This document shows positions 1 through 64,000 of a stretch of 64,000 nucleotides of DNA, piece after piece. Positions within the stretch are counted from its first letter, which is position 1. The number at the start of each line of letters is the position of its first letter. The stretch is from Paraeggerthella hongkongensis (GTDB lineage: Bacteria; Actinomycetota; Coriobacteriia; Coriobacteriales; Eggerthellaceae): positions 1 through 64,000 of the forward strand of contig NZ_PPTQ01000007.1 of assembly GCF_003340345.1 (NCBI RefSeq), given 5' to 3'. Under the pieces are notes generated by a model, which saw nothing but the letters and a program-made list of their open reading frames with translations, had not been told where the DNA came from and made no database searches. A program made the translations under genes and the position numbers.

Positions 1-2
1 GC

Positions 3-47
3 TATCTGTTCTTCTCGGACTACTACGGGCAAGTGCATGCGCGTTAA
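3..47 (+). CDS. C-terminal end of an unidentified protein (partial)
   Basis: The window opens inside an open frame that reads YLFFSDYYGQVHAR and then stops at TAA (45-47). Only 14 residues are visible, so no family can be assigned. The aromatic YLFF(x)D tail resembles the end of MltG-type transglycosylases, but that is a guess. Two GC-rich hairpins follow before the convergent queA gene, which fits this being a true gene end. Confidence 0.35.
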   Translation, partial: YLFFSDYYGQVHAR

Positions 48-93
48 CGGAACCGCCGTGTACCGAACGGTACGCACGGTGGTGTGAGAGGAC

Positions 94-116
94 GGCGCGT
101 CAACTAATGACGCGCC
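94..116. terminator. Hairpin after the left-edge gene
   Basis: GGCGCGTCA (94-102) and TGACGCGCC (108-116) form a perfect 9-bp stem with an ACTAA loop, extended outward by AGGA/TCCT. There is no T tract, so this is a terminator-like hairpin of uncertain efficiency. It lies between two convergent genes. Confidence 0.4.
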
Positions 117-188
117 TCCTACTCGATCGTTTGATCGGACTGGGCGACGTTTGCAGACTGGCGTGCGGCGCCCGAACCGCCAATGGAG

Positions 189-221
189 GACGGACCGCGT
201 CGCTGGAGCGTGCGGTCCGTC
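189..221 (-). terminator. Hairpin downstream of queA
   Basis: GACGGACCGC (189-198) pairs perfectly with GCGGTCCGTC (212-221) across a 13-nt loop. It sits about 14 nt past the queA stop codon. A poly-T tail is missing, so termination is inferred from position and stem stability only. Confidence 0.45.
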
Positions 222-234
222 GAACTCGTGCCTG

Positions 235-1320
235 TTATTGGATGAACATAGCGTCGCCGAATGAAAGCAAGCGATAACGCTCGGCGATGGCGTGTTCGTA
301 TGCCGCCATGACGTTTTCGCGCGAAGAGAAGGCGGATACTAACATCATGAGCGTGGATTTCGGTACGTGAAAATTCGTGACCAGGGCGTCTACCACGTGG
401 AACTCGGATCCCGGCAGCAGGTAGAGCGAGGTTGCCTCTCGCTCGCGCGGCGTAACGGTACCGGCCTGCGGGTTCCAGGCGCTTTCCAAGCTGCGGACGC
501 TGGTGGTTCCCACGGCTACGATGCGCCCGCCTTGGCGACGCGTTTCGGCGATAGCCTCTACCGTGCGCTCGGGGACCGTGTAGAATTCGGTATGGATGAC
601 GTGTTGCGCAGGGTCGTCCTCGTCGACGGTGCGAAACGTGTCCAGCCCTACTTCGAGTTCGACGGTTTCCCAGCGAACGCCCTGCTCTTTCAAGCGTTTG
701 ATGAGCTCCGGCGTGAAATGCAGGCCGGCGGTAGGGGCGGCTGCCGAGCTCTCGCGGCGGGAGTAGACGGTCTGGTACAGCTCTTCGTCTCCGGCGTAGT
801 TCTTGATGTAAGGAGGCAGGGGCGTGTGTCCTACGGCATGCAGCGCCTCGTCAAGGGAAGGCAACGTCGTGGTCAGGCGGGCGAGGCGCTCGCCTTTCTG
901 AGCGCCTTCGGCCCAGTCGACGATTTCTGCGGAAAGCGCGACGTTGCCATCCGGATCAAGGAAGTCGACCACGGCGCCCGTGCCCGGTTTCAAACGCTTT
1001 CCCGGTCGCACCAGGACCTCCCAAAGCGCGCTCGCGTTCGTGCGTGGTTCGCGTCCCGTTATCTCGCGCAAAAGGAACACCTCGGCGGCGCCTCCGGTTC
1101 CGCGCTTGGCGCCCAGCAGGCGGGCGGGCATGACGCGCGTTTCGTTCGCCACGAGCAAATCGCCCGGTCGCAAATACTCGGCGATGTCGCGGAAGATGCG
1201 GTCTTCCAACGCCCCGGTTGCGCGATCCATGACGAGCATGCGGCATCCGTCGCGTTCGACGGCGGGTTCTTGAGCGATCAGCTCGGGAGGCAGATTGTAG
1301 TCGAAATCGGAAGTTTTCAT
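235..1320 (-). CDS. queA: S-adenosylmethionine:tRNA ribosyltransferase-isomerase
   Basis: QueA transfers and isomerises the ribosyl group of S-adenosylmethionine onto preQ1 in tRNA, forming epoxyqueuosine, in the cytoplasm. The 361-residue length is normal for the family. The family signatures are visible in order: an N-terminal FDYNLPPELIAQ segment, NETRVMPARLLG, the AAPTAGLHFT motif, and a C-terminal TNFHVPKSTLMMLVSAF block. An AAGGAACC ribosome site lies 7 nt before the ATG. A TATAAT at 1378-1383 in the gap to queH suggests the gene has its own promoter. queH (next enzyme in the pathway) and tgt (the preceding step) lie close by, which supports a queuosine salvage or biosynthesis group. 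Confidence 0.96.
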   Translation of the reverse strand: MKTSDFDYNLPPELIAQEPAVERDGCRMLVMDRATGALEDRIFRDIAEYLRPGDLLVANETRVMPARLLGAKRGTGGAAEVFLLREITGREPRTNASALWEVLVRPGKRLKPGTGAVVDFLDPDGNVALSAEIVDWAEGAQKGERLARLTTTLPSLDEALHAVGHTPLPPYIKNYAGDEELYQTVYSRRESSAAAPTAGLHFTPELIKRLKEQGVRWETVELEVGLDTFRTVDEDDPAQHVIHTEFYTVPERTVEAIAETRRQGGRIVAVGTTSVRSLESAWNPQAGTVTPREREATSLYLLPGSEFHVVDALVTNFHVPKSTLMMLVSAFSSRENVMAAYEHAIAERYRLLSFGDAMFIQ

Positions 1321-1377
1321 GCGTGCGGTTCCTTCGCGGCGTTCGTGTAGGCGTCGATGCGTGGTTCAGAGCATCTT

Positions 1378-1383
1378 ATTATA
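1378..1383 (-). promoter_or_regulatory. -10 element (TATAAT) for queA
   Basis: On the minus strand TATAAT lies 58 bp upstream of the queA ATG, in the 128-bp gap between queH and queA. No convincing -35 hexamer is seen at 16-18 bp, so the assignment rests on the perfect -10 and its location. Confidence 0.4.
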
Positions 1384-1448
1384 GGCGTTGTTCCGGCTTG
1401 GCGGTCGGCTTTCGCCAAGGGTTCATGCGGTGCGCTTTTGCGCGCAAG

Positions 1449-2252
1449 CTACTGCGAGGCGTCCTTTTCCTGCGTGCGCAGCGCCTTCAGGACGGCTCGT
1501 TTTCGAGCTTGCTTTTCATCGTAGGCCAGCCGTTCCGCTCGTTTTGCCGTTCTCTCGGCTTCAGCAGCCTCCCGTTCTGCCGCATGCGCTGCGCGATCGG
1601 CTTCCCGGGCGGCTTCGCGTGCGGCTTTCCGTTCGGATCGTTCGGCCTCCGCTTCGGCTGCTGAGAAACGACAGCCGCAGTAGTTTTGGCGATACATGCC
1701 CGCTTCGCGGCTTCTGCGCGTGGCTTCGTCGTAATAGGGACGGAAGTCGCGAAACACCGCGCTTACGCCGAAGCGTGCGGCGGCGCTCGAAAGCTCTTCG
1801 TGAATGATCTCGGTGTACTGGTACGGGCTTACGGAAAGCGTCGTGCCGATGCCGTCGAATCCGTGCGCTGCGGCAACAAGCGCGGTTTCCTCGAAACGCA
1901 AGCGGTAGCATGCGCGGCAGCGCTCCATGCGGCGGGCGGGGTCGATGACAAGGGGAAGGGGTCTGGCTCCGTCCGATGAGGCAGCAAGGCGCTCGCGTGC
2001 TTCCGAGAGGGCTTCTTCGCCGATTCGTCCAGCCGATGCTTCCCATGCGCATGGCGCGCGAAGACCCTCCATGACCGCGACGTCCTCTTCTTTGGCCCAT
2101 GCGAGCAGCGCGTCCAAGCGCCGGCTGTATTCTGCATCTGGCGCTATGTTCGAGTTCGCGTAATATATGGTAAGGTCGTGTCCTGCTTCGTGCAGCAAGC
2201 GAACGGGCTCGAGCGAACACGGGCCGCAGCAGGCGTGAAGTAGTAGTTTCAT
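1449..2252 (-). CDS. queH: Epoxyqueuosine reductase, QueH family
   Basis: QueH reduces epoxyqueuosine in tRNA to queuosine. It is the non-cobalamin alternative to QueG and uses an iron-sulfur cluster. The cysteine motifs of the family are present: LLLHACCGPCSLEP at the N-terminus, CRACYRLRFEETA near residue 155, and NYCGCRFSAAEAE near residue 200. The C-terminal 70 residues are a charged Ala/Glu/Arg-rich helix, probably a coiled coil, longer than in typical family members. The protein has 267 residues. It is divergent from the HAD phosphatase gene and upstream of queA on the same strand. It presumably completes the last step after QueA. Confidence 0.92.
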   Translation of the reverse strand: MKLLLHACCGPCSLEPVRLLHEAGHDLTIYYANSNIAPDAEYSRRLDALLAWAKEEDVAVMEGLRAPCAWEASAGRIGEEALSEARERLAASSDGARPLPLVIDPARRMERCRACYRLRFEETALVAAAHGFDGIGTTLSVSPYQYTEIIHEELSSAAARFGVSAVFRDFRPYYDEATRRSREAGMYRQNYCGCRFSAAEAEAERSERKAAREAAREADRAAHAAEREAAEAERTAKRAERLAYDEKQARKRAVLKALRTQEKDASQ

Positions 2253-2334
2253 CGGGTTTCAGAGCTCCTTCGCAAACGTGGCTTATACTACCACGCTAGG
2301 CATTCATCCATCATTTGAGCAAAGGAATTTCGCA

Positions 2335-4352
<2,018 letters not shown>

Positions 4353-4403
4353 GTTTCGGCATCGGTCGTTTCCGTTGTTTTGTACGACGCTCGTGCGCTG
4401 GCG

Positions 4404-4432
4404 TTGAACCAGCTGCGCGGTTTGCGTATAAT
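4404..4432 (+). promoter_or_regulatory. Consensus sigma-70 promoter for a short antisense RNA
   Basis: TTGAAC (4404-4409) and TATAAT (4427-4432) are separated by exactly 17 bp, the best promoter match noted in the window. It lies 52 bp past tgt and points away from it, yet no plus-strand gene starts within about 590 bp. The predicted start of transcription is near 4438, at the base of a strong hairpin. Confidence 0.75.
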
Positions 4433-4437
4433 AGGGT

Positions 4438-4545
4438 CGAGCCGCAGGGAGCTGCTAACTCCCCACGGCTCTCGAATCGCTTCGGCGGTTTGGCTTTTTG
4501 TTTAGGGCTCCCTATCCTTTCGGACTGGGAGCTTCTCTATTATTA
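4438..4545 (+). ncRNA. Putative antisense RNA antitoxin
   Basis: A transcript from the promoter at 4404-4432 would begin with a hairpin (GAGCCG 4439-4444 with CGGCTC 4466-4471, plus five further pairs around a CTGCTAA loop). It could end at a second hairpin (GCTCCC 4507-4512 with GGGAGC 4527-4532, inner TCC/GGA closing a 4-nt loop) followed by the T-rich TTCTCTATTATTA. The RNA would be about 100 nt. It is complementary to the last 14 or so codons and the 3-prime region of the convergent membrane-peptide gene at 4502-4612. This matches the layout of type I antitoxin RNAs. Expression is not demonstrated. Confidence 0.5.
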
Positions 4546-4612
4546 CCGCGACGAGCGCGATAACGCTGGAGATCAGCTCGACGGCCGCCGTAATCAAAGC
4601 CAAATCGGTCAT
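4502..4612 (-). CDS. 36-residue holin-like membrane peptide, putative type I toxin
   Basis: A short gene on the minus strand begins with MTDLALITAAVELI, runs through a hydrophobic stretch of about 22 residues (LALITAAVELISSVIALVAV region) and ends in the charged tail EKLPVRKDREP. A very strong ribosome site, GGAGGAGGTGG, lies 5 nt before the ATG. Size, a single membrane span and the charged C-terminus match the holin-like and Fst/TxpA-type toxins, which damage membranes when over-expressed. The convergent antisense transcript and an SD-masking hairpin support that reading. No homology search was possible. A small membrane protein of other function is the alternative. Confidence 0.6.
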   Translation of the reverse strand: MTDLALITAAVELISSVIALVAVIIEKLPVRKDREP

Positions 4613-4624
4613 GGCGTCCACCTC

Positions 4625-4649
4625 CTCCCGTTTTTCCCTTCGTCGGGAG
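4625..4649 (-). promoter_or_regulatory. Leader hairpin that would mask the toxin ribosome site
   Basis: On the minus-strand mRNA, CTCCCG (complement of 4644-4649) pairs with CGGGAG (complement of 4625-4630) across a 13-nt loop. The second arm is the first part of the CGGGAGGAGGTGG ribosome site of the 36-residue peptide. Such sequestration is typical for type I toxin mRNAs. The pairing is seen; its regulatory role is inferred. Confidence 0.45.
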
Positions 4650-4715
4650 CATGGGTGGAAAGGGGCGTGGAGCCTCGCCGCCTGGTGATCCGTCCTTCCA
4701 TGATAGCGGCTCGGC

Positions 4716-4810
4716 CTAGCGCGCAGATGGCGTGCGTCCAGCGCGGAGCTCGCGCGCTTCTTCGCGGTTCCGGTGCGGATCTAGCGCGAACCTAGCGCGG
4801 ATCTAGCACG
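4716..4810. repeat. Iterated CTAGCGCG motif
   Basis: CTAGCGCG occurs at 4716-4723, 4781-4788 and 4792-4799, and CTAGCACG at 4803-4810. The last three copies are spaced by 11 bp, one helical turn, as in an operator array. They lie upstream of the minus-strand peptide gene and 210 bp upstream of secDF. The stretch 4811-5021 holds only a CACAAT -10-like element near 4944 and no further gene. Confidence 0.45.
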
Positions 4811-5021
4811 TTTCCGAAGCGGTTTTATTCGAATTCCGCTCGATTTTTCGACCGACTCTATCGTGGTTCTTCACGTTGCGTTTTCTCGGTTTAACCTTTA
4901 TCAGGAATAAAAGGCCTCCGGTATCGCTTGCCCTGGTTTTGTGGCACAATAGGGCAGTTATCGTGCGGGGCGATCGAGCCTCGTTCCAGCGTATCTGAGA
5001 TTACGAACTAGGGAGCGTCAC

Positions 5022-7697
5022 ATGGCGGCAGCGCAGAAGGCGAAAAAGAAGCAATCCGGGTCGGTGAACCGGCGCAACGTTTGGTTGCTGGTCGTTACCA
5101 CGTTGCTGGTTGTCGGCTCGATCTTTATGTTCACGCCGCCCCAGGAAAAAATCAACCAAGGCCTGGACATTCAAGGCGGCCTGTCCGTGGTTCTTACCGC
5201 GAAGGGCGCCGACGGCGCTCAAGTAACCGCCGACGAAATGGAGAAGTCGCGCGCCATCATCGAAAGCCGCGTGAACGCTCTCGGCGCGTCCGAGTCGGTG
5301 GTGCAGGTACAGGGAACCGACCAGATCCTCGTTCAGATTCCGGGTCTCACGAACACCGAGGATGCGCTCAACACCATCGGCAAGACCGGCAAGTTGGAGT
5401 TCGCGCGCCTCGATTCCTTTACGGATGCCGACGTCAAATCGAAAATCGAAAGCGGGCAGTACGGCTCTGAAGGAACTGTGACCGACGCTTTGGGAAACTC
5501 CTTCCCCTCGGGTAAAACCGAGCACCTTAAGGTGGCCGAAGGGACGTACACGCCGCTCGTGACCGGCGCCGACATTACGAACGTTTCCGTCGGCAAGCCT
5601 TCGGACACGGCAACCGATTACGCGGTCAACATCACGCTCAACTCCCAGGGGGCCCAGGCGTTCGCCGCTGCGACGAAGGAGCTTGCGGCAACGAAGGGCA
5701 AGATCGTCATCATCCTTGACGGCGAGGTGCAATCCGCCCCTGCCGTGCAAAGCGAGATTCCCGACGGCAACGTGCAGATCACGGGCGGCTACACCCTTGA
5801 GGAAGCCAAATCGATGCAGACCGTGCTCGAAAGCGGCTCCTTGCCGGTGAGCTTCGAATACGCGCAGAGCCAGGTAGTCGGCCCGACGCTCGGGCAGGAT
5901 GCGCTCCATTCCGGCGTGCTGGTCGCGCTGATCGGCTTGGCCGTGGTCATGCTGTACCTGTTGTTCTTCTATCGGGGCCTGGGATTCATCACGGCGGGTG
6001 CCATGGTGGTGTTCGCGGTGCTGTACCTGGGCATTTTGGCAACGCTTTCCCATTTCGGCCTGTTCAGCCTGTCGCTTGCCGGCATTGCGGGCATCGTGCT
6101 GACCATCGGCATGGCCGCCGACTCGTCCATTCTTACCATGGAGCGCTTCCGCGAGGAGATTCGCATGGGTCGCAGCGTGCGCGCTGCGTCCATCACCGGC
6201 GTGAAGCACGCCATCGTCACGTCCATCGATGCCGACCTGGTTACGCTGGTGTCGGCTCTCTCGCTGTTCTTCCTGGCCAGCGCTTCGGTCAAGGGCTTCG
6301 GCTTGACGCTTGCCCTGGGCATCGCGTGCGACATTCTCATGATGCTGCTGTTCAAGGCGCCGCTTATCCGCGTGCTTGCGCCGCGCGTTATCGCGAAGCA
6401 TCCTGGTTTCTGGGGCATCAAGGACAGCCAGCAGGCGGCGAGCGATTACGCTGCGCTGGCGTCTGCGGAGGGGACGACCGTGGCCGAGGCCGAGATTGGC
6501 GAGGCCATCGATCCGGCTGCTTCCGAGAAGGCGGCGGAGCGCGCTGCTGGAGAAGCGGGCGAGGCGGCGGCTGCGAAGGCGCGCAAGCCGCGCGGCAAGT
6601 TCATCAAGCATGACGTCAACTTCCTAGGCCACCGCAAGGTGTTCCTTACGGTGGCTACCGTGCTGGTGTGCGCGTCGCTTGCCGTGGTGGGCGTGAAGGG
6701 CCTCAACTTCGGTATCGAGTTCGTGGGCGGCACGTCGGTTTCATTCCATAATACCGGGCAGGTGTCTATCGACCAGATGCGCGGCGCCTTCAACGATGCG
6801 GGCGAGCCCGATGCCGTTATCCAGACCACCAACGCCGACGGGGACGAAGGCTTCCTGGTGCGCACTACCACCACGAGCGCCGAAGAAGCCACGTCGCGCG
6901 CGAATCAGGTTGCCGATAAGCTGGGGCTTTCCACCGACAGCTTCGAGGTGACCACCATCGGGCCGGACTGGGGCGCGAGCGTCATCCAGTCTTCGCTCAT
7001 CGCGTTCCTCGTTTCCATCGTGCTCATCATCATCTACATCGCCATTCGCTTCGAGTACAAGATGGGCGTGACGGCCATTGTGGCCCTTTTGCATGACCTG
7101 GTGCTGGTCATGGGCATTTACGCGCTGGTCGGGCGCGAGGTCAACCCGAACACCATCGCCGCGCTCCTTACCATTCTGGGCTATTCGCTCTACGATACGG
7201 TGGTCGTGTTCCACCGCATCAATGACAACATGAAGTCCGACGACGTCAAGTGCACGTTCATGACGATGGCGAACCATTCCATCAATCAGGTGCTCGTGCG
7301 TACCGTCAACACGACGCTGACCTCGCTTATTCCGGTGCTGGCCATGCTCTTCTTCGGCGGCGAGACGTTGAAGGACTTCGCATTCGCCATGTCCATCGGC
7401 TTGATCTGCGGGTCGTACTCCTCGATTGCCGTGGCGGCCCCGCTGTACGCCATGTGGAAGACGCGCGAGCCGCGCTACGCCAAGCTGGTAAAGAAGTTCG
7501 GTCCCGAGGTCGGTCGATACGAGTTCGGCAACCCGAACGCCATGGCGGAAGGCGCCTCGCCCAAGAAGGCTGCGAAGGCCGCAGGCGCCGCTTCCGCTTC
7601 GACGGCGAAGGCCGGTTCGAATCACGGTTCGAATGCTGGCAAGACGCAGCACAAGCCGCCCAAGGCGCAGCGCAAGAAGCGCCCCGACAAGAAGTAA
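5022..7697 (+). CDS. secDF: Protein translocase subunit SecDF (fusion)
   Basis: SecD and SecF use the proton-motive force to pull exported proteins through SecYEG. Here they are one 891-residue membrane protein. The SecD half has a first membrane span (about residues 18-38), the signature QGLDIQGGLSVVLTAKG, a large extracytoplasmic P1 domain, and spans 2-6 after about residue 290. A charged Ala/Glu linker (about 470-530) joins it to the SecF half, which begins with the FGIEFVGGTSVSF signature near residue 567. The C-terminal 55 residues are a Lys/Ala/Ser-rich basic tail. The ATG follows AGGGAGCGTCAC. The gene stands alone between a weak promoter region and a strong terminator. Confidence 0.96.
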   Translation: MAAAQKAKKKQSGSVNRRNVWLLVVTTLLVVGSIFMFTPPQEKINQGLDIQGGLSVVLTAKGADGAQVTADEMEKSRAIIESRVNALGASESVVQVQGTDQILVQIPGLTNTEDALNTIGKTGKLEFARLDSFTDADVKSKIESGQYGSEGTVTDALGNSFPSGKTEHLKVAEGTYTPLVTGADITNVSVGKPSDTATDYAVNITLNSQGAQAFAAATKELAATKGKIVIILDGEVQSAPAVQSEIPDGNVQITGGYTLEEAKSMQTVLESGSLPVSFEYAQSQVVGPTLGQDALHSGVLVALIGLAVVMLYLLFFYRGLGFITAGAMVVFAVLYLGILATLSHFGLFSLSLAGIAGIVLTIGMAADSSILTMERFREEIRMGRSVRAASITGVKHAIVTSIDADLVTLVSALSLFFLASASVKGFGLTLALGIACDILMMLLFKAPLIRVLAPRVIAKHPGFWGIKDSQQAASDYAALASAEGTTVAEAEIGEAIDPAASEKAAERAAGEAGEAAAAKARKPRGKFIKHDVNFLGHRKVFLTVATVLVCASLAVVGVKGLNFGIEFVGGTSVSFHNTGQVSIDQMRGAFNDAGEPDAVIQTTNADGDEGFLVRTTTTSAEEATSRANQVADKLGLSTDSFEVTTIGPDWGASVIQSSLIAFLVSIVLIIIYIAIRFEYKMGVTAIVALLHDLVLVMGIYALVGREVNPNTIAALLTILGYSLYDTVVVFHRINDNMKSDDVKCTFMTMANHSINQVLVRTVNTTLTSLIPVLAMLFFGGETLKDFAFAMSIGLICGSYSSIAVAAPLYAMWKTREPRYAKLVKKFGPEVGRYEFGNPNAMAEGASPKKAAKAAGAASASTAKAGSNHGSNAGKTQHKPPKAQRKKRPDKK

Positions 7698-7699
7698 CG

Positions 7700-7731
7700 T
7701 AAACGGCCCCGGACACCGGGGCCGTTTCCTT
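7700..7731 (+). terminator. Intrinsic terminator after secDF
   Basis: AAACGGCCCCGG and CCGGGGCCGTTT form a perfect 12-bp stem with an ACA loop, starting 3 nt past the secDF stop, followed by CCTT. It separates secDF from the convergent regulator gene. Confidence 0.85.
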
Positions 7732-7738
7732 GCGGGGC

Positions 7739-9169
7739 CTAAAGTCCCATCAGTTCGAAGAGCTCTTCTCGGCTATGCACTCCAAGCTTTTTGTATACGT
7801 GCCTGATGTGGGATTTCGCAGTTCCGTTTGCGATAGTCATTTCGGTGGCTATTTCGTTGGCGGTCTTTTGCTTCAGGAGCAGTTCGAGCACCTCGTGTTC
7901 GCGAGCGCCCAAATTGCATTGGGCGGAAATCTGCGTGATGCGTGCAACCTGCTCGCTTGGCAGATCCCCTTCGTGCCTTGTCCGATCGGGGTCGAACAAG
8001 GCGATCAGCTGTTTGGGTATGAACCCATTTCGAATGCACAGAAGCATGGCTGAAAGGACGGCTAGCACCGAGGATAGCACCACGACGTCGTGCGAAAGCG
8101 CAGAGCCGAACATCGCCCACGCGGAAACGGCTCTGCCAAGAATGCACCCGCCGAAGTATCCGATCATGAGAAGGGAGAACGTTTGGTATGCGCGGGAATC
8201 AAACTTCTCAGTGATGGCGCATAGGAGCACGACTGCGTATGCGAGAAACAGCAGTATGCCAACGAGCGCAAGATCGAATGTGACTACTGGATTGAGATCC
8301 AGGAACGAAGCCGACAGGGTTGCGGTCACGATGATGGGCACGGCGATGTTGAGCAGCGATAAGGTGGTGAGCCGCTTGAAGGAGAGCATCAATACGCCTA
8401 CCAGCAAAAAGGGTATCAATATGGCGATTGCGGAAAACGCGAGGGAAAAGTGTTCGAGTCCGGCGAAGGAGAGCGACACCATGAACGCGTAACTGAACAA
8501 AAGCGTGGAGATGGTGATATGGATGGGTGCGTGACCCTGCGACTCCTTCACGAGCTGATCGGGTGGCGCTTTTCGCAAGAGGGCCATGCGCTTTGTAAGT
8601 GTGAAAGCGGCTATTCCAAGCAGCGCCACCAGGCTGCATGCAACTCGTGGCGTGTCCATGCCGACGATGAATCACAGGATGATCGATCCGGCGAAGGCGG
8701 AGAACATGATGTTCCAAATGACGGTAGCCGCGCTGTTGTGCGCGTATACCCATAGCCAGCACACGGCCATGACGGAAAGGTAAATTCCGAACAGGCCTCC
8801 TCCTATTACGGTAACCAGCAAAGGCGATACGCGTACCATTGTTGGAAACAGAGCGAACGCGAGAATGCTGACTAGCACGCATGCGCTCGAGATCCAAATG
8901 ACGGAAGGCTTTGCAAAGACGGGTCGATCGCTTTTGGAGAGGGCGAGCAGTATGAAGGAAGTAATTGCGCCCAGAAGGCAGGTGACGTCTGAGAACGATA
9001 ACTCTTCGGGGGAAACGTGCGCGAGCGCGGGGGTGTAGTGCGTGTACGACACCAGGGCGATCATGCACGACGTTCCGACAAACAGCCCGTCCGCGCTCGC
9101 TTTCTTTCGCGTGGTCGCTACGGCGCTCCGCACTTTCGCGAAGACGTCTAGGCGTCTTTCGTTTCCCAT
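7739..9169 (-). pseudogene. Membrane-bound LuxR-type regulator, interrupted by an in-frame TGA
   Basis: Reading from an ATG at 9169 (ribosome site GGGAGGGGAACGCAT) the frame encodes several membrane spans, then meets TGA at 8674-8672. It continues without a frame change to 7739, for 476 codons including the stop. The second part adds more spans and ends in a LuxR helix-turn-helix (about the last 65 residues, with IANGTAKSHIRHVYKKLGVH). Together this matches the roughly 470-500-residue regulators with an N-terminal polytopic membrane domain that are abundant in Eggerthellaceae. The downstream part has an ATG at 8659 but no ribosome site, so a separate DNA-binding fragment is unlikely. Either a nonsense mutation or a base-call error explains the split. 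Confidence 0.8.
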
Positions 9170-9238
9170 ATGCGTTCCCCTCCCAAAGCTCCCCATCACG
9201 ACAGTATCCCATAACGCACGATCGCGGTAGAGATAAAT

Positions 9239-9284
9239 CGCTAACCCCTTCAAGGGTTAGCGAGGGTTAGCGGTTCAGGTTAGC
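9239..9284. promoter_or_regulatory. Iterated GGGTTAGCG operator between regulator and flavoprotein genes
   Basis: CGCTAACCC (9239-9247) and GGGTTAGCG (9254-9262) form a perfect 9-bp dyad with a 6-bp centre. Two more copies follow in direct orientation, GGGTTAGCG (9264-9272) and AGGTTAGC (9277-9284). A second, separate dyad (GATCGG 9342-9347, CCGATC 9355-9360) lies nearer the flavoprotein gene. The position between divergent genes suggests binding sites for the adjacent LuxR-type protein. That partner is inferred. Confidence 0.6.
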
Positions 9285-9410
9285 AAAATGCCCGCAGTGC
9301 TGTGAAGTTACCGATTTCTTAACCTCTCCTTGAACACGTAGGATCGGTTGCGAGCCGATCGCTCGATACAAGGGGTCGGTTAAAGGGATGGATCAAGGAA
9401 AGGGGACGTC

Positions 9411-11165
9411 ATGTTGAACAGGGAAAGCATGCGTGGTCAAGGAATGTCTCGTCGCGGATTTCTAACCGGAGCTGCGATGGTCGGAGCTGGGGCAGCATTC
9501 GGGCTTGCCGGCTGCAGCGGTGGGGCGTCGGAGTCCGAATCGAAGGCTCCCGCCGATCATGCGAATGCGGCTGCGGCTCCTGAGGCCGGGCAGCCTGCAT
9601 TCCTCACGCCACCTGACCCCATTGCCGAAAGCGAGATAGCCGAGACGATCGATTGCGATATCGTTATCTGCGGTGCGGGCATCTGCGGGTTGCCTGCCGC
9701 TATGCTTGCGGCCGAGAGCGGCGCGAACGTGCATGTGGTGGAAAAAGGAAGCACGTACGGCTTGTTCCGCTTGTGCACTGCCGGCTTCAACTCCGATGTG
9801 CAGACGAAGTTGGGGTTGACCACCGATCGCAAGGAGTTCGTCACTTCGACATGGGCCATCACCAATGGAGTGCAGGGCCGGACGTCGGCTTACGGTCTGT
9901 GGTTCGATAACTCCGGTCCCTACATCAACTGGCTCGAGAAGATCTTCAACGAGAAGGGCTACCAGCTGATTCCCGCCGCATCGCTCGACTACAAGATCAC
10001 GAACGACGGCATTGGCATGCCGGGCGCAAGCCCCCTGTGGCAGGCGTTCGCCCAGATGATTTTCTTCGCGCAGAAAGACGGCGGATTCTTCGCTACGGGT
10101 GATCCTGTGGACTGGACGGGCGTTATGGAGGCATACGCTTCCGAAAAGGGAGCAACTTTCCATTACAACACTCCTGCCGTTCAGCTTGTCCGAGACAGCG
10201 ACGGACGGTGCACGGGCGTTATCGCCGAGAACGAGTCGGGCGAGTACGTGAAGTACAACGCTTCGAAGGGCGTGCTGCTGGCTACGGGCGATATGGCGGC
10301 TGACCGGGAAATGATGGCGCATTACAACGTGTCGCTGAAAAAGATCGTTCGCTACAACATCAATACCAACGACACGGGCGACGGCCAGAAGATGGGCATG
10401 TGGATCGGGGCGGACATGGACGAATTCGCTTGCGGCGATCTGTGGCCGTTTGCAGCTGTCATGATGGACGGGACGCTGCCCACTACGTTCGACGGCACCC
10501 ATTTCTACGCAGGCGTTGCCAACTTGCCTGTGCTCATGGTCGATGGAGCCGGCCGACGCCTCATGGCTGAGAATCTGCCGTTCCAGTCGCCCTCCATTCC
10601 CAAGCTGACGTGTACGCCGGATGGCTGCGCGTGGAGCATTTGGGATAGCGCTTGGAAAGAGAAGTTTCCTGAGGGTGGCTACATGGTGGAGGACTATACC
10701 GCCTCGAACACCCAAGAAGAAGTGGATAAGAACGTTGCGAACGGCATTACGTTCAAGTTCGACACCATCGAAGAGTTGGCCGAGCATTGCGGATTCGACA
10801 AGGACATCTTCATGGCCACGTTCGCGCGCTACAACGAGCTGTGCGCAGCTGGCGAAGATCTTGACTTTTACAAGGACCCGCTGTGGATGAATCCCATTGA
10901 CACGCCGCCGTACTACGCCTCGAAGCATTGTTCGTCGATGACTTCGACGCGTGGCGGACTCAAGAACGACGAGCGGCAGCGCGTTCTCGACAAGAAGGGC
11001 ATGCCTATTCCGGGTTTGTACGTTGCCGGCAACACCGCCGGATCGTTCTACGGCAACGTGTATCCTCCCAACGTGATGGGCTCTGGCATCGGACATGGCC
11101 AGTGCTTTGCGTGGTTGGCCGTCAAGGATATTCTGGGCCTCGATTACATTCATGCAAACATCTAG
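9411..11165 (+). CDS. Tat-exported FAD-dependent reductase (FAD_binding_2 family)
   Basis: A 584-residue flavoprotein with a twin-arginine signal (SRRGFLTG near residue 14) and a possible lipobox (GLAGC, about residue 34), so it acts outside the membrane. The dinucleotide fold is DCDIVICGAGICGLPAAMLA near residue 80. The C-terminal flavin segment contains STRGGLKNDERQRVLD and GLYVAGNTAGSFYGNVYPP. Classical fumarate reductases have AGE and an Arg-rich loop there. This protein has AGN and a YPPNVMGSG segment closer to ketosteroid-dehydrogenase-like members, so the acceptor is probably not fumarate. The ATG follows AAGGAAAGGGGAC. The cytochrome gene 9 nt downstream probably supplies electrons, as in Cgr2-type reductase systems. 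Confidence 0.85.
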   Translation: MLNRESMRGQGMSRRGFLTGAAMVGAGAAFGLAGCSGGASESESKAPADHANAAAAPEAGQPAFLTPPDPIAESEIAETIDCDIVICGAGICGLPAAMLAAESGANVHVVEKGSTYGLFRLCTAGFNSDVQTKLGLTTDRKEFVTSTWAITNGVQGRTSAYGLWFDNSGPYINWLEKIFNEKGYQLIPAASLDYKITNDGIGMPGASPLWQAFAQMIFFAQKDGGFFATGDPVDWTGVMEAYASEKGATFHYNTPAVQLVRDSDGRCTGVIAENESGEYVKYNASKGVLLATGDMAADREMMAHYNVSLKKIVRYNINTNDTGDGQKMGMWIGADMDEFACGDLWPFAAVMMDGTLPTTFDGTHFYAGVANLPVLMVDGAGRRLMAENLPFQSPSIPKLTCTPDGCAWSIWDSAWKEKFPEGGYMVEDYTASNTQEEVDKNVANGITFKFDTIEELAEHCGFDKDIFMATFARYNELCAAGEDLDFYKDPLWMNPIDTPPYYASKHCSSMTSTRGGLKNDERQRVLDKKGMPIPGLYVAGNTAGSFYGNVYPPNVMGSGIGHGQCFAWLAVKDILGLDYIHANI

Positions 11166-11174
11166 GAAGAGAAG

Positions 11175-11609
11175 GTGCTGAACGTGAAAAAAGGGAAGCT
11201 GATGAAGGTTTTGGCGCCCGTGATGCTTGCTGCTTCTCTGGCGGTGGCATTAGGGGGATGCGCGCCGAAGGCAGGCGACGATCAGGGCGCTGCGGAGGCG
11301 ACGTATCCGACGGGTTCATTGAAAGCCGTGCATGTGGAAGGCCAGCTGGACGGAGTCGAATCGTTCGACAACAAGGTGTGCTTGAGCTGCCATACGCGCG
11401 ACACCATCAACGCGGCGAACGAGAACTACCAGGGTATCGAAGGGTTCAATCCTCATAAAGCGCACTTGGCTGCCGGGGATTGCGTCACATGTCATTCGGT
11501 GGACGGCACGTCGACGATGACCTGCAACGAATGCCATGATGCTCCGTTGCCCGAAGGATGGCAAAGCGCCGAGCGCGGGTCAGGCCCGTTGCATAGCTTG
11601 ACGAAGTAA
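11175..11609 (+). CDS. Trihaem cytochrome c lipoprotein
   Basis: A 144-residue exported cytochrome with a signal peptide and a lipobox (VALGGC, about residue 30). It has three CxxCH haem motifs: CLSCH (about 74), CVTCH (about 105) and CNECH (about 120). It most likely passes electrons from the menaquinone pool to the flavoprotein encoded just upstream. The start drawn is GTG at 11175. GTG at 11184 (8 nt after AGAAGG) is an equally good choice and removes three residues. The family usually has four haems in this size class, and a fourth CxxCH is not present. Confidence 0.88.
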   Translation: MLNVKKGKLMKVLAPVMLAASLAVALGGCAPKAGDDQGAAEATYPTGSLKAVHVEGQLDGVESFDNKVCLSCHTRDTINAANENYQGIEGFNPHKAHLAAGDCVTCHSVDGTSTMTCNECHDAPLPEGWQSAERGSGPLHSLTK

Positions 11610-11658
11610 CAACCCCTTGTTGCACGGACGTCCCCTTCCCTCCCTGGGCGTTCGATGC

Positions 11659-11692
11659 AAAGGAAGGTCCCCTGGCAGGGGACCTTCCTTTG
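11659..11692 (+). terminator. Intrinsic terminator of the flavoprotein-cytochrome operon
   Basis: AAAGGAAGGTCCCC and GGGGACCTTCCTTT form a perfect 14-bp stem with a TGGCA loop. It lies 50 nt past the cytochrome stop. Confidence 0.85.
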
Positions 11693-11812
11693 CGGTGTGC
11701 CGCCCGTCCAGCCGTCTGGCGCTTGTCTGTCGTTGCCGGCTCGAACGCGCGCGGTGCAAGGTGCTTGTGGTACCCTAGCGCCAATGAACATGCGAGGAGC
11801 AAGGAGTCCGCG

Positions 11813-12136
11813 ATGCGTGAAGGAAGCGCCCCTAACTTTTGTCCGCCGGTGGAGGAGGGCATCGCCATCGTGCTCGAAGACGAGACTGGCGAGCAGACGG
11901 AGCTGGAGTTTCTGGGTCTGATTCTGCACGAAGGCCGAAGCTACGGGTTCTTTTTCCCGATCAGCGAGGACGAGCCGGCCGGCTCGTCGGGCGAGGTTGT
12001 TTTGCTGGAAGTGACGGAACTCGACGAAGAAGGCCAGCCCGCGGCTTTCGAGCTTGTCGAGGACGAGGCGGTAGCCTCCGAGGTATACGAGGACTTCAGG
12101 GCGGCGACGAAGGACCTGTACGATTTTGCAGATTAA
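11813..12136 (+). CDS. DUF1292-family small acidic protein
   Basis: A 107-residue, highly acidic protein resembling the DUF1292/YrzB family. It shows the pattern IVLEDETGEQTELEFLGLI, then YGFFFPISED, then LLEVTELDEEGQPAAFELV. Members are small cytoplasmic proteins of unknown function. The ATG at 11813 is chosen because AAGGAG lies 6 nt upstream and the conserved domain begins about 15 residues later. The longer frame from 11690 overlaps the preceding terminator and has no ribosome site. It is a single gene, ended by a bidirectional terminator. Confidence 0.8.
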   Translation: MREGSAPNFCPPVEEGIAIVLEDETGEQTELEFLGLILHEGRSYGFFFPISEDEPAGSSGEVVLLEVTELDEEGQPAAFELVEDEAVASEVYEDFRAATKDLYDFAD

Positions 12137-12141
12137 AGTAA

Positions 12142-12176
12142 AAACGGCGCGGGGAGCAATCCCCGTGCCGTCGTTT
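12142..12176. terminator. Bidirectional terminator between convergent genes
   Basis: AAACGGCGCGGGGA (12142-12155) pairs with TCCCCGTGCCG plus TCGTTT (12160-12176) across a GCAA loop, with small bulges. On the minus strand the stem is followed by TTTTTACTTT, a good T tract. It serves the DUF1292 gene on one side and the small gene at 12175-12369 on the other. Confidence 0.75.
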
Positions 12177-12369
12177 AGCGTCCGAGCAGATCCCATCCTT
12201 GCGGTGGTTTGATGCGGTCGGATTGCGCGATGGCCGCAAGATACATCACTTCGTGGTGGATGGCTTTTTCAAGACGGCAGACTTCCTCTTCCGTGTTTGC
12301 AAGCTCGAAGATCTTCGAAGCGCTGCCCTTGATGGCTTCCATGAGCGCATCGTAGTCGTTTACATCCAT
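12175..12369 (-). CDS. Small hypothetical protein (64 residues)
   Basis: I do not recognise a family. The predicted product is a soluble, helical, acidic peptide that begins MDVNDYDALMEAIKG and contains NTEEEVCRLEKAIHHEV. It has no signal or membrane span. The ATG at 12369 follows GAGG by 9 nt; a TTG at 12378 would add three residues. Upstream on the minus strand TTGAGT (12429-12434) and TATAAA (12408-12413), 15 bp apart, form a plausible promoter. The terminator at its end supports a real transcription unit. The gap 12414-12643 holds nothing else that I can identify. Confidence 0.6.
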   Translation of the reverse strand: MDVNDYDALMEAIKGSASKIFELANTEEEVCRLEKAIHHEVMYLAAIAQSDRIKPPQGWDLLGR

Positions 12370-12643
12370 GGTTCTCAACCTCTTGCTCTAACGGGGGAGC
12401 GGGGCTTTTTATACTCTGACCTCGCAACACTCAATTCTATTGACGGGTCGTGAACTACAGTGTACGACTTTCGTTTCACCCAGCGCTAGCCTTCCTTCGG
12501 CGTACGGAATACTTCACTAAAAACGCAAGGAGGGCCACAGCTCCGGCATATTCGCGTAGCAAGCGCGAAAGCGGCGCAGCGTGGCGGGTGGACCTCCGGT
12601 CGTCGCCGCGCGTGCTGCACCGCTTTCGTTTGCGTTGCCGAGT

Positions 12644-13057
12644 TTAGAACTCGACGGGATTCCAGCTGCCGTCGATGTCGCACACCCATGCTTCGGGGTT
12701 CGTGACGGTGAAGAACGTGAGCGTCTCGTCTTCGGGTCCATCGTAGCTTTCGCCGAGTCCGGTCATGTGCTCGAACCCGGCACGGCGCACCTCGCTGTTC
12801 GCGCGGTCTTCCAAATCGGCTTGCCCGCGCATGATGACCCAGCCGCTCCCCGGCTTCCAAGCGCTCAGCTCGAACTTCGGATTGGCCTTCAGTTCTCGGT
12901 ACACGTCTTTGGTGGTTGCGGTGCAGAACCAAATGCGGCCGTCCTGGATGGCGGCGAAGCTGAAGGGCCGCACGTGCGGCTGGTCGCCGTCGCACGTGGC
13001 CAGATACCAGGCGGGCACGCTCGTTAGGTAGTCGGCGATGGTTTCGTTTCCGTTCAT
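12644..13057 (-). CDS. Pyridoxamine 5-phosphate oxidase-like flavin protein
   Basis: A 137-residue single-domain protein of the PNPOx-like split-barrel family, which bind FMN or F420-type cofactors. The typical order is seen: an N-terminal helix, then the strand YLATCDGDQPHVRPFSF, IWFCTATTKDVYRELK, the FELSAWKPGSGWVIMRGQA strands, and a C-terminal acidic region ending in WNPVEF. The exact reaction cannot be deduced from sequence. The ATG follows GAGAGGAAC. It lies 40 nt upstream of the ecfT end on the same strand, so the riboflavin transporter transcript may read into it, which would fit a flavin link. That link is inference. Confidence 0.82.
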   Translation of the reverse strand: MNGNETIADYLTSVPAWYLATCDGDQPHVRPFSFAAIQDGRIWFCTATTKDVYRELKANPKFELSAWKPGSGWVIMRGQADLEDRANSEVRRAGFEHMTGLGESYDGPEDETLTFFTVTNPEAWVCDIDGSWNPVEF

Positions 13058-13097
13058 GGGGCGTTCCTCTCTTCAGTGGGGGCTGTTGCCAGTTCGG

Positions 13098-13898
13098 CTA
13101 GTTCGGTATGAAATTGGATGCAATGACGCACGCCAGCATGAGCAGGATTACCCCCGTGCCTCGTGCGTCAAGCTGCGAGTACGCAAGCGGATGCAGGCGC
13201 GTCCGCCCGGTCCCCCCGTGGTAGCAGCGCGCGTCCATGCCCGAGGAAAGCGTTTCCGCATGGCGAAACGCGCTGGTGAACAGGGGAACCATAAGGGAGG
13301 CCAGCATGCGCACCTTCCCCTTGGAAAACGTTGCCCCGCGGCTGATCTGCGCGCGGTAGACGGTTTGCAGCTCAAAAGTGAACTGCGGCAGGAATCGAAG
13401 CGCAATGCCCATCATCATGGAAAGCTCGTGGGCCGGTACTCCGATGCGTGCGAAAGGGTGCAGCAGGTACTCGAAAGCGTCGGTGATATCGAGCGTGGTC
13501 GTGGTCAGCGTAAGAAGGCTCATGCCCAGCAGCAGCAAGAGGAGCCGGCACGCGATGAACGCAGCCTGCCAGATACCTGCCTCGCTGATGCGGAAGATCC
13601 ACCACTCGAACAGCACCTGCCCGCCCTGCACGAAGAACACGTTCAGCAGCGCGGTGATGACCACGATGAACGCCAGCGGCGCGATGGACTTGAACGCCGA
13701 TCGAAGCGGGATGCCCGCCAACGCGAAGAATCCGAATACGAACGCGGCGCATACGGCAAGCCCCCAGAAGTTTCCCACGTTCGCAACGAAGGCCACCGCC
13801 ATGAGGGCAAGCGAAAGCAGCAGTTTGGCGCGCGGGTCCATGCGGTGAACGGGGCTTGTTCCCGGCCAGTAGCGTCCGATGACCGCGATGTCAGGCAT
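13098..13898 (-). CDS. ecfT: ECF transporter transmembrane component
   Basis: EcfT is the membrane scaffold of energy-coupling-factor vitamin importers and couples the ATPases to the S component. This 266-residue protein has the N-terminal SPVHRMDPRAKLLLSL segment, about five membrane helices, and the two coupling motifs with Ala/Ser-Arg-Gly: QISRGATF near residue 175 and SSGMDARCY near residue 227. It overlaps ecfA2 by 8 nt and is the last gene of the ribU-ecfA1-ecfA2-ecfT operon. Confidence 0.92.
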   Translation of the reverse strand: MPDIAVIGRYWPGTSPVHRMDPRAKLLLSLALMAVAFVANVGNFWGLAVCAAFVFGFFALAGIPLRSAFKSIAPLAFIVVITALLNVFFVQGGQVLFEWWIFRISEAGIWQAAFIACRLLLLLLGMSLLTLTTTTLDITDAFEYLLHPFARIGVPAHELSMMMGIALRFLPQFTFELQTVYRAQISRGATFSKGKVRMLASLMVPLFTSAFRHAETLSSGMDARCYHGGTGRTRLHPLAYSQLDARGTGVILLMLACVIASNFIPN

Positions 13899-14856
13899 GG
13901 CGAGCCTCCGCTTCGTACAGCGCCCTCAGGTCGTCGGCAAGCGATTCCACGTTGTACAGCTGGCGGGGCAGGTCAAGGCCCAGCGAGCGCAGCTCGGCTG
14001 CAAGCTTGTGCGGGGCCGGCGCGTCCAGCCCGATGGCGCGCAGCTCGTCGCCTTGCGCGAACACCTCGGCCGGCGTGCCTAGCGCGAACTGCCTGCCTTC
14101 GTTCAGCACGAGGATTCGATCGGAGAAACGGGCCAGGTCGTCCATGTTGTGCGACACCATCACAACGGTGAGCCCTCCGGCGTGCAATTCGCTTATGAGG
14201 GCGAGGAACTCCTCACGCGCCACGGGATCGAGCCCCGCGACCGGCTCGTCGAGCACCAGCACCTGCGGCTCCATGGCCAAAACCCCGGCGAACGCCACGC
14301 GCCGCTGCTGTCCTCCGGAAAGCTCGAAGGGGCTTTTGTCTCCCACGACGTCCGGGTCCAAGCGCACGCTCTCCAGGGCGGCGCGCACGCGCGTCTGCAC
14401 CTCTTCGTCGGTCACGCCCAGGTTTCGCGGTCCGAACGCCACGTCCTCGTTGACGGTGGCGGCGAACAGCTGATGCTCGGGGTACTGGAACACCAGGCCC
14501 ACCTTGCCGCGGCACGCCTGTGCCTCCCGCTTGTCGGCCAGGTCTTTCCCATCAAGGAGCACGCGTCCGCGCGTGGGACTCACCAGCCCGTTCATGTGCT
14601 GGATGAGCGTGCTCTTCCCGCTTCCGGTGTGGCCGGCCACGCCAAGGAATTCCCCGTCTTCCAGGGAGAAGTTGATGTCGCGAAGCGCCCATACGGCATT
14701 GGGATCCGTTCCCCAGGTGGCTTTGCCGTGGGTTTCAAGCGAGGGCGCCTCTTCTATCACGCCGGCTTCCCGTCGCTTTTTCAGGCGGCGCTTGCGCTTT
14801 TCTTGACGGTCGGGGTCGGAATACGAGTAGCTTACGCCTTCGAAAGCAATGCGCAT
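13891..14856 (-). CDS. ecfA2: ECF transporter ATPase EcfA2 with a basic insertion
   Basis: One of two ATPases that power the vitamin importer. Walker A GHTGSGKST is near residue 79, the Q-loop QYPEHQLF near 123, the signature ELSGGQQRR near 176, and Walker B VLVLDEP near 196. The protein has 321 residues, about 35 longer than usual. The extra length is a Lys/Arg-rich insertion (about residues 17-50, DRQEKRKRRLKKRREAG onward) between the first strand and the WALRDINF strand. The ATG follows GGAGGAG and overlaps the end of ecfA1 by 25 nt. The insertion is unusual and may be a contact surface. Confidence 0.93.
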   Translation of the reverse strand: MRIAFEGVSYSYSDPDRQEKRKRRLKKRREAGVIEEAPSLETHGKATWGTDPNAVWALRDINFSLEDGEFLGVAGHTGSGKSTLIQHMNGLVSPTRGRVLLDGKDLADKREAQACRGKVGLVFQYPEHQLFAATVNEDVAFGPRNLGVTDEEVQTRVRAALESVRLDPDVVGDKSPFELSGGQQRRVAFAGVLAMEPQVLVLDEPVAGLDPVAREEFLALISELHAGGLTVVMVSHNMDDLARFSDRILVLNEGRQFALGTPAEVFAQGDELRAIGLDAPAPHKLAAELRSLGLDLPRQLYNVESLADDLRALYEAEARHA

Positions 14857-15653
14857 AGCTCCTCCTTCAAGGCTTCGGTTTCAACATGCATGCCTACGGG
14901 CACACCGCGCTGCTTGAGCGCAAGCGAAAGCGCAGCGGCGAACGGTACGTCGAGGTTCAGGCTTTCCAGCAGCTCTGATCGTACGAGTACTTCTTGAGGG
15001 GTTCCGTCGCAGGCGACGCGGCCGTTCTCCAGCACGATGACGCGATCCGCCTGAGCCGCTTCCTCCATGAAATGCGTGATCATGACGATGGTCATGCCGC
15101 GATCGTGCAGTTCGTGGCACACGCGCATAAGGCCCTTGCGTCCGCGCGGATCAAGCATGGCAGTTGCCTCGTCGAGCACCAGGATGTCCGGCTCCATGGC
15201 CAAGACGCCCGCGATGGCTACGCGCTGCTTCTGCCCGCCCGACAGCGCCGCGGTCTCGCGCTTGTCGTAGCCCTGCAGACCCACGTCCGCCAGCGCGTCC
15301 GCTACGCGCCGGCGCAGCTCCTCGGTGGGCACGCCCAGGTTTTCCGGCCCGAACGCCACGTCGTTTTCGATGAGGCTGGCAACCAGCTGGTCGTCGGGGT
15401 TCTGAAACACCATGCCTGCGTTGCTTCGGATGAAGTACGTTGCATGTTCGTCGCGCGTGTCGCGGCCAAGCACGGTGACGCTGCCCTCGTCGGGGGTTAG
15501 AAGCGCGTTCACGTGCTTGGCTAGCGTCGATTTGCCCGACCCGTTTCCGCCGAGAACGCACACGAACTCGCCTTGCTGAATGCGCGCGTCTACGCCGTCG
15601 AGCACGAACGCCTCTCCGTCGTATGTGAATCCCACCTTGGAGAACTCGATCAT
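14832..15653 (-). CDS. ecfA1: ECF transporter ATPase EcfA1
   Basis: The partner ATPase of EcfA2, 273 residues. Walker A is GGNGSGKST (about residue 35), the Q-loop QNPDDQLV, the signature LSGGQKQRVA (about 141) and Walker B ILVLDEATAMLD (about 162), with the H-loop ITHFMEE. QNPDDQLV is the EcfA-type loop that separates this group from ordinary ABC importers. AGAAGGA precedes the ATG. A 142-bp gap to ribU shows no clear promoter, so it is probably transcribed from the riboswitch-controlled promoter upstream of ribU. Confidence 0.94.
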   Translation of the reverse strand: MIEFSKVGFTYDGEAFVLDGVDARIQQGEFVCVLGGNGSGKSTLAKHVNALLTPDEGSVTVLGRDTRDEHATYFIRSNAGMVFQNPDDQLVASLIENDVAFGPENLGVPTEELRRRVADALADVGLQGYDKRETAALSGGQKQRVAIAGVLAMEPDILVLDEATAMLDPRGRKGLMRVCHELHDRGMTIVMITHFMEEAAQADRVIVLENGRVACDGTPQEVLVRSELLESLNLDVPFAAALSLALKQRGVPVGMHVETEALKEELCALLSKA

Positions 15654-15795
15654 AAGCAGCGGTCCTTCTTTCCTTTTGTCGCGAGTGCGGTTGCAGGGCG
15701 GTGCCCTTTTCCGTGCTTCGGCTTGAGCTCGTCGGCGGTCGAAACTTGCGGCCGCCGACGGCTGGTCTGCTGAAAAGCCCTGGGAAAAGAAGGGT

Positions 15796-16392
15796 TTAAC
15801 GCCCCTTGACCTGCTTTTTCTTCGGGGTGATCAGGTTGGAGATGCTTTTGTATACGATCAAGGTCAAAACGGCGTTCAGCGCGCCCTTCACCAAGTTGAA
15901 CGGGGTAAGGATGGGGATGATCATGGCGATCACCGCATCAAGCGGAACGCCCAGCCACGCCGGCGTGATGATCAGGTTGCCCACGATGGCCATGAGCGTT
16001 GCAGCAAGGACGGACAGGACAAGGCCCAGCACGCCGCCCTTGAATGACCGCGTTTTGCGGTACACGATGGCTGCGGGCAAGATGAAACCGGTGACTACCA
16101 GGATGTTCATGAGCGCGCCCGAGAAATCGGCGAACAAGATGCCGTGGATCACGGCGCCCACGATGCCGACCGACAATCCGGCTGCGGGGCCGAACGCGAA
16201 CCCGCATACCATGGCCGGCATGGCGGAAGCATCGTATTTCAGCCAGGTCACGCCGGGCAGCAGCGGAAATTCGACGAACGAAAGCAGCACGCCGATCGCG
16301 CACAGCAGCGCCATCGTGACCAATTGGCGGGTTTCCCATTTGTTCGTGTTGGTGAATGCGGGCGCGTGAGCGTCTTTGTTGTTGGCTGCCAT
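15796..16392 (-). CDS. ribU: Riboflavin ECF transporter substrate-binding component
   Basis: RibU binds riboflavin in the membrane and hands it to the EcfAAT module. The 198-residue protein has six predicted helices. It contains the segments FPLLPGVTWLKYDASAMPA and FGPAAGLSVGIVGAVIHGI near residues 45 and 70, typical of riboflavin S components, and a basic C-terminus (TPKKKQVKGR). A GAAAGGGG ribosome site lies 5 nt before the ATG. The FMN riboswitch and its terminator directly upstream confirm the substrate assignment. Confidence 0.93.
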   Translation of the reverse strand: MAANNKDAHAPAFTNTNKWETRQLVTMALLCAIGVLLSFVEFPLLPGVTWLKYDASAMPAMVCGFAFGPAAGLSVGIVGAVIHGILFADFSGALMNILVVTGFILPAAIVYRKTRSFKGGVLGLVLSVLAATLMAIVGNLIITPAWLGVPLDAVIAMIIPILTPFNLVKGALNAVLTLIVYKSISNLITPKKKQVKGR

Positions 16393-16443
16393 GGCAACCC
16401 CTTTCTTTCCAGGCCGATTGCGTGCGGGTCAGGTTTTCCGGCC

Positions 16444-16489
16444 AAAAAAGAAAACAAGCCCGTATGAATTCCTTCCATACAGGCTTGTT
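16444..16489 (-). terminator. Riboswitch-controlled terminator upstream of ribU
   Basis: On the minus strand ACAAGCCTGTATG pairs with CATACGGGCTTGT across about 9 nt and is followed by TTTCTTTTTT. It lies between the FMN aptamer and the ribU ribosome site, so it is most likely the expression platform. FMN binding would favour this terminator. Confidence 0.88.
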
Positions 16490-16536
16490 GGGTCCGCCGA
16501 TGCAAAGCGCGCGCGCTGCGTTCGCGGATCTCTGCC

Positions 16537-16687
16537 TCTTCCATCCGGACTATACCGTTGGTCCCGGGATCTCACCGGAATCAGCCTGCACAGCATGGCG
16601 CCACGCAGGGTCGCGGACTCTCGGCTTGCTGCAGCGCGAAGCTGCGGGCCGAATTACCGCCAGTGAGGAATTGCACCTCGCCCTGAA
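16537..16687 (-). promoter_or_regulatory. FMN riboswitch (RFN element)
   Basis: The minus strand carries the conserved RFN blocks in order: CAGGGCGAGGTGCAATTCC, GGCGGTAAT, AGCCCGC/CGAGAGTCCGCGA-like segments, GGTGAGATCCCGGGACC, and the closing ACGGTATAGTCCGGATGGAAGA. Spacing and order match the FMN aptamer. It lies between a strong promoter and a terminator in front of ribU, so riboflavin import should be shut down when FMN is abundant. Confidence 0.95.
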
Positions 16688-16705
16688 ACAGAATCCATGG
16701 CGCAC

Positions 16706-16734
16706 ATTGTAACCACCTCGCTGATCTGTGGCAA
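16706..16734 (-). promoter_or_regulatory. Promoter of the riboflavin transporter operon
   Basis: On the minus strand TTGCCA (16734-16729) and TACAAT (16711-16706) are separated by exactly 17 bp. The predicted start near 16699 lies 12 nt before the first conserved base of the FMN aptamer. Confidence 0.8.
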
Positions 16735-16800
16735 GCGTTTCTCACGGAATGCGGACAGGATCGAATTTTTGTGGCGTTGCGGCGCCCGGCGTTGCGACGT

Positions 16801-16842
16801 TGGGTGCTGGACGCTGGGCGTTGGACACCGGGCGTTGGACGG
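16801..16842. repeat. 14-bp tandem repeat, three copies
   Basis: TGGGTGCTGGACGC, TGGGCGTTGGACAC and CGGGCGTTGGACGG follow one another without a gap. A more degenerate copy may precede them at 16786-16799. They lie between the divergent riboflavin operon and the 17041 gene. No function can be read from them. Confidence 0.6.
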
Positions 16843-16863
16843 GATCGAAAGCGCTTCCGTGAA

Positions 16864-16925
16864 CGCATTGTCGCCCGAAACGTACGGTTTTCGCCGAGAA
16901 ACCGTACGTTTCGGGCGACAATGCG
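16864..16925. repeat. Perfect 27-bp inverted repeat (long hairpin)
   Basis: The arms 16864-16890 and 16899-16925 are exact reverse complements over 27 bp and are separated by the 8-nt loop TCGCCGAG. The core of the left arm is GCCCGAAACGTACGG. There is no T tract and the element lies upstream of, not after, the next gene. Palindromic intergenic repeat, cruciform or transcript-protecting hairpin are all possible. Confidence 0.8.
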
Positions 16926-16961
16926 CGGCGGGGCGGGTTGGCCTGCTGCCGGGCCGTTCTT

Positions 16962-16991
16962 TTGCCTGCTGGCGGACCGCTCCCGTATAAT
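16962..16991 (+). promoter_or_regulatory. Promoter of the ATC-hydrolase-like gene
   Basis: TTGCCT (16962-16967) and TATAAT (16986-16991) are 18 bp apart. The predicted start near 16998 excludes the in-frame ATG at 16990 as the translation start of the downstream gene. Confidence 0.65.
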
Positions 16992-17040
16992 GCCGGTACG
17001 CGAAGACATGGCGCACGCCATGGAAGACGAAGGGGGAGCA

Positions 17041-17544
17041 ATGGGGCAGAGCGGGGTCGTGAACGAGCCGCGGATCAAAAACCCGCTGGTGAAGGCTATT
17101 CGGGAGTTGCTGGAGCACCGCGCGCTTTGGCTGTACCTGCTTACGGACGAGGCCGCGAAGGCCGGCGCCGATCCGGCGACGTTCGCGCCGGCAGCGGTCA
17201 AGCGCTGCGGCTTGTTTCAGGGGGCGGAGCTGGTTGCAAAGGGCGGCGGCACGCATAGTTTGAAGAGCCTCAAGAAGGGGCTGTTCGGCAAGCCGGCCCA
17301 GATGGTGTTCGAGATGGACGTCAAAGACGTGCAGGACGATCGGTTCGAGCTGGAATTTCATTACTGCCCGCTGGTGAAGGCGTGGCAGAAGCAGGGTTGC
17401 ACCGACGAGGAGATTTCCAACCTGTGCGATTGGGCCATGTGCGGCGATCGCGGCATCGGCGAGGCGTACGGCTGCGAACTGGACCTGCCCAAGACCATCG
17501 CGCGCGGCGACGATGTGTGCCACCTGATCTACCATCGACGGTAG
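17041..17544 (+). CDS. L-2-amino-thiazoline-4-carboxylic acid hydrolase-like protein
   Basis: A 167-residue soluble protein that resembles the ATC hydrolase family. Members have an N-terminal helical region and a C-terminal alpha/beta region with the pattern FELEFHYCPLVKAWQ and CDWAMCGDRGIGEAYGCEL. Cys at FHYCPL and at WAMCGD are the candidate functional cysteines. Family members act on small cyclic cysteine-like compounds, but most are uncharacterised. The ATG at 17041 follows GGGGGAG. ATG 17008 is possible but lacks a ribosome site. A promoter at 16962-16991 precedes it and a long inverted repeat follows. Confidence 0.75.
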   Translation: MGQSGVVNEPRIKNPLVKAIRELLEHRALWLYLLTDEAAKAGADPATFAPAAVKRCGLFQGAELVAKGGGTHSLKSLKKGLFGKPAQMVFEMDVKDVQDDRFELEFHYCPLVKAWQKQGCTDEEISNLCDWAMCGDRGIGEAYGCELDLPKTIARGDDVCHLIYHRR

Positions 17545-17592
17545 GCCCGTACCCGACGAGCTGGGGCGATTCGGCAGATCGCCGGTTTCGTG

Positions 17593-17642
17593 AACCTAGC
17601 GTGCGAAGCGCGGCATCGATGCGATGTTTCGCACGCTAGGTT
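17593..17642. repeat. 15-bp perfect inverted repeat containing TAGCGTGCGAA
   Basis: AACCTAGCGTGCGAA (17593-17607) and TTCGCACGCTAGGTT (17628-17642) are exact reverse complements with a 20-nt centre. It could end the upstream transcript, but it lacks a T tract and lies 51 bp before the -10 of the symporter gene. The same TAGCGTGCGAA core appears at 19283 just downstream of the -10 of the second symporter, which favours a regulator site. Confidence 0.65.
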
Positions 17643-17708
17643 ACAGTTTGTGTATACCCGACGGGAATTTTCCTTCGCCGGTTCGTGCGGGGGTACAATA
17701 GCGAAATT

Positions 17709-19157
17709 ATGTTTGAGATTCTCAACACCATCGACAGCTTTGTATGGGGCCCGGCCATGATCGCGCTCCTTTTGGGCTCGCATCTGTTCTTTACGGTGAA
17801 GACGGGCTTCATCCAGCGTAAACTGCCCCAGGCCATCAAGCTCTCGCTCACCTCGGATCCCGAGGGCAAAGGCGACATCAGCCACTTCGGCGCGCTCGCA
17901 ACGGCGCTGGCGGCCACCATCGGCACGGGCTCCATCGTGGGCGTGGCCACGGCTATCCTGGCGGGCGGCCCAGGTGCCGTGTTCTGGATGTGGATCACGG
18001 GCGTGTTCGGCATCGCCACCAAGTATGCGGAAGTGTACGCGGCGGTGAAGTACCGCGTGAAGGACCATAACGGTGCCATGCTGGGCGGCGCCATGTACAT
18101 TTGGGAGCGCGCGTTTCGTCACAATGACAAGGGCGAACTGGATCCCGGCCCCGGCGGGCGTACCCCGTGGTGGGCGAAGCTGGGCGCGGTCGCGTTCGCG
18201 GCGTTCGCGGCCATTGCCGCCATCGGCACCGGATCGGCCGTGCAGGCGTCGGCTATGGCCGGCATCATCACCTCGAACGTCGCGGTTCCCGCATGGGCTG
18301 TGGGCGTGGTGATCGTGATCCTGGTTTCGGTGGTCATCTTCGGCGGCGTGGAATCCATATCCAAAGTCTGCGAGAAGCTGGTTCCCTTCATGGCCGTGGC
18401 GTATGCCGGCGGATGCATCGTCATCCTCGTGCTCAACGGCCCGCTTCTGGGTCAGGCGCTCGGTCTTATCCTCGAGTGCGCGTTCACTCCGAAGGCCGCG
18501 TTCGGCGGCGCCGTGGGCAGCGGCATCATGGTTGCCTTGCAGTTCGGCTGCGCGCGCGGCCTGTTCTCCAACGAATCCGGCCTGGGCTCCGCGCCCATCG
18601 TGGCGGCAGCGGCTTCCACGCGCAACCCTGCTCAGCAGGCGCTTGTTGCCATGACCGGCACGTTTTGGTCCACTGTCGTGATCTGCGCGCTGACCGGCAT
18701 CGTGCTGGTGTCCACCATGCTCGCGCATCCCGACATCGCCTCCGACATCTTGGAGAATCCCACGCTGTACTCGGGCGCCCAGCTGGCAAGCGAGGCGTTC
18801 TCGAAGATTCCCTACATCGGAACGCCTATTCTGGTGCTGGGCATGGTGGCGTTCAGCTACACCACCATCCTGGGTTGGTCGTACTACGGCAGCCGCTGCA
18901 TCACGTACCTGTTCGGGCGCTACGCTATTCGTCCGTATCAGGTGGTGTACGTGGCCGTGGCGTTTTTGGGAGCTATCGGCGTAGGCGACGTCGTCTGGCT
19001 GATCAGCGATATCGGCAACGCGCTCATGGCCATTCCCAATATCGTGGTGGTTCTCATTCTGTCCGGCATGGTCGCTCGGGAGACGCGGCACTACATTTAC
19101 GACGGCAATCTCGACGAAGCCGACGACACGCCTATCCCGCAGCTGGAAGGGAAGTAG
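17709..19157 (+). CDS. Sodium:alanine/glycine symporter (AGCS family), first paralogue
   Basis: A 482-residue membrane protein with 10-11 helices that should import alanine, glycine or a related amino acid with sodium. Family features seen: VWGPAMIALLLGSHLFFTVKTGF at the N-terminus, the ATIGTGSIVGVATAI helix (about residue 78), GGPGAVFWMW, the FGCARGLFSNESGLGSAPI signature (about 280), and GWSYYGSRC. There is no ribosome site. A TACAAT -10 at 17694-17699 places transcription start only about 3 nt before the ATG, so the mRNA is probably leaderless. The in-frame ATG at 17685 lies upstream of that -10. Confidence 0.92.
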   Translation: MFEILNTIDSFVWGPAMIALLLGSHLFFTVKTGFIQRKLPQAIKLSLTSDPEGKGDISHFGALATALAATIGTGSIVGVATAILAGGPGAVFWMWITGVFGIATKYAEVYAAVKYRVKDHNGAMLGGAMYIWERAFRHNDKGELDPGPGGRTPWWAKLGAVAFAAFAAIAAIGTGSAVQASAMAGIITSNVAVPAWAVGVVIVILVSVVIFGGVESISKVCEKLVPFMAVAYAGGCIVILVLNGPLLGQALGLILECAFTPKAAFGGAVGSGIMVALQFGCARGLFSNESGLGSAPIVAAAASTRNPAQQALVAMTGTFWSTVVICALTGIVLVSTMLAHPDIASDILENPTLYSGAQLASEAFSKIPYIGTPILVLGMVAFSYTTILGWSYYGSRCITYLFGRYAIRPYQVVYVAVAFLGAIGVGDVVWLISDIGNALMAIPNIVVVLILSGMVARETRHYIYDGNLDEADDTPIPQLEGK

Positions 19158-19266
19158 GGCTCGCCCGCTCGTCCGCGGATGCCGTGTTTTCGCTCGTCCC
19201 CCCTGCCCGCGGCGCCGTTCGCTGACAATTTCGCATTTGGTATCAAGCTGCAACGTGCTGCCTCGT

Positions 19267-19294
19267 TATAATCCGGGTACTTTAGCGTGCGAAA
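19267..19294 (+). promoter_or_regulatory. -10 element and TAGCGTGCGAA site upstream of the second symporter
   Basis: TATAAT (19267-19272) is followed at 19282-19294 by TTAGCGTGCGAAA, which would lie at about +4 to +16 of the transcript, a repressor-like position. No good -35 is visible. The core is identical to the inverted repeat at 17593-17642 upstream of the first symporter. Confidence 0.5.
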
Positions 19295-19431
19295 GTGCCC
19301 ATACCGAAACGGCTTCCATCGTTCTCGCCATGCGCCGATGATGCCCAGCGCTTTGTCGGGGCGGTGCAACCTGCTTCGGTATAGACTCTTCGCCTGCTTT
19401 CGTACACAAGGAAAGAGAGAGGGGTTGGGGT

Positions 19432-20847
19432 ATGGACATCGTTCAGCTTATCAGCGACATCGATGCGTTCGTGTGGGGCCCGCCGATGATCATTCTGCTG
19501 CTGGGTTCTCACCTGTTCCTGACGTTTCGCACGGGATTCATTCAGCGCAAGCTGCCGACGGCCATCAAGCTGTCGGTAACGAAGGATCCGGACGCACCGG
19601 GGGATATCAGCCAGTTCGGTGCGCTGACCACGGCGCTTTCGGCCACCATCGGCACGGGCAACATCGTGGGCGTGGGCACCGCCATCCTGGCGGGCGGTCC
19701 GGGCGCGGTGCTGTGGATGTGGCTTACGGGCGTGTTCGGCATGGCTACCAAGTACTCCGAGACGTACGCAGCCGTGAAGTACCGCGTGAAGGACCATAAC
19801 GGCAACATGCTGGGCGGAGCGATGTACGCGTGGCGCCGTGCGTTCGAGAAGGACGGGAAGACGCCCTGGTACGGCGTGCTGGGGGCGGGCGCCTTCGCCC
19901 TGTTCGCTGCTGTGGCTTCGTTCGGCATTGGATCCGCGGTCCAGTCCAGCGCGATGACGGGCATCATCACCTCGAACGCTCCCGGCGTTCCCGCGTGGGG
20001 CATCGGGTTGGCTATCGTCATCATGGTGTCGCTCGTCATCTTCGGCGGCATCAAGATCATCTCCAAGGTATGCGAGAAGCTGGTTCCGTTCATGGCTATC
20101 GCGTACGCATGGGGCTGTATCGTGATCATTGGAATGAACTGGGAATACGTGTGGCCCGCCATCTGTTTGATCTTCGAATGCGCCTTCACGCCGAAGGCTG
20201 CGTTCGGTGGCGCCGTGGGCAGCGGCCTTATGATGGCGCTGCAGTTCGGTTGCGCGCGCGGCCTGTTCTCCAACGAGTCCGGCTTGGGCTCCGCGCCCAT
20301 CGTGGCCTCGGCCGCGTCCACGCGCAACCCGGCACGCCAGGCGCTCGTGTCCATGACCGGTACGTTCTGGGACACGGTGGTCATCTGCGCTTTGACGGGC
20401 ATCGTGCTGGTTTCCACGATGATCGCGAGCCCCGGCATCATGGAGAGCGGTCAGGTTTCCGCTGGCGCCGACCTGACGAGCGCGGCGTTCGCGTCGATTC
20501 CCTACATCGGCACGCCTATCCTGGTGATCGGCATGATTCTGTTCGCATACACCACCATCCTGGGTTGGTCGTACTACGGCAACCGCTGCGTCACGTACCT
20601 GTTCGGCAAGCACGCCATTCGCCCGTACCAGGTGCTCTACGTAGCCGTGGCGTTCTTGGGCGCCATCGGCATCGGCGATTTGGTGTGGACCATCTCGGAC
20701 ATCACCAATGCGCTCATGGCCGTTCCGAACATCATCGTCGTGCTGTTGCTTTCGGGGCTGATCGCTCGCGAGACCAAGCATTACGTGTGGGAGAAAAACC
20801 TCGACGAGGCGGACGATACCGAGATTCCCGTGCTCGAGAGCAAGTAG
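19432..20847 (+). CDS. Sodium:alanine/glycine symporter (AGCS family), second paralogue
   Basis: A 471-residue paralogue of the preceding gene, similar along its whole length by eye. It has VWGPPMIILLLGSHLF, ATIGTGNIVGVGTAI, the FGCARGLFSNESGLGSAPI signature and GWSYYGNRC, and the same C-terminal pattern (NLDEADDTEIPVLESK against NLDEADDTPIPQLEGK). Unlike the first copy it has a normal leader and an AGAGAGGGG ribosome site 6-7 nt before the ATG. The 274-bp gap before it contains a promoter and the shared motif. A strong terminator follows. Duplication followed by divergence in substrate is the simplest reading. Confidence 0.93.
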   Translation: MDIVQLISDIDAFVWGPPMIILLLGSHLFLTFRTGFIQRKLPTAIKLSVTKDPDAPGDISQFGALTTALSATIGTGNIVGVGTAILAGGPGAVLWMWLTGVFGMATKYSETYAAVKYRVKDHNGNMLGGAMYAWRRAFEKDGKTPWYGVLGAGAFALFAAVASFGIGSAVQSSAMTGIITSNAPGVPAWGIGLAIVIMVSLVIFGGIKIISKVCEKLVPFMAIAYAWGCIVIIGMNWEYVWPAICLIFECAFTPKAAFGGAVGSGLMMALQFGCARGLFSNESGLGSAPIVASAASTRNPARQALVSMTGTFWDTVVICALTGIVLVSTMIASPGIMESGQVSAGADLTSAAFASIPYIGTPILVIGMILFAYTTILGWSYYGNRCVTYLFGKHAIRPYQVLYVAVAFLGAIGIGDLVWTISDITNALMAVPNIIVVLLLSGLIARETKHYVWEKNLDEADDTEIPVLESK

Positions 20848-20885
20848 CTTGCAGCTTGCACGGTGCTCGTCTCGACAACGCACCG

Positions 20886-20924
20886 AACAGCCCGGCGCCG
20901 TATTGACGCCGGGCTGTTCTTTTT
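20886..20924 (+). terminator. Intrinsic terminator after the second symporter
   Basis: AACAGCCCGGCG and CGCCGGGCTGTT form a perfect 12-bp stem with a 9-nt loop, followed by CTTTTTT. It separates the symporter from the convergent metallophosphoesterase gene. Confidence 0.92.
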
Positions 20925-20965
20925 TACGGGGGTCGCGAGTTTGCCTTGTGCGGGAAGCGCGCCGG

Positions 20966-23791
20966 CTAGTTTTCTTCGCTTTCGCCTTTCTTGAGCTTTG
21001 CCGCCGCGCCGCCGAGCGCGCCGAGGGCCGCGATGGCCGCCGCTCCCGCGACTGCGCCCCAGGACGCGTCGCCGGTTCGGACGGTTTTCGCCGGGTTGCC
21101 GATCGTTGTGCTGCCGCCGCTGCCGTTCGATCCGCCCGACCCGCTGCCGGTGCCCGATCCGCCGGTGCCGCCCTGGCCGCTTCCGCCGCTGCCGGATCCT
21201 CCTTCCGGCTCAGGATCGTTGCCCGGCTTTTCGGGGGCGAACGTCGCGGTTAGGGTTGTCGTTGCCGAGGCGTAGCCGGCTGCGTAGGCTAGCGTGTACG
21301 TCCCTGCCGCAGCGGGCGTGAACTGCCAGGTCGGCGCCGAGCCTTCGGTGCTGCCGGTCGCTTTTTGCGCTTCGACGTTTTCAAGGGCGACGGGGTTGCC
21401 GTCGGGATCGGTCACGAAGGGCGTTGCCTGCATCGTCGATCCGTTGACGTCCTCGAACGATACGGAGGGTATGGCGTACGGTTCTCCTACCGTGGCTTTC
21501 CCCAGGTCAGATGCGGTTGGGGCTTGTATCGGGGAAGCGGGGACGGCGGAGGCTACGTACAGCGTTGCGACATGGTCCTCGGTTGCGACGCCGGGGCTTA
21601 GGCGCGCGAACGCCACGCGTCCGACCATCGCATGCTCGGGCTCGCCTTGCGCGTTCGTGTCGGCGCCCAAAAACCAGCGCAACGGCGCGCCGCCGCTTAC
21701 GCTGGGCGGGGGCAGGGTTCCCGGATTGGCGAACTGCGAAGCAAGCGTTCCGTTCGCGTACAGCTTCATCTCGACGCCGTCGTACGTTGCCACGACATGC
21801 GTCCAGGCAAGCGTGTCGACATAGGCGCTGGTCGATTTCCACCCGCCGCCTTCAGGCGATGTGTAGTAATGCAGGCTGGGACGGCTGCCGTTGGGGTCGG
21901 AGCTGCTCGACGGGTAGTACTCCAGATTTTGCCCGCGGGATTGCCCCGACGAGAACAGCTCGAAGTAGCTGGAGGGCTCTTCGTCGAACCGGAACAGCAC
22001 TTCCAGGGTGCATCCGGTGCCGATACGCGTGTAGTCCTCGCTCGTGAACGCGTACGCTGCCGCGGCGGCGCCTCCGAATACGCCGACCTGCTTGTTGAAC
22101 AGGGGGTCGGAAGTTAGCTCCAATGCTCCGAACTCCTTGAGCGCATGGGGCGCGGCAGAGAGGTCGTCGGCCGATCCTTGCGCGAAATCCACGGACAAGA
22201 GCGGGTCCTCAAGGGGCGTCACCTCGCGCTCCTTCGTCCTGAACTCGGTCTGGCCGATAAGCGCTTCCTTGCCGTATGCATTGCGGGCGTAGGCCTTGAG
22301 CGTGTACGCGGTGTTCTCTGCCAGGGCCGCGCCGATAAGAGGGCGAACGAACTCGTCTGCGCGGTTTTGGCTTGCTTTGTAGTACTCGGACATGAACCGT
22401 GCATCGTACAGGGGCGTGTCGGAATCCGCCTCGAAAACCTCGACGCGGTAACACAGGACGATATCGTTGTCCAAGCCGGTCGCGTCCGCGTGCACCTTGT
22501 TCGCGGTGATGGCGAAGGACGCTCCCGACGAGGTCAGAGTGTCGTCGCTCGGCACCCTGACGGCGGCGTCGGCCTCCACCGTAGGGGGAAGGCTGCGCGC
22601 TTCCATGGCGGCAGACGTATAGACCTTGGTGCTTTGGTCGTTCGGGCTGAACGACCACGGCTCGCCAAGGCATGCGCCTTCGCGGAAATCCATGCGGTAG
22701 ACGGTCACGACATGGGTTGCCGGATCGATGTCCACCAGCTCGCACTGGTTGGCGTCGTCTCCGTCGGCGGGGTGCCCGTACAAAAGGCTCCCCCCGCTGT
22801 AGTCGCCGTTGTTGTACCCTTCGTCCTGGCCTCCCTTCGTCCAGAAGTTGTTGGCGAACGTGGCGGTTTGAATAAGGGTGCAGCCGTCGTCTTGGTAGAT
22901 CGACCGCGGGTCGGCCATGGGGATGTGCGTGTGCCCTGAAAAGTGAACGATCTGGGGATACGCCGCTGCGATTTCATGGTAAAAGGCCATGTCGTTGCCC
23001 GTTCGGTCGGACTTGTTGGTGCCGAACTGGCCGTTCCAGCTGCCGCCCGTGCTGTACCAGACCGTGTTGCCGAAGGGATGATGGGTCAACATGAAGATGG
23101 GCTTGTTCGCGTCTTCCGCCTGCGCGGCGGCCAGGCGTTCGCGAATCCAGTCCTGCCGGTCGCCGTACCAGCTGTTGTCGTAGCCGCCCGGATGGGACGA
23201 GAGCGCCAGCACGTGGTAGCCGCCGCTTCCGCCCACGATGAAATCGCAGTCGGTTTGGCCCTCGTTCGCGCCTCCCGGAATCTGGAACGATCCCGCTACG
23301 GCCAGCTTGGAGGAGAGGAACTCCTTGAACGCAGCCTGGGCGTTCTCCTTGTTTCCTTGCCAGCTGTAGTATTCGTGGTTGCCCATTACGATCCCGACGG
23401 GCTTGCGCGCGTTCGCGTTGAGGAGCGAGGCCAGTTCATCGTACTGCGCGGGCGTGCCGGTATCCGCCGAATCGCCCACGAAGAAGTGGGCTGCCACATC
23501 GGGTGCGGCGGCGTAGATCCCGGAAAACGCAGCGGGGATCTTCTGCGCGTAGGAGTTACGGGCCTCGGCGCCTACGTGCGTGTCGCTGTGCACGGTGAAG
23601 CGCACGTGCCCGTCCTGCAGCGCGGGCCAAGCTTGGCCGGGGGCCGGGCTGAACGCTGCGTCGGCGCGCTGATCGGGGAACACGAGCATGCCTCCCGCAA
23701 GGGACACGCCGGCTACGGCTGCTAGCTTGAGGAACGATCGACGCGACACGCCGATCGTGCTCGTTTCGAAAAAGGATGACGCGTGTTCCAT
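20966..23791 (-). CDS. Large Tat-exported metallophosphoesterase with LamG-like and surface-anchor regions
   Basis: A 941-residue surface protein. A twin-arginine signal (SRRSFLK, residues 16-22) precedes a calcineurin-like phosphoesterase domain (about 65-360) with all metal motifs: HSDTHVG, VGDSADTG, MGNHEYY, LTHHPFGN and FSGHTHIP. A concanavalin/LamG-like domain follows (about 590-790), then Ig-like strands, a Gly/Ser linker, and a C-terminal TGD motif, hydrophobic segment and basic tail (KLKKGE). The motif KTVRTGD is a degenerate sortase signal. The ATG at 23791 is chosen for GAAGGG 6 nt upstream; a longer frame exists but lacks a start signal. TATACT about 110 bp upstream may be its -10. 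The substrate is unknown. Confidence 0.85.
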   Translation of the reverse strand: MEHASSFFETSTIGVSRRSFLKLAAVAGVSLAGGMLVFPDQRADAAFSPAPGQAWPALQDGHVRFTVHSDTHVGAEARNSYAQKIPAAFSGIYAAAPDVAAHFFVGDSADTGTPAQYDELASLLNANARKPVGIVMGNHEYYSWQGNKENAQAAFKEFLSSKLAVAGSFQIPGGANEGQTDCDFIVGGSGGYHVLALSSHPGGYDNSWYGDRQDWIRERLAAAQAEDANKPIFMLTHHPFGNTVWYSTGGSWNGQFGTNKSDRTGNDMAFYHEIAAAYPQIVHFSGHTHIPMADPRSIYQDDGCTLIQTATFANNFWTKGGQDEGYNNGDYSGGSLLYGHPADGDDANQCELVDIDPATHVVTVYRMDFREGACLGEPWSFSPNDQSTKVYTSAAMEARSLPPTVEADAAVRVPSDDTLTSSGASFAITANKVHADATGLDNDIVLCYRVEVFEADSDTPLYDARFMSEYYKASQNRADEFVRPLIGAALAENTAYTLKAYARNAYGKEALIGQTEFRTKEREVTPLEDPLLSVDFAQGSADDLSAAPHALKEFGALELTSDPLFNKQVGVFGGAAAAAYAFTSEDYTRIGTGCTLEVLFRFDEEPSSYFELFSSGQSRGQNLEYYPSSSSDPNGSRPSLHYYTSPEGGGWKSTSAYVDTLAWTHVVATYDGVEMKLYANGTLASQFANPGTLPPPSVSGGAPLRWFLGADTNAQGEPEHAMVGRVAFARLSPGVATEDHVATLYVASAVPASPIQAPTASDLGKATVGEPYAIPSVSFEDVNGSTMQATPFVTDPDGNPVALENVEAQKATGSTEGSAPTWQFTPAAAGTYTLAYAAGYASATTTLTATFAPEKPGNDPEPEGGSGSGGSGQGGTGGSGTGSGSGGSNGSGGSTTIGNPAKTVRTGDASWGAVAGAAAIAALGALGGAAAKLKKGESEEN

Positions 23792-24317
23792 GGAAAGCCC
23801 TTCTGCTCGAATGGTTGGTTGGCGCTTGCCCGGTTGGGCCGCGGCGGCGGGGCGCAGGTGCGCTCGGCGTGGAAAAGGTTGCCGAGCGGAAGTATAGGAG
23901 CGCCGCGAAAAGAGCGGGTACGGTGCAGGTAAGGACCGGGTACGCATGCGGTAAGGTTTGCGTAAGAGGCGAAACGGCCAGATGGCGAAGCCGCAAGGCG
24001 CTCGAGTTCCCAGGCGGCGAACCGCCCGCATGCCCGCGCGCTCGGGATCCGAAGGAGTGATCCGGTCGAGCTTCCAGGCCCGAAACAACCCCTTCGCGTT
24101 CCGGGGTCGCCGCGTTCCTCCTCGCGCACCTGCTCCCATTTCCCGCGCTCCCGGTTTTGCAGGGGGCTCTATGTTGAACCGGAATCGGTACATGCTGACG
24201 TACGTTGTCTTTTCGAGCGGTCGGACTGCGATCGGTCGTGATGGGCCCCCGGTGGTCGGGCGGCGCGGCTGGTTCGCCGTCGGGATTTTCTCAGCGCCGC
24301 CCGCGCCCCTAGCTGCC

Positions 24318-24460
24318 CGATTTTTACAGCAATGTTGCGCATCGCCTCGCATCTTCAAAAGCCCCGTCCTTGTGAACTGGGATAATGGAATACGGCTCTT
24401 GGAGGGAAGGCGATGAAGAGGGCTTGCGCCTCGAAAAACGCAACATTGCGTGCAAAATCG
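24318..24460. repeat. Imperfect 22-bp inverted repeats flanking about 100 bp
   Basis: 24318-24339 and 24439-24460 are inverted copies that match at 18 of 22 positions. The perfect part is GCAATGTTGCG against CGCAACATTGC. The enclosed segment holds a GATAAT -10-like element and a GGAGGG ribosome-like site. The layout resembles a miniature inverted-repeat element or a regulator-binding region. No target-site duplication was established. Confidence 0.4.
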
Positions 24461-24540
24461 AGCAGAAAGTGCAGCGCCGTCCCCAACGCAGGCGGGCGCA
24501 TGTCGATGGCGGTTCGGCGGCGGGCGTCTTTCTTGACCGT

Positions 24541-24660
24541 TGCCGCCGCGCCGCCGAGCGTGTCGAGCGCGCTGGGGGCTGCGATAGTCGCCGCGCCGCC
24601 GAGCGCGCCGAGGGTCGCGCCGGCCGCCGCGCCGCCGCGCTGCCGAGCGCGCCGAGGGCT
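24541..24660. repeat. GC-rich reiterated sequence related to a surface-anchor coding region
   Basis: The unit GCCGCGCCGCCGAGCGCGCC recurs with small changes at about 24547, 24590 and 24622. A near-identical stretch lies at about 21000, where it codes on the minus strand for the Ala/Gly/Leu-rich C-terminal membrane segment of the metallophosphoesterase. Minus-strand translation here also gives ALGALGGAA-like text. It may be a decayed surface-protein tail. Confidence 0.4.
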
Positions 24661-24762
24661 GCGCCGACCGCTGTCCCCGCGTCGTTTACCTGCTGCGAGG
24701 ATCCTGCGATAAGCGGCTGTGCTGCGGCGGGGCTCGCCTCGCCTTGCGGTATCATGGCCGGT

Positions 24763-26052
24763 ATGAAGAAACTTGCCATCATAGGAGGCGGCGCGGCGGG
24801 GCTCGCGGCCGTTGTTGAAACCGCCCGCGCTTTGCACGCTCGAGGCGTTGCCCCCGGATCCGTGGAGACGACGGTGTACGAAGCCAGCGACCGCGTCGGT
24901 CGATCCATTCTGGCAACCGGCAATGGCCGCTGCAACTTCTCGAATGCTTGCATCGACGTTGCCGCATACCGCAATCCGACGTTCGTCTCGCAGGCTTTGG
25001 CCGAGCTTGAGGCCGAACCCGAACCCGAATTGGAATTGCATGAGGACCCCGTTCACAACCTGTTCGCCGACTTGGGCCTGCTCTGGCGCGAAGAGGGCGA
25101 GGGGCGTCTGTATCCTTTGGCGAACAAGGCGACCAGCGTGCTGGACGTGCTGCGCTCGGCTGCGCAGGATGCGGGGGTGCATCTGGCGTGCGATTGCGTT
25201 GCCAAACGCGTCGAGGCGCCGCAGCGCGCGGGCGATCGGTTCCATATTCGGTTTGCGGACGGCGCGGTGCAGCATGCCGATGCCGTGATCGTGGCCGTTG
25301 GCGGCAGGGCGATCGAGGAGATCGAGCTGCCGGAAGGGCTGTCATGCGCGAGCGGCCGTCCCGTGCTGGGCCCGCTGCGCACGGATACCGCCCTGGTGAA
25401 GCCGCTCAACAACGTTCGCGTTCGCTGCTGCGTTTCGTTGGTGGGCGCGGACGGCGCCGAGAAGGCTCGCGAATCCGGCGAGGTGCTGTTCCGCGATTAC
25501 GGCGTGTCGGGCATTGCCGTGTTCAACCTGTCGCGCTTCGCCCGTCCGGGCGACAAGCTGCGCATCGACCTGCTTCCCCAAATCGCGCCCGAAAAGGCGG
25601 AGGGCCTTCTGCTCGATCGCGCCGCCCGCTTGCGTTCGGCCGGCCGCTCGTGCTCGGCCGATGCGCTTGTGCGGGGCATGCTGCTGCCCGCGGTGGCCCA
25701 TGCCGTGTTGAAGGAGGCGGGACTGCGCCCTGAAGACCCGTTCGCCAAGAAGGATGCGCCGAAGCTGGCGCATGTTCTCAAAGGGTTGTCCCTGACGGTG
25801 CGCGGCATCGGGGATGCCCGCCAATGCCAAGTGACGCGCGGGGGGCTTGCCGTCGACGCGTTCGATCCGCGCACGATGGGAGCGCGCCGCATACCGGGCT
25901 TCTTCGCGGCGGGAGAGGCGCTGGACGTGGATGCACCCTGCGGCGGGTACAACTTGCATTGGGCGTGGGCGAGCGGCATGCTGGCAGCCCGCGCGGCAGC
26001 CAACGAACTGGCGGTCGACGCCGGTCGAGCGAAGGGAGCGAGCCGTGCTTGA
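24763..26052 (+). CDS. FAD-dependent oxidoreductase, HI0933/BaiN-like
   Basis: A 429-residue cytoplasmic flavoprotein. The FAD fold is LAIIGGGAAGLAAVVETA at the N-terminus. The family signature for this group appears as VGRSILATGNGRCNFSNA near residue 47. The C-terminal flavin loop is GFFAAGEALDVDAPCGGYN. Members are annotated as flavin reductases of uncertain substrate, and BaiN acts on bile-acid intermediates. The start at 24763 is preferred because TATCAT (24750-24755) would start transcription at about that base, giving a leaderless mRNA. The ATG at 24754 overlaps the -10. The next gene overlaps by 8 nt. Confidence 0.87.
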   Translation: MKKLAIIGGGAAGLAAVVETARALHARGVAPGSVETTVYEASDRVGRSILATGNGRCNFSNACIDVAAYRNPTFVSQALAELEAEPEPELELHEDPVHNLFADLGLLWREEGEGRLYPLANKATSVLDVLRSAAQDAGVHLACDCVAKRVEAPQRAGDRFHIRFADGAVQHADAVIVAVGGRAIEEIELPEGLSCASGRPVLGPLRTDTALVKPLNNVRVRCCVSLVGADGAEKARESGEVLFRDYGVSGIAVFNLSRFARPGDKLRIDLLPQIAPEKAEGLLLDRAARLRSAGRSCSADALVRGMLLPAVAHAVLKEAGLRPEDPFAKKDAPKLAHVLKGLSLTVRGIGDARQCQVTRGGLAVDAFDPRTMGARRIPGFFAAGEALDVDAPCGGYNLHWAWASGMLAARAAANELAVDAGRAKGASRA

Positions 26053-27748
26053 GGTGTCGAACGTGAGGCTTCCGCTTGATGCGGGTGTCGCCGGGTCGAA
26101 GGGCGACGCGCTCGTTCGCGTTGCCGCGGCGGATGCGCTGGGCGTGCGGGAGGGGGACGTGGATTCGGTTCGCGTCCTCAAGCGCAGCGTGGACGCGCGC
26201 AAGAAGCGGGACGTGCATTTCGTGGCGACGCTTGGCGTGGTTCTTTCCAACGCTTCGATGGAGCAGCGCGTCCTTGCGCAAGCCTGCTCGCGGGCGGGCG
26301 CGGGAGCTTCCTCCGGCACTCATGTGAAGCGTCACGAGCCTTATGCGCCGCTTGCCGTTCCGGAACTCGGGCCGACGTTCGAGGCGAGCGGCGAGCCGCG
26401 CCCCGTGGTGGTGGGCGCGGGTCCGGCAGGCCTGTTCTGCGCGCTGTACCTGGCACGGGCCGGCTTGCGGCCCCTTCTGCTGGAGCGCGGGGGAGACGTG
26501 GACGAGCGGCTTGCGACGATCGCGGCGTTCGACGCGGGAGCGGATTTGGACCCGCAGACGAACATCCAGTTCGGAGAGGGAGGCGCGGGTACGTTTTCCG
26601 ATGGAAAGCTGACCACGAACATCAAGAATCCCTTGGCGCGTCATGTGCTTCGCTGGTTTGCGGACGCCGGCGCGCCCGAGGAAATCCTGTGGCAGGCCAA
26701 ACCCCATATCGGTACCGATCTGCTGGTGGACGTGGTGCGCGAGCTGCGCAGCCAGATCGTCGCGGCGGGCGGCGAGGTGCGCTTCCACGCGCAGCTGACG
26801 GGCTTGCATTTCCAGGACGGGGCCCTTGCGGCGGTGAACGTGCTCGAATCGGGAAGGAGCGCGCGCGTGCCTGCGCGGCGCGTGGTGCTGGCGTGCGGGC
26901 ATTCGGCGCGCGACACCTTCGAGGTCGTGCATGCTGCGGGCGTGAAGATGGAGCAGAAGCCCTTTTCGGTGGGCGTGCGCATCGAGCATCCTCAAGTGGC
27001 GGTGGATCGCGCTCAGTACGGCGATGCCGCAACTCATCCGGCACTCGGCCCGGCGGACTACAAGCTGGCCGTTCATCTGCCCGACGGACGCAGCGTCTAC
27101 ACGTTCTGCATGTGTCCGGGCGGCCAGGTGGTATGCGCGGCAAGCGAGCCGGACAGCGTGGTGGTGAACGGCATGAGCCGGTTCGCGCGCGACGGGGAGA
27201 ATGCGAACAGCGCGCTGCTGGTGGGCGTGGGCCCGCAGGACTTCGAGGGGGATCATCCCCTTGCGGGCGTGAAGCTGCAACGGGATATGGAGCGCGCGGC
27301 GTATCGGGCGGCGTGCGCAGCGGGCGGCGATCCGTATCAGGCGCCCGCTCAAACCGTGGGGGATTTCCTTGCGGGCCGCTCGGCGGGTCCCGGTTCGTCG
27401 GTGCGCCCCACGTACGCGCGCGGCGTGGCGTGGTGCGACTTGCGGGAGTGCCTGCCGGAGTTCGTTGCAGATGCGATTGCGTCCGCGCTTCCGGTGCTGG
27501 ACCGCAAGCTCACGGGGTTCGCAGACCAGGATGCCGTTATGACCGGCGTGGAAACGCGCAGTTCAAGCCCGGTTCGCATCGTGCGCGGCGAAGGCTGCGA
27601 GGCGCTTCTAGCCGAAGAATCCCCTATGGACGGCGGGACGGGCCTCTATCCGTGCGGAGAGGGCGCGGGTTATGCGGGCGGCATCATGAGCGCTGCATGC
27701 GACGGTTTGCGAGTTGCCCAGTTCGTGGCTCAGGCGTTCGCCCGTTGA
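26045..27748 (+). CDS. FAD-dependent dehydrogenase (COG2509-like)
   Basis: A 567-residue flavoprotein translationally coupled to the previous gene (GTG at 26045 overlaps its stop region; GGGAG upstream). An N-terminal domain of about 110 residues with VRVLKRSVDARKKRDVHF precedes the FAD fold PVVVGAGPAGLFCALYLA. The diagnostic FGEGGAGTFSDGKLTTNIKN motif lies near residue 178, and CMCPGGQVV and a C-terminal PCGEGAGYAGGIMSAACDG follow. The family is widespread in anaerobes but its reaction is unknown. Two FAD oxidoreductases in one unit suggest they share a pathway or electron donor. That is inference. Confidence 0.88.
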   Translation: MLEVSNVRLPLDAGVAGSKGDALVRVAAADALGVREGDVDSVRVLKRSVDARKKRDVHFVATLGVVLSNASMEQRVLAQACSRAGAGASSGTHVKRHEPYAPLAVPELGPTFEASGEPRPVVVGAGPAGLFCALYLARAGLRPLLLERGGDVDERLATIAAFDAGADLDPQTNIQFGEGGAGTFSDGKLTTNIKNPLARHVLRWFADAGAPEEILWQAKPHIGTDLLVDVVRELRSQIVAAGGEVRFHAQLTGLHFQDGALAAVNVLESGRSARVPARRVVLACGHSARDTFEVVHAAGVKMEQKPFSVGVRIEHPQVAVDRAQYGDAATHPALGPADYKLAVHLPDGRSVYTFCMCPGGQVVCAASEPDSVVVNGMSRFARDGENANSALLVGVGPQDFEGDHPLAGVKLQRDMERAAYRAACAAGGDPYQAPAQTVGDFLAGRSAGPGSSVRPTYARGVAWCDLRECLPEFVADAIASALPVLDRKLTGFADQDAVMTGVETRSSSPVRIVRGEGCEALLAEESPMDGGTGLYPCGEGAGYAGGIMSAACDGLRVAQFVAQAFAR

Positions 27749-27860
27749 CGTTACTGCAGGTGCCCATTCGCGCCCAGACGTTCGGAGGCCGCTGCATTCC
27801 GCTCGCTTGAAGCGAGCGTCCAAGTCGGGTCGACGCTTGCTCGGCATCGAAGCGCGGCTT

Positions 27861-28259
27861 CTATTCTCCCAGCTCGGCTTTCCAATCGAAATCGGCGGGA
27901 GGGCGGGTGGGCTCTCCGTCGGCGTCGGCATCTTGCATGCGGCCGTCCCATTGGCAGGCTTTCATGTTCACGCGCCCGTCGTCTTCGAATTCGACGCCTT
28001 CGGCTGCCAGCATGCTTCGCTGCTCGTCGGGGCCTCCGAAAACGAAGCCCTTGCACAGGCTTCCGTCTTTGAACACCACGCGATGGCAGGGAATGCACGC
28101 GGGATCGGCCCCGGGCTCGGGGTTCGCCCGCAAGGCGTAGCCTACGTAGCGAGCCGATCGCGGGGCTCCGATCAGCTGACCCACTTGGCCGTACGAGGCA
28201 ACCTTGCCGCGCGGGATGTGGCGCACCGTGTCGAACACTTTGTTGGAGAAATCTCCCAT
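27861..28259 (-). CDS. MGMT-family DNA repair protein (C-terminal domain only)
   Basis: A 132-residue protein consisting of the DNA-binding and active-site domain of O6-alkylguanine-DNA alkyltransferases. It shows VRHIPRGKVASYGQVGQLIG, the helix-turn-helix with SARYVGYAL, and the active-site IPCHRVVFKDGSL with its Cys. Alkyltransferase-like proteins have Trp in place of that Cys, so a true acceptor activity remains possible. After the domain, about 40 extra residues are acidic. It is convergent with the FAD gene, with a small perfect hairpin between them (27800-27818, no T tract), and divergent from the efflux operon. Confidence 0.87.
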   Translation of the reverse strand: MGDFSNKVFDTVRHIPRGKVASYGQVGQLIGAPRSARYVGYALRANPEPGADPACIPCHRVVFKDGSLCKGFVFGGPDEQRSMLAAEGVEFEDDGRVNMKACQWDGRMQDADADGEPTRPPADFDWKAELGE

Positions 28260-28396
28260 GAAACCACTTTCTTTTTGCCTAAGACGCCGTTTCGCGCTTC
28301 TTTTTTCCGCGGTGATCGCGTATTCTGTATCAAATTATACTGTAGCGAGAAGGTATTGCGCGAAGACGTCTTGCTTCGCGCGTAGGGAGGTTCGCG

Positions 28397-29905
28397 ATGA
28401 AACACGGCAATCGCCAAGACGGGAACAGTGCTTTCGTTCCCGCGGGTTCGTTCGGCGCAGACGATACTGCGGCGTTCGTTCCCGCTTCGCCTCAGACCAC
28501 GGCCGTGCTGCCGCCGCTGCCCGATGCTCTCGTCGACGCCGACGCGCTTTCCGACATGCAGGCGTTCAACGACCTCAAGGCGAAGCGCAAGAAGCAGCGC
28601 AAGCGGAAGATCATCATCGGCGTGTCGGTGGCCGTGCTTGCGGTCGTAGTTTTGATGGGCGCGCTTGCTTGGTACGTTGCCGATCAAACGGCCAAGGCGC
28701 TTGAGAGCATGGCCCCTCAAACCGCCCCGATCGAGCAGGGGACGTTCGTCGATACCGTTACCGCTTCAGGAAGCCTGCAGCCTATTTCGTCTGTGAGCGC
28801 TACGCCCGAGGTGGACGGTATCGTAGGAGAGGTGTTCGTTTCCGAAGGCGATCGCGTTGAAGCCGGCCAAACGCTGTTCACGGTAGTGAACGCCGAACTG
28901 GACAAGGCGGTTTCCCAAGCTGCGCGCGGCATCGAGGAAGCGCGCAACGGCGTGGCGCAAGCGCAAAACGCCGTGAACGAAGCGTACCGCGCGAAAGCGG
29001 CCGGGCAGCAGGCGGTGGCCGATGCGCGCGCACAGGCTCAGGCGCTCGCCGATGCCCAGGCCAGCGCAGCGCCGGGCGCGGCCGCTCCGTCTTCTCCGCA
29101 GGCTCCGGCGGCGGCTCCCACGTTCGACGAAGGCGGAGCGGACTCCGCCATCAGGCAGGCTGAGATTGCGCTCAACAGCGCGAACCTTGCGTTGCAGAGC
29201 GCTCAAACCACCTATGACGAAGCCGTCGCGCGCGCCGACAAGCGCACCGTTACCTCGTCGATCGCCGGAAGCGTGGTAGCCGTGAACATCGAGCCCGGCA
29301 AGGCGCTGGGATCCACTTCGGCGGCGAACCCCGTGTCTCCCGTGCAGATAGCCGATCTGTCGCAGATGACCGTTTCCATCAACGTCAATGAGATAGACAT
29401 CCTCAAGGTGAGCGTCGACCAGACGGCGCAGGTCACGTTCACGGCGGCACCCGACCTCACCTTGCCTGCAACTGTGGTGAAGATCGCCACCACCTCGGCG
29501 GGCGCGGGCGACGCGTCGGCTGGCGCCTCGTACGGAGGCGGCGGGGCCGTCACCTACGCGGTCAAGCTGCTGATCGCGCAGCCCGATCCTCGCTTGAAGC
29601 CGGGCATGACCGCGAAGGCCACCATCACCACCACGACGATCGAGGATGCCCTCAAGGTTCCCATTTCGGCCGTGCAGTCGGACAGCTCGGGCAAGAGCTT
29701 CGTGATGGTGGTCACCGATCCCGAAACGCAGGCCGTCGAGCAGCGCTCGGTGGAAGTGGTCGCGTCCGACGGGTTGACGTCGGTGGTGAAAGGTCGGGTC
29801 AAAGCTGGGGAAAACGTGGTCATCGGATCCTTGGCGCCTGCGGGCGATCAAGGGGCTTCGAGCGCGGCGCCCGGCGTTTCCGCCGACGCCGTGGCGATAG
29901 GATAG
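28397..29905 (+). CDS. MacA-type efflux adaptor (HlyD family)
   Basis: A 502-residue membrane-fusion protein for the adjacent MacB-like ABC exporter. It has a cytoplasmic N-terminal tail of about 70 residues, one membrane span (IIIGVSVAVLAVVVLMGAL), a first biotinyl-like half (SVSATPEVDGIVGEVFVSEGD near residue 130), an Ala/Gln-rich coiled coil (about 170-285), a second half-motif (TVTSSIAGSVVAVNIEPGK), and the beta-barrel with LKPGMTAKATI. AGGGAGG lies 6 nt before the ATG. Divergent promoter-like sequences lie between it and the MGMT gene (TATACT/TATAAT near 28335). Confidence 0.9.
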   Translation: MKHGNRQDGNSAFVPAGSFGADDTAAFVPASPQTTAVLPPLPDALVDADALSDMQAFNDLKAKRKKQRKRKIIIGVSVAVLAVVVLMGALAWYVADQTAKALESMAPQTAPIEQGTFVDTVTASGSLQPISSVSATPEVDGIVGEVFVSEGDRVEAGQTLFTVVNAELDKAVSQAARGIEEARNGVAQAQNAVNEAYRAKAAGQQAVADARAQAQALADAQASAAPGAAAPSSPQAPAAAPTFDEGGADSAIRQAEIALNSANLALQSAQTTYDEAVARADKRTVTSSIAGSVVAVNIEPGKALGSTSAANPVSPVQIADLSQMTVSINVNEIDILKVSVDQTAQVTFTAAPDLTLPATVVKIATTSAGAGDASAGASYGGGGAVTYAVKLLIAQPDPRLKPGMTAKATITTTTIEDALKVPISAVQSDSSGKSFVMVVTDPETQAVEQRSVEVVASDGLTSVVKGRVKAGENVVIGSLAPAGDQGASSAAPGVSADAVAIG

Positions 29906-29909
29906 CGCC

Positions 29910-30617
29910 ATGAGCTTCGTGGTAGAGGCCGTTGACCTGCATCGCATATACGAGAGCGCTTCGGGTCTCACCCATGCCCTGCGCGGCGTGTCGCTCTCGG
30001 TCGAGAAAGGCGAGTTCCTTGCCATCATGGGACCTTCGGGCTCGGGCAAGTCGACGCTCATGAACCTGCTCGGCTGTCTGGACACGCCCACGCGCGGGCG
30101 CTATCTGCTGGAAGGCGTCGACGTGGCGGCGTATCGCGAGGACGAGCTGGCCGAGATTCGGGCGACGCGTTTGGGCTTCGTGTTCCAGTCGTTCAACCTG
30201 TTGCCGCGCGCTACGGTCATGCGCAACGTCATGCTGCCGCTTGTGTACACGGCCTGCCCGCGCAAGGAGCGCGCCGCCCGCGCGCATGCGGCGCTGCGCA
30301 GCGTTTCGCTTGATCAAAGGCTGTACGACCATCGCAGCAACGAGCTGTCCGGCGGCCAGATGCAGCGCGTGGCCATCGCGCGCGCCCTGGTGAACGACCC
30401 GGCGCTCATCTTAGCCGACGAACCTACCGGCAACCTGGACACTGCAACGGGGGACATGGTGCTCGAGACGTTCAAGAGCCTGCGCGACCAGGGGAAGACC
30501 ATCGTCCTCATCACGCACGAACCCGACGTGGCCGCGCATGCGGACCGCGTGGTTCACATCAGGGACGGCAAGCTCTACGACGGCCCGCATGTCAGCCTGG
30601 CGGGAGGTGCACGATGA
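29910..30617 (+). CDS. MacB-type ABC transporter ATPase
   Basis: A 235-residue ATPase of the MacB/LolD group. Walker A is GPSGSGKST (about residue 42), followed by the group-specific [15 protein letters not shown] and the [19 protein letters not shown]-loop. The signature is [15 protein letters not shown] and Walker [13 protein letters not shown]. It lies 4 nt after the adaptor gene and overlaps the permease gene by 4 nt (ATGA). It powers export of a substrate that cannot be named: antibiotic, peptide or lipid. Confidence 0.94.
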
Positions 30618-31804
30618 AGATCGGGGATTTGTTCTACGAAACCTGGCATGCCCTGTCGGCCAACAAGGGGCGCTCGTTCCTTACCATCTTGGGCATCGTG
30701 ATCGGCATCGCCGCGGTTATCGCCATGACCTCGCTCATAGCGGGGGTCCAGAACATGCTCATGGGCGAGCTTGGGTTCAGCCAGGCCCGGCAGGTTTCCA
30801 TCGGCGCCTATGCGCCTCAGGGCGTGACTTTCGACGATCTGGACAAGCTTGCTTCCGGCATGCCGGAATACGAAACCATTACGGGCGCATCTTACTCGTC
30901 TACCGAAGTTGCGAAATCGGACGGCAAGAAGACTCCCGCGAACATCGTGGGCGTGCGGCCCGACTACTTCGAGGTGACCGGCTCGAAGCTCAAGGAGGGA
31001 CGCTTCTTCACTGCGAGCGAAGAGGCGGGCGCAGCGCGCCTTGTGGTGATCGACAGCAGCTCCATCAGGGATCTTTTCGGCAGCGCCGACGTGCAGGCCG
31101 TGGGCAAGTCCGTTCGGCTGGGAAACGATGACTACACGGTGGTGGGCGTGCTCGACACCACGTCGTTCATGTCGGGCGGCATGACCATGTACCTGCCGTA
31201 CACCACGGCGCAGACGCGTATCGGCGCGGGCGGCGGGGTATCGCAGATTATCGGAGCCGCTCGGGAAGGCACCGACATGGACCGGCTTGTCGAGACTACC
31301 CAAGATTACGTTGCACGGTACTTCAATTTGCAGAAAAGCGACGTGTACGTGACCTCGCTCGATTCCATCATCAAGCAGATGGAAACCATGATGTCGGCGT
31401 TTTCGCTGCTCATGGGGTCGGTTGCTTCGATATCGCTGTTCGTGGGAGGCATCGGCATCATGAACATGATGCTGACGAACGTGACCGAGCGCATACGCGA
31501 GATCGGGCTGCGCAAATCGTTGGGCGCGCGTCGCCACGACGTCACGATGCAGTTCTTGCTGGAAGCCGTTGCGCTGTGCGTTACGGGCGGCTTGTTCGGC
31601 ATCGTGTTCGGGTTTTTGGCGGCGTGGGGCCTGGGAAGCGTGATCGGCGTGGTCCAGCCCGGCATGGCCGTTGCACCCGTGCTGGCGCCTCAGGTGGTTT
31701 TGGGCGCGGTGGGCGTGTGCGTGCTCATAGGCGTGGTGTTCGGCTACTACCCGGCTCGGCGCGCCGCAAAGCTCGATCCCGTGGAGTCGCTGCGGTACCA
31801 GTAA
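30614..31804 (+). CDS. MacB-type ABC transporter permease
   Basis: A 396-residue permease with the MacB plan: an N-terminal helix (SFLTILGIVIGIAAVIAM), a periplasmic-type MacB_PCD domain of about 220 residues, and three C-terminal FtsX helices starting near residue 265 (SLFVGGIGIMNMMLTNVTER, then EIGLRKSLGARR). It forms an operon with the adaptor and the ATPase. The gap after it (31805-31926) holds the promoter and operator of the next operon. Confidence 0.93.
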   Translation: MKIGDLFYETWHALSANKGRSFLTILGIVIGIAAVIAMTSLIAGVQNMLMGELGFSQARQVSIGAYAPQGVTFDDLDKLASGMPEYETITGASYSSTEVAKSDGKKTPANIVGVRPDYFEVTGSKLKEGRFFTASEEAGAARLVVIDSSSIRDLFGSADVQAVGKSVRLGNDDYTVVGVLDTTSFMSGGMTMYLPYTTAQTRIGAGGGVSQIIGAAREGTDMDRLVETTQDYVARYFNLQKSDVYVTSLDSIIKQMETMMSAFSLLMGSVASISLFVGGIGIMNMMLTNVTERIREIGLRKSLGARRHDVTMQFLLEAVALCVTGGLFGIVFGFLAAWGLGSVIGVVQPGMAVAPVLAPQVVLGAVGVCVLIGVVFGYYPARRAAKLDPVESLRYQ

Positions 31805-31891
31805 CGCAGGGCGTTGCGGGTCGAATCGACGCACTTTCCCAGAATTGACTAGCGCATCTGGACAACGACCGGACATTAGGATAATCTCAAG

Positions 31892-31911
31892 AAGTTAACT
31901 ATAACTAACTT
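31892..31911. promoter_or_regulatory. Inverted repeat at the importer promoter (metal-regulator-like operator)
   Basis: AAGTTAACTATAACTAACTT has 6-bp perfect inverted ends (AAGTTA/TAACTT). It lies between a GATAAT -10 element (31880-31885) with a TGGACA -35-like element 15 bp upstream, and the AGGAGG ribosome site. An AT-rich dyad overlapping the transcript start of a metal-type importer suggests a DtxR- or Fur-family repressor. The regulator is not in this window. Confidence 0.55.
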
Positions 31912-31926
31912 TTAGGAGGTTGTCGT

Positions 31927-33069
31927 ATGCCCAAGCGCATAGTGCAGCTGTCTCTTCTGGCTGCTGCGGTAGGCTTGTTCGCTACGGGGTGCTCTGCGCC
32001 CCAGGATCCAGCTGCTGAAAACAGCGGCGAAAAAGAGCCGATAGTCGTCGTTGACCAAAACGGGGAAGAGCAGCAACTGCCCGGATCTATCGATCGTTTC
32101 GTTACCACGGCGTTGCCGCTTCCCAGCGTGTACGCCGTTACGGGCGAGCCGCTTGACAAGCTGGTCGGAATGCACCCCGGTTCAGCGAGCGCCATCAAAG
32201 ATTCCGTGATGGCCGCTATGTACCCCGACCTGCTTGACGTCCCCAGCAGCTTCGTTCAGGGCGACGAAATCAACGTCGAAGAGCTGCTTGCCCTCAAGCC
32301 CGATGCCGTGATGTATTGGGCCGAGTACGGCAACCAGCGCGACGCCATGAAAGCCGCAGGGATTCCCATCGTTGGCGTGAAGACCCAAGGCGACGGAGAC
32401 GCCCTGGTGACCTTCGATTCATGGGTCGAGATCATGGGCCGCATGTTCGGGAGCACGGGCAAGACGGATGCCGTTGTCGACTACGGCAAGCGCGTGAAGG
32501 AGGAGGTCGCGCAGAAGACGGCCTCTATCGACGAGAAGGACAAGCCCCGGACGCTTTTCCTGTTCAATCACGATGACAAGAAGATCACCACATCTGCCCA
32601 AGGCCACTACGGGCAGGGGTGGATCGACGCAGCCGGAGGCGTGAACGTTGCCTCGGAGCTGTCGGGCACGCCTGCTATCAGCATGGAGCAGATTTACGAA
32701 TGGAACCCCGACGTTATCATCATCACCACGTTTTCCCAAACCATGCCCGAGGATCTATACAACAACACGGTTCCCGGGCAGGATTGGAGCAACGTGAAGG
32801 CAGTGCGCGAGGGCCGCGTGTACAAAGAGCCTATCGGAGTCTATCGCTGGTTCCCTCCTTCGGGTGACGCTCCGCTCATGTTGAAGTGGATGTCCGAAAC
32901 GCTGTACCCGGATCTGTTCGACTACGACATGGAAGCCGAGATCAAGGCGTACTACAACGAGTTCTATTCTTACGATATATCTGACGACCAGGTAAAAGGC
33001 GTTCTTTCCTCCAATCCGGAAGCCGCTCGCGGTGCTGATTGGCAGTACAAGAGCAGCAACACCAAATAG
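31927..33069 (+). CDS. ABC importer substrate-binding lipoprotein (FecB/BtuF-like)
   Basis: A 380-residue lipoprotein (signal peptide and lipobox FATGCS at about residue 22). It has the fold of periplasmic binding proteins for iron chelates, haem or cobalamin: GSIDRFVTTALPLPSVYAV, ELLALKPDAVMYW, IYEWNPDVIIITTFSQ and VREGRVYKEPIGVYRWFPP. TAGGAGG lies 8 nt before the ATG. It heads an operon of permease, ATPase, two nitrogenase-like subunits and a NifH-like protein. The ligand cannot be read from the sequence. The downstream reductase suggests a metal complex or tetrapyrrole that is processed after import. Confidence 0.88.
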   Translation: MPKRIVQLSLLAAAVGLFATGCSAPQDPAAENSGEKEPIVVVDQNGEEQQLPGSIDRFVTTALPLPSVYAVTGEPLDKLVGMHPGSASAIKDSVMAAMYPDLLDVPSSFVQGDEINVEELLALKPDAVMYWAEYGNQRDAMKAAGIPIVGVKTQGDGDALVTFDSWVEIMGRMFGSTGKTDAVVDYGKRVKEEVAQKTASIDEKDKPRTLFLFNHDDKKITTSAQGHYGQGWIDAAGGVNVASELSGTPAISMEQIYEWNPDVIIITTFSQTMPEDLYNNTVPGQDWSNVKAVREGRVYKEPIGVYRWFPPSGDAPLMLKWMSETLYPDLFDYDMEAEIKAYYNEFYSYDISDDQVKGVLSSNPEAARGADWQYKSSNTK

Positions 33070-33084
33070 CTGACCATGCGATTC

Positions 33085-33129
33085 GGGATGCCCGCTGATG
33101 CTTCCGGCAGATGCGGGGCATCCCTTTTT
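33085..33129 (+). terminator. Intergenic terminator after the binding-protein gene
   Basis: GGGATGCCCGC (33085-33095) pairs with GCGGGGCATCCC (33113-33124), with one bulge, and is followed by TTTTT. It lies inside the operon and probably gives partial termination, so that the binding protein is made in excess over the membrane parts. Confidence 0.7.
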
Positions 33130-33152
33130 GCGCAACGTTTGCAAGGAGTTCA

Positions 33153-34163
33153 ATGAAGTTCAAATCTATTCGCTACCAGCGATTGATGCAAGGGGCCCTG
33201 ATCGGCGTTTTGCTTGCGTCGGCAGCGCTGGCCTTGTGCCTCGGGCGTTATGGCATTCCGCTTGACGAACTGCTCTCCGTTTTGGCGGGGCAACCCGTGG
33301 CGAACGAGACGATCTACACCGTGCTGTTCTCTATCAGGATCCCGCGGCTTTTTATGGCCATGATCGTTGGAGCGGGGCTGTCGGTTGCCGGATTGTCGTT
33401 GCAGGCGATGTTCGGGAACCCTTTGGTTAGCTCCGATATTTTGGGCGTATCGGCTGCCGCCGGCTTCGGTGCCGCTCTGGGCATCTTGCTGGTTGGCGAT
33501 TCGCTTGCGGTCCAGGTGATGGCCATCCTGTTTGGATTTGCGGGCATAACCTGCACGTACGGCATGAGCCGCAGAAGAGGCAGGAGCACCGTTCTCACGC
33601 TGGTGCTGTCGGGCGTTATCGTGGGCGCGGTGTTCCAGGCGCTCGTTTCGTTGGTCAAGTTTGTGGCCGATCCGCAAAACACGCTGCCGGCGATCACGTA
33701 TTGGCTGATGGGAAGTCTTGCGGGAACGTCTGTTACCGACGTGATTACCGTTGGGCCCGCCATCATCGCCGGCATCGGCGTTCTGTGGTGCCTTCGGTGG
33801 AAACTCAACGTGCTCTCTTTGCCTGAAGACGAAGCCGTGTCTTTGGGGGTGAACGTGAAGCGTTTGCGCCTTGTCGTCATTTCGGCGGCTACGGTCATCG
33901 CCGCTCTTACCGTTTCGATATGCGGCATAGTGACGTTCGTGGGGCTGGCCGTTCCTCACTTTGCTCGCATGCTGACCGGGAACGACCATAAGTTTCTTTT
34001 GCCCGCATGCGTTCTGGTCGGCGCGGTTTTCATGGTCCTCATCGACACGGGCGCGCGTGCGGCAACGCCAGCCGAGATACCGCTGTCTATTCTGACGGCT
34101 ATCGTGGGAGCGCCGTTCTTCGCGGTCCTCTTGCGGCGAACCGGGGGTGCTTGGAGTGATTAG
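33153..34163 (+). CDS. ABC importer permease (FecCD/BtuC family)
   Basis: A 336-residue permease with 9-10 helices. Family blocks: LFSIRIPRLFMAMIVGAGL, GLSLQAMFGNPLVSSDILG (about residue 85), a coupling region VSLGVNVKRLRL, and FVGLAVPHFARMLTGNDHKFLLP near the C-terminus. AAGGAG lies 5 nt before the ATG at 33153; a longer frame upstream overlaps the terminator. It should form the channel for the lipoprotein-bound ligand. Confidence 0.93.
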   Translation: MKFKSIRYQRLMQGALIGVLLASAALALCLGRYGIPLDELLSVLAGQPVANETIYTVLFSIRIPRLFMAMIVGAGLSVAGLSLQAMFGNPLVSSDILGVSAAAGFGAALGILLVGDSLAVQVMAILFGFAGITCTYGMSRRRGRSTVLTLVLSGVIVGAVFQALVSLVKFVADPQNTLPAITYWLMGSLAGTSVTDVITVGPAIIAGIGVLWCLRWKLNVLSLPEDEAVSLGVNVKRLRLVVISAATVIAALTVSICGIVTFVGLAVPHFARMLTGNDHKFLLPACVLVGAVFMVLIDTGARAATPAEIPLSILTAIVGAPFFAVLLRRTGGAWSD

Positions 34164-34938
34164 GGCTAAATCGGTGGCGTTTTGCTATGCGGGCGGAAGC
34201 CCTTTGTTCCAGGATGTTTCGTTCGAAGTTCCGGCTGGCAGCGTTTTGGCGGTCTTGGGTTCGAACGGCGTGGGGAAGACGACGCTTTTGCGTTGCCTTA
34301 TGCGGTTTCTCTCTCCTACGGAAGGGGAGTTCTTTCTTGGCGATCGGCCGGTACGCGACGTGTCTGCGGCTGATTTTTGGAAGGAAATCAGCTACGTCCC
34401 GCAAGCTCGCAGCATGGTGTTCAGCCATACCGTGCTCGATCTTGTGGTCATGGGGCGCTCGTCGTACGTTGCTTTCGGAAGAACGCCTTCGAAGAACGAC
34501 TACCTTCGTGCGGAAGGTTTGCTCGAGAGCATGGGCATCGCCTCGCTTGCGCGGCGCTCGTGCCATCAGCTTTCGGGCGGGCAGCTGCAGATGGTCCTTA
34601 TTGCTCGGGCGTTGGTGAAGGAGCCTTCTGTGCTGATCATGGACGAGCCTGAATCGAACTTGGACATGCGCAATCAGATCCACGTTCTTGACCTGGTAGA
34701 GCGCTTGGCGTCAAAGGACGGCCTTTCCATCGTCATGAATACCCACTATCCGGCGCATGCCCTGCGCGTTGCCGACCAGGCTTTGCTGATCGGACGCGAG
34801 GGACATGCTTGCGGGCCGGTCAAAGACATGCTGAACCGCCGGAGCATTTCCCAGTATTACGGCGTCGACGCGCAGTTGCTCTCCTGCGTTGAGGACGGGC
34901 GTGCGTACGATGCCGTTATTCCCTTGAGGAGGACATGA
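34156..34938 (+). CDS. ABC importer ATPase (FecE/BtuD family)
   Basis: A 260-residue ATPase of the metal-chelate importer group. Walker A is GSNGVGKTT (about residue 34), the Q-loop YVPQARSM, the signature LSGGQLQMV and Walker B VLIMDEPESNLD. Start choice: GTG at 34156 overlaps the permease stop (GTGATTAG) and has GGGGGTG 8 nt upstream. GTG at 34147 is an alternative that adds three residues. Its end overlaps the next gene by one base, so tight coupling of import and processing is likely. Confidence 0.93.
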   Translation: MIRAKSVAFCYAGGSPLFQDVSFEVPAGSVLAVLGSNGVGKTTLLRCLMRFLSPTEGEFFLGDRPVRDVSAADFWKEISYVPQARSMVFSHTVLDLVVMGRSSYVAFGRTPSKNDYLRAEGLLESMGIASLARRSCHQLSGGQLQMVLIARALVKEPSVLIMDEPESNLDMRNQIHVLDLVERLASKDGLSIVMNTHYPAHALRVADQALLIGREGHACGPVKDMLNRRSISQYYGVDAQLLSCVEDGRAYDAVIPLRRT

Positions 34939-36302
34939 TGAAAGCTCCTTGCCTCGATGCGCAGTCGCTGCCCCCGAAGGGTATTCCTATTACGGAGATC
35001 AAGGTTGATTCCGAAGGGAAGCCTCTCTTGCTCAACAAAGGATCCGATCTGTGCTTTTACTCGCCTGCGACGGGAGGATACGGCATTCCTCGCGTTGCAT
35101 GCCTGGTGCCCGGAAGCCATGTTCTGTTCGTTGCCCCTCAGGGCTGCGGCCGGCACGGGTTGGTGGCGGCGTATCTTCACGGGCGCGATCGCGCGAGGAT
35201 CCATGCCTTGCATGTTCAAGATGAGGCGGTGTCGCTTGGATCGCATCTGGACCAAGTGGCGAATGCCGCGCGCTTCATCGTGGATCGATATGCGCCCAGT
35301 GCCCTTACCATTGTGTACAGCTGTATCGACGATCTGCTGGGTTCGGATTTCGATCTGATCGCTTCGGACGTGCAGGATGCTTGCGGGCTGCCGGTGCAGG
35401 TTTCGGCTATGAACCCCATCAGAAGCGAAGGATCCCTGCCGCCGTTGCCTCGGGCGTTGCGCACGGTTTACAGCTTTTTGGAACCTTCGAAGCAGGGCAA
35501 CGTTTCCTCGTCTTCTTCGGGGGCGGGCGGCCAGCCTGCGATTCTGAACTTGTGCGGCATCTTCTCGAACGTGCATCCGTCTTCGGAGGCCCATGCTGTG
35601 CTTGCTCGGGCGGGCTATAGATTGGCGAACGTGGCCGATTGCGCAACCTACGAGGAGTTCCAGGCGCTTTCGGCGTCCCGCTTGAACTTGGTAGCGCATG
35701 ACGCGGCGACGATCGCGTGCGATTCTTTGCACGATCGTCTGGGCATGGAGAGCCTTCGCTTTCCTCTTCATGTGCTGCCCTCCTTGGTGGCTCGAAGCTA
35801 CGAACGCCTTGAGAAGAAGCTGGAGGTCGCGCTTTCCTGGCAGCAAGCGCGCGACCAGGCCATGGCGGAGATCGGGTTGCTTGCTTCCCGCTTGAAGGGT
35901 CTGCGCGTTTCCGTGGGCTCGTCCCACTTGGCAAGCCCTTTTGAGCTGGCTCGGTTTTTGACGGAGTGCGGGATGAGGGTCGAGTCGGTGTATGCGAATG
36001 CTCTTTCGCGCACGTGCATGGAGCAGCTTTCGTGGTTGCAGCAAAAGGCCCCTCAGATCGTCGTGCTGCCGCCCGAGTCGAGACGCGCTCTGTTCATGCA
36101 CGAAACGGCTCCTGAAGTGGATGTGGCGGTGGGACTGGATGCTGCGTACTACTCGAATTGCACGCAGTACGCCGATATAGGATTCGAATTGCCGCTGTTC
36201 GGCTTTCAGGGCGGTGTCGAGCTGTTGCGCATGCTGGTGCGCCCTTGCGAGGTATCCGATGGGTTCGAGGCTGCTCTGACCAGCAGCAGCCTTGTGGTGT
36301 AG
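34938..36302 (+). CDS. Nitrogenase component 1-like oxidoreductase, subunit A
   Basis: A 454-residue protein that resembles the NifD/NifK superfamily. The N-terminal part has Cys in DLCFYSP, VACLVPGSH and APQGCGRHG (about residues 39, 55 and 70), arranged like the cluster ligands of component-1 proteins. A repeated Rossmann-like organisation follows (AILNLCGIFSN, LKGLRVSVGSSHLASP, VVLPPESRRALF). GGAGG lies 5 nt before ATG 34938; an ATG at 34935 is also possible. It is short compared with NifD (about 480-500). With no nifB, E, N or V nearby, classical FeMo-cofactor is unlikely. It probably pairs with the next gene product and receives electrons from the NifH-like protein. Confidence 0.72.
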   Translation: MKAPCLDAQSLPPKGIPITEIKVDSEGKPLLLNKGSDLCFYSPATGGYGIPRVACLVPGSHVLFVAPQGCGRHGLVAAYLHGRDRARIHALHVQDEAVSLGSHLDQVANAARFIVDRYAPSALTIVYSCIDDLLGSDFDLIASDVQDACGLPVQVSAMNPIRSEGSLPPLPRALRTVYSFLEPSKQGNVSSSSSGAGGQPAILNLCGIFSNVHPSSEAHAVLARAGYRLANVADCATYEEFQALSASRLNLVAHDAATIACDSLHDRLGMESLRFPLHVLPSLVARSYERLEKKLEVALSWQQARDQAMAEIGLLASRLKGLRVSVGSSHLASPFELARFLTECGMRVESVYANALSRTCMEQLSWLQQKAPQIVVLPPESRRALFMHETAPEVDVAVGLDAAYYSNCTQYADIGFELPLFGFQGGVELLRMLVRPCEVSDGFEAALTSSSLVV

Positions 36303-36385
36303 GAGCGTCGGGCATGCTTGTCGCATTGTGCGAAAGCGTGCGCGGCGACGTTTGTTCCAGGGCGGGCGCCCAAGAAGGAGAGCAC

Positions 36386-37609
36386 ATGGACGGGCTTCAT
36401 TATTTCGACGTTCTGCCGGCCTTTGCCCCCGACTATTCGGGAGCGGTGTCGGTTCTGTACGATTTGCAGGGAACCATTGTGGTGAACGGAGCAAGCGGGT
36501 GTCTTGCCAATTGCGCTGGCTACGATGAGCCGCGCTACTTCGAAAAAACCTCGCTCGTGCTTTCGAGCGGGCTGCGGGATGTTCGGGCCATATTCGGGGA
36601 TGAGGAGTTCCTGGAGGAAACGCTTCCCCTCATAGAGGGGCTGCAAGGTTCTCGATACCTTGCCTTGCTCGCCAGCCCGGCAGCGGCGATTATCGGCACG
36701 GATCATAAAGCGGTTGCTGCGGCTTTGGAGGATCGGCTGTCTTTGCCTTGCTTCGCGTTCGAAACCACGGGCATGACCGCCTACGATCGCGGTGCGAGCA
36801 TGGTGATGATGGAGCTGTGCAGGCGCTACGCGAAGCCGGCTCCTCGAAGCGTCGGCCCCTCTGCGAATATCTTAGGGGCGATACCGCTTGATCTTTGGGG
36901 GCCCGATCAGCTTGCCGTTTTACGTGAAGACGTGGAGAGGGAGGGCTACCGAGTGATCTGCACGCTTGGCATGGACTATTCGTTCGAAGACGTCGAGCGT
37001 CTTGCGGAGGCGCACGTCAACGTGGTTGTTTCGGTGGCTGCCCTTGCGTCGGCCCGCTGGCTTGAGCAAGCGTTCGGCACGCCTTGGACGTGCGCCTTGC
37101 CCGTGGGGCCTTGCCGTGCGGGATGGATGGCTCCCGATGGCTTTCAGGCGTCTTCCGATTCTTGGAAAGCGCAGTTCTCGGCAAAGCCTTTGGGCGGCGT
37201 CGGGAATCCGTGCGAACCGGCATGCGGCGTGAAGGTGTTGATTGTCGGCCAGCAAGTATGGGCCAACGCCTTTCGCGCCGGCCTGATGCGAGAGGTTTCG
37301 GGCGCTGACTGCACGGTGGCCAGCTTCTTCGGTATGGACGACGAGCTGATGCTCGAGGGCGACCGGTCGTTTTCAAGCGAAGGTGAATTTTGCGAGCACG
37401 TTGTTGATCGTGGGTACGACGTGGTGATCGGCGATCCATTGTTTCAGGAGGCCATTCCTTGCGAGGTGGCGTACGTGGGCGTTCCCCACGTTGCGGTTTC
37501 CAGCCGCTTGTATTGGACGAATCCGGCGCCCGCCGTGGGACCGGACGCCCTTTCTGCGGCGCTCGCGACGATAGAGCATACTATGGTGCGGAAGAAGGCG
37601 AGTCGGTGA
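36386..37609 (+). CDS. Nitrogenase component 1-like oxidoreductase, subunit B
   Basis: A 407-residue component-1-like protein. The N-terminus has FAPDYSGAVSVLYDL followed by GASGCLANCAGYDEPRY, with candidate cluster ligands Cys39 and Cys43. Further blocks typical of the superfamily are LASPAAAIIGTDHKAVAAAL, PSANILGAIPLDLWG, VCTLGMDYSFEDV-like strands and a final GDPLFQEAIP. The ATG at 36386 has AAGGAG 6 nt upstream and starts right before the conserved block. An in-frame ATG at 36314, with AGGAG 7 nt upstream, would add 24 residues including two Cys. The gene overlaps the NifH-like gene by 4 nt. Confidence 0.75.
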   Translation: MDGLHYFDVLPAFAPDYSGAVSVLYDLQGTIVVNGASGCLANCAGYDEPRYFEKTSLVLSSGLRDVRAIFGDEEFLEETLPLIEGLQGSRYLALLASPAAAIIGTDHKAVAAALEDRLSLPCFAFETTGMTAYDRGASMVMMELCRRYAKPAPRSVGPSANILGAIPLDLWGPDQLAVLREDVEREGYRVICTLGMDYSFEDVERLAEAHVNVVVSVAALASARWLEQAFGTPWTCALPVGPCRAGWMAPDGFQASSDSWKAQFSAKPLGGVGNPCEPACGVKVLIVGQQVWANAFRAGLMREVSGADCTVASFFGMDDELMLEGDRSFSSEGEFCEHVVDRGYDVVIGDPLFQEAIPCEVAYVGVPHVAVSSRLYWTNPAPAVGPDALSAALATIEHTMVRKKASR

Positions 37610-38355
37610 AGAAGATAGCATTTTACGGCAAAGGCGGTATAGGGAAGTCGACCACGACGTCGAACGTTTCCGCCGCCCTTGCAGAGCAGGGCTTCACGGT
37701 CATGCAGATAGGGTGCGACCCCAAGTCGGATTCGACGAAGAACCTGACGGCGGGCGTTCGCATCCTTACGGTTTTGGATGCCATCAAGGAAAAAGGCGGG
37801 CACGTGAAGCTGGAGGATATCGTGGTGCGCAGCGATACGGGGGTGCTGTGCGTTGAGGCGGGCGGTCCTCCTCCGGGTATCGGGTGCGCGGGCCGGGGCA
37901 TCATCGCGGCGTTCGAGCGCCTTGACGAGCTGAAGGCGTTTCAGACCTACGAGCCTGATTTCGTGCTGTACGACGTGTTGGGCGACGTGGTGTGCGGAGG
38001 GTTCGCCATGCCCATACGCGGCGGTTATGCCGAAGACGTGTACATCGTGACATCGGGGGAGATGATGGCTTTGTATGCTGCGGACAACATAAACCGAGCC
38101 GTAGCGGCGTACCGGAACAAGGGCTACGCTCGGGTGCGCGGCGTTATCCTGAACGAGCGAAACGTGAAGGACGAGCGCGCTACGGTGGAGGCTGCCTGTG
38201 CGGAGATGGGCACTTCCCTGGTTGCTTCTTTGCCTCGAAGTCCGGAGGTTCAGCAAGCTGAAGAGCTTCGCAAGACCGTTGTGGCGGCGCTTCCTGACTC
38301 GGCAATGGCCGAGCGCTATCGCAGCCTTGCTCGGATGCTTTTGGAAAGCTGCTAG
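37606..38355 (+). CDS. NifH-like ATP-dependent iron-sulfur reductase
   Basis: A 249-residue homologue of nitrogenase reductase. It has the deviant Walker A YGKGGIGKST (residues 7-16), GCDPKSDST, and both cluster ligands: Cys94 in PGIGCAGRGI and Cys130 in DVVCGGFAMP. All key residues of the family are intact, so it should bind a [4Fe-4S] cluster between two subunits and deliver electrons with ATP hydrolysis. NifH is about 275-295 residues, so the C-terminus is short. The GTG start at 37606 overlaps the previous stop (GTGA), with AAGAAGG upstream. The partners are the two component-1-like proteins just upstream. Confidence 0.88.
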   Translation: MKKIAFYGKGGIGKSTTTSNVSAALAEQGFTVMQIGCDPKSDSTKNLTAGVRILTVLDAIKEKGGHVKLEDIVVRSDTGVLCVEAGGPPPGIGCAGRGIIAAFERLDELKAFQTYEPDFVLYDVLGDVVCGGFAMPIRGGYAEDVYIVTSGEMMALYAADNINRAVAAYRNKGYARVRGVILNERNVKDERATVEAACAEMGTSLVASLPRSPEVQQAEELRKTVVAALPDSAMAERYRSLARMLLESC

Positions 38356-38469
38356 CTTGCGCGTTCGCGAAGGAATGCCGACGAATCCTTCTGCCCCTTC
38401 TCCTGTCGCCTGCGTGGTAGAATACCGCGAAGCATATATTGGCAAAGATGGTTGCGCCAAGCGCGGCGC

Positions 38470-38610
38470 GAGCGAACGTGCGGATCATGTTCGTTTGGGG
38501 AAATGCGGGTGAGAATCCTGCGCTATACCAGTAACCGTAAACGTTGATGGCCGGACGACATGCAGGCATGCGTTCGAGCCAGATGAGGCGAAGTCGGAAC
38601 ACCCATCCAT
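38470..38610 (+). promoter_or_regulatory. Cobalamin riboswitch
   Basis: Conserved blocks of the cobalamin aptamer are seen in order: TTTGGGGAA (about 38494), GGGTGAGAATCC (38507-38518), CCAGTAACCGTAA (38528-38540, the B12-box-like segment) and GTCGGAACACC (38593-38603). TAGAAT at 38418-38423 may be the -10, with transcription starting near 38430. No T-tract terminator lies between the aptamer and the ATG, so control of translation is more likely. Genes downstream encode DUF4430 surface proteins and an ECF transporter, which fits cobalamin control. Confidence 0.82.
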
Positions 38611-38641
38611 CGCAGCAAGCCCTGGAAGAGAGGTGCCGACG

Positions 38642-41600
38642 ATGATCGGTCTTCAGTTGGCGCGCGTGGGTACGCGCTCCGTTCGAGAGAGGTCGAACAC
38701 GCCTTTGTCAGCCGTTTCGGTTGCAAGCGTTTCGGAGAGATTTCTAGCTGTACTTCTGGCCGTGGCCCTGGTCGTGTCCCTGGTTCCCGGCATCGCCTGG
38801 GCGCAGCCGGGCGGTGCACACGTTTCGGTTGCTGAAGAGCGCGCTCTTGCCGGGTCTGGCGAATCGAGCGAGGGCGGTTCGACTGGGCCGATGGATTCGC
38901 TGGGCTCGGCGGACCGCACCGAGACCCTTTCGAATGCCGAAGCGGGCGAGCCTTTCGAGATCGGAGGAGGATCGACGGTCGATCGCGGGCTGGCTGGCGA
39001 CGCGGTTCCCTCCGAGAAAGCGTTGTCGAACGAGGATGGAAGCATCCAGCCCAGTGCTCTGGACTCTTTGGAGGAAACCGCATCGTCGGACTCTTCCGAA
39101 CCCTCTTCCTCCCGGGCTGTTTCAAACGTCGACGGCGTACGCGTCAAAACCACATCGGGTATGAACCTCCCCTCCAAGTTGGGCGCGGGTTTGGAGATCA
39201 AGGCATGGGCGTTCGTCGAAGAAGAGGATCCTTGGGGTTGGGGTACGGAAGAGGTTGAAGTCAGCGATTACGCTGGTATTTCGTTTCAGTGGTATCGGGG
39301 CGGTACGCAGGTTTCGTATGCACCAAACGCTTTAAGCTACAAGAATTACGCTCCGATTGATGGGGCAAATGCTCGGACGTACCTTTTGGCCGACGCCGAC
39401 GCCGGCTCGTTCCTCGCCGTCAAGGTCACCTTGGCCAACGGCGTCGAAAAGTGGTCTTCTTCGTCAACTCCCAAGGTCACAGACGGCAAGGCAGACCTTG
39501 CATCGGTCGAGATCGAAGGTACGGCCAAGCAAGGTAACGCCCTTACGGCCATTGCGCATGATGCCGCGAGCGGAACTGCCGTGGAATCGGGCGTCGCGTA
39601 TCGTTGGTTGGTCGGGGATGCGGTTGACGGCGAGTTCCACGAGCTTCCCGGAGCGCGGGGATCTTCGCTCGAGCTCACGTCGTCCGAAGTCGGCAAGTAC
39701 GTCAAGGTGGAGGCGTCGTCTCGCAACGAGGTCGTTTCTCCAGCGGTCGGTGCGGTGGTCGCCGCCGGTTCTGCGGAGAACGAGGCTCGCGTGGCCGCTG
39801 CGATCACGGCTCTCGAAAAAGATGGCTTGCGCGGGTACTATCCGAATCCGAAGTACGGTACGGACTCCAATCTCAACCGCATGATCGAATCGCGCCTGTC
39901 CGAACTCGGGTTCGACGGCGTGTCGACGCGCGTTTCGGCTGCGGCGTTCTCGGGAGTCGACCCGAAGCAGCAAGGCTCCGTCGATGTTTCCGAAGGTTCG
40001 GATAACGGCGCGATCACGTATTTCTTCCTGGCCCCCGATGCGAAGACGGTTTCGTTCGATTATTCGGTGCTGCGGCAGTTCAAACCTACCTATGCATTGA
40101 CGTTTGGCGATGCGACGGGGTTCTATACGCCTTCGCGTGCGTCGTCTTTGGCATGGGACGATGCTCGGGTTCTTGCGTATCTGGAAGGCCAAGCTGCTAA
40201 CGTCTCCCTTGACGAGGGCATCAAGACGGGCTCGATACCCGCGTCGGCCCTCAAGGTAGGTCTTCCTACGGAGGTGCGCGCCGGATCCGCCAAGACGGCG
40301 ACGATTGGCTGGTCGTCGTCCGATTCGGCGGTCGCGAAGATCGCGAACGGTTTTGACAGCGATTACAACCAGACTGCGACGGCGGTATTCTCGCATACGG
40401 CGGTTCCTCGGTCGGTTACGTTGACGGCGACGTACGAGTTGCAGGTTCCCGGTTACGGAAGCGGTCCCGGTGTCTCGTATCGAACGACTTTCGACATGGT
40501 GGTCGAGCAAAAATCGGGCGCTGAAGTCGATGATATCAAGAAGCAGCTTGCGAACGTGCTGAAACGGGCGAAGGTTGTCGATGCAGCATCGGGCGGCAGC
40601 GTTCAGACGAGTGCGGTTGACGGCGATGTGAAGTTTTCGACACCGCGTTCGCTGGGCGTGGACGGCAAGGTGTACAAGCTATCCTACGTTTCAAGCGACG
40701 AGGATTTCTTGAAGGTCAACGGATACCGAGGCGTCGTGACGCGCTCCCTTGAAGGGGAGCCTATCCGTACGGTTGAGGTTTCAGCGAGTTTGACCTACGA
40801 TGGCGTGACCGTCTCGAGGGAGCTGGGGGCCTATACGCTCAAGCCCGTGTCTTCTGACGAGCTGGAACAGGCCGTCAGATTCATGAACGACGCCGCAGCG
40901 GCGTACGGCCAGGCGCTTTTGGGGCAGAATGCTTCTGCTGACCAGGTGACGGTCGACCTCGATGCGTTCATGGAGGTTAGCCGTGCAGCCGACGGCTCTC
41001 TTGCATGGGCTCGTTCTGTCGACCAGATGACGGACCAGGGCGTTGTCCCGGACGATATTCCCGGATACGACCCGATGGGCAGCCAGAAGTGGCGTACGTT
41101 CAGGTCGTCGGACGCCGGCGTGCTTGAAGATGAGATTCTGCGCGTCAACCGTCCTGACTACGATCGCCGCGTTGCGGTCGATTCGGTGCTCACCTACAAG
41201 GCGTACGAATCCCTGGCGGCTGCGCATCCGGAGAATCGTGACCTGCAGTCGCTTGTGAAGCGACCTGTTCAGGCGGAGTTCACGGTGGCGGGAACGAAGG
41301 GCCAGACGGATCCCTTCGTCACGGCGACGTGCTCCATCATAGGCGTGGACAAGCACGGCAATCGTCAGACGTGGGCGGCAGCTGAGCCGTTCACGCTGGA
41401 CAACGGCTCGAAGGCGTCCGGCTTGACCGAGGCGTTGCTGGCTAAGACGGGGATCTCCGCCAACATCGATAGAAAATGGGGTTGGTACCTCGAATCCGTC
41501 ACGTCTCCTTACGATGCGGGCCAGACGCTCGGTTGGGATGAGGCAACCGGAAGGTTCTGGCAGCTGTTCGTCAACGGGTCGCCCGTCACGATCGGCGCCA

Positions 41601-44173
41601 ACGACTGGACGCTGCAGCCCGGCGATAGGGTGGCTTGGTGCTATTCGGCCTCCGGTGAGGAAGCGCCGTCCGATCGCCTGTCGGCGACGTGCTCGGTCAT
41701 CGGCATCGATGCCGACGGCGCCGTCCAAACGTGGGTTGCCGACGTCGCGTATGCGATGCCGGAAGGTTCGACGGCGTCCAACCTGTCCGATCGATTGTTC
41801 GCCGATGCGGGGCTGAAGGTCAAGGTAGACGCTTCGCACGGCTGGTATCTGAGCGAAATCTCCTCGCCCTACGATGGCAGGGCCCTCGGTTGGGACGAAG
41901 CAACCGGAAGGTTCTGGCAGCTGTTCGTCAACGGGTCGCCCGCTACGGTGGGCGCCGGCGGGTACGAGTTGCATGCGGGCGATCAGGTTGCATGGTTCTA
42001 TTCTGCCGATCGGGACGTGCTGCCTGGGCGCGTGGCTGCCGCATGCGAGGTCGTCGGTATGGATATTGCCGGGAATCCCCAGGTGTGGGCGTCGTCCACG
42101 CGCTACGCCATGGTCGAGGGCGCCACGGCGGCTGATTTGACCGACCAGCTGTTTGCCAGGACGGGGTTGAAGGCCACGGTCGATACCGAACGTGGCTGGT
42201 ACCTGAAGGATCTGACCTCGCCATTCGACGGACGTGCCCTCGGATGGGATCAAGGTACGGGGAAGTATTGGCAGTTGTTCGTCAACGGCAGAGCCGCTTC
42301 GGTGGGAGCGAACGGTCTCAAGATCGATCCCGATGACAAGATCGTGTGGTACTACTCGGCTCGGGGATCGTCCTTGCCTGCTCCCGGGGATGTGGTCGTC
42401 AATCCCGATGCGCCTCGACCTGGCTACGATTCGTCCTGGCCTCAATTCGGAAGCGGGTCGGCGATCGTCAACGTTGCCACGCCTGCTGAATCGGCCGATT
42501 TGCTCTGGTCGTTTGACTACAAGGCTGCGACCTCGTCCGAGGGGGTGTCGGATCCCCTTATCGTGAACGGCCTCATGTACGTGGTGTCGGGCGGTTCTCT
42601 TATGAAGATCGACGTTGCCACGGGGAAGGTGACGGCATCTGCGAGCGTCGGAGGCGCGAATCGCTATTTCTGCCGTCCTGCTTATGCGGGCGGCGTGATC
42701 ATCGTCCCGACCGACGATGGTCGCTTGGCTGCGTTCACCGCCGATGCGTTGACGTGCGTGTGGAGGACCGAAGCATTGGATACGAAGGGCGGGAAGATAA
42801 GCTACCAAGCTCTTTCCACGCTCACGGTGAACGGGGACTACGCGTACGCCGGGTTTACGCAGCCGGGCGGCGCGAATTCCACGGGCACGGCTGGCGCCCT
42901 TGCGTGCGTTCGCATCAGCGACGGTCGAGTGATGTGGGTAAACGAAGGCGATTCGTCGAACAGCGGAAAGCCCGAGGGCTACTATTGGGCGGGTGCTGCT
43001 GCATCCGGATCGGATATCGTGATCGGCGACGAATCGGGGGCGGTCGTTTTGATCGAGGGGGATACGGGCAAGGTGAAGTCTTCGGTCTCGCTTGGCGCCC
43101 CGTGTCGCTCGACCATTGTATCGGCTGGCGACGGGAGAACGTTGCTGGCCGTGACGAGCGACGGCGTGCTGCATAAGATCGTTCGCGAGGGCGATGCGCT
43201 CTCGGTTGCGGGCCGCGTTTCGTTTGCTCGATCCTCCACGTCGACGCCCATCGTGTCGAACGGCACGGTGTTCGTGTGCGGTGCGGATGCCGACGGCTAC
43301 GGGACGCTGTCCTTGATCGATCTGGCCGGCATGCGCGTCGATCGCACGGTGGTCGGCGGCCTTGGCGCGGCGCAGGGTTCCCCGCTGGTGTCGGTCCAGG
43401 GCGACGGCACGTACGCGTACTTCACGTGCAACGGGTTGCCGGGCGGCGTGTACGCGTACCGGGTGGGCGATGCCGCCGCGTACGCTTTGTACACGCCTGC
43501 GGGGCCGCAGCAGAACTACTGCACGGCATCCGTCATTGCGGACGAAGAAGGCAATCTGTACTACACCAACGATGCCGGCGTCCTGTTCGCGCTCAAGGGT
43601 CGGGCTGGCTTTCGGGTGACATTCGATTCCACGGGCGGGTCTTTCGTGCCTTCCGCCATGGCGGTCGAGGACAAGCCCATCGTGCAGCCGGCTGATCCGT
43701 CGCGCGACGGGTACTCGTTCGGCGGATGGTTCGTCGATTCGGCGTGCACGCGAGCTTGGGATTTCGAAACGCCGGTCGATGGCGATATGACGTTGTACGC
43801 CCGATGGGTCGCGAACGCTCGCCCGGGCGGTGTTGGCGAATCGGGGAGCGGGCCGAATGGGACGTCGGGTTCCTTCCGGGCATCTTTTGGGGCGCCGGGT
43901 GCGGCTCATGCTCCGCTTATGCGGCAAGCATCTGGCAAAGCTGACGGGCAGGCCGGCAAGGTTGCCGAAGGGACCTCGTCCCTGAACGGGGCGTCCGGTT
44001 CAGGGAGCGCTCGGGTAGCGGAACCGAACGGCGAGGACGCTGCGGGCGCGGCTCGCAACGGCGTGAACCCTTGGGCTGCAGGAGGCCTTATGCTTGGCAT
44101 GGTCGGTCTTGTAGGAGCTGTGGCTTACGGTGCCGTCGCGCGCCGCCGCACGAAGGGCGACGGCAATGCTTGA
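38642..44173 (+). CDS. Giant surface protein with three DUF4430 (transcobalamin-like) domains and a beta-propeller
   Basis: An 1843-residue exported protein. Domains in order: signal peptide (cleavage near AWA, residue 54); Ser/Glu-rich region; Ig-like modules (about 160-880); three DUF4430 domains (about 890-1005, 1014-1130, 1132-1245), each with GWYL, LGWD and FWQLFVNG or YWQLFVNG; a PQQ-like beta-propeller (about 1280-1655); one InlB-type repeat (about 1657-1730, GYSFGGWFVDSACT); a Gly/Ser linker; and a C-terminal membrane span with RRRTK tail. DUF4430 is related to the C-terminal domain of transcobalamin, so surface capture of cobalamin is the likely role. GAGAGG lies 8 nt before ATG 38642. 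Confidence 0.85.
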   Translation: MIGLQLARVGTRSVRERSNTPLSAVSVASVSERFLAVLLAVALVVSLVPGIAWAQPGGAHVSVAEERALAGSGESSEGGSTGPMDSLGSADRTETLSNAEAGEPFEIGGGSTVDRGLAGDAVPSEKALSNEDGSIQPSALDSLEETASSDSSEPSSSRAVSNVDGVRVKTTSGMNLPSKLGAGLEIKAWAFVEEEDPWGWGTEEVEVSDYAGISFQWYRGGTQVSYAPNALSYKNYAPIDGANARTYLLADADAGSFLAVKVTLANGVEKWSSSSTPKVTDGKADLASVEIEGTAKQGNALTAIAHDAASGTAVESGVAYRWLVGDAVDGEFHELPGARGSSLELTSSEVGKYVKVEASSRNEVVSPAVGAVVAAGSAENEARVAAAITALEKDGLRGYYPNPKYGTDSNLNRMIESRLSELGFDGVSTRVSAAAFSGVDPKQQGSVDVSEGSDNGAITYFFLAPDAKTVSFDYSVLRQFKPTYALTFGDATGFYTPSRASSLAWDDARVLAYLEGQAANVSLDEGIKTGSIPASALKVGLPTEVRAGSAKTATIGWSSSDSAVAKIANGFDSDYNQTATAVFSHTAVPRSVTLTATYELQVPGYGSGPGVSYRTTFDMVVEQKSGAEVDDIKKQLANVLKRAKVVDAASGGSVQTSAVDGDVKFSTPRSLGVDGKVYKLSYVSSDEDFLKVNGYRGVVTRSLEGEPIRTVEVSASLTYDGVTVSRELGAYTLKPVSSDELEQAVRFMNDAAAAYGQALLGQNASADQVTVDLDAFMEVSRAADGSLAWARSVDQMTDQGVVPDDIPGYDPMGSQKWRTFRSSDAGVLEDEILRVNRPDYDRRVAVDSVLTYKAYESLAAAHPENRDLQSLVKRPVQAEFTVAGTKGQTDPFVTATCSIIGVDKHGNRQTWAAAEPFTLDNGSKASGLTEALLAKTGISANIDRKWGWYLESVTSPYDAGQTLGWDEATGRFWQLFVNGSPVTIGANDWTLQPGDRVAWCYSASGEEAPSDRLSATCSVIGIDADGAVQTWVADVAYAMPEGSTASNLSDRLFADAGLKVKVDASHGWYLSEISSPYDGRALGWDEATGRFWQLFVNGSPATVGAGGYELHAGDQVAWFYSADRDVLPGRVAAACEVVGMDIAGNPQVWASSTRYAMVEGATAADLTDQLFARTGLKATVDTERGWYLKDLTSPFDGRALGWDQGTGKYWQLFVNGRAASVGANGLKIDPDDKIVWYYSARGSSLPAPGDVVVNPDAPRPGYDSSWPQFGSGSAIVNVATPAESADLLWSFDYKAATSSEGVSDPLIVNGLMYVVSGGSLMKIDVATGKVTASASVGGANRYFCRPAYAGGVIIVPTDDGRLAAFTADALTCVWRTEALDTKGGKISYQALSTLTVNGDYAYAGFTQPGGANSTGTAGALACVRISDGRVMWVNEGDSSNSGKPEGYYWAGAAASGSDIVIGDESGAVVLIEGDTGKVKSSVSLGAPCRSTIVSAGDGRTLLAVTSDGVLHKIVREGDALSVAGRVSFARSSTSTPIVSNGTVFVCGADADGYGTLSLIDLAGMRVDRTVVGGLGAAQGSPLVSVQGDGTYAYFTCNGLPGGVYAYRVGDAAAYALYTPAGPQQNYCTASVIADEEGNLYYTNDAGVLFALKGRAGFRVTFDSTGGSFVPSAMAVEDKPIVQPADPSRDGYSFGGWFVDSACTRAWDFETPVDGDMTLYARWVANARPGGVGESGSGPNGTSGSFRASFGAPGAAHAPLMRQASGKADGQAGKVAEGTSSLNGASGSGSARVAEPNGEDAAGAARNGVNPWAAGGLMLGMVGLVGAVAYGAVARRRTKGDGNA
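41528..41942. repeat. Near-identical 58-bp direct repeats inside the DUF4430 region
   Basis: 41528-41585 and 41885-41942 differ at only 2 of 58 positions, although the flanking DUF4430 sequences are well diverged. They encode the LGWDEATGRFWQLFVNGSP segment of domains 1 and 2. The third domain copy is clearly more different. Recent gene conversion or strong constraint on this segment are both possible. Confidence 0.85.
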
Positions 44174-44945
44174 CCAAGATAAGCTTTGCGACGAGGACGC
44201 GCGACGTGCGACAACTGCGGCTCGTACGGACGACAGCCAGGAGACGCGTTTTCAAGCGTCCGTTGCTCCTAGTCGAGCTGCCCTTTCTGTTCGGCAAAAG
44301 ACCATCGCGGGCATCGTCGGCATTCTGTCGGTGCTTCTCATCGGATGCTCGGCGGTGTTTTTGTACGCATCTCCCGTCGATTCGTCCGCGCCTTCCTCCG
44401 ATCCTGTATCGAGAGAGCAGAATGCAGGGCTTGTCGGTGATGCTGGTTCGGAGGGTTCCGCGCGCCAGAGCGAGGGATCGGGGGAAGGCCAGGGCGACGC
44501 TGCTTCTCCGGGTGAAACCTCCGAGGCCCCTGCTGCTCGAGAACCTGCTCTTGCAGAGGGGGCAGGGGCTTCGGCGGGAGGTTCGGATCTCTCGGGATCT
44601 TTCAAGGAAGAAGCTTCTGGAGGTGGTTCCAGCCAATCGGTCGTCACCGTTTCGGTATATGTGGATTCGTCGGTTGTGGGCAGCCCGGTATCGGGCGGTA
44701 CCACGGCGACCTTTGCCCAAGGGGCAACGGTGTACGATGCGCTCATGGCATGCGGCTTTTCCGTCAATGCGTCGACGTCTCCGTTCGGCATATACGTGAG
44801 CGCCGTCGGCGGTCTGGCCGAGAAGGAGCATGGAGGAGGAAGCGGCTGGAAGTACTCGGTCAACGGCGAGGTTCTCATGATGGCGTGCGACAAGTACGCG
44901 CTGAACGACGGGGATGCCGTTTCGTGGTTCTACGTGACGGGTTGA
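44166..44945 (+). CDS. Membrane-anchored DUF4430 protein
   Basis: A 259-residue protein with a cytoplasmic tail of about 45 residues, one membrane span (IAGIVGILSVLLIGCSAVFLY), an acidic Ser/Ala/Gly-rich linker, and a C-terminal DUF4430 domain (about 165-259) with ATFAQGATVYDALMACGF and a GGGSGWKYSVNG motif. LIGC resembles a lipobox, but the long N-tail argues for a plain membrane anchor. The ATG overlaps the stop of the giant surface protein gene (ATGCTTGA), and GAAGGG lies upstream. It probably receives cobalamin from the surface protein and presents it to the ECF transporter. Confidence 0.82.
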   Translation: MLDQDKLCDEDARRATTAARTDDSQETRFQASVAPSRAALSVRQKTIAGIVGILSVLLIGCSAVFLYASPVDSSAPSSDPVSREQNAGLVGDAGSEGSARQSEGSGEGQGDAASPGETSEAPAAREPALAEGAGASAGGSDLSGSFKEEASGGGSSQSVVTVSVYVDSSVVGSPVSGGTTATFAQGATVYDALMACGFSVNASTSPFGIYVSAVGGLAEKEHGGGSGWKYSVNGEVLMMACDKYALNDGDAVSWFYVTG

Positions 44946-45062
44946 GTTGATGGGTTTCAACCGGACGCCTTTCCTTCTTCGTTGAAGGGGCGTCCGGTTT
45001 CGTGTGCTATCCTAGCTGCTTCGGATGAGGGCGGCTCGGCGATCGAAAGGCGAGGTGGGGCA

Positions 45063-45158
45063 TTGTTCAGTCGGAAGGTTTCGATCATTCTTGCGATCAT
45101 CGCATTGGCTTCTGCGGTGCTTCTGGTCATCTCGCTGTTCTTCACGGTGGGCAAGTAA
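45063..45158 (+). CDS. 31-residue single-span membrane peptide
   Basis: A TTG-initiated small gene in the gap between the DUF4430 gene and the ECF permease, preceded by AGGTGGGG. The product, beginning MFSRKVSIILAIIALASA and ending SLFFTVGK, is one membrane helix with a short basic N-terminus. It lies 13 nt before the ecfT-like start on the same strand. A small accessory subunit of the transporter is possible. The start codon is weak, so the call is tentative. Confidence 0.5.
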   Translation: MFSRKVSIILAIIALASAVLLVISLFFTVGK

Positions 45159-45171
45159 GGGTGCGAGCCTG

Positions 45172-46068
45172 GTGAAAAGAACGGCGTTCGACCTGTTCCA
45201 TCCCGTGGTCGCGTTGGCGTACTTCGCTATCCTGCTCGTCATGAGCATGGCCGCGATGCAGCCCGTGTACCTTCTGGTGTCGCTTGCGGCCGCGCTCGCT
45301 CTTGGCGCGTCGCTGCGCGGCTCTCGTGCCGTCGCTCGCTCCCTTGCATGGCAGCTTCCTCTTGTCGTGGTCGTCGCGCTGGCGAACCCGTTGTTCTCGG
45401 CTTCCGGGTCCACCGAGCTGTTTCGCATCGGAGCGCGGGCGTTCTACCTGGAAAGCTTCGTGTACGGTGCGTGCATGGGCGTGATGCTGGCAAGCGTGCT
45501 GCTCACGTTCTCGAATGCTTCGCGCGTGTTGACGTCCGACAAGATCATGGCTTTGTTCGGCGGCGTCGTGCCCACGGTCGGGCTCATGCTGTCCATGACG
45601 GCGCGCCTGGTGCCCCAGTTCGTTCGCCGCGGAGGTGATATCGAAGGCGTTGCGCGCGCATGCACGGCCGCCCGTCCGATTGCGGCGACATCGCCCGATT
45701 CGACGAAAGGCGCGAGCCGCCGCCTTCGTTTTCGCGAGCACATGCGCTTGACTTCGGTTCTTATGGGGTGGAGCATGGAGGACTCGCTTGAAACCGCCGA
45801 TGCCATGAAAGCGCGCGGTTGGGGCGCCGCCCCGAAGCGCACCACCTACGCGCGCTTTCGCTTCCGGCGCCTTGACGCATGCGCGCTCGCGTTCCTCGCG
45901 GTGGTTGGCGCAAGCGCCGCCGTTGCCGCCTGGGCGGCATGCGCTCAATTCAGGTTCTACCCGTCCATCGTCGGCTTCGCCTCGTGGTGGAGCTACGTCC
46001 CCTACGTACTGTTCGCGGCTTTGCCGCTGGCCATGGAAGCAAGGGAGCGGATTGTATGGAGATCGTAA
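45172..46068 (+). CDS. ecfT: ECF transporter transmembrane component of the cobalamin locus
   Basis: A 298-residue EcfT-type scaffold. It has FDLFHPVVALAYFAILLVMS at the N-terminus, about five helices, and the coupling motif ADAMKARGWGA near residue 210. The basic loop RRLRFREHMRL is between helices. The GTG at 45172 is used because it begins the conserved FHP region; TAAGGG lies 10 nt upstream. It overlaps the ATPase gene by 13 nt. It belongs to the second ECF system of this window and is unlinked to ribU. Confidence 0.88.
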   Translation: MKRTAFDLFHPVVALAYFAILLVMSMAAMQPVYLLVSLAAALALGASLRGSRAVARSLAWQLPLVVVVALANPLFSASGSTELFRIGARAFYLESFVYGACMGVMLASVLLTFSNASRVLTSDKIMALFGGVVPTVGLMLSMTARLVPQFVRRGGDIEGVARACTAARPIAATSPDSTKGASRRLRFREHMRLTSVLMGWSMEDSLETADAMKARGWGAAPKRTTYARFRFRRLDACALAFLAVVGASAAVAAWAACAQFRFYPSIVGFASWWSYVPYVLFAALPLAMEARERIVWRS

Positions 46069-47525
46069 CCGATCAGCCCGCCGTCGAGGCGCGCGGGTTC
46101 TCCTTTTCGTATCCCGATGCCGCGGCATCGATCGGACCGCTTGATTGGCGGGTGTCCGAAGGGGCGTTCCAGCTGCTGGTCGGAGCGACCGGCAGCGGAA
46201 AGACCACGCTGTTGCGCTGCTTGAAGCAGGCTATCTCTCCTGTTGGGACGAAGGGCGGGGCGCTCAAAACGTTTGACATCCCCGTCGAGGACATGGACGC
46301 GTTCGCGGCGGCTTCGCGCGTGGGCTACGTTGCCCAAAGCCCCGAGAACCAGATCGTGTGCGACGCCGTGTGGCACGAGCTTGCCTTCGGGCTGGAAAAC
46401 TTGGGCGTTTCGCAGGACCAGATGCGCCGTCGCGTGGCCGAGGTCGCGCATTTCTTCGGCATCGAGCCGTGGTTCCGGCGTCAGGTGTCCGAGCTTTCGG
46501 GAGGCCAGAAGCAGATGCTCACGCTGGCCAGCGTCCTTGCCATGCAGCCCCGGCTGCTGCTGCTCGACGAGCCGACGGCCCAGCTTGACCCGGTGGCGGA
46601 GAAGAACTTCCTGCACGCGCTTTTCCGCGTGAACCGCGAGTTGGGAATCACGGTGGTGGTTGCCACGCATGCGCCTGAATCCATGGCCTCGTACGCCACC
46701 GATGCCGTGGAGCTGCGCGACGGCCGGATAGAGGAGGTTTCGCTCGATCGCTTCGCGGCGCGGCCGCTTCGCCTTCCGGATGCTGGACGCGCCGTCGAAG
46801 CGGGGCGCCCGGCGCGCGCGGCCGATTCTGCCGTGGCGCTGAGCGACGTGCGCTGCCGCTACGGGCGCGACGCCGATTGGGTGCTGCGCGGCATGGACTT
46901 GAACGTGCGCCCGGGGCGCGTGCATGCGCTGGTGGGGGGGAACGGCAGCGGGAAGTCGACGCTGCTGCGCCTGGTCGCCGGCGTGCTGAAGCCCGAGCGG
47001 GGCAGCGTGATCAACCACCTGTCGTCCCGTCAGGCGCTTCTTCCGCAGGATCCGAAATCCCTGTTCGCGTGCGACAGCGTGGACGAAGAGCTGCGGGAGT
47101 GGCAAGGTTCGTGCGGATTCTCCGACGGCGACGTGTCCGCCGCGCTCGAGCGGTTCGGCCTGACGTCCTGCGCGGCAAGCCATCCGTACGACCTGTCGGG
47201 CGGGCAGCAGCAAAAGCTTGCGCTGGCCAAGCTTTTGCTGACCGATCCCGACTTGCTGCTGCTCGACGAGCCCACGAAGGGCCTTGACGCGCCGTCGAAG
47301 GCCGCGGTGGCTGAGGCGCTGCTCGATCGGGTTCGGGCGGGCGCGACGGTGCTTGTGGCCACGCACGATCTGGCCTTTGCGGCCCTTGTTGCCGACGAGG
47401 TCACCATGCTGTTCAACGGCGAGGATGCCTGCACGGAGCCTGCCGGTTCGTTTTTCGAGGGGAACCTGTTCTACCGACCTTCCGAGGACGCGTTCGCGCG
47501 CCTGTACGAAGGAGGGTCGCGATGA
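46056..47525 (+). CDS. ECF transporter ATPase, two ATPase domains in one protein
   Basis: A 489-residue tandem ATPase equivalent to EcfA1 plus EcfA2. Domain 1 has GATGSGKTT (about residue 45), QSPENQIV, ELSGGQKQMLTLA and LLLLDEPTAQLD. Domain 2 has GGNGSGKST (about 298), LSGGQQQKLALAK and LLLLDEPTKGLD. QSPENQIV is the EcfA-type Q-loop. AGGGAG precedes the ATG. The start at 46056 lies inside the end of ecfT and the end overlaps the S-component gene by 4 nt, so all three are coupled. Confidence 0.92.
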   Translation: MEIVTDQPAVEARGFSFSYPDAAASIGPLDWRVSEGAFQLLVGATGSGKTTLLRCLKQAISPVGTKGGALKTFDIPVEDMDAFAAASRVGYVAQSPENQIVCDAVWHELAFGLENLGVSQDQMRRRVAEVAHFFGIEPWFRRQVSELSGGQKQMLTLASVLAMQPRLLLLDEPTAQLDPVAEKNFLHALFRVNRELGITVVVATHAPESMASYATDAVELRDGRIEEVSLDRFAARPLRLPDAGRAVEAGRPARAADSAVALSDVRCRYGRDADWVLRGMDLNVRPGRVHALVGGNGSGKSTLLRLVAGVLKPERGSVINHLSSRQALLPQDPKSLFACDSVDEELREWQGSCGFSDGDVSAALERFGLTSCAASHPYDLSGGQQQKLALAKLLLTDPDLLLLDEPTKGLDAPSKAAVAEALLDRVRAGATVLVATHDLAFAALVADEVTMLFNGEDACTEPAGSFFEGNLFYRPSEDAFARLYEGGSR

Positions 47526-48256
47526 GCGCTTCGAAAGGGAAGGCGCATCGGGTGTTGGCGGCGCTCGAGGTTCCGGCCTTGGTTGCCGTTCCCTGCGCGC
47601 TTGCCGCGTGCGCGTATTTCGGCATCGAGCAGGGGGCGCTTTTGACCGTGGCGGTCGCCTGCGTTGCGGTCGCGGTGTTCTTCGCGGGGTTCGAGACGTC
47701 TCGTCCGCCGCTTCGCCAGGTCATGCCCACGGTAGTGCTGGCTGCGCTGGCGGCTGCGGGCCGCATCCTGTTCGCGCCCGTTCCCGACTTCAAGCCGGTT
47801 TCGGCCATTTGCATCCTTGCAGGGGCCGTGTTCGGTCGGCGCAGCGGCTTTCTGGTAGGCGCGCTGGCTGCGCTCGTGTCCAACTTCTTCTTCGGGCAAG
47901 GACCGTGGACGCCGTGGCAGATGTACGCGTGGGGCCTGGTCGGGTACGTGGCCGGCGTGCTGGCCGATCGGGGCTGGCTCGATCGGACGGCCGTGCTGTG
48001 CGCCTACGGGTTCGTTTCCTCTTTGGCGTACGGGCTCATCCTCAACAGCTGGTACGTTGTGGGCTTCGTCCATCCCGTGACGCTTCCCGCCGTGGCGGTC
48101 GCTTTCGCCGCTGCGCTTCCCTTCGACGTCACGCACGGCGTTGCCACGGTTGTGTTTCTGCTGGCGCTCTATGCGCCCTGGCGCAAGAAGCTTGAGCGCA
48201 TCAAGCGCAAATACGCCCTGGTGGACGCTGGTTTCAGCACATCTCGTCCATCGTGA
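47522..48256 (+). CDS. ECF transporter S component, probably cobalamin-specific
   Basis: A 244-residue S component with six to seven predicted helices. The typical ECF S block is ICILAGAVFGRRSGFLVGALAALVSNFFFGQGPWTPWQMYAWGLVG, seen here from about residue 95 to 140. The C-terminal 30 residues are basic. It overlaps the ATPase gene (ATGA). The substrate is inferred: the cobalamin riboswitch and the DUF4430 genes upstream indicate cobalamin or a corrinoid precursor. It is longer than the usual 180-200-residue S components. Confidence 0.85.
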   Translation: MSASKGKAHRVLAALEVPALVAVPCALAACAYFGIEQGALLTVAVACVAVAVFFAGFETSRPPLRQVMPTVVLAALAAAGRILFAPVPDFKPVSAICILAGAVFGRRSGFLVGALAALVSNFFFGQGPWTPWQMYAWGLVGYVAGVLADRGWLDRTAVLCAYGFVSSLAYGLILNSWYVVGFVHPVTLPAVAVAFAAALPFDVTHGVATVVFLLALYAPWRKKLERIKRKYALVDAGFSTSRPS

Positions 48257-48313
48257 TACAATGCAAGCTTCCCTAAGCGGCGGCTTCACCCTGAACAGCA
48301 AGGAAGTGTTTCC

Positions 48314-48922
48314 ATGGCTCGAGGAACTGGCTCTTTCGACGATGCGGTTGCAGCGTTGCGGCGCGCAGACGCGATCGTCTTTCCCACGGACACGGTGTAC
48401 GGGCTGGGCGTTGCCGTTGATGCGGCGCGCACGCCGGAGGTGCTCTACCGTTTGAAGGAGCGCGATCGCGGCAAGCCCATCGCGTGGCTGGTCGGCGGTG
48501 CGGACGACCTCGACCGGTACGGCGAAGGCGTTCCCGATCTAGCTCGTACGCTCGCGCGAATGTACTGGCCGGGCCCGCTCACCCTGATCGTGAAGGCGGC
48601 CGAGTGCGTCCCCGAAGCGTTCCGATCCGCCGAGGGGACCATCGGCTTGCGCATGCCCGACAACTCGGTTGCGCTCGAACTCATCGCTCAGGTCGGATGC
48701 CCTCTTGCCACTACGTCCGCGAATCTGTCGGGTTGCGCGTCGCCGTGCTCGTACGAAGCTATCGACCCTGCCTTGGCCGCGCGCGTGCGCGTGATCGTGG
48801 CGGACGAGAGCGACGCCGACAAAAGCGGCCTTGCCTCGACCGTCCTCGACTGCACGCGCGATCTGCCCGTCGTGGTGCGCGAAGGGGCCGTCACCGCCAA
48901 GGACGTTCGGAGCCTTCTTTAA
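48314..48922 (+). CDS. L-threonylcarbamoyladenylate synthase (Sua5/YciO/YrdC family)
   Basis: A 202-residue enzyme that makes threonylcarbamoyl-AMP from threonine, bicarbonate and ATP for the t6A modification of tRNA. It has the YrdC pattern IVFPTDTVYGLGVAVD at residue 20, LKERDRGKPIAWLV, WPGPLTLIVK, and RMPDNSVALELI with TTSANLSG near residue 135. It lacks the C-terminal Sua5 domain, so it is of the short TsaC type. AAGGAAG lies 8-10 nt before the ATG. A TACAAT -10 near 48257 lies in the gap after the S-component gene. Confidence 0.93.
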   Translation: MARGTGSFDDAVAALRRADAIVFPTDTVYGLGVAVDAARTPEVLYRLKERDRGKPIAWLVGGADDLDRYGEGVPDLARTLARMYWPGPLTLIVKAAECVPEAFRSAEGTIGLRMPDNSVALELIAQVGCPLATTSANLSGCASPCSYEAIDPALAARVRVIVADESDADKSGLASTVLDCTRDLPVVVREGAVTAKDVRSLL

Positions 48923-49051
48923 TCCGGGCATGTCTGCAACCTTGCGCCTCGTGCGCTTCGGTCCTCGTTTCCGCCCGCGCGAAACCCGGTCTTCACCCTT
49001 CTTGTTGCAGGATGGGTATAATGGAGGAAACTCCTGGGGAGGGGATACAGC

Positions 49052-50035
49052 ATGGGAATCGAAACGACCGTCACGCCCGTGGGCTTTCTTTCGAACGACG
49101 AAACGTCCACCATCAAGGGCCTGGTCTGGAAAGCTTCCGAAACAAGGGGAAGCGCGCGCGTCGTCTCCTCTCCGCGCGGCATCGTGCAGATCGTGCACGG
49201 CATGGCCGAGCACGTGGAGCGCTACGACGAGTTCGCGCGCTACCTGGTAAGCCGCGGCTACGTGGTGTGCGCCGCCGACCACATCGGGCACGGCAAAAGC
49301 GCTCCCGATGCGGAAAGCCTGGGGCACATGCCCGTTGACGGCAAGGAAATCCTGATCGAGGACGTGCACGAGCTGCGCAAAACCGTCACCGCGCGCTACT
49401 CCCGTCAAACGCCCTACATCCTGTTCGGGCATTCCATGGGCAGCTTCATCGCCCGCGCCTACCTGGCGCGCCATGGCGAAGGCGTGGCGGCCGCCGTGCT
49501 GTGCGGCACCGGCCAGCAGCCGTACCTTCTCTCGAAAGCCGGCAACGCTTTGGCCCGGCTGATCGCGCGGTCGAAGGGGCCGCAGTATCGCAGCGCGTTT
49601 CTCGACGGCATGGGGGCGGGCGGCTTCGCCAAGAAGATCCGCAACCCCCGCACGCCTTACGACTGGCTGTCCACCGATCCCGCCGTCGTCGACGCCTTCT
49701 TGGCGGACGAGCTGTGCGGCGCCATGTTCTCGGTCGGCGCCTACGCCACGCTCACCGACCTCACGGGCGAGGTGGTCACCATGGCCTGCGCGTCGAAGGT
49801 TCCGAAAGATCTGCCCGTGCTGTTCGTCGCTGGCGCGCAGGACCCGGTGGGCGCGTGCGGCAAGGGCGTGCAGGCGGCCGCCGACCTGCTGCGCCGCGCG
49901 GGCGTCGAGGACGTGACGGCGACGTTGTACGAGGGCATGCGCCACGAGATACTGAACGAGCCCGGTCGGGCGCAGGTTTATGCCGAAGTAGCCGATTGGA
50001 TGGAGGAGCACGCATGCGATCAACCTACGTCGTAG
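49052..50035 (+). CDS. Alpha/beta hydrolase, monoacylglycerol lipase-like
   Basis: A 327-residue serine hydrolase. It has the oxyanion segment VHGMAEHVERYDEFARYL, the GHGKSAPDAESLGHMP loop, the nucleophile elbow LFGHSMGSFIARAYL (Ser near residue 132), the acid region LFVAGAQDPVGACG, and the histidine in YEGMRHEILNE. This order fits lysophospholipases and monoglyceride lipases. TATAAT at 49017-49022 is the likely -10, and GGGAGGGG lies 7 nt before the ATG. The gene overlaps glpK by 22 nt, so glycerol released from lipids probably feeds the kinase. Confidence 0.88.
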   Translation: MGIETTVTPVGFLSNDETSTIKGLVWKASETRGSARVVSSPRGIVQIVHGMAEHVERYDEFARYLVSRGYVVCAADHIGHGKSAPDAESLGHMPVDGKEILIEDVHELRKTVTARYSRQTPYILFGHSMGSFIARAYLARHGEGVAAAVLCGTGQQPYLLSKAGNALARLIARSKGPQYRSAFLDGMGAGGFAKKIRNPRTPYDWLSTDPAVVDAFLADELCGAMFSVGAYATLTDLTGEVVTMACASKVPKDLPVLFVAGAQDPVGACGKGVQAAADLLRRAGVEDVTATLYEGMRHEILNEPGRAQVYAEVADWMEEHACDQPTS

Positions 50036-51510
50036 CGCTCGATCAGGGAACCACCTCGTCGCGCGCTATGCTCATCGACGGGCAGGGCGCCGTCGTCGAT
50101 GCGGTGCAGAACTCGTTTCCCCAGTTGTACCCGCAGCCCGGTTGGGTGGAGCACGATCCGCGGGACATTCTGTCGTCGCAGCTGGGGGCGTTCACCGAAC
50201 TGCTCGTGTCGAACAACTTGGGTCCAGGCGACATCGCCTGCATCGGGATCACGAACCAGCGTGAAACCACGGTGGTGTGGAATCGCGAAACGGGAGAGCC
50301 GGTGTTCAACGCCATTGTGTGGCAATGCCGCCGCACAGCCCCCATCATCGACGAGCTGTGCGCCGACGCCGAGGTTGCGCGCGAGATCACGCGCAAGACC
50401 GGCCTGGTTCCCGATGCGTACTTCTCTGCAAGCAAGGTGAAATGGATCTTGGACAACGTGCCCGGCGCCCGCGAGGACGCCCGGGCCGGCAAGCTTGCTT
50501 TCGGCACGGTGGACAGCTGGCTTATCTGGGTGCTGACGCAGGGGCGGGTTCACGCCACCGACGTGACGAACGCCAGCCGCACCATGCTCTTCGACATCCA
50601 CGAGATGCGCTGGGATCCCTGGCTGCTCGACCTGTTCGACGTGCCGGCCTCGATGCTTCCCGAGGTTCGTCCCTCTTCGGGCGACTTCGGCCGCACGGCC
50701 AACGCCGGCATTGCTCCGGGCATCCCCATCTGCGGCGTAGCGGGCGACCAGCAGGCGGCGCTCTTCGGCCAGTGCTGCTTCGAGCCCGGCCAGGCGAAGA
50801 ACACGTACGGCACCGGGTGCTTTCTGCTCATGCACACGGGCGGCGAAGCGTGCGCGTCCTCGCACAACCTGATCACCACGGTTGCAGCGTCCGCGCCCGG
50901 CGCGCCGGGCCCCGAGTACGCGCTCGAAGGCAGCGTGTTCATGGCGGGCGCGCTCATGCAGTGGTTGCGCGACGAGCTGGGGCTGATCGAGAACGTGGGG
51001 GAGACCGCAGCTTTGGCGCGCAGCGTCGACAGCACGGGCGGCGTCTACATCGTGCCCGCCTTCACCGGGCTGGGCGCCCCGTACTGGGACGCCGATGCGC
51101 GCGGGGCCGTGTACGGGCTTACGCGCGGAACCACGCGGGCCCATTTCGTGCGTGCCGCGCTCGAATCCCTGGCCTATCAGGTGCACGATCTTGCGGTGGC
51201 CATGGAGGCCGACGCGGGCGTGCCCCTTTCCGTGCTCAACGTGGACGGCGGGGCCTCTGCGAACGATTTTCTCATGCAATTCCAGTCCGATGTGTTGCGC
51301 ACGCCGCTGCGTCGACCGCAGAATGCGGAGACGACGGCGTTGGGCGCGGCTTACCTGGCCGGCTTGGCCGTCGGATTCTGGAGCGGAACTGAAGAGCTGC
51401 GCGGCTTGCGCGCGTCCGACAAGCGCTACGAGCCGTGCATCGAGGATGCGCGCCATGCGGTTTTGCTGGAGGGCTGGGCCAAGGCCGTCCGCCGCACGAT
51501 GATGGATTAA
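50014..51510 (+). CDS. glpK: Glycerol kinase
   Basis: A 498-residue FGGY-family kinase that makes glycerol 3-phosphate. Recognised blocks: ALDQGTTSSRAMLID at the N-terminus, GITNQRETTVVWNRETG (about residue 79), NTYGTGCFLLMHTGG-like adenine-site strand (about 262), GVYIVPAFTGLGAPYWD (about 343), and the VDGGASANDFLMQFQ phosphate-site block (about 408). The ATG at 50014 begins inside the end of the lipase gene and has GGAGGAGC upstream. The overlap suggests that lipid hydrolysis and glycerol use are coupled. Confidence 0.96.
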   Translation: MRSTYVVALDQGTTSSRAMLIDGQGAVVDAVQNSFPQLYPQPGWVEHDPRDILSSQLGAFTELLVSNNLGPGDIACIGITNQRETTVVWNRETGEPVFNAIVWQCRRTAPIIDELCADAEVAREITRKTGLVPDAYFSASKVKWILDNVPGAREDARAGKLAFGTVDSWLIWVLTQGRVHATDVTNASRTMLFDIHEMRWDPWLLDLFDVPASMLPEVRPSSGDFGRTANAGIAPGIPICGVAGDQQAALFGQCCFEPGQAKNTYGTGCFLLMHTGGEACASSHNLITTVAASAPGAPGPEYALEGSVFMAGALMQWLRDELGLIENVGETAALARSVDSTGGVYIVPAFTGLGAPYWDADARGAVYGLTRGTTRAHFVRAALESLAYQVHDLAVAMEADAGVPLSVLNVDGGASANDFLMQFQSDVLRTPLRRPQNAETTALGAAYLAGLAVGFWSGTEELRGLRASDKRYEPCIEDARHAVLLEGWAKAVRRTMMD

Positions 51511-51526
51511 CGAAAGGGCTTACTAC

Positions 51527-51967
51527 ATGAAGATCAGCATCGCAAGCGATCACGCGGGATTCGAGCAGAAGCAGCAGCTCGTGGACTACCTGGCCTCGCA
51601 GGGCCATGACGTCGTCGACCGCGGCCCCGACACCGACGACCGCGTCGACTATCCCGATTATGCGGCGCTCGTCGCGCATGACGTCGTCGACGGCTTGGCC
51701 GAGCGCGGCGTGCTCGTATGCGGAACCGGCATCGGCATGGCCGTCGCCGCGAACAAGGTGGCGGGCGTCCGAGCTGCCAACATCGTGTCCCCCGAATTCG
51801 CCGCGCTGTGCCGCGAGCACAACGATGCGAACGTCATCACGCTGTCCGGTCGCTTCGTCGAGCCGGGCGTCAACCAGGCGATCCTCGACGCGTTCCTGTC
51901 CACCGCGTTCGGCGGCGGGCGCCATGCGGGTCGCGTGGAAAAGATCGCCGCTCTCGAGATCGGCTAG
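51527..51967 (+). CDS. rpiB: Ribose-5-phosphate isomerase B
   Basis: A 146-residue RpiB/LacA/LacB-family isomerase that interconverts ribose 5-phosphate and ribulose 5-phosphate. It starts with [13 protein letters not shown], then has [16 protein letters not shown], the catalytic-Cys loop [18 protein letters not shown] (Cys near residue 66), and a C-terminal [25 protein letters not shown] pattern, with His. It lies 16 nt after glpK and probably shares its transcript. Confidence 0.95.
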
Positions 51968-52035
51968 CTTGGCTGGATCTTACGCACGCCCGTTGTGCTA
52001 GCATAGCCCCGAAACAGCCCAGCGAAAGGAATACC

Positions 52036-53292
52036 ATGGCTCTTTCCTACGTATCCCAAACCGATCCCGTCGTTGCGGACGCGCTCCGTCAAGAGCTTGC
52101 CCGCGAACGCGATTCCGTGGAGCTCATCGCGTCGGAGAACTTCACGTCTCCTGCCGTTATGGAGGCCGTGGGCAGCGTGCTCACGAACAAGTACGCCGAA
52201 GGCTACCCGCGCAAGCGCTACTACGGCGGCTGCGAGAAGGTCGACATCGTCGAGGACCTGGCGCGCGACCGCGCCTGCGAGTTGTTCGGCTGCCGGTTCG
52301 CCAACGTCCAGCCCCATTCCGGCGCGAACGCGAACCTTGCCGCATACTTCTCCATCATCAAGCCGGGCGACACCATCCTGGGCATGAGCTTGGACCAGGG
52401 CGGCCACCTTACGCACGGCAGCCCGGTGAACTTCTCGGGTCGCCTGTACCACGTGGAAGCGTACGGCGTCGATTCCGAAACCGAGACCATTGACTACGAC
52501 GCCCTTGAGGCCAAGGCCAAGGAATGCCGTCCCCAGGTGATCGTCGGCGGCGCGAGCGCCTATCCGCGCGTCATCGATTTCGAGCGCATGGCCGCCATCG
52601 CCCACGAGGTGGGGGCGTACTTCATGGTGGACATGGCCCACATCGCCGGCCTGGTTGCCACGGGCGCGCATCCCAGCCCCGTGCCTCATGCCGACATCGT
52701 GACCTCCACCAGCCACAAAACGCTGCGCGGCCCGCGCGGCGGCTTCATCCTGACCAACGACGAAGAGCTGTACAAGAAGATCAACAGCGCCGTGTTCCCC
52801 GGTGCGCAGGGCGGTCCGCTCATGCACGTGATCGCCGGCAAGGCCGTGGCCTTCGGCGAGGCGCTGGCCCCTTCGTTCGCCGCGTACATCGACCAGGTGG
52901 TGGAGAACGCGCGCGTGCTCGGCCAGGGCATGATGGACGGCGGCTTGCGCCTGGTGTCCGGCGGCACCGACAACCATCTGTGCCTGGTCGATCTGACCGC
53001 GGCCGACGTCACGGGCAAGGACGCCGAGAAGCTGCTCGAAGGCGTGGGCTTGACGGTGAACAAGAACTCCATTCCTAACGAGCCGCGCAGCCCCTTCGTC
53101 ACGAGCGGCATCCGCGTGGGCAGCGCTGCGGCCACCACGCGCGGCTTCACCGCCGACGATTTCTATCAGGTGGGCCAGCTTATCGCCGCAACCGTGTTCA
53201 ACGCGGGCGACGAGGGCAAGCTCGCCGACATTCGCACGAAGGTGGAGGCCATGCTGGCCGCCCACCCGCTGTACCCGGAACTTACCTACTAG
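52036..53292 (+). CDS. glyA: Serine hydroxymethyltransferase
   Basis: A 418-residue PLP enzyme that converts serine and tetrahydrofolate to glycine and methylene-tetrahydrofolate. It shows [21 protein letters not shown] near the N-terminus, [27 protein letters not shown], the Schiff-base lysine in [14 protein letters not shown] (about residue 228), and a C-terminal [19 protein letters not shown] lies 7 nt before the ATG at 52036. A longer frame upstream overlaps rpiB and is not used. Confidence 0.97.
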
Positions 53293-53304
53293 GAGCACGT
53301 ACCC

Positions 53305-53949
53305 ATGGCGAAAGAATACGAACGCGTCACCATCGTGGACCATCCGATGGTGCAGCATAAGCTGTCCATCCTGCGCGACAAGGAAACGTCGTCCAAGCAG
53401 TTCCGCGAACTGGTCAAGGAGCTGGCCCTGTTCGAGGGGTACGAAGCTACGCGCGACCTCCCGCTTTCGGAGGTGGAGGTGGAAACGCCCATCTGCACGG
53501 CCACCTGCCATGCTATCAGCGGCAAGAAGCTTGCGATCGTTCCCATCCTACGCGCCGGCCTTGGCATGGTCGACGGCGTGCTCGACCTGGTTCCCGCTGC
53601 CCGCGTGGGGCATTTGGGCATGTACCGCAACGAGGAGACCCACAAGCCGGTGGCGTATTACGCGAAGCTGCCGGAGGATATCGCCGAGCGCAACGTCATC
53701 GTGGTCGATCCCATGCTAGCCACGGGCGGGTCGGCCGCGGCGGCGGTGGAGTACCTGCGCTCCATCGGCGTGACCGGCACCATCAAGGTCATGGTCATCG
53801 TGGCCGCGCCGGTCGGCATCGAGTGTCTGCTTGCAGCCGACGACGACGTGCATGTGTTCACGTGCGCCGTCGACGCCGAGCTCAACGAGGCGGCGTACAT
53901 CGTTCCGGGTCTTGGAGACGCGGGCGACCGCATCTTCGGCACCAAGTAA
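53305..53949 (+). CDS. upp: Uracil phosphoribosyltransferase
   Basis: A 214-residue UPRTase that salvages uracil to UMP. It has [18 protein letters not shown] near the N-terminus, [13 protein letters not shown], the PRPP loop [12 protein letters not shown] (about residue 135), and the uracil-binding C-terminus [17 protein letters not shown]. It lies 12 nt after glyA with TAGGAGCACG as ribosome site. Next downstream is another pyrimidine enzyme, so a small nucleotide-salvage unit is likely. A GC-rich hairpin without T tract (53950-53981) follows. Confidence 0.97.
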
Positions 53950-54127
53950 CGTTCCGCCGTCCTGCCGGACGGCGGAACTGCTCGACGCTGCGAAGCGCCG
54001 ATGCGCCCGACCTCGCCCCTTTTTCGCTTACCCTCACGTGCAAAAGCACGCTCGGCCGCAAAACGGGGCGATCTCGGACACCTCGACGCTTCTCGCTGAC
54101 TTTGCTGGACCAGGAAGGATGAAAACC

Positions 54128-54589
54128 ATGACCGAGCCGCTCGATCATCGTCCCAGCTGGGACGAGTACTTCATGAAGCTTGCCAACGAGGTGGCAACCC
54201 GCACCACGTGCCTGCGTCGCGGGGTGGGGGCCGTCATCGTGAAGGATCGCCGCATCCTGGCCACGGGATACAACGGGGTCCCCACCGGCATGCGCCATTG
54301 CGCGGAAACCGGATGCCTGCGCCAGCAGCTCGGCGTTCCCAGCGGGCAGCGCCACGAGATCTGCCGCGGCCTGCATGCCGAGCAGAACGCCATCATCCAG
54401 GCTGCTCGCTACGGCATCAACATCACGGGCGCATCCATCTACATCACCACGCAGCCGTGCGTGGTGTGCGCGAAAATGCTCATCAACGCGGGCATCGAAG
54501 AGATCGTGTACCAGAATCCGTATCCCGACGAGCTGGCCATGTCCATGCTCGAAGAGGCGGGCATGCAGCTTCGCATTTTCGAAGGCTAA
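54128..54589 (+). CDS. Deoxycytidylate deaminase (dCMP/ComEB family)
   Basis: A 153-residue zinc-dependent deaminase that converts dCMP to dUMP. The zinc and catalytic motifs are complete: HAEQNAI (about residue 80) and [12 protein letters not shown] (about 113), with [21 protein letters not shown] upstream and a [10 protein letters not shown] substrate loop. AGGAAGG at 54112-54118 is 9 nt before ATG 54128. The in-frame ATG at 54119 would abut the ribosome site, so the later one is preferred. Confidence 0.92.
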
Positions 54590-54828
54590 AAGATCCCCGG
54601 CGGCTTGAGCTGTCGGGGATCCTCCTCATCTGCGTCTGAAGAATATTCAGTTTCGCCTACCGCTGACGCTTGATTTATGCATTTTTTTAGCCGGTTTATG
54701 CTTCCGCCCACCAAAAAATTGTAGGTTTCTGTTACCTTATCGTAAGAGGAGCAGGAAATTCCGTTATCATGCATAGCGGTTTTAATTGGTAGGATGCGCA
54801 AGCGTGCGCGTGAGTGGGAAAGCGGGTT

Positions 54829-55110
54829 ATGGTAGGAGCGATTGTTCTGGGGGCGTTGTCGGGAATCGCGGGCTTTTTGCCTTTGATCTTCGGACTTCGT
54901 ATGACAAAGCGGGTCACCAAAACCAGTAATTTGGGGCACATGGGCATTCTGCTGCTCAGTGTATTCGCTTCGTTCCTCATCTTGTTCGCCACCGTCATGG
55001 CCTGCATCGTATTCGCTCGCGAGCTTGTGCTTTCGTTTGCTTTGGCCGAGGTGCTGGCGCTGAGCGTCGCAGCTATCGGCTTCGGTGTGGTGAAGTTGGT
55101 CCGGAAGTAG
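54829..55110 (+). CDS. atpI: ATP synthase subunit I-like small membrane protein
   Basis: A protein of about 93 residues with four hydrophobic segments (VGAIVLGALSGIAGFLPLIFG, GILLLSVFASFLILFATVMA, ACIVFARELVLSFALA, VLALSVAAIGFGVVKLV) at the head of the atp operon, where atpI usually lies. AtpI helps assemble the c ring. Sequence similarity to known AtpI is weak by eye, so position carries the call. The start is uncertain: ATG 54829 or GTG 54814, neither with a strong ribosome site. The AT-rich 54590-54813 gap contains TATCAT at 54765-54770 as a possible -10. Confidence 0.65.
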   Translation: MVGAIVLGALSGIAGFLPLIFGLRMTKRVTKTSNLGHMGILLLSVFASFLILFATVMACIVFARELVLSFALAEVLALSVAAIGFGVVKLVRK

Positions 55111-55128
55111 AACGGAAAGGTTAGTTAC

Positions 55129-55899
55129 GTGAATCCACTTGAAATCCTTGCGCAGGATGCTGTCCACCTTCAGCACTCGTTCGACTCGACGTTCGTGTTC
55201 GGGGGAGTGACGCAGTACACCCTGTACATGATCCTGTGCTTCATCATCACCCTGGTGGTGGTGCTGACGGTGGGAAGGCGTCTCACGCTGGTTCCCAAGA
55301 GCAAGTTCGCCAACATGGTCGAGTACGGCTACGAGTTCGTGAAGAAGGATATGGGCGAGGGCGCTATCGGTCATGGCTACAAGAAGCACCTGCCGTTCCT
55401 GGCTACGATGTTCTTCTTCATCTTGATCTGCAACTTCGTGGGCCTTATCCCGGGATCGAAGGCCGCTACCGGATCGATCAGCATCACGTGGGCGCTGGCC
55501 GCCATTTCGTTCGTGTACTTCAACTACTGGGGCATCAAGGCTCATGGCGGCTGGGGCTACATCAAGTCCATCGCGCCGTCCGGTCTGCCGAAGGTCATGG
55601 TCCCGGTCATCTGGTTCTTCGAGTTCATCTCCCTCGTGCTGCGCGTGCTCACGCTGGCTGTGCGACTCTACGGCAACATGTTCGCCGGTCACATGGTTCT
55701 GGGCATCTTCGCGCTGGCTACGAGCGTGTTCATCAGCGCCGGCTTGCAGGGCGACTTCCTGTTCTTCTTGCCGCCGGTCGGCTGGATGGCGCTGCTCATC
55801 GCCATGTACGCGCTCGAGGTTCTGGTTGCGTTTCTGCAGGCGTACGTGTTCACCACGCTGTCGGCCGTGTACATCAGCCTGGCAACGAGCGAGCACTAG
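55129..55899 (+). CDS. atpB: ATP synthase F0 subunit a
   Basis: A 256-residue subunit a, which forms the proton half-channels with the c ring. It has a polar N-terminus, helices starting at TQYTLYMILCFIITLVVVL, PFLATMFFFILICNFVGLIPG, and the essential Arg in FISLVLRVLTLAVRLYGNMFAGHM (about residue 170-190). C-terminal YALEVLVAFLQAYVFTTLSAVYI is typical. The start is GTG at 55129, with AAAGG about 10 nt upstream. Confidence 0.95.
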   Translation: MNPLEILAQDAVHLQHSFDSTFVFGGVTQYTLYMILCFIITLVVVLTVGRRLTLVPKSKFANMVEYGYEFVKKDMGEGAIGHGYKKHLPFLATMFFFILICNFVGLIPGSKAATGSISITWALAAISFVYFNYWGIKAHGGWGYIKSIAPSGLPKVMVPVIWFFEFISLVLRVLTLAVRLYGNMFAGHMVLGIFALATSVFISAGLQGDFLFFLPPVGWMALLIAMYALEVLVAFLQAYVFTTLSAVYISLATSEH

Positions 55900-56022
55900 G
55901 CCCGCAAGCCGCCCGTTCGCGCGGCGTTCTCATTCGGTTACTTGGTCGGCCCGGATGGCCGGCTAGGGAATAAAGCAGGAGGTTTCGGGGAGGTCTCGAA
56001 ACCGTGTAAAAGGAGGAACCAA

Positions 56023-56241
56023 GTGGAAATCGCTCTCGTACTCTCGGCTCTTAAAGTCGTCGGCTACGGCCTTGGCGCCATCGGCCCTGGCATCGGTATC
56101 GGCATCGCCTGCTACGGCTGCTGCGTTGCGACCGCTCGCCAGCCCGAACTGCAGGGTCGTATGTTTACGAACTTCATCATCGGTGCAGCTCTCGCCGAGG
56201 CTCTTGCCCTCATCGGCCTTGTTGTCGCCTTCATCATGTAA
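56023..56241 (+). CDS. atpE: ATP synthase F0 subunit c
   Basis: A 72-residue subunit c with two helices. The ion-binding carboxylate is Glu59 in GAALAEALALIG. The polar loop is ARQPEL. The Gln and Ser residues that mark sodium-type rings are not seen, so proton coupling is more likely. The start is GTG at 56023 with AGGAGG 7 nt upstream. Longer frames upstream are leader sequence. The 123-bp gap after atpB contains no gene. Confidence 0.95.
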   Translation: MEIALVLSALKVVGYGLGAIGPGIGIGIACYGCCVATARQPELQGRMFTNFIIGAALAEALALIGLVVAFIM

Positions 56242-56294
56242 CCAGGCCTTATTCGGAACCAATAGCCGGATACGGGCTCAAAGGAGGTTACGTA

Positions 56295-56915
56295 GTGAAA
56301 GTTAGAGCGAAAAAAGCAACGGCCCTTTCGGGTTCTGCCGTGCTCGCCGCGGGCAGCATGACGTTTGCTTTCCCTGCGCTCGCGTTCGCCAGCGAAGGGG
56401 AGAGCGCTGCGGGTATCAGCGCGATTCTGCCGAACATGGTGGAATTCGTCCCGATGCTCATCGCCTTCCTGGTGCTGTGGTTCGTGCTTGCCAAGTTCGG
56501 CTGGCCGAAGTTCAACGACATGCTCGAGAAGCGCGAGCAGACCATCAAGGAGTCCCTTGAGAAGTCTGAGCAGGCGCGCATCGAGAGCGAACGCGTGCTG
56601 GAAGAGTACAAGTCCCAGCTGGAAGATGCGAAGAGCCAGGCTGCTCAGATCGTTGCCGACGCGAAGAAGACCGGCGAGGCTGTGAAGGCGGACATCACCG
56701 CCAAGGCGCAGTCCGAGGCCACCGTCATGATCGAGAAGGCGCATGCCGCCATCGAGGCTGACAAGAAGGCCGCTATCTCCGAGCTTCAGGGTTCGGTCGC
56801 CGATCTGTCCGTTGCCGTTGCGTCCCGCCTGATCGGCGAGGATCTGGGCGACGACGAGCATCGTAAGATCATCGAGCGCTACGTGAACGAGGCGGGCAGT
56901 TTCAATGCCAACTAA
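56295..56915 (+). CDS. atpF: ATP synthase F0 subunit b with a signal-peptide-like N-terminus
   Basis: A 206-residue subunit b, the peripheral stalk. The usual pattern is intact: a membrane helix (VPMLIAFLVLWFVLAKFGWPKF, about residues 50-72) followed by a long charged coiled coil (DMLEKREQTIKESLEKSEQ onward) and a C-terminal delta-binding region. The odd part is the first 34 residues: basic start, hydrophobic core, then AFPALAFASEGE, which looks like a cleavable signal peptide and is absent from most b subunits. The start is GTG at 56295 with AAAGGAGG upstream. The gene overlaps atpH by 11 nt. Confidence 0.94.
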   Translation: MKVRAKKATALSGSAVLAAGSMTFAFPALAFASEGESAAGISAILPNMVEFVPMLIAFLVLWFVLAKFGWPKFNDMLEKREQTIKESLEKSEQARIESERVLEEYKSQLEDAKSQAAQIVADAKKTGEAVKADITAKAQSEATVMIEKAHAAIEADKKAAISELQGSVADLSVAVASRLIGEDLGDDEHRKIIERYVNEAGSFNAN

Positions 56916-57482
56916 CCGCCATGTTCAAAGGGAAAAGGTCGCGACGTATGCGTCGGTCCTCTTGGAGGGCGCGTACGTTGCAGGCGGCCAAGACGCCGTC
57001 CTGGAAGTTCGCGACCAAGCTGAGCGCATTGTTCGTATCGTGCGTTCGAACATGGATCTCTCCGATGCCTTGGAGGACAGCTCCTATACGCCCGAGCAGA
57101 GGAATGAGCTTGCGCGCAGGGTGTTTGCGCAGGCGAATCCCGTCCTCGTCGATGTTCTGGCCGTTATGGCAGAGCGCGGGGACTTCGCGTTGCTGTCGCG
57201 CGTATGGGTTAGCTATGGAGAGGCGCTCGAACGCAAGTTGAACGTCTCCGTCGTCGACGTCACGACCGTCGTCGAACTGGACGATCATCTGCGCGAAGTC
57301 ATTGTAAAGAAAACGCAAGCCGACCTGGGGACGAACGTGGTGCTGCGAGAGCACATCGACCCGTCTCTGCTCGGCGGCATATTGATGAGTGCAAACGGCA
57401 AGCGAATCGACGCCAGCGTCAAGTCGCAGTTGGAAAGCGCTCGCAACGTGCTCAAACTATCAACAGATGGAGGTGAATGCTA

Positions 57483-57483
<1 letters not shown>
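56905..57483 (+). CDS. atpH: ATP synthase F1 subunit delta
   Basis: A 192-residue delta subunit (OSCP-like) linking b to the alpha subunits. It has an N-terminal helical domain ([21 protein letters not shown]) and the C-terminal family segment with [29 protein letters not shown]. The ATG lies inside the end of atpF. Its stop overlaps the atpA start by one base, which fits translational coupling along the operon. Confidence 0.95.
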
Positions 57484-59051
<1,568 letters not shown>

Positions 59052-59063
59052 GGCAGGTAGACT

Positions 59064-59969
59064 ATGCCCAACCTTCACGACATAGAACGGCGTATCAGCT
59101 CCGTCTCCTCGACGAAGCAGATCACGCGCACCATGGAGATGGTGGCGGCTGCGAAGATCCGTCGCGCCGGAGAGCGCGTCGCGGCTTCCACGCCTTACGC
59201 TGACTCCATGGTCGAAATGTTGGCCAACGTTGCCAAGCGTGTAGGTGGCTCTGAAAACGCGCTGCTGCGCAAGCACGACGAGGTCAAGAACGTGCTCGTC
59301 GTGGTCGTCGTGTCCGACCGCGGTCTGGCCGGCGGCTTCAACAGCAATGTGCTGCGGCACGTCGATCGCCTCATGAAGGACAAGCAGGCGGCGGGCGCGA
59401 CCGTCGAGGTCGTCGCCTGCGGCAAGAAGGCCGTCGGGTACTACACCTACCGCAAGGTGCAGCCGGTGCTTTCGTTCGCGGATCTGTCCGCCGATCCTAC
59501 GGTGGAAGAGGCTGCTTCGGTTGCCACTTTCGCCATCGACGGCTACGTGAACGGTGACATCGACGAGGTTATCGTCGTGTACAACCACGCGAAGAACGCT
59601 GCCGAGCAGCAGCTTCGCCAGGAGCTCGTGCTGCCCGTCGACACGGAGAAGCTCAAGGCCGAACTGGCTGACGACGGCGTAGCGGCCGACAGTGAAGCGA
59701 AGCCCGAGGGCGACGTGATCTTCGAGCCGAGCGCCGAGGCCGTTCTCGACCAGCTTCTGCCGGCTTACGTGCGCACGACGCTCTACCATGCGCTTATCGA
59801 CTCGGCTGCTGCCGAGCAGGGCGCGCGTCGCAACGCCATGATGTCGGCGACGGAAAACGCTACCGAAATGGTCGAAACGTTGACCAGACTGTATAACCGC
59901 GTACGCCAGGGCGCTATCACGACCGAGATTTCGGAAATCGTCGGTGGCGCAGCGGCTTTGGAGGATTAA
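59064..59969 (+). CDS. atpG: ATP synthase F1 subunit gamma
   Basis: A 301-residue gamma subunit, the central rotor shaft. The N-terminus NLHDIERRISSVSSTKQITRTMEMV and C-terminus EMVETLTRLYNRVRQGAITTEISEIVGGA form the coiled coil. The middle has SDRGLAGGFNSNVLR (about residue 78). An insertion rich in Asp/Glu/Ala lies near residue 200 (ELADDGVAADSEAKPEGD), somewhat longer than usual. The stop abuts the atpD ATG. Confidence 0.96.
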   Translation: MPNLHDIERRISSVSSTKQITRTMEMVAAAKIRRAGERVAASTPYADSMVEMLANVAKRVGGSENALLRKHDEVKNVLVVVVVSDRGLAGGFNSNVLRHVDRLMKDKQAAGATVEVVACGKKAVGYYTYRKVQPVLSFADLSADPTVEEAASVATFAIDGYVNGDIDEVIVVYNHAKNAAEQQLRQELVLPVDTEKLKAELADDGVAADSEAKPEGDVIFEPSAEAVLDQLLPAYVRTTLYHALIDSAAAEQGARRNAMMSATENATEMVETLTRLYNRVRQGAITTEISEIVGGAAALED

Positions 59970-61421
<1,452 letters not shown>

Positions 61422-61826
61422 ATGGCTGGATTCATGTGCGACATCGTGACGCCGGTGGCGAAGCTGGTCTCTGAAGAGGCCGAGTTCGTCGTCGTGCCCG
61501 GCGTCGAAGGCGAGATGGGCTTTCTGCGCGGACATGCGCCGCTCGTGTCGGTGCTCGCCGACGGCGTGGCGCGCGTGACGGGAGCCTCTGACAAAGAGGT
61601 TAGGCACTACGCGCTGCAGGGCGGCTACGTGGAGGTTACGGACGATAAGGTTATCGTCTTGGCCGACCGTGCGCTTCCTGTTGCCGAGATCGATGCCGCG
61701 CAGGTGCGCGAGCAGCTGGCAGCCATCGAGGCCGAGCTTGCGGGCTTGGCCGAAGGGGATGCCGCCAAAACGACGCTTCATGCCGACAAGGCGTGGTGCG
61801 ACGTGCAGCTGAAAGCTGTCAGCTAG
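61422..61826 (+). CDS. atpC: ATP synthase F1 subunit epsilon
   Basis: A 134-residue epsilon subunit. The N-terminal beta domain shows CDIVTPVAKLVSEEAEFVVVPGVEGEMGFLRGHAPLVSVL and YALQGGYVEVTDDKVIVLADRA. The C-terminal helical part (AQVREQLAAIEAELAGL) can inhibit ATP hydrolysis in other bacteria. It ends the operon, followed by a strong terminator 83 nt downstream. Confidence 0.96.
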   Translation: MAGFMCDIVTPVAKLVSEEAEFVVVPGVEGEMGFLRGHAPLVSVLADGVARVTGASDKEVRHYALQGGYVEVTDDKVIVLADRALPVAEIDAAQVREQLAAIEAELAGLAEGDAAKTTLHADKAWCDVQLKAVS

Positions 61827-61908
61827 GTCGCTCAAGGCGAACCTGCGACGTGCGGCTTGAGGTCGCTTGGCAACGCAACGGCTGAAAGCCGCCATCGAAG
61901 CAAGACGC

Positions 61909-61940
61909 AAGCCCCCGATCCGTTAGGGTCGGGGGCTTTT
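61909..61940 (+). terminator. Intrinsic terminator of the atp operon
   Basis: AAGCCCCCGATCC and GGGTCGGGGGCTT form a 12-13-bp stem around a 4-nt loop, followed by TT. The short space to dnaE (155 bp) holds TATCAT near 62043, a likely dnaE -10. Confidence 0.88.
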
Positions 61941-62095
61941 GCATGCGGGGTGGGCCGCGCCCGTGCGATGCGAGGGTCCTCTTCGGCTTGCCCCTTGCGA
62001 AAATCCATGGTTTGTTCGAGCATCTTTTCGCGCAATGCTGGTATCATGGCTACCAATAAATCCAGCGCATCCCTATCTGATTTGAGGCATAAGCT

Positions 62096-64000
62096 ATGGC
62101 ATTCGTCCACTTGCACAACCACACCGAATACTCGCTGCTTGACGGCGCGACGCATGTGAAGGACATGGTCAAACGCGCAGCTGAGCTGGGTATGCCTGCC
62201 GTGGCGATCTCCGACCACGGCGTGATGTCCGGCGTGCCCGAGCTGTGCGACGCGTGCGACGCGGTCGAGAAGGAAACGGGCATCCGCGTCAAGCCCATCT
62301 ACGGCTGCGAGGTGTACTTCACAACCGACGAAGAGCTGCGCAAAGACGTCAAGCCGAAGCTCTACCACCTGCTGCTGCTGTCCAAGACCAACGAGGGCTA
62401 CCACAACCTGCTTCGTCTGGTCAGCGAGTCGCACGTCGACAACTTCTACTACAAGCCGCGCACGACCTTCAGCATGTTGCAGAAGTACGGCAAGGGCATC
62501 ATCGGCTCGTCCGCCTGTATCGCGGGCATCATCCCCAAGCTGCTCGACAACAACCAGTTCGACGAGGCGCTGGAGTGGGCGCACAAGCTGGCCAGCTGCT
62601 TCGATCCGGGCGACTTCTACATCGAGCTGCAGAACCAGGGCATCATGACCGACGCCGGCCTTACGCAGACGCAGCTCAACCATCAGCTGACGAAGCTGGC
62701 TCAGGCCGCGGGCCTCAAGACCATCGCCACGAACGACTTCCACTACTTGACGCGCGAGGACGCCCGCGCGCAGGACATCATGCTGTGCATCGGTACGGGC
62801 AGCGCCATGAACGATGCGAACCGCATGCGCTTCGAGAACGATCAGTTCTACATGAAGACCGAAGAGGAAATGCGCGAAGCGCTCAAGGACTTCCCCGAGG
62901 CGTGCGACAACACGGTGGAGCTGGCGGCCAAGTGCGACGTGGTGCTCGAGCGCGATTCGGTTCTGCCGCGCTTCCCGCTGCCCGAAGGGGAAACCGAGGA
63001 CAGCTGGTTTCGCACGCGCGTCCAGGAAGGCCTGATCAAGCGCTACGGGGATCCGGTGCCGCAGGAGGCGCAAGAGCGCGCCGACTACGAGATGGGCATC
63101 ATCATCCAGCAGGGATTCCCGGCGTACTTCCTGATCGTGCAGGAGTACATCGAGTGGGCTCGCAGCCAGGGCATCGGCGTTGGCCCGGGCCGTGGATCGG
63201 CCGCAGGCGCCATCGTGGCGTACGCCATGGGCATCACCGACTTGGACCCGCTTTCCAACGGCCTGCTGTTCGAGCGATTCCTTTCGCCCGAACGCGTGGA
63301 GATGCCCGATATCGACGTCGACTTCGAGGATGAACGTCGCCAAGAGGTCATCGAGCACATCAAGGAAGTGTACGGCGAGGATCACGTAGCCGGCGTTATC
63401 ACCTTCGGCAAGCTGCAGGCGAAAAACGCCGTGCGCGACGCCGCGCGCGTGCTGGACTACCCGTACAGCACGGGCGACAAGATCACGAAGATGATCGGCG
63501 ACGAGCTGGGCATCACCATCGACAAGGCGCTCGAGACAAACCCCGACCTCAAGAAGGCGTACGAGACCGAAGAGGACGTGAAGGCCGTTATCGACGCGGC
63601 CAAGTCCATCGAAGGCCACGTGCGCGGCGAGGGCGTGCACGCGTGCGCCACCATCATCTGCCGCGATCCCATGAGCGAGCACGTGCCCATGAAGCGCGAT
63701 ACCAAGGGCGGCGGCATCATCACGCAGTACGACGGTCATTACACGCCTGACCTGGGCTTGCTGAAGATGGACTTCTTGGGCTTGCGCACCCTGGGCGTGC
63801 TGTCGCGCGCGTGCCGCAACATCGAGGCGCGCTTCGGCACCAAGGTGATCCCCGAGGAGATCCCCATCGACGACGAGCGCGCGTTCGTGCTCATGCAGTC
63901 GGGCAACATGGACGGCTTGTTCCAGGTGGAGGGCGCGCTGTACGTGGGCTTGTTCGCGCGGCTCCCACCGAAGCGCTTCTCGGACATCGTCGCCTCGATC
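62096..64000 (+). CDS. dnaE: DNA polymerase III subunit alpha (N-terminal 635 codons, runs off the window)
   Basis: The replicative polymerase catalytic subunit. The PHP domain begins at once with FVHLHNHTEYSLLDGATHVKDM and contains AISDHGVMSGVPELCDAC and YGCEVYF. The polymerase core shows GVGPGRGSAAGAIVAYAMGITDLDPLSNGLLFERFLSPER and MPDIDVDFED (catalytic Asp pair, about residue 405), then TFGKLQAKNAVRDAAR. TGAGG lies 9 nt before the ATG. The PHP metal residues appear intact by eye. The gene is cut by the window end. Confidence 0.97.
   Translation, partial: MAFVHLHNHTEYSLLDGATHVKDMVKRAAELGMPAVAISDHGVMSGVPELCDACDAVEKETGIRVKPIYGCEVYFTTDEELRKDVKPKLYHLLLLSKTNEGYHNLLRLVSESHVDNFYYKPRTTFSMLQKYGKGIIGSSACIAGIIPKLLDNNQFDEALEWAHKLASCFDPGDFYIELQNQGIMTDAGLTQTQLNHQLTKLAQAAGLKTIATNDFHYLTREDARAQDIMLCIGTGSAMNDANRMRFENDQFYMKTEEEMREALKDFPEACDNTVELAAKCDVVLERDSVLPRFPLPEGETEDSWFRTRVQEGLIKRYGDPVPQEAQERADYEMGIIIQQGFPAYFLIVQEYIEWARSQGIGVGPGRGSAAGAIVAYAMGITDLDPLSNGLLFERFLSPERVEMPDIDVDFEDERRQEVIEHIKEVYGEDHVAGVITFGKLQAKNAVRDAARVLDYPYSTGDKITKMIGDELGITIDKALETNPDLKKAYETEEDVKAVIDAAKSIEGHVRGEGVHACATIICRDPMSEHVPMKRDTKGGGIITQYDGHYTPDLGLLKMDFLGLRTLGVLSRACRNIEARFGTKVIPEEIPIDDERAFVLMQSGNMDGLFQVEGALYVGLFARLPPKRFSDIVASI

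Follow-up and report, generated by a model that had tools for sequence, protein, structure and literature searches.

To our knowledge, the majority of branches within the nitrogenase superfamily lack an assigned function, and we know of no nitrogenase relative for which the extraction of iron from an imported complex has been shown. A clade from gut and environmental microorganisms, which possesses aCys88, aCys154 and bCys95 and in which no FeMoco ligand was found, was described by Dos Santos et al. 2012 (PMC3464626). Some of its members, with Dhaf_1539/1540 and Mlab_1040/1039 as examples, are encoded next to ABC transporters and others next to hydrogenase maturation genes; neither function nor regulator was given. 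Among further relatives, IsrHDK also adjoins ABC importers (PMC11423573), and MAR has nitrogenase-type large metalloclusters (PMC12552129).

The present locus is a six-gene operon in a DNA stretch of 64,000 nucleotides (the window) that joins an importer to NifD-, NifK- and NifH-like proteins (D, K and H; together HDK). The first-pass annotation had regarded it as an undescribed system, a designation that has to be withdrawn: since the cysteine pattern and the co-location with ABC genes were both reported in 2012, the architecture is already known and only the function is not. New is the evidence for what the operon serves, namely importer linkage, cysteines, operator and Moco riboswitches. 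A literature search, with most subscription journals outside its reach, retrieved no prior functional claim for this branch.

Operon structure and the nitrogenase-like proteins

The operon (31927–38355) forms a single transcription unit on the + strand in the order substrate-binding lipoprotein (SBP), FecCD permease, ATPase, D, K and H (Table 1). Its annotated end at 38355 is retained, while the annotated start at 31876 is intergenic and lies before the operator. All six of the overlapping or closely spaced genes originally annotated are present, with overlaps of 17 (FecCD/ATPase), 4 (ATPase/D) and 4 bases (K/H), and each of them matches its Pfam family well beyond the cut-off; the NCBIfam equivalog level was reached by none of D, K and H. 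For K, the mechanical ORF begins at 36158, and the ATG preceded by a ribosome-binding site is located at 36386. SBP, permease and ATPase make up a complete FecCD-type importer set. Relatives of the SBP in the PDB are 4ovk (7e-62) and 3psa/HI_1472; the protein is conserved alongside other HDK-linked SBPs, and its conserved residues Trp166, Trp232, Trp259, Glu118, Glu254 and Tyr306 do not reveal the ligand class. The same operon is found in Paraeggerthella hongkongensis, the closest named relative, at 93–98 % protein identity and is therefore no assembly accident.

The host is a gut bacterium. A gene for a MacB-like exporter permease ends upstream at 31804, and downstream follows a separate operon, which has an AdoCbl-II-like riboswitch and encodes ECF-type transport proteins as well as a large surface protein.

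Table 1 Features of the importer–HDK operon and its upstream region
Feature	Position	Strand	Evidence
Palindrome GTTAACTATAACTAAC	31894–31909		predicted operator of a DtxR-type iron repressor
Ribosome-binding site TAGGAGG, first gene	31912–31918	+	read directly from sequence
Substrate-binding lipoprotein (SBP), FecCD-type importer	31927–33069	+	PF01497 (Peripla_BP_2) 2.8e-24; lipobox Cys22
FecCD-type permease	33153–34163	+	PF01032 (FecCD) 2.8e-83; likely start ATG 33153
Importer ATPase	34147–34938	+	PF00005 (ABC_tran) 8.6e-31; GTG start
NifD-like component (D)	34935–36302	+	PF00148 (Oxidored_nitro) 6.6e-24; invariant Cys71, Cys130
NifK-like component (K)	36386–37609	+	PF00148 (Oxidored_nitro) 8.2e-23; single invariant Cys39
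NifH-like ATP-dependent reductase (H)	37606–38355	+	PF00142 (Fer4_NifH) 8.3e-92; GTG start; Cys94, Cys130

H contains the Walker A motif GKGGIGKST and the two cysteines at 94 and 130, as had been annotated, and is encoded by the only full-length NifH gene of the genome. No PF00148 gene beyond the two of the operon was detected in the genome, which therefore lacks nifE and nifN, likewise in agreement with the annotation. Across 33 sequences, Cys71 and Cys130 of D are invariant and Cys39 is the sole invariant cysteine of K. Profile alignment relates these to NifD Cys88 and Cys154 and to NifK Cys95, respectively, i.e., 3 of the 6 P-cluster cysteines are kept. Aligned to NifD with hhalign, D has no cysteine equivalent to the FeMoco ligand Cys275; the alignment stops short of the His442 region. 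The annotated union of an importer with a nitrogenase-like reductase is borne out, and no FeMoco cysteine was detected in the latter.

Single-chain AlphaFold models of D (pTM 0.86) and K (pTM 0.85) display nitrogenase component 1 folds. The nearest folds to the D model are NifEN (best) followed by other nitrogenase component 1 chains, and the K model matches best to BchB of DPOR (TM 0.71). For phylogenetic placement, NifDKEN, BchNBYZ and CfbD from named relatives (NCBIfam-identified) as well as three further archaeal pairs served as references. The D sequences form one clade and the K sequences another (SH-aLRT 99 and 100), both apart from Nif, Bch, Cfb and the other group IV references; the order among families is unsure due to long reference branches, but their separateness is clear. 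In this tree, a test which the first-pass annotation had proposed, the operon proteins are placed outside every characterised clade included; Mar was compared by structure and sequence search only. A relative from a Desulfitobacterium MAG (L084) falls inside the D/K clade. The H tree, inside which CfbC falls, was poorly resolved and for this reason not used for placement. NCBIfam scores are far from equivalog level for BchB (26.5 and 35 bits, cut-off 490) and BchN (24 bits, cut-off 420); the BchY and BchZ models gave no match at E<=0.01, the CfbD model TIGR03282 gave none either, and hhalign to CfbD was weak (Prob 9 %).

Importer linkage and metal-related signals

Overall, 84,980 species genomes were scanned with the K alignment, and the best 80 of 93 pattern matches were taken as loci, in 79 of which K could be located. 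A complete set of FecCD permease, SBP and ATPase occurs within 9 kb of K in 62 of these 79 loci (best 80 of 93 matches), the permease residing on the strand of K in 58; these counts are descriptive, because related loci are not independent. The importer-linked loci belong to at least seven phyla: Actinomycetota, Bacillota, Spirochaetota, Synergistota, Chloroflexota, Pseudomonadota and Thermoplasmatota. Recurrence of the linkage in other genomes, named beforehand as a test of the importer–reductase association, was thus observed. With only six FecCD genes above cut-off in the 2.86 Mb of the window's genome, chance neighbourhood cannot explain it. Several of the remaining loci are cut by contig ends, two (L054, L064) carry a Dpp/Nik-type importer in place of FecCD, and in four (Selenomonas, Clostridiales) the module lies among hyp genes (hypF/D/E). 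Neighbourhoods were drawn as targeted layouts, as antisense ORFs flooded neighbour clustering; visual inspection of the surroundings of the proteobacterial loci revealed no outer-membrane receptor.

The palindrome before the window operon has the form GTTA-N8-TAAC and is conserved in Paraeggerthella. Allowing one mismatch at most, GTTANNTATANNTAAC was found at 7 sites in the genome (0 in the reversed control), several of which precede AraC, Trep_Strep ECF and ABC-exporter-type genes; such a combination is typical of siderophore uptake. When up to three mismatches were allowed, the contrast shrank (10 sites versus 8 reversed), and therefore only near-perfect sites were trusted. Genes of the DtxR family are present in the same genome. 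A strict box, GTTAG-N6-CTAAC, from which the window copy differs at 1 of 10 fixed positions, accounts for 35 sites in the 185 kb that lie upstream of module genes, compared to 0 in reversed controls and 0–2 in each of 20 shuffles. It precedes the modules of 23 of the 79 relatives (best 80 of 93 matches), from Bacillota and Spirochaetota, and is situated directly before H in 20 loci; near-matches in Actinomycetota are those of the window and of L051. Elsewhere in Christensenella, 1XD42-54 and one Lachnospiraceae genome, the strict box precedes feoA, feoB and genes for an iron-dependent (DtxR-type) repressor, flavodoxin, AraC and paired ABC proteins, which by content is an iron regulon. As it marks feoA, feoB, repressor and flavodoxin genes there, this palindrome family is probably an iron operator, and near-identity of the motif strengthens the prediction that the window operon responds to iron starvation. 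Of 73 upstream regions, 4 gave a Fur-box match at p<=0.05, which is about chance, and the Fur-like boxes at L056, L063 and L114 are therefore mentioned as single cases only. About half of the importer-type loci showed neither box nor riboswitch in the searches used.

Operons of a sister subclade additionally hold a moeA paralog. Moco (Mo/W) riboswitches of Rfam are located right before the first gene in three of these (L097, L084 and L073) and in a divergent region in a fourth (L105), scoring 49–77 bits at a cut-off of 36; in the Rfam scan of relatives they were confined to the moeA subclade, and nothing was found before other modules. In the permease tree, all moeA/Moco loci cluster with one another, away from the iron-box and Fur-box loci, the rows nearest to the window being Fur-box and Lachnospiraceae HDK-linked permeases (99* clade; two Fur-box loci in that set). 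Importer type and metal signal hence change together while HDK stays, which argues that HDK acts on an imported metal complex in general rather than on one fixed organic substrate.

Proposed iron release and alternative readings

The preferred reading, to which a probability of roughly 0.55 is assigned, is that of an iron-acquisition operon: an iron complex is imported and reduced by HDK with ATP, and its iron is freed. Upon iron scarcity, a repressor, which from the operator we infer to be of the DtxR type, would leave the operator at 31894–31909, allowing expression. The lipoprotein would capture the iron complex for import by the FecCD/ATPase pair. H would then use ATP to drive electrons of low potential through a single [4Fe-4S] cluster, presumably held by D-Cys71, D-Cys130, K-Cys39 and a fourth ligand. 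The electrons would reach the complex, itself sitting directly in the cavity of DK, where either the metal or the organic part would be reduced and the iron released. Sister operons may do the same job for molybdenum or tungsten.

Electron delivery by NifH-like proteins is gated by ATP and occurs at low potential, and partners of the DPOR type (BchB) bind an organic substrate directly beside a [4Fe-4S] cluster. The cost in ATP would be justified by either substrate, because the potentials of catecholate siderophores are very negative and haem demands attack on its ring. On the other hand, the cytoplasmic siderophore reductases known to us need no ATP, which counts against ATP-driven iron release. 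The single-position deviation of the window box, the lack of both box and riboswitch at about half of the importer-type loci in the searches used, and the chance-level number of Fur boxes likewise speak against the preferred reading. Among the substrates named in the first-pass annotation (metallophore, haem or corrinoid), a metallophore or haem fits the iron-type operator.

Extended to the whole class, the proposal is more tentative, at slightly less than even odds: this widespread group of nitrogenase-like proteins would be a metal-acquisition device, an ATP-driven reductase stripping iron, or in the sister group molybdenum/tungsten, from imported chelates too hard for ordinary reductases. 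Simple iron release, as in the preferred reading, does not obviously account for the sister groups linked to hydrogenase maturation genes or to importers of the Dpp type. If true, a widespread unassigned branch, represented also in human gut bacteria, would gain a role in metal acquisition, and it would become apparent how strict anaerobes could unload catecholate siderophores or haem with electrons of very low potential. The two regulatory marks, iron operator and Moco riboswitch, render the question directly testable.

Haem as the substrate proper is unlikely, albeit the strongest competitor: haem would be imported, DK would reduce the porphyrin ring, much as DPOR, COR and CfbCD do with tetrapyrroles, the ring would become labile and the iron come out, amounting to anaerobic haem breakdown. 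The iron-type operator and the closest fold of K, DPOR BchB, are consistent with this, and tetrapyrroles are the substrates of the characterised nitrogenase relatives that lack FeMoco (PMC11423573). The SBP, however, matches the haem SBP IsdE weakly and below cut-off (5.5e-8), no better than it matches BtuF; moreover, the loci showed no haem-specific gene, and the sister loci under Moco riboswitches are left unexplained.

Those sister loci, with their moeA, Moco riboswitches or hypF/D/E, would fit a metal-cofactor assembly machine, in which the importer supplies metal and DK is a NifEN-like scaffold for the cofactor of another enzyme, as suggested by Dos Santos et al. 2012 (PMC3464626) and in keeping with NifEN as best fold match of D. 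Such a role is possible for the moeA and hyp groups. As an account of HDK in general it is rather improbable, given that neither a client metalloenzyme nor an assembly gene is seen in the iron-box operons, that the box regulon comprises uptake and iron sparing, and that the FeMoco-type cysteine ligand is lost.

Import and reduction of a corrinoid or another non-iron tetrapyrrole is very improbable. BtuCD does belong among the FecCD importers, and an AdoCbl-II-like match lies just downstream (38487–38561; 33.2 bits, slightly short of the 36.5 gathering score), but this element precedes the next operon with its surface protein and ECF genes and was therefore set aside as substrate evidence. No cobalamin riboswitch was found before the window operon, nor before the HDK modules in 31 relatives scanned, and the operator is iron-type; the corrinoid is accordingly the one annotated substrate that is disfavoured. 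A nitrogenase or a methylthio-alkane/isethionate-type C-S reductase is extremely improbable: superfamily and H protein are in common, but a Cys275 equivalent and half of the P-cluster cysteines are missing, the genome has no nifEN and the clade is separate from Nif.

Comparison with known systems

MarHDK, IsrHDK and NfaHDK share with the window system group IV H, D and K proteins. Different from MAR, the window system lacks Cys275 and three of the six P-cluster cysteines, and the radical SAM partner B, a feature of Mar, Isr and Nfa, is not among the six operon genes. DPOR and COR (BchLNB, BchXYZ) are likewise three-component ATP-driven reductases with a [4Fe-4S]-type cysteine set, whereas D and K of the window form a separate clade, no chlorophyll pathway is encoded beside them, and an importer is part of the operon. 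CfbCD of F430 biosynthesis has an H protein of the same group and keeps the same two D cysteines; CfbD, however, is a single-subunit homodimer, in contrast to D plus K without adjacent F430 genes.

The importer consists of the same SBP, permease and ATPase families as FecCD/BtuCD-type systems, but is co-transcribed with a nitrogenase-like reductase and not with a flavin reductase or esterase. With DtxR-type iron regulons, the operon has in common the predicted operator, found before feoAB, siderophore-type genes and, one position off the strict box, the window operon. Closest is the clade of Dos Santos et al., with which it shares Cys at a88, a154 and b95 only, the ABC transporter and the occurrence in anaerobes including human gut species; the present analysis adds the iron-type operator, the Moco riboswitches and a measure of how far the importer linkage extends.

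Riboswitch-led operon downstream of the HDK operon

The HDK operon of the window, which joins the NifH-, NifD- and NifK-like genes to a FecCD importer, is followed by an operon encoding a surface protein of 1846 aa, which contains repeated domains, as well as a smaller secreted protein and the ECF T, A and S components. Together with the preceding riboswitch, this region (38487-48256) probably serves corrinoid uptake.

Features in the window and at a related locus
Feature	Location	Remark
AdoCbl-II-like riboswitch	window 38487-38561	33.2 bits, under gathering score
Surface protein, secreted protein and ECF genes	window 38633-48256	preceded by AdoCbl-II-like riboswitch
Cytochrome P450 gene	L059 11234-12490	immediately 3' of K, Cellulosilyticum (anaerobe)

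Neighbours of HDK loci in related genomes

Among the relatives' loci (L numbers), L073, L084, L097 and L105 possess operons in which a moeA paralog accompanies HDK and a FecCD importer, with Moco (Mo/W) riboswitches (Rfam) upstream; L104 and L110 carry DUF4213 heavy-metal-chelation genes. In Lachnospiraceae and relatives (L115-L130), a conserved trio of SBP_bac_6 protein, CobW-like GTPase and ABC-type ATPase is located 3' of the importer. At L054 and L064 the importer beside HDK is of the Dpp/Nik type with SBP_bac_5; at L099 the neighbours of HDK are an unrelated ABC system and ADP-ribosylglycohydrolases. No FecCD importer was detected within 9 kb at the Cellulosilyticum locus L059. In L226, L229 and L055, the iron-type box (predicted DtxR-type operator) precedes DUF3793 and DUF2325-like genes which adjoin a flavodoxin gene or lead an HDK operon; because of this box and setting, their products may represent iron-starvation proteins.

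HDK within hydrogenase maturation operons

Nitrogenase-like genes also reside inside [NiFe]-hydrogenase maturation operons (L044-L049, L088, L093, L096, L124). Targeted locus layouts revealed the gene order H-D-K-hypF-(hypD)-hypE-D2-K2, and D2/K2 form their own sub-branch in the D and K tree. These hyp-embedded genes may be candidates for a part in CO/CN iron ligand synthesis or metal loading. Co-location of nitrogenase-like and hydrogenase maturation genes was already recorded for Coprococcus catus in 2012 (Dos Santos et al., PMC3464626).
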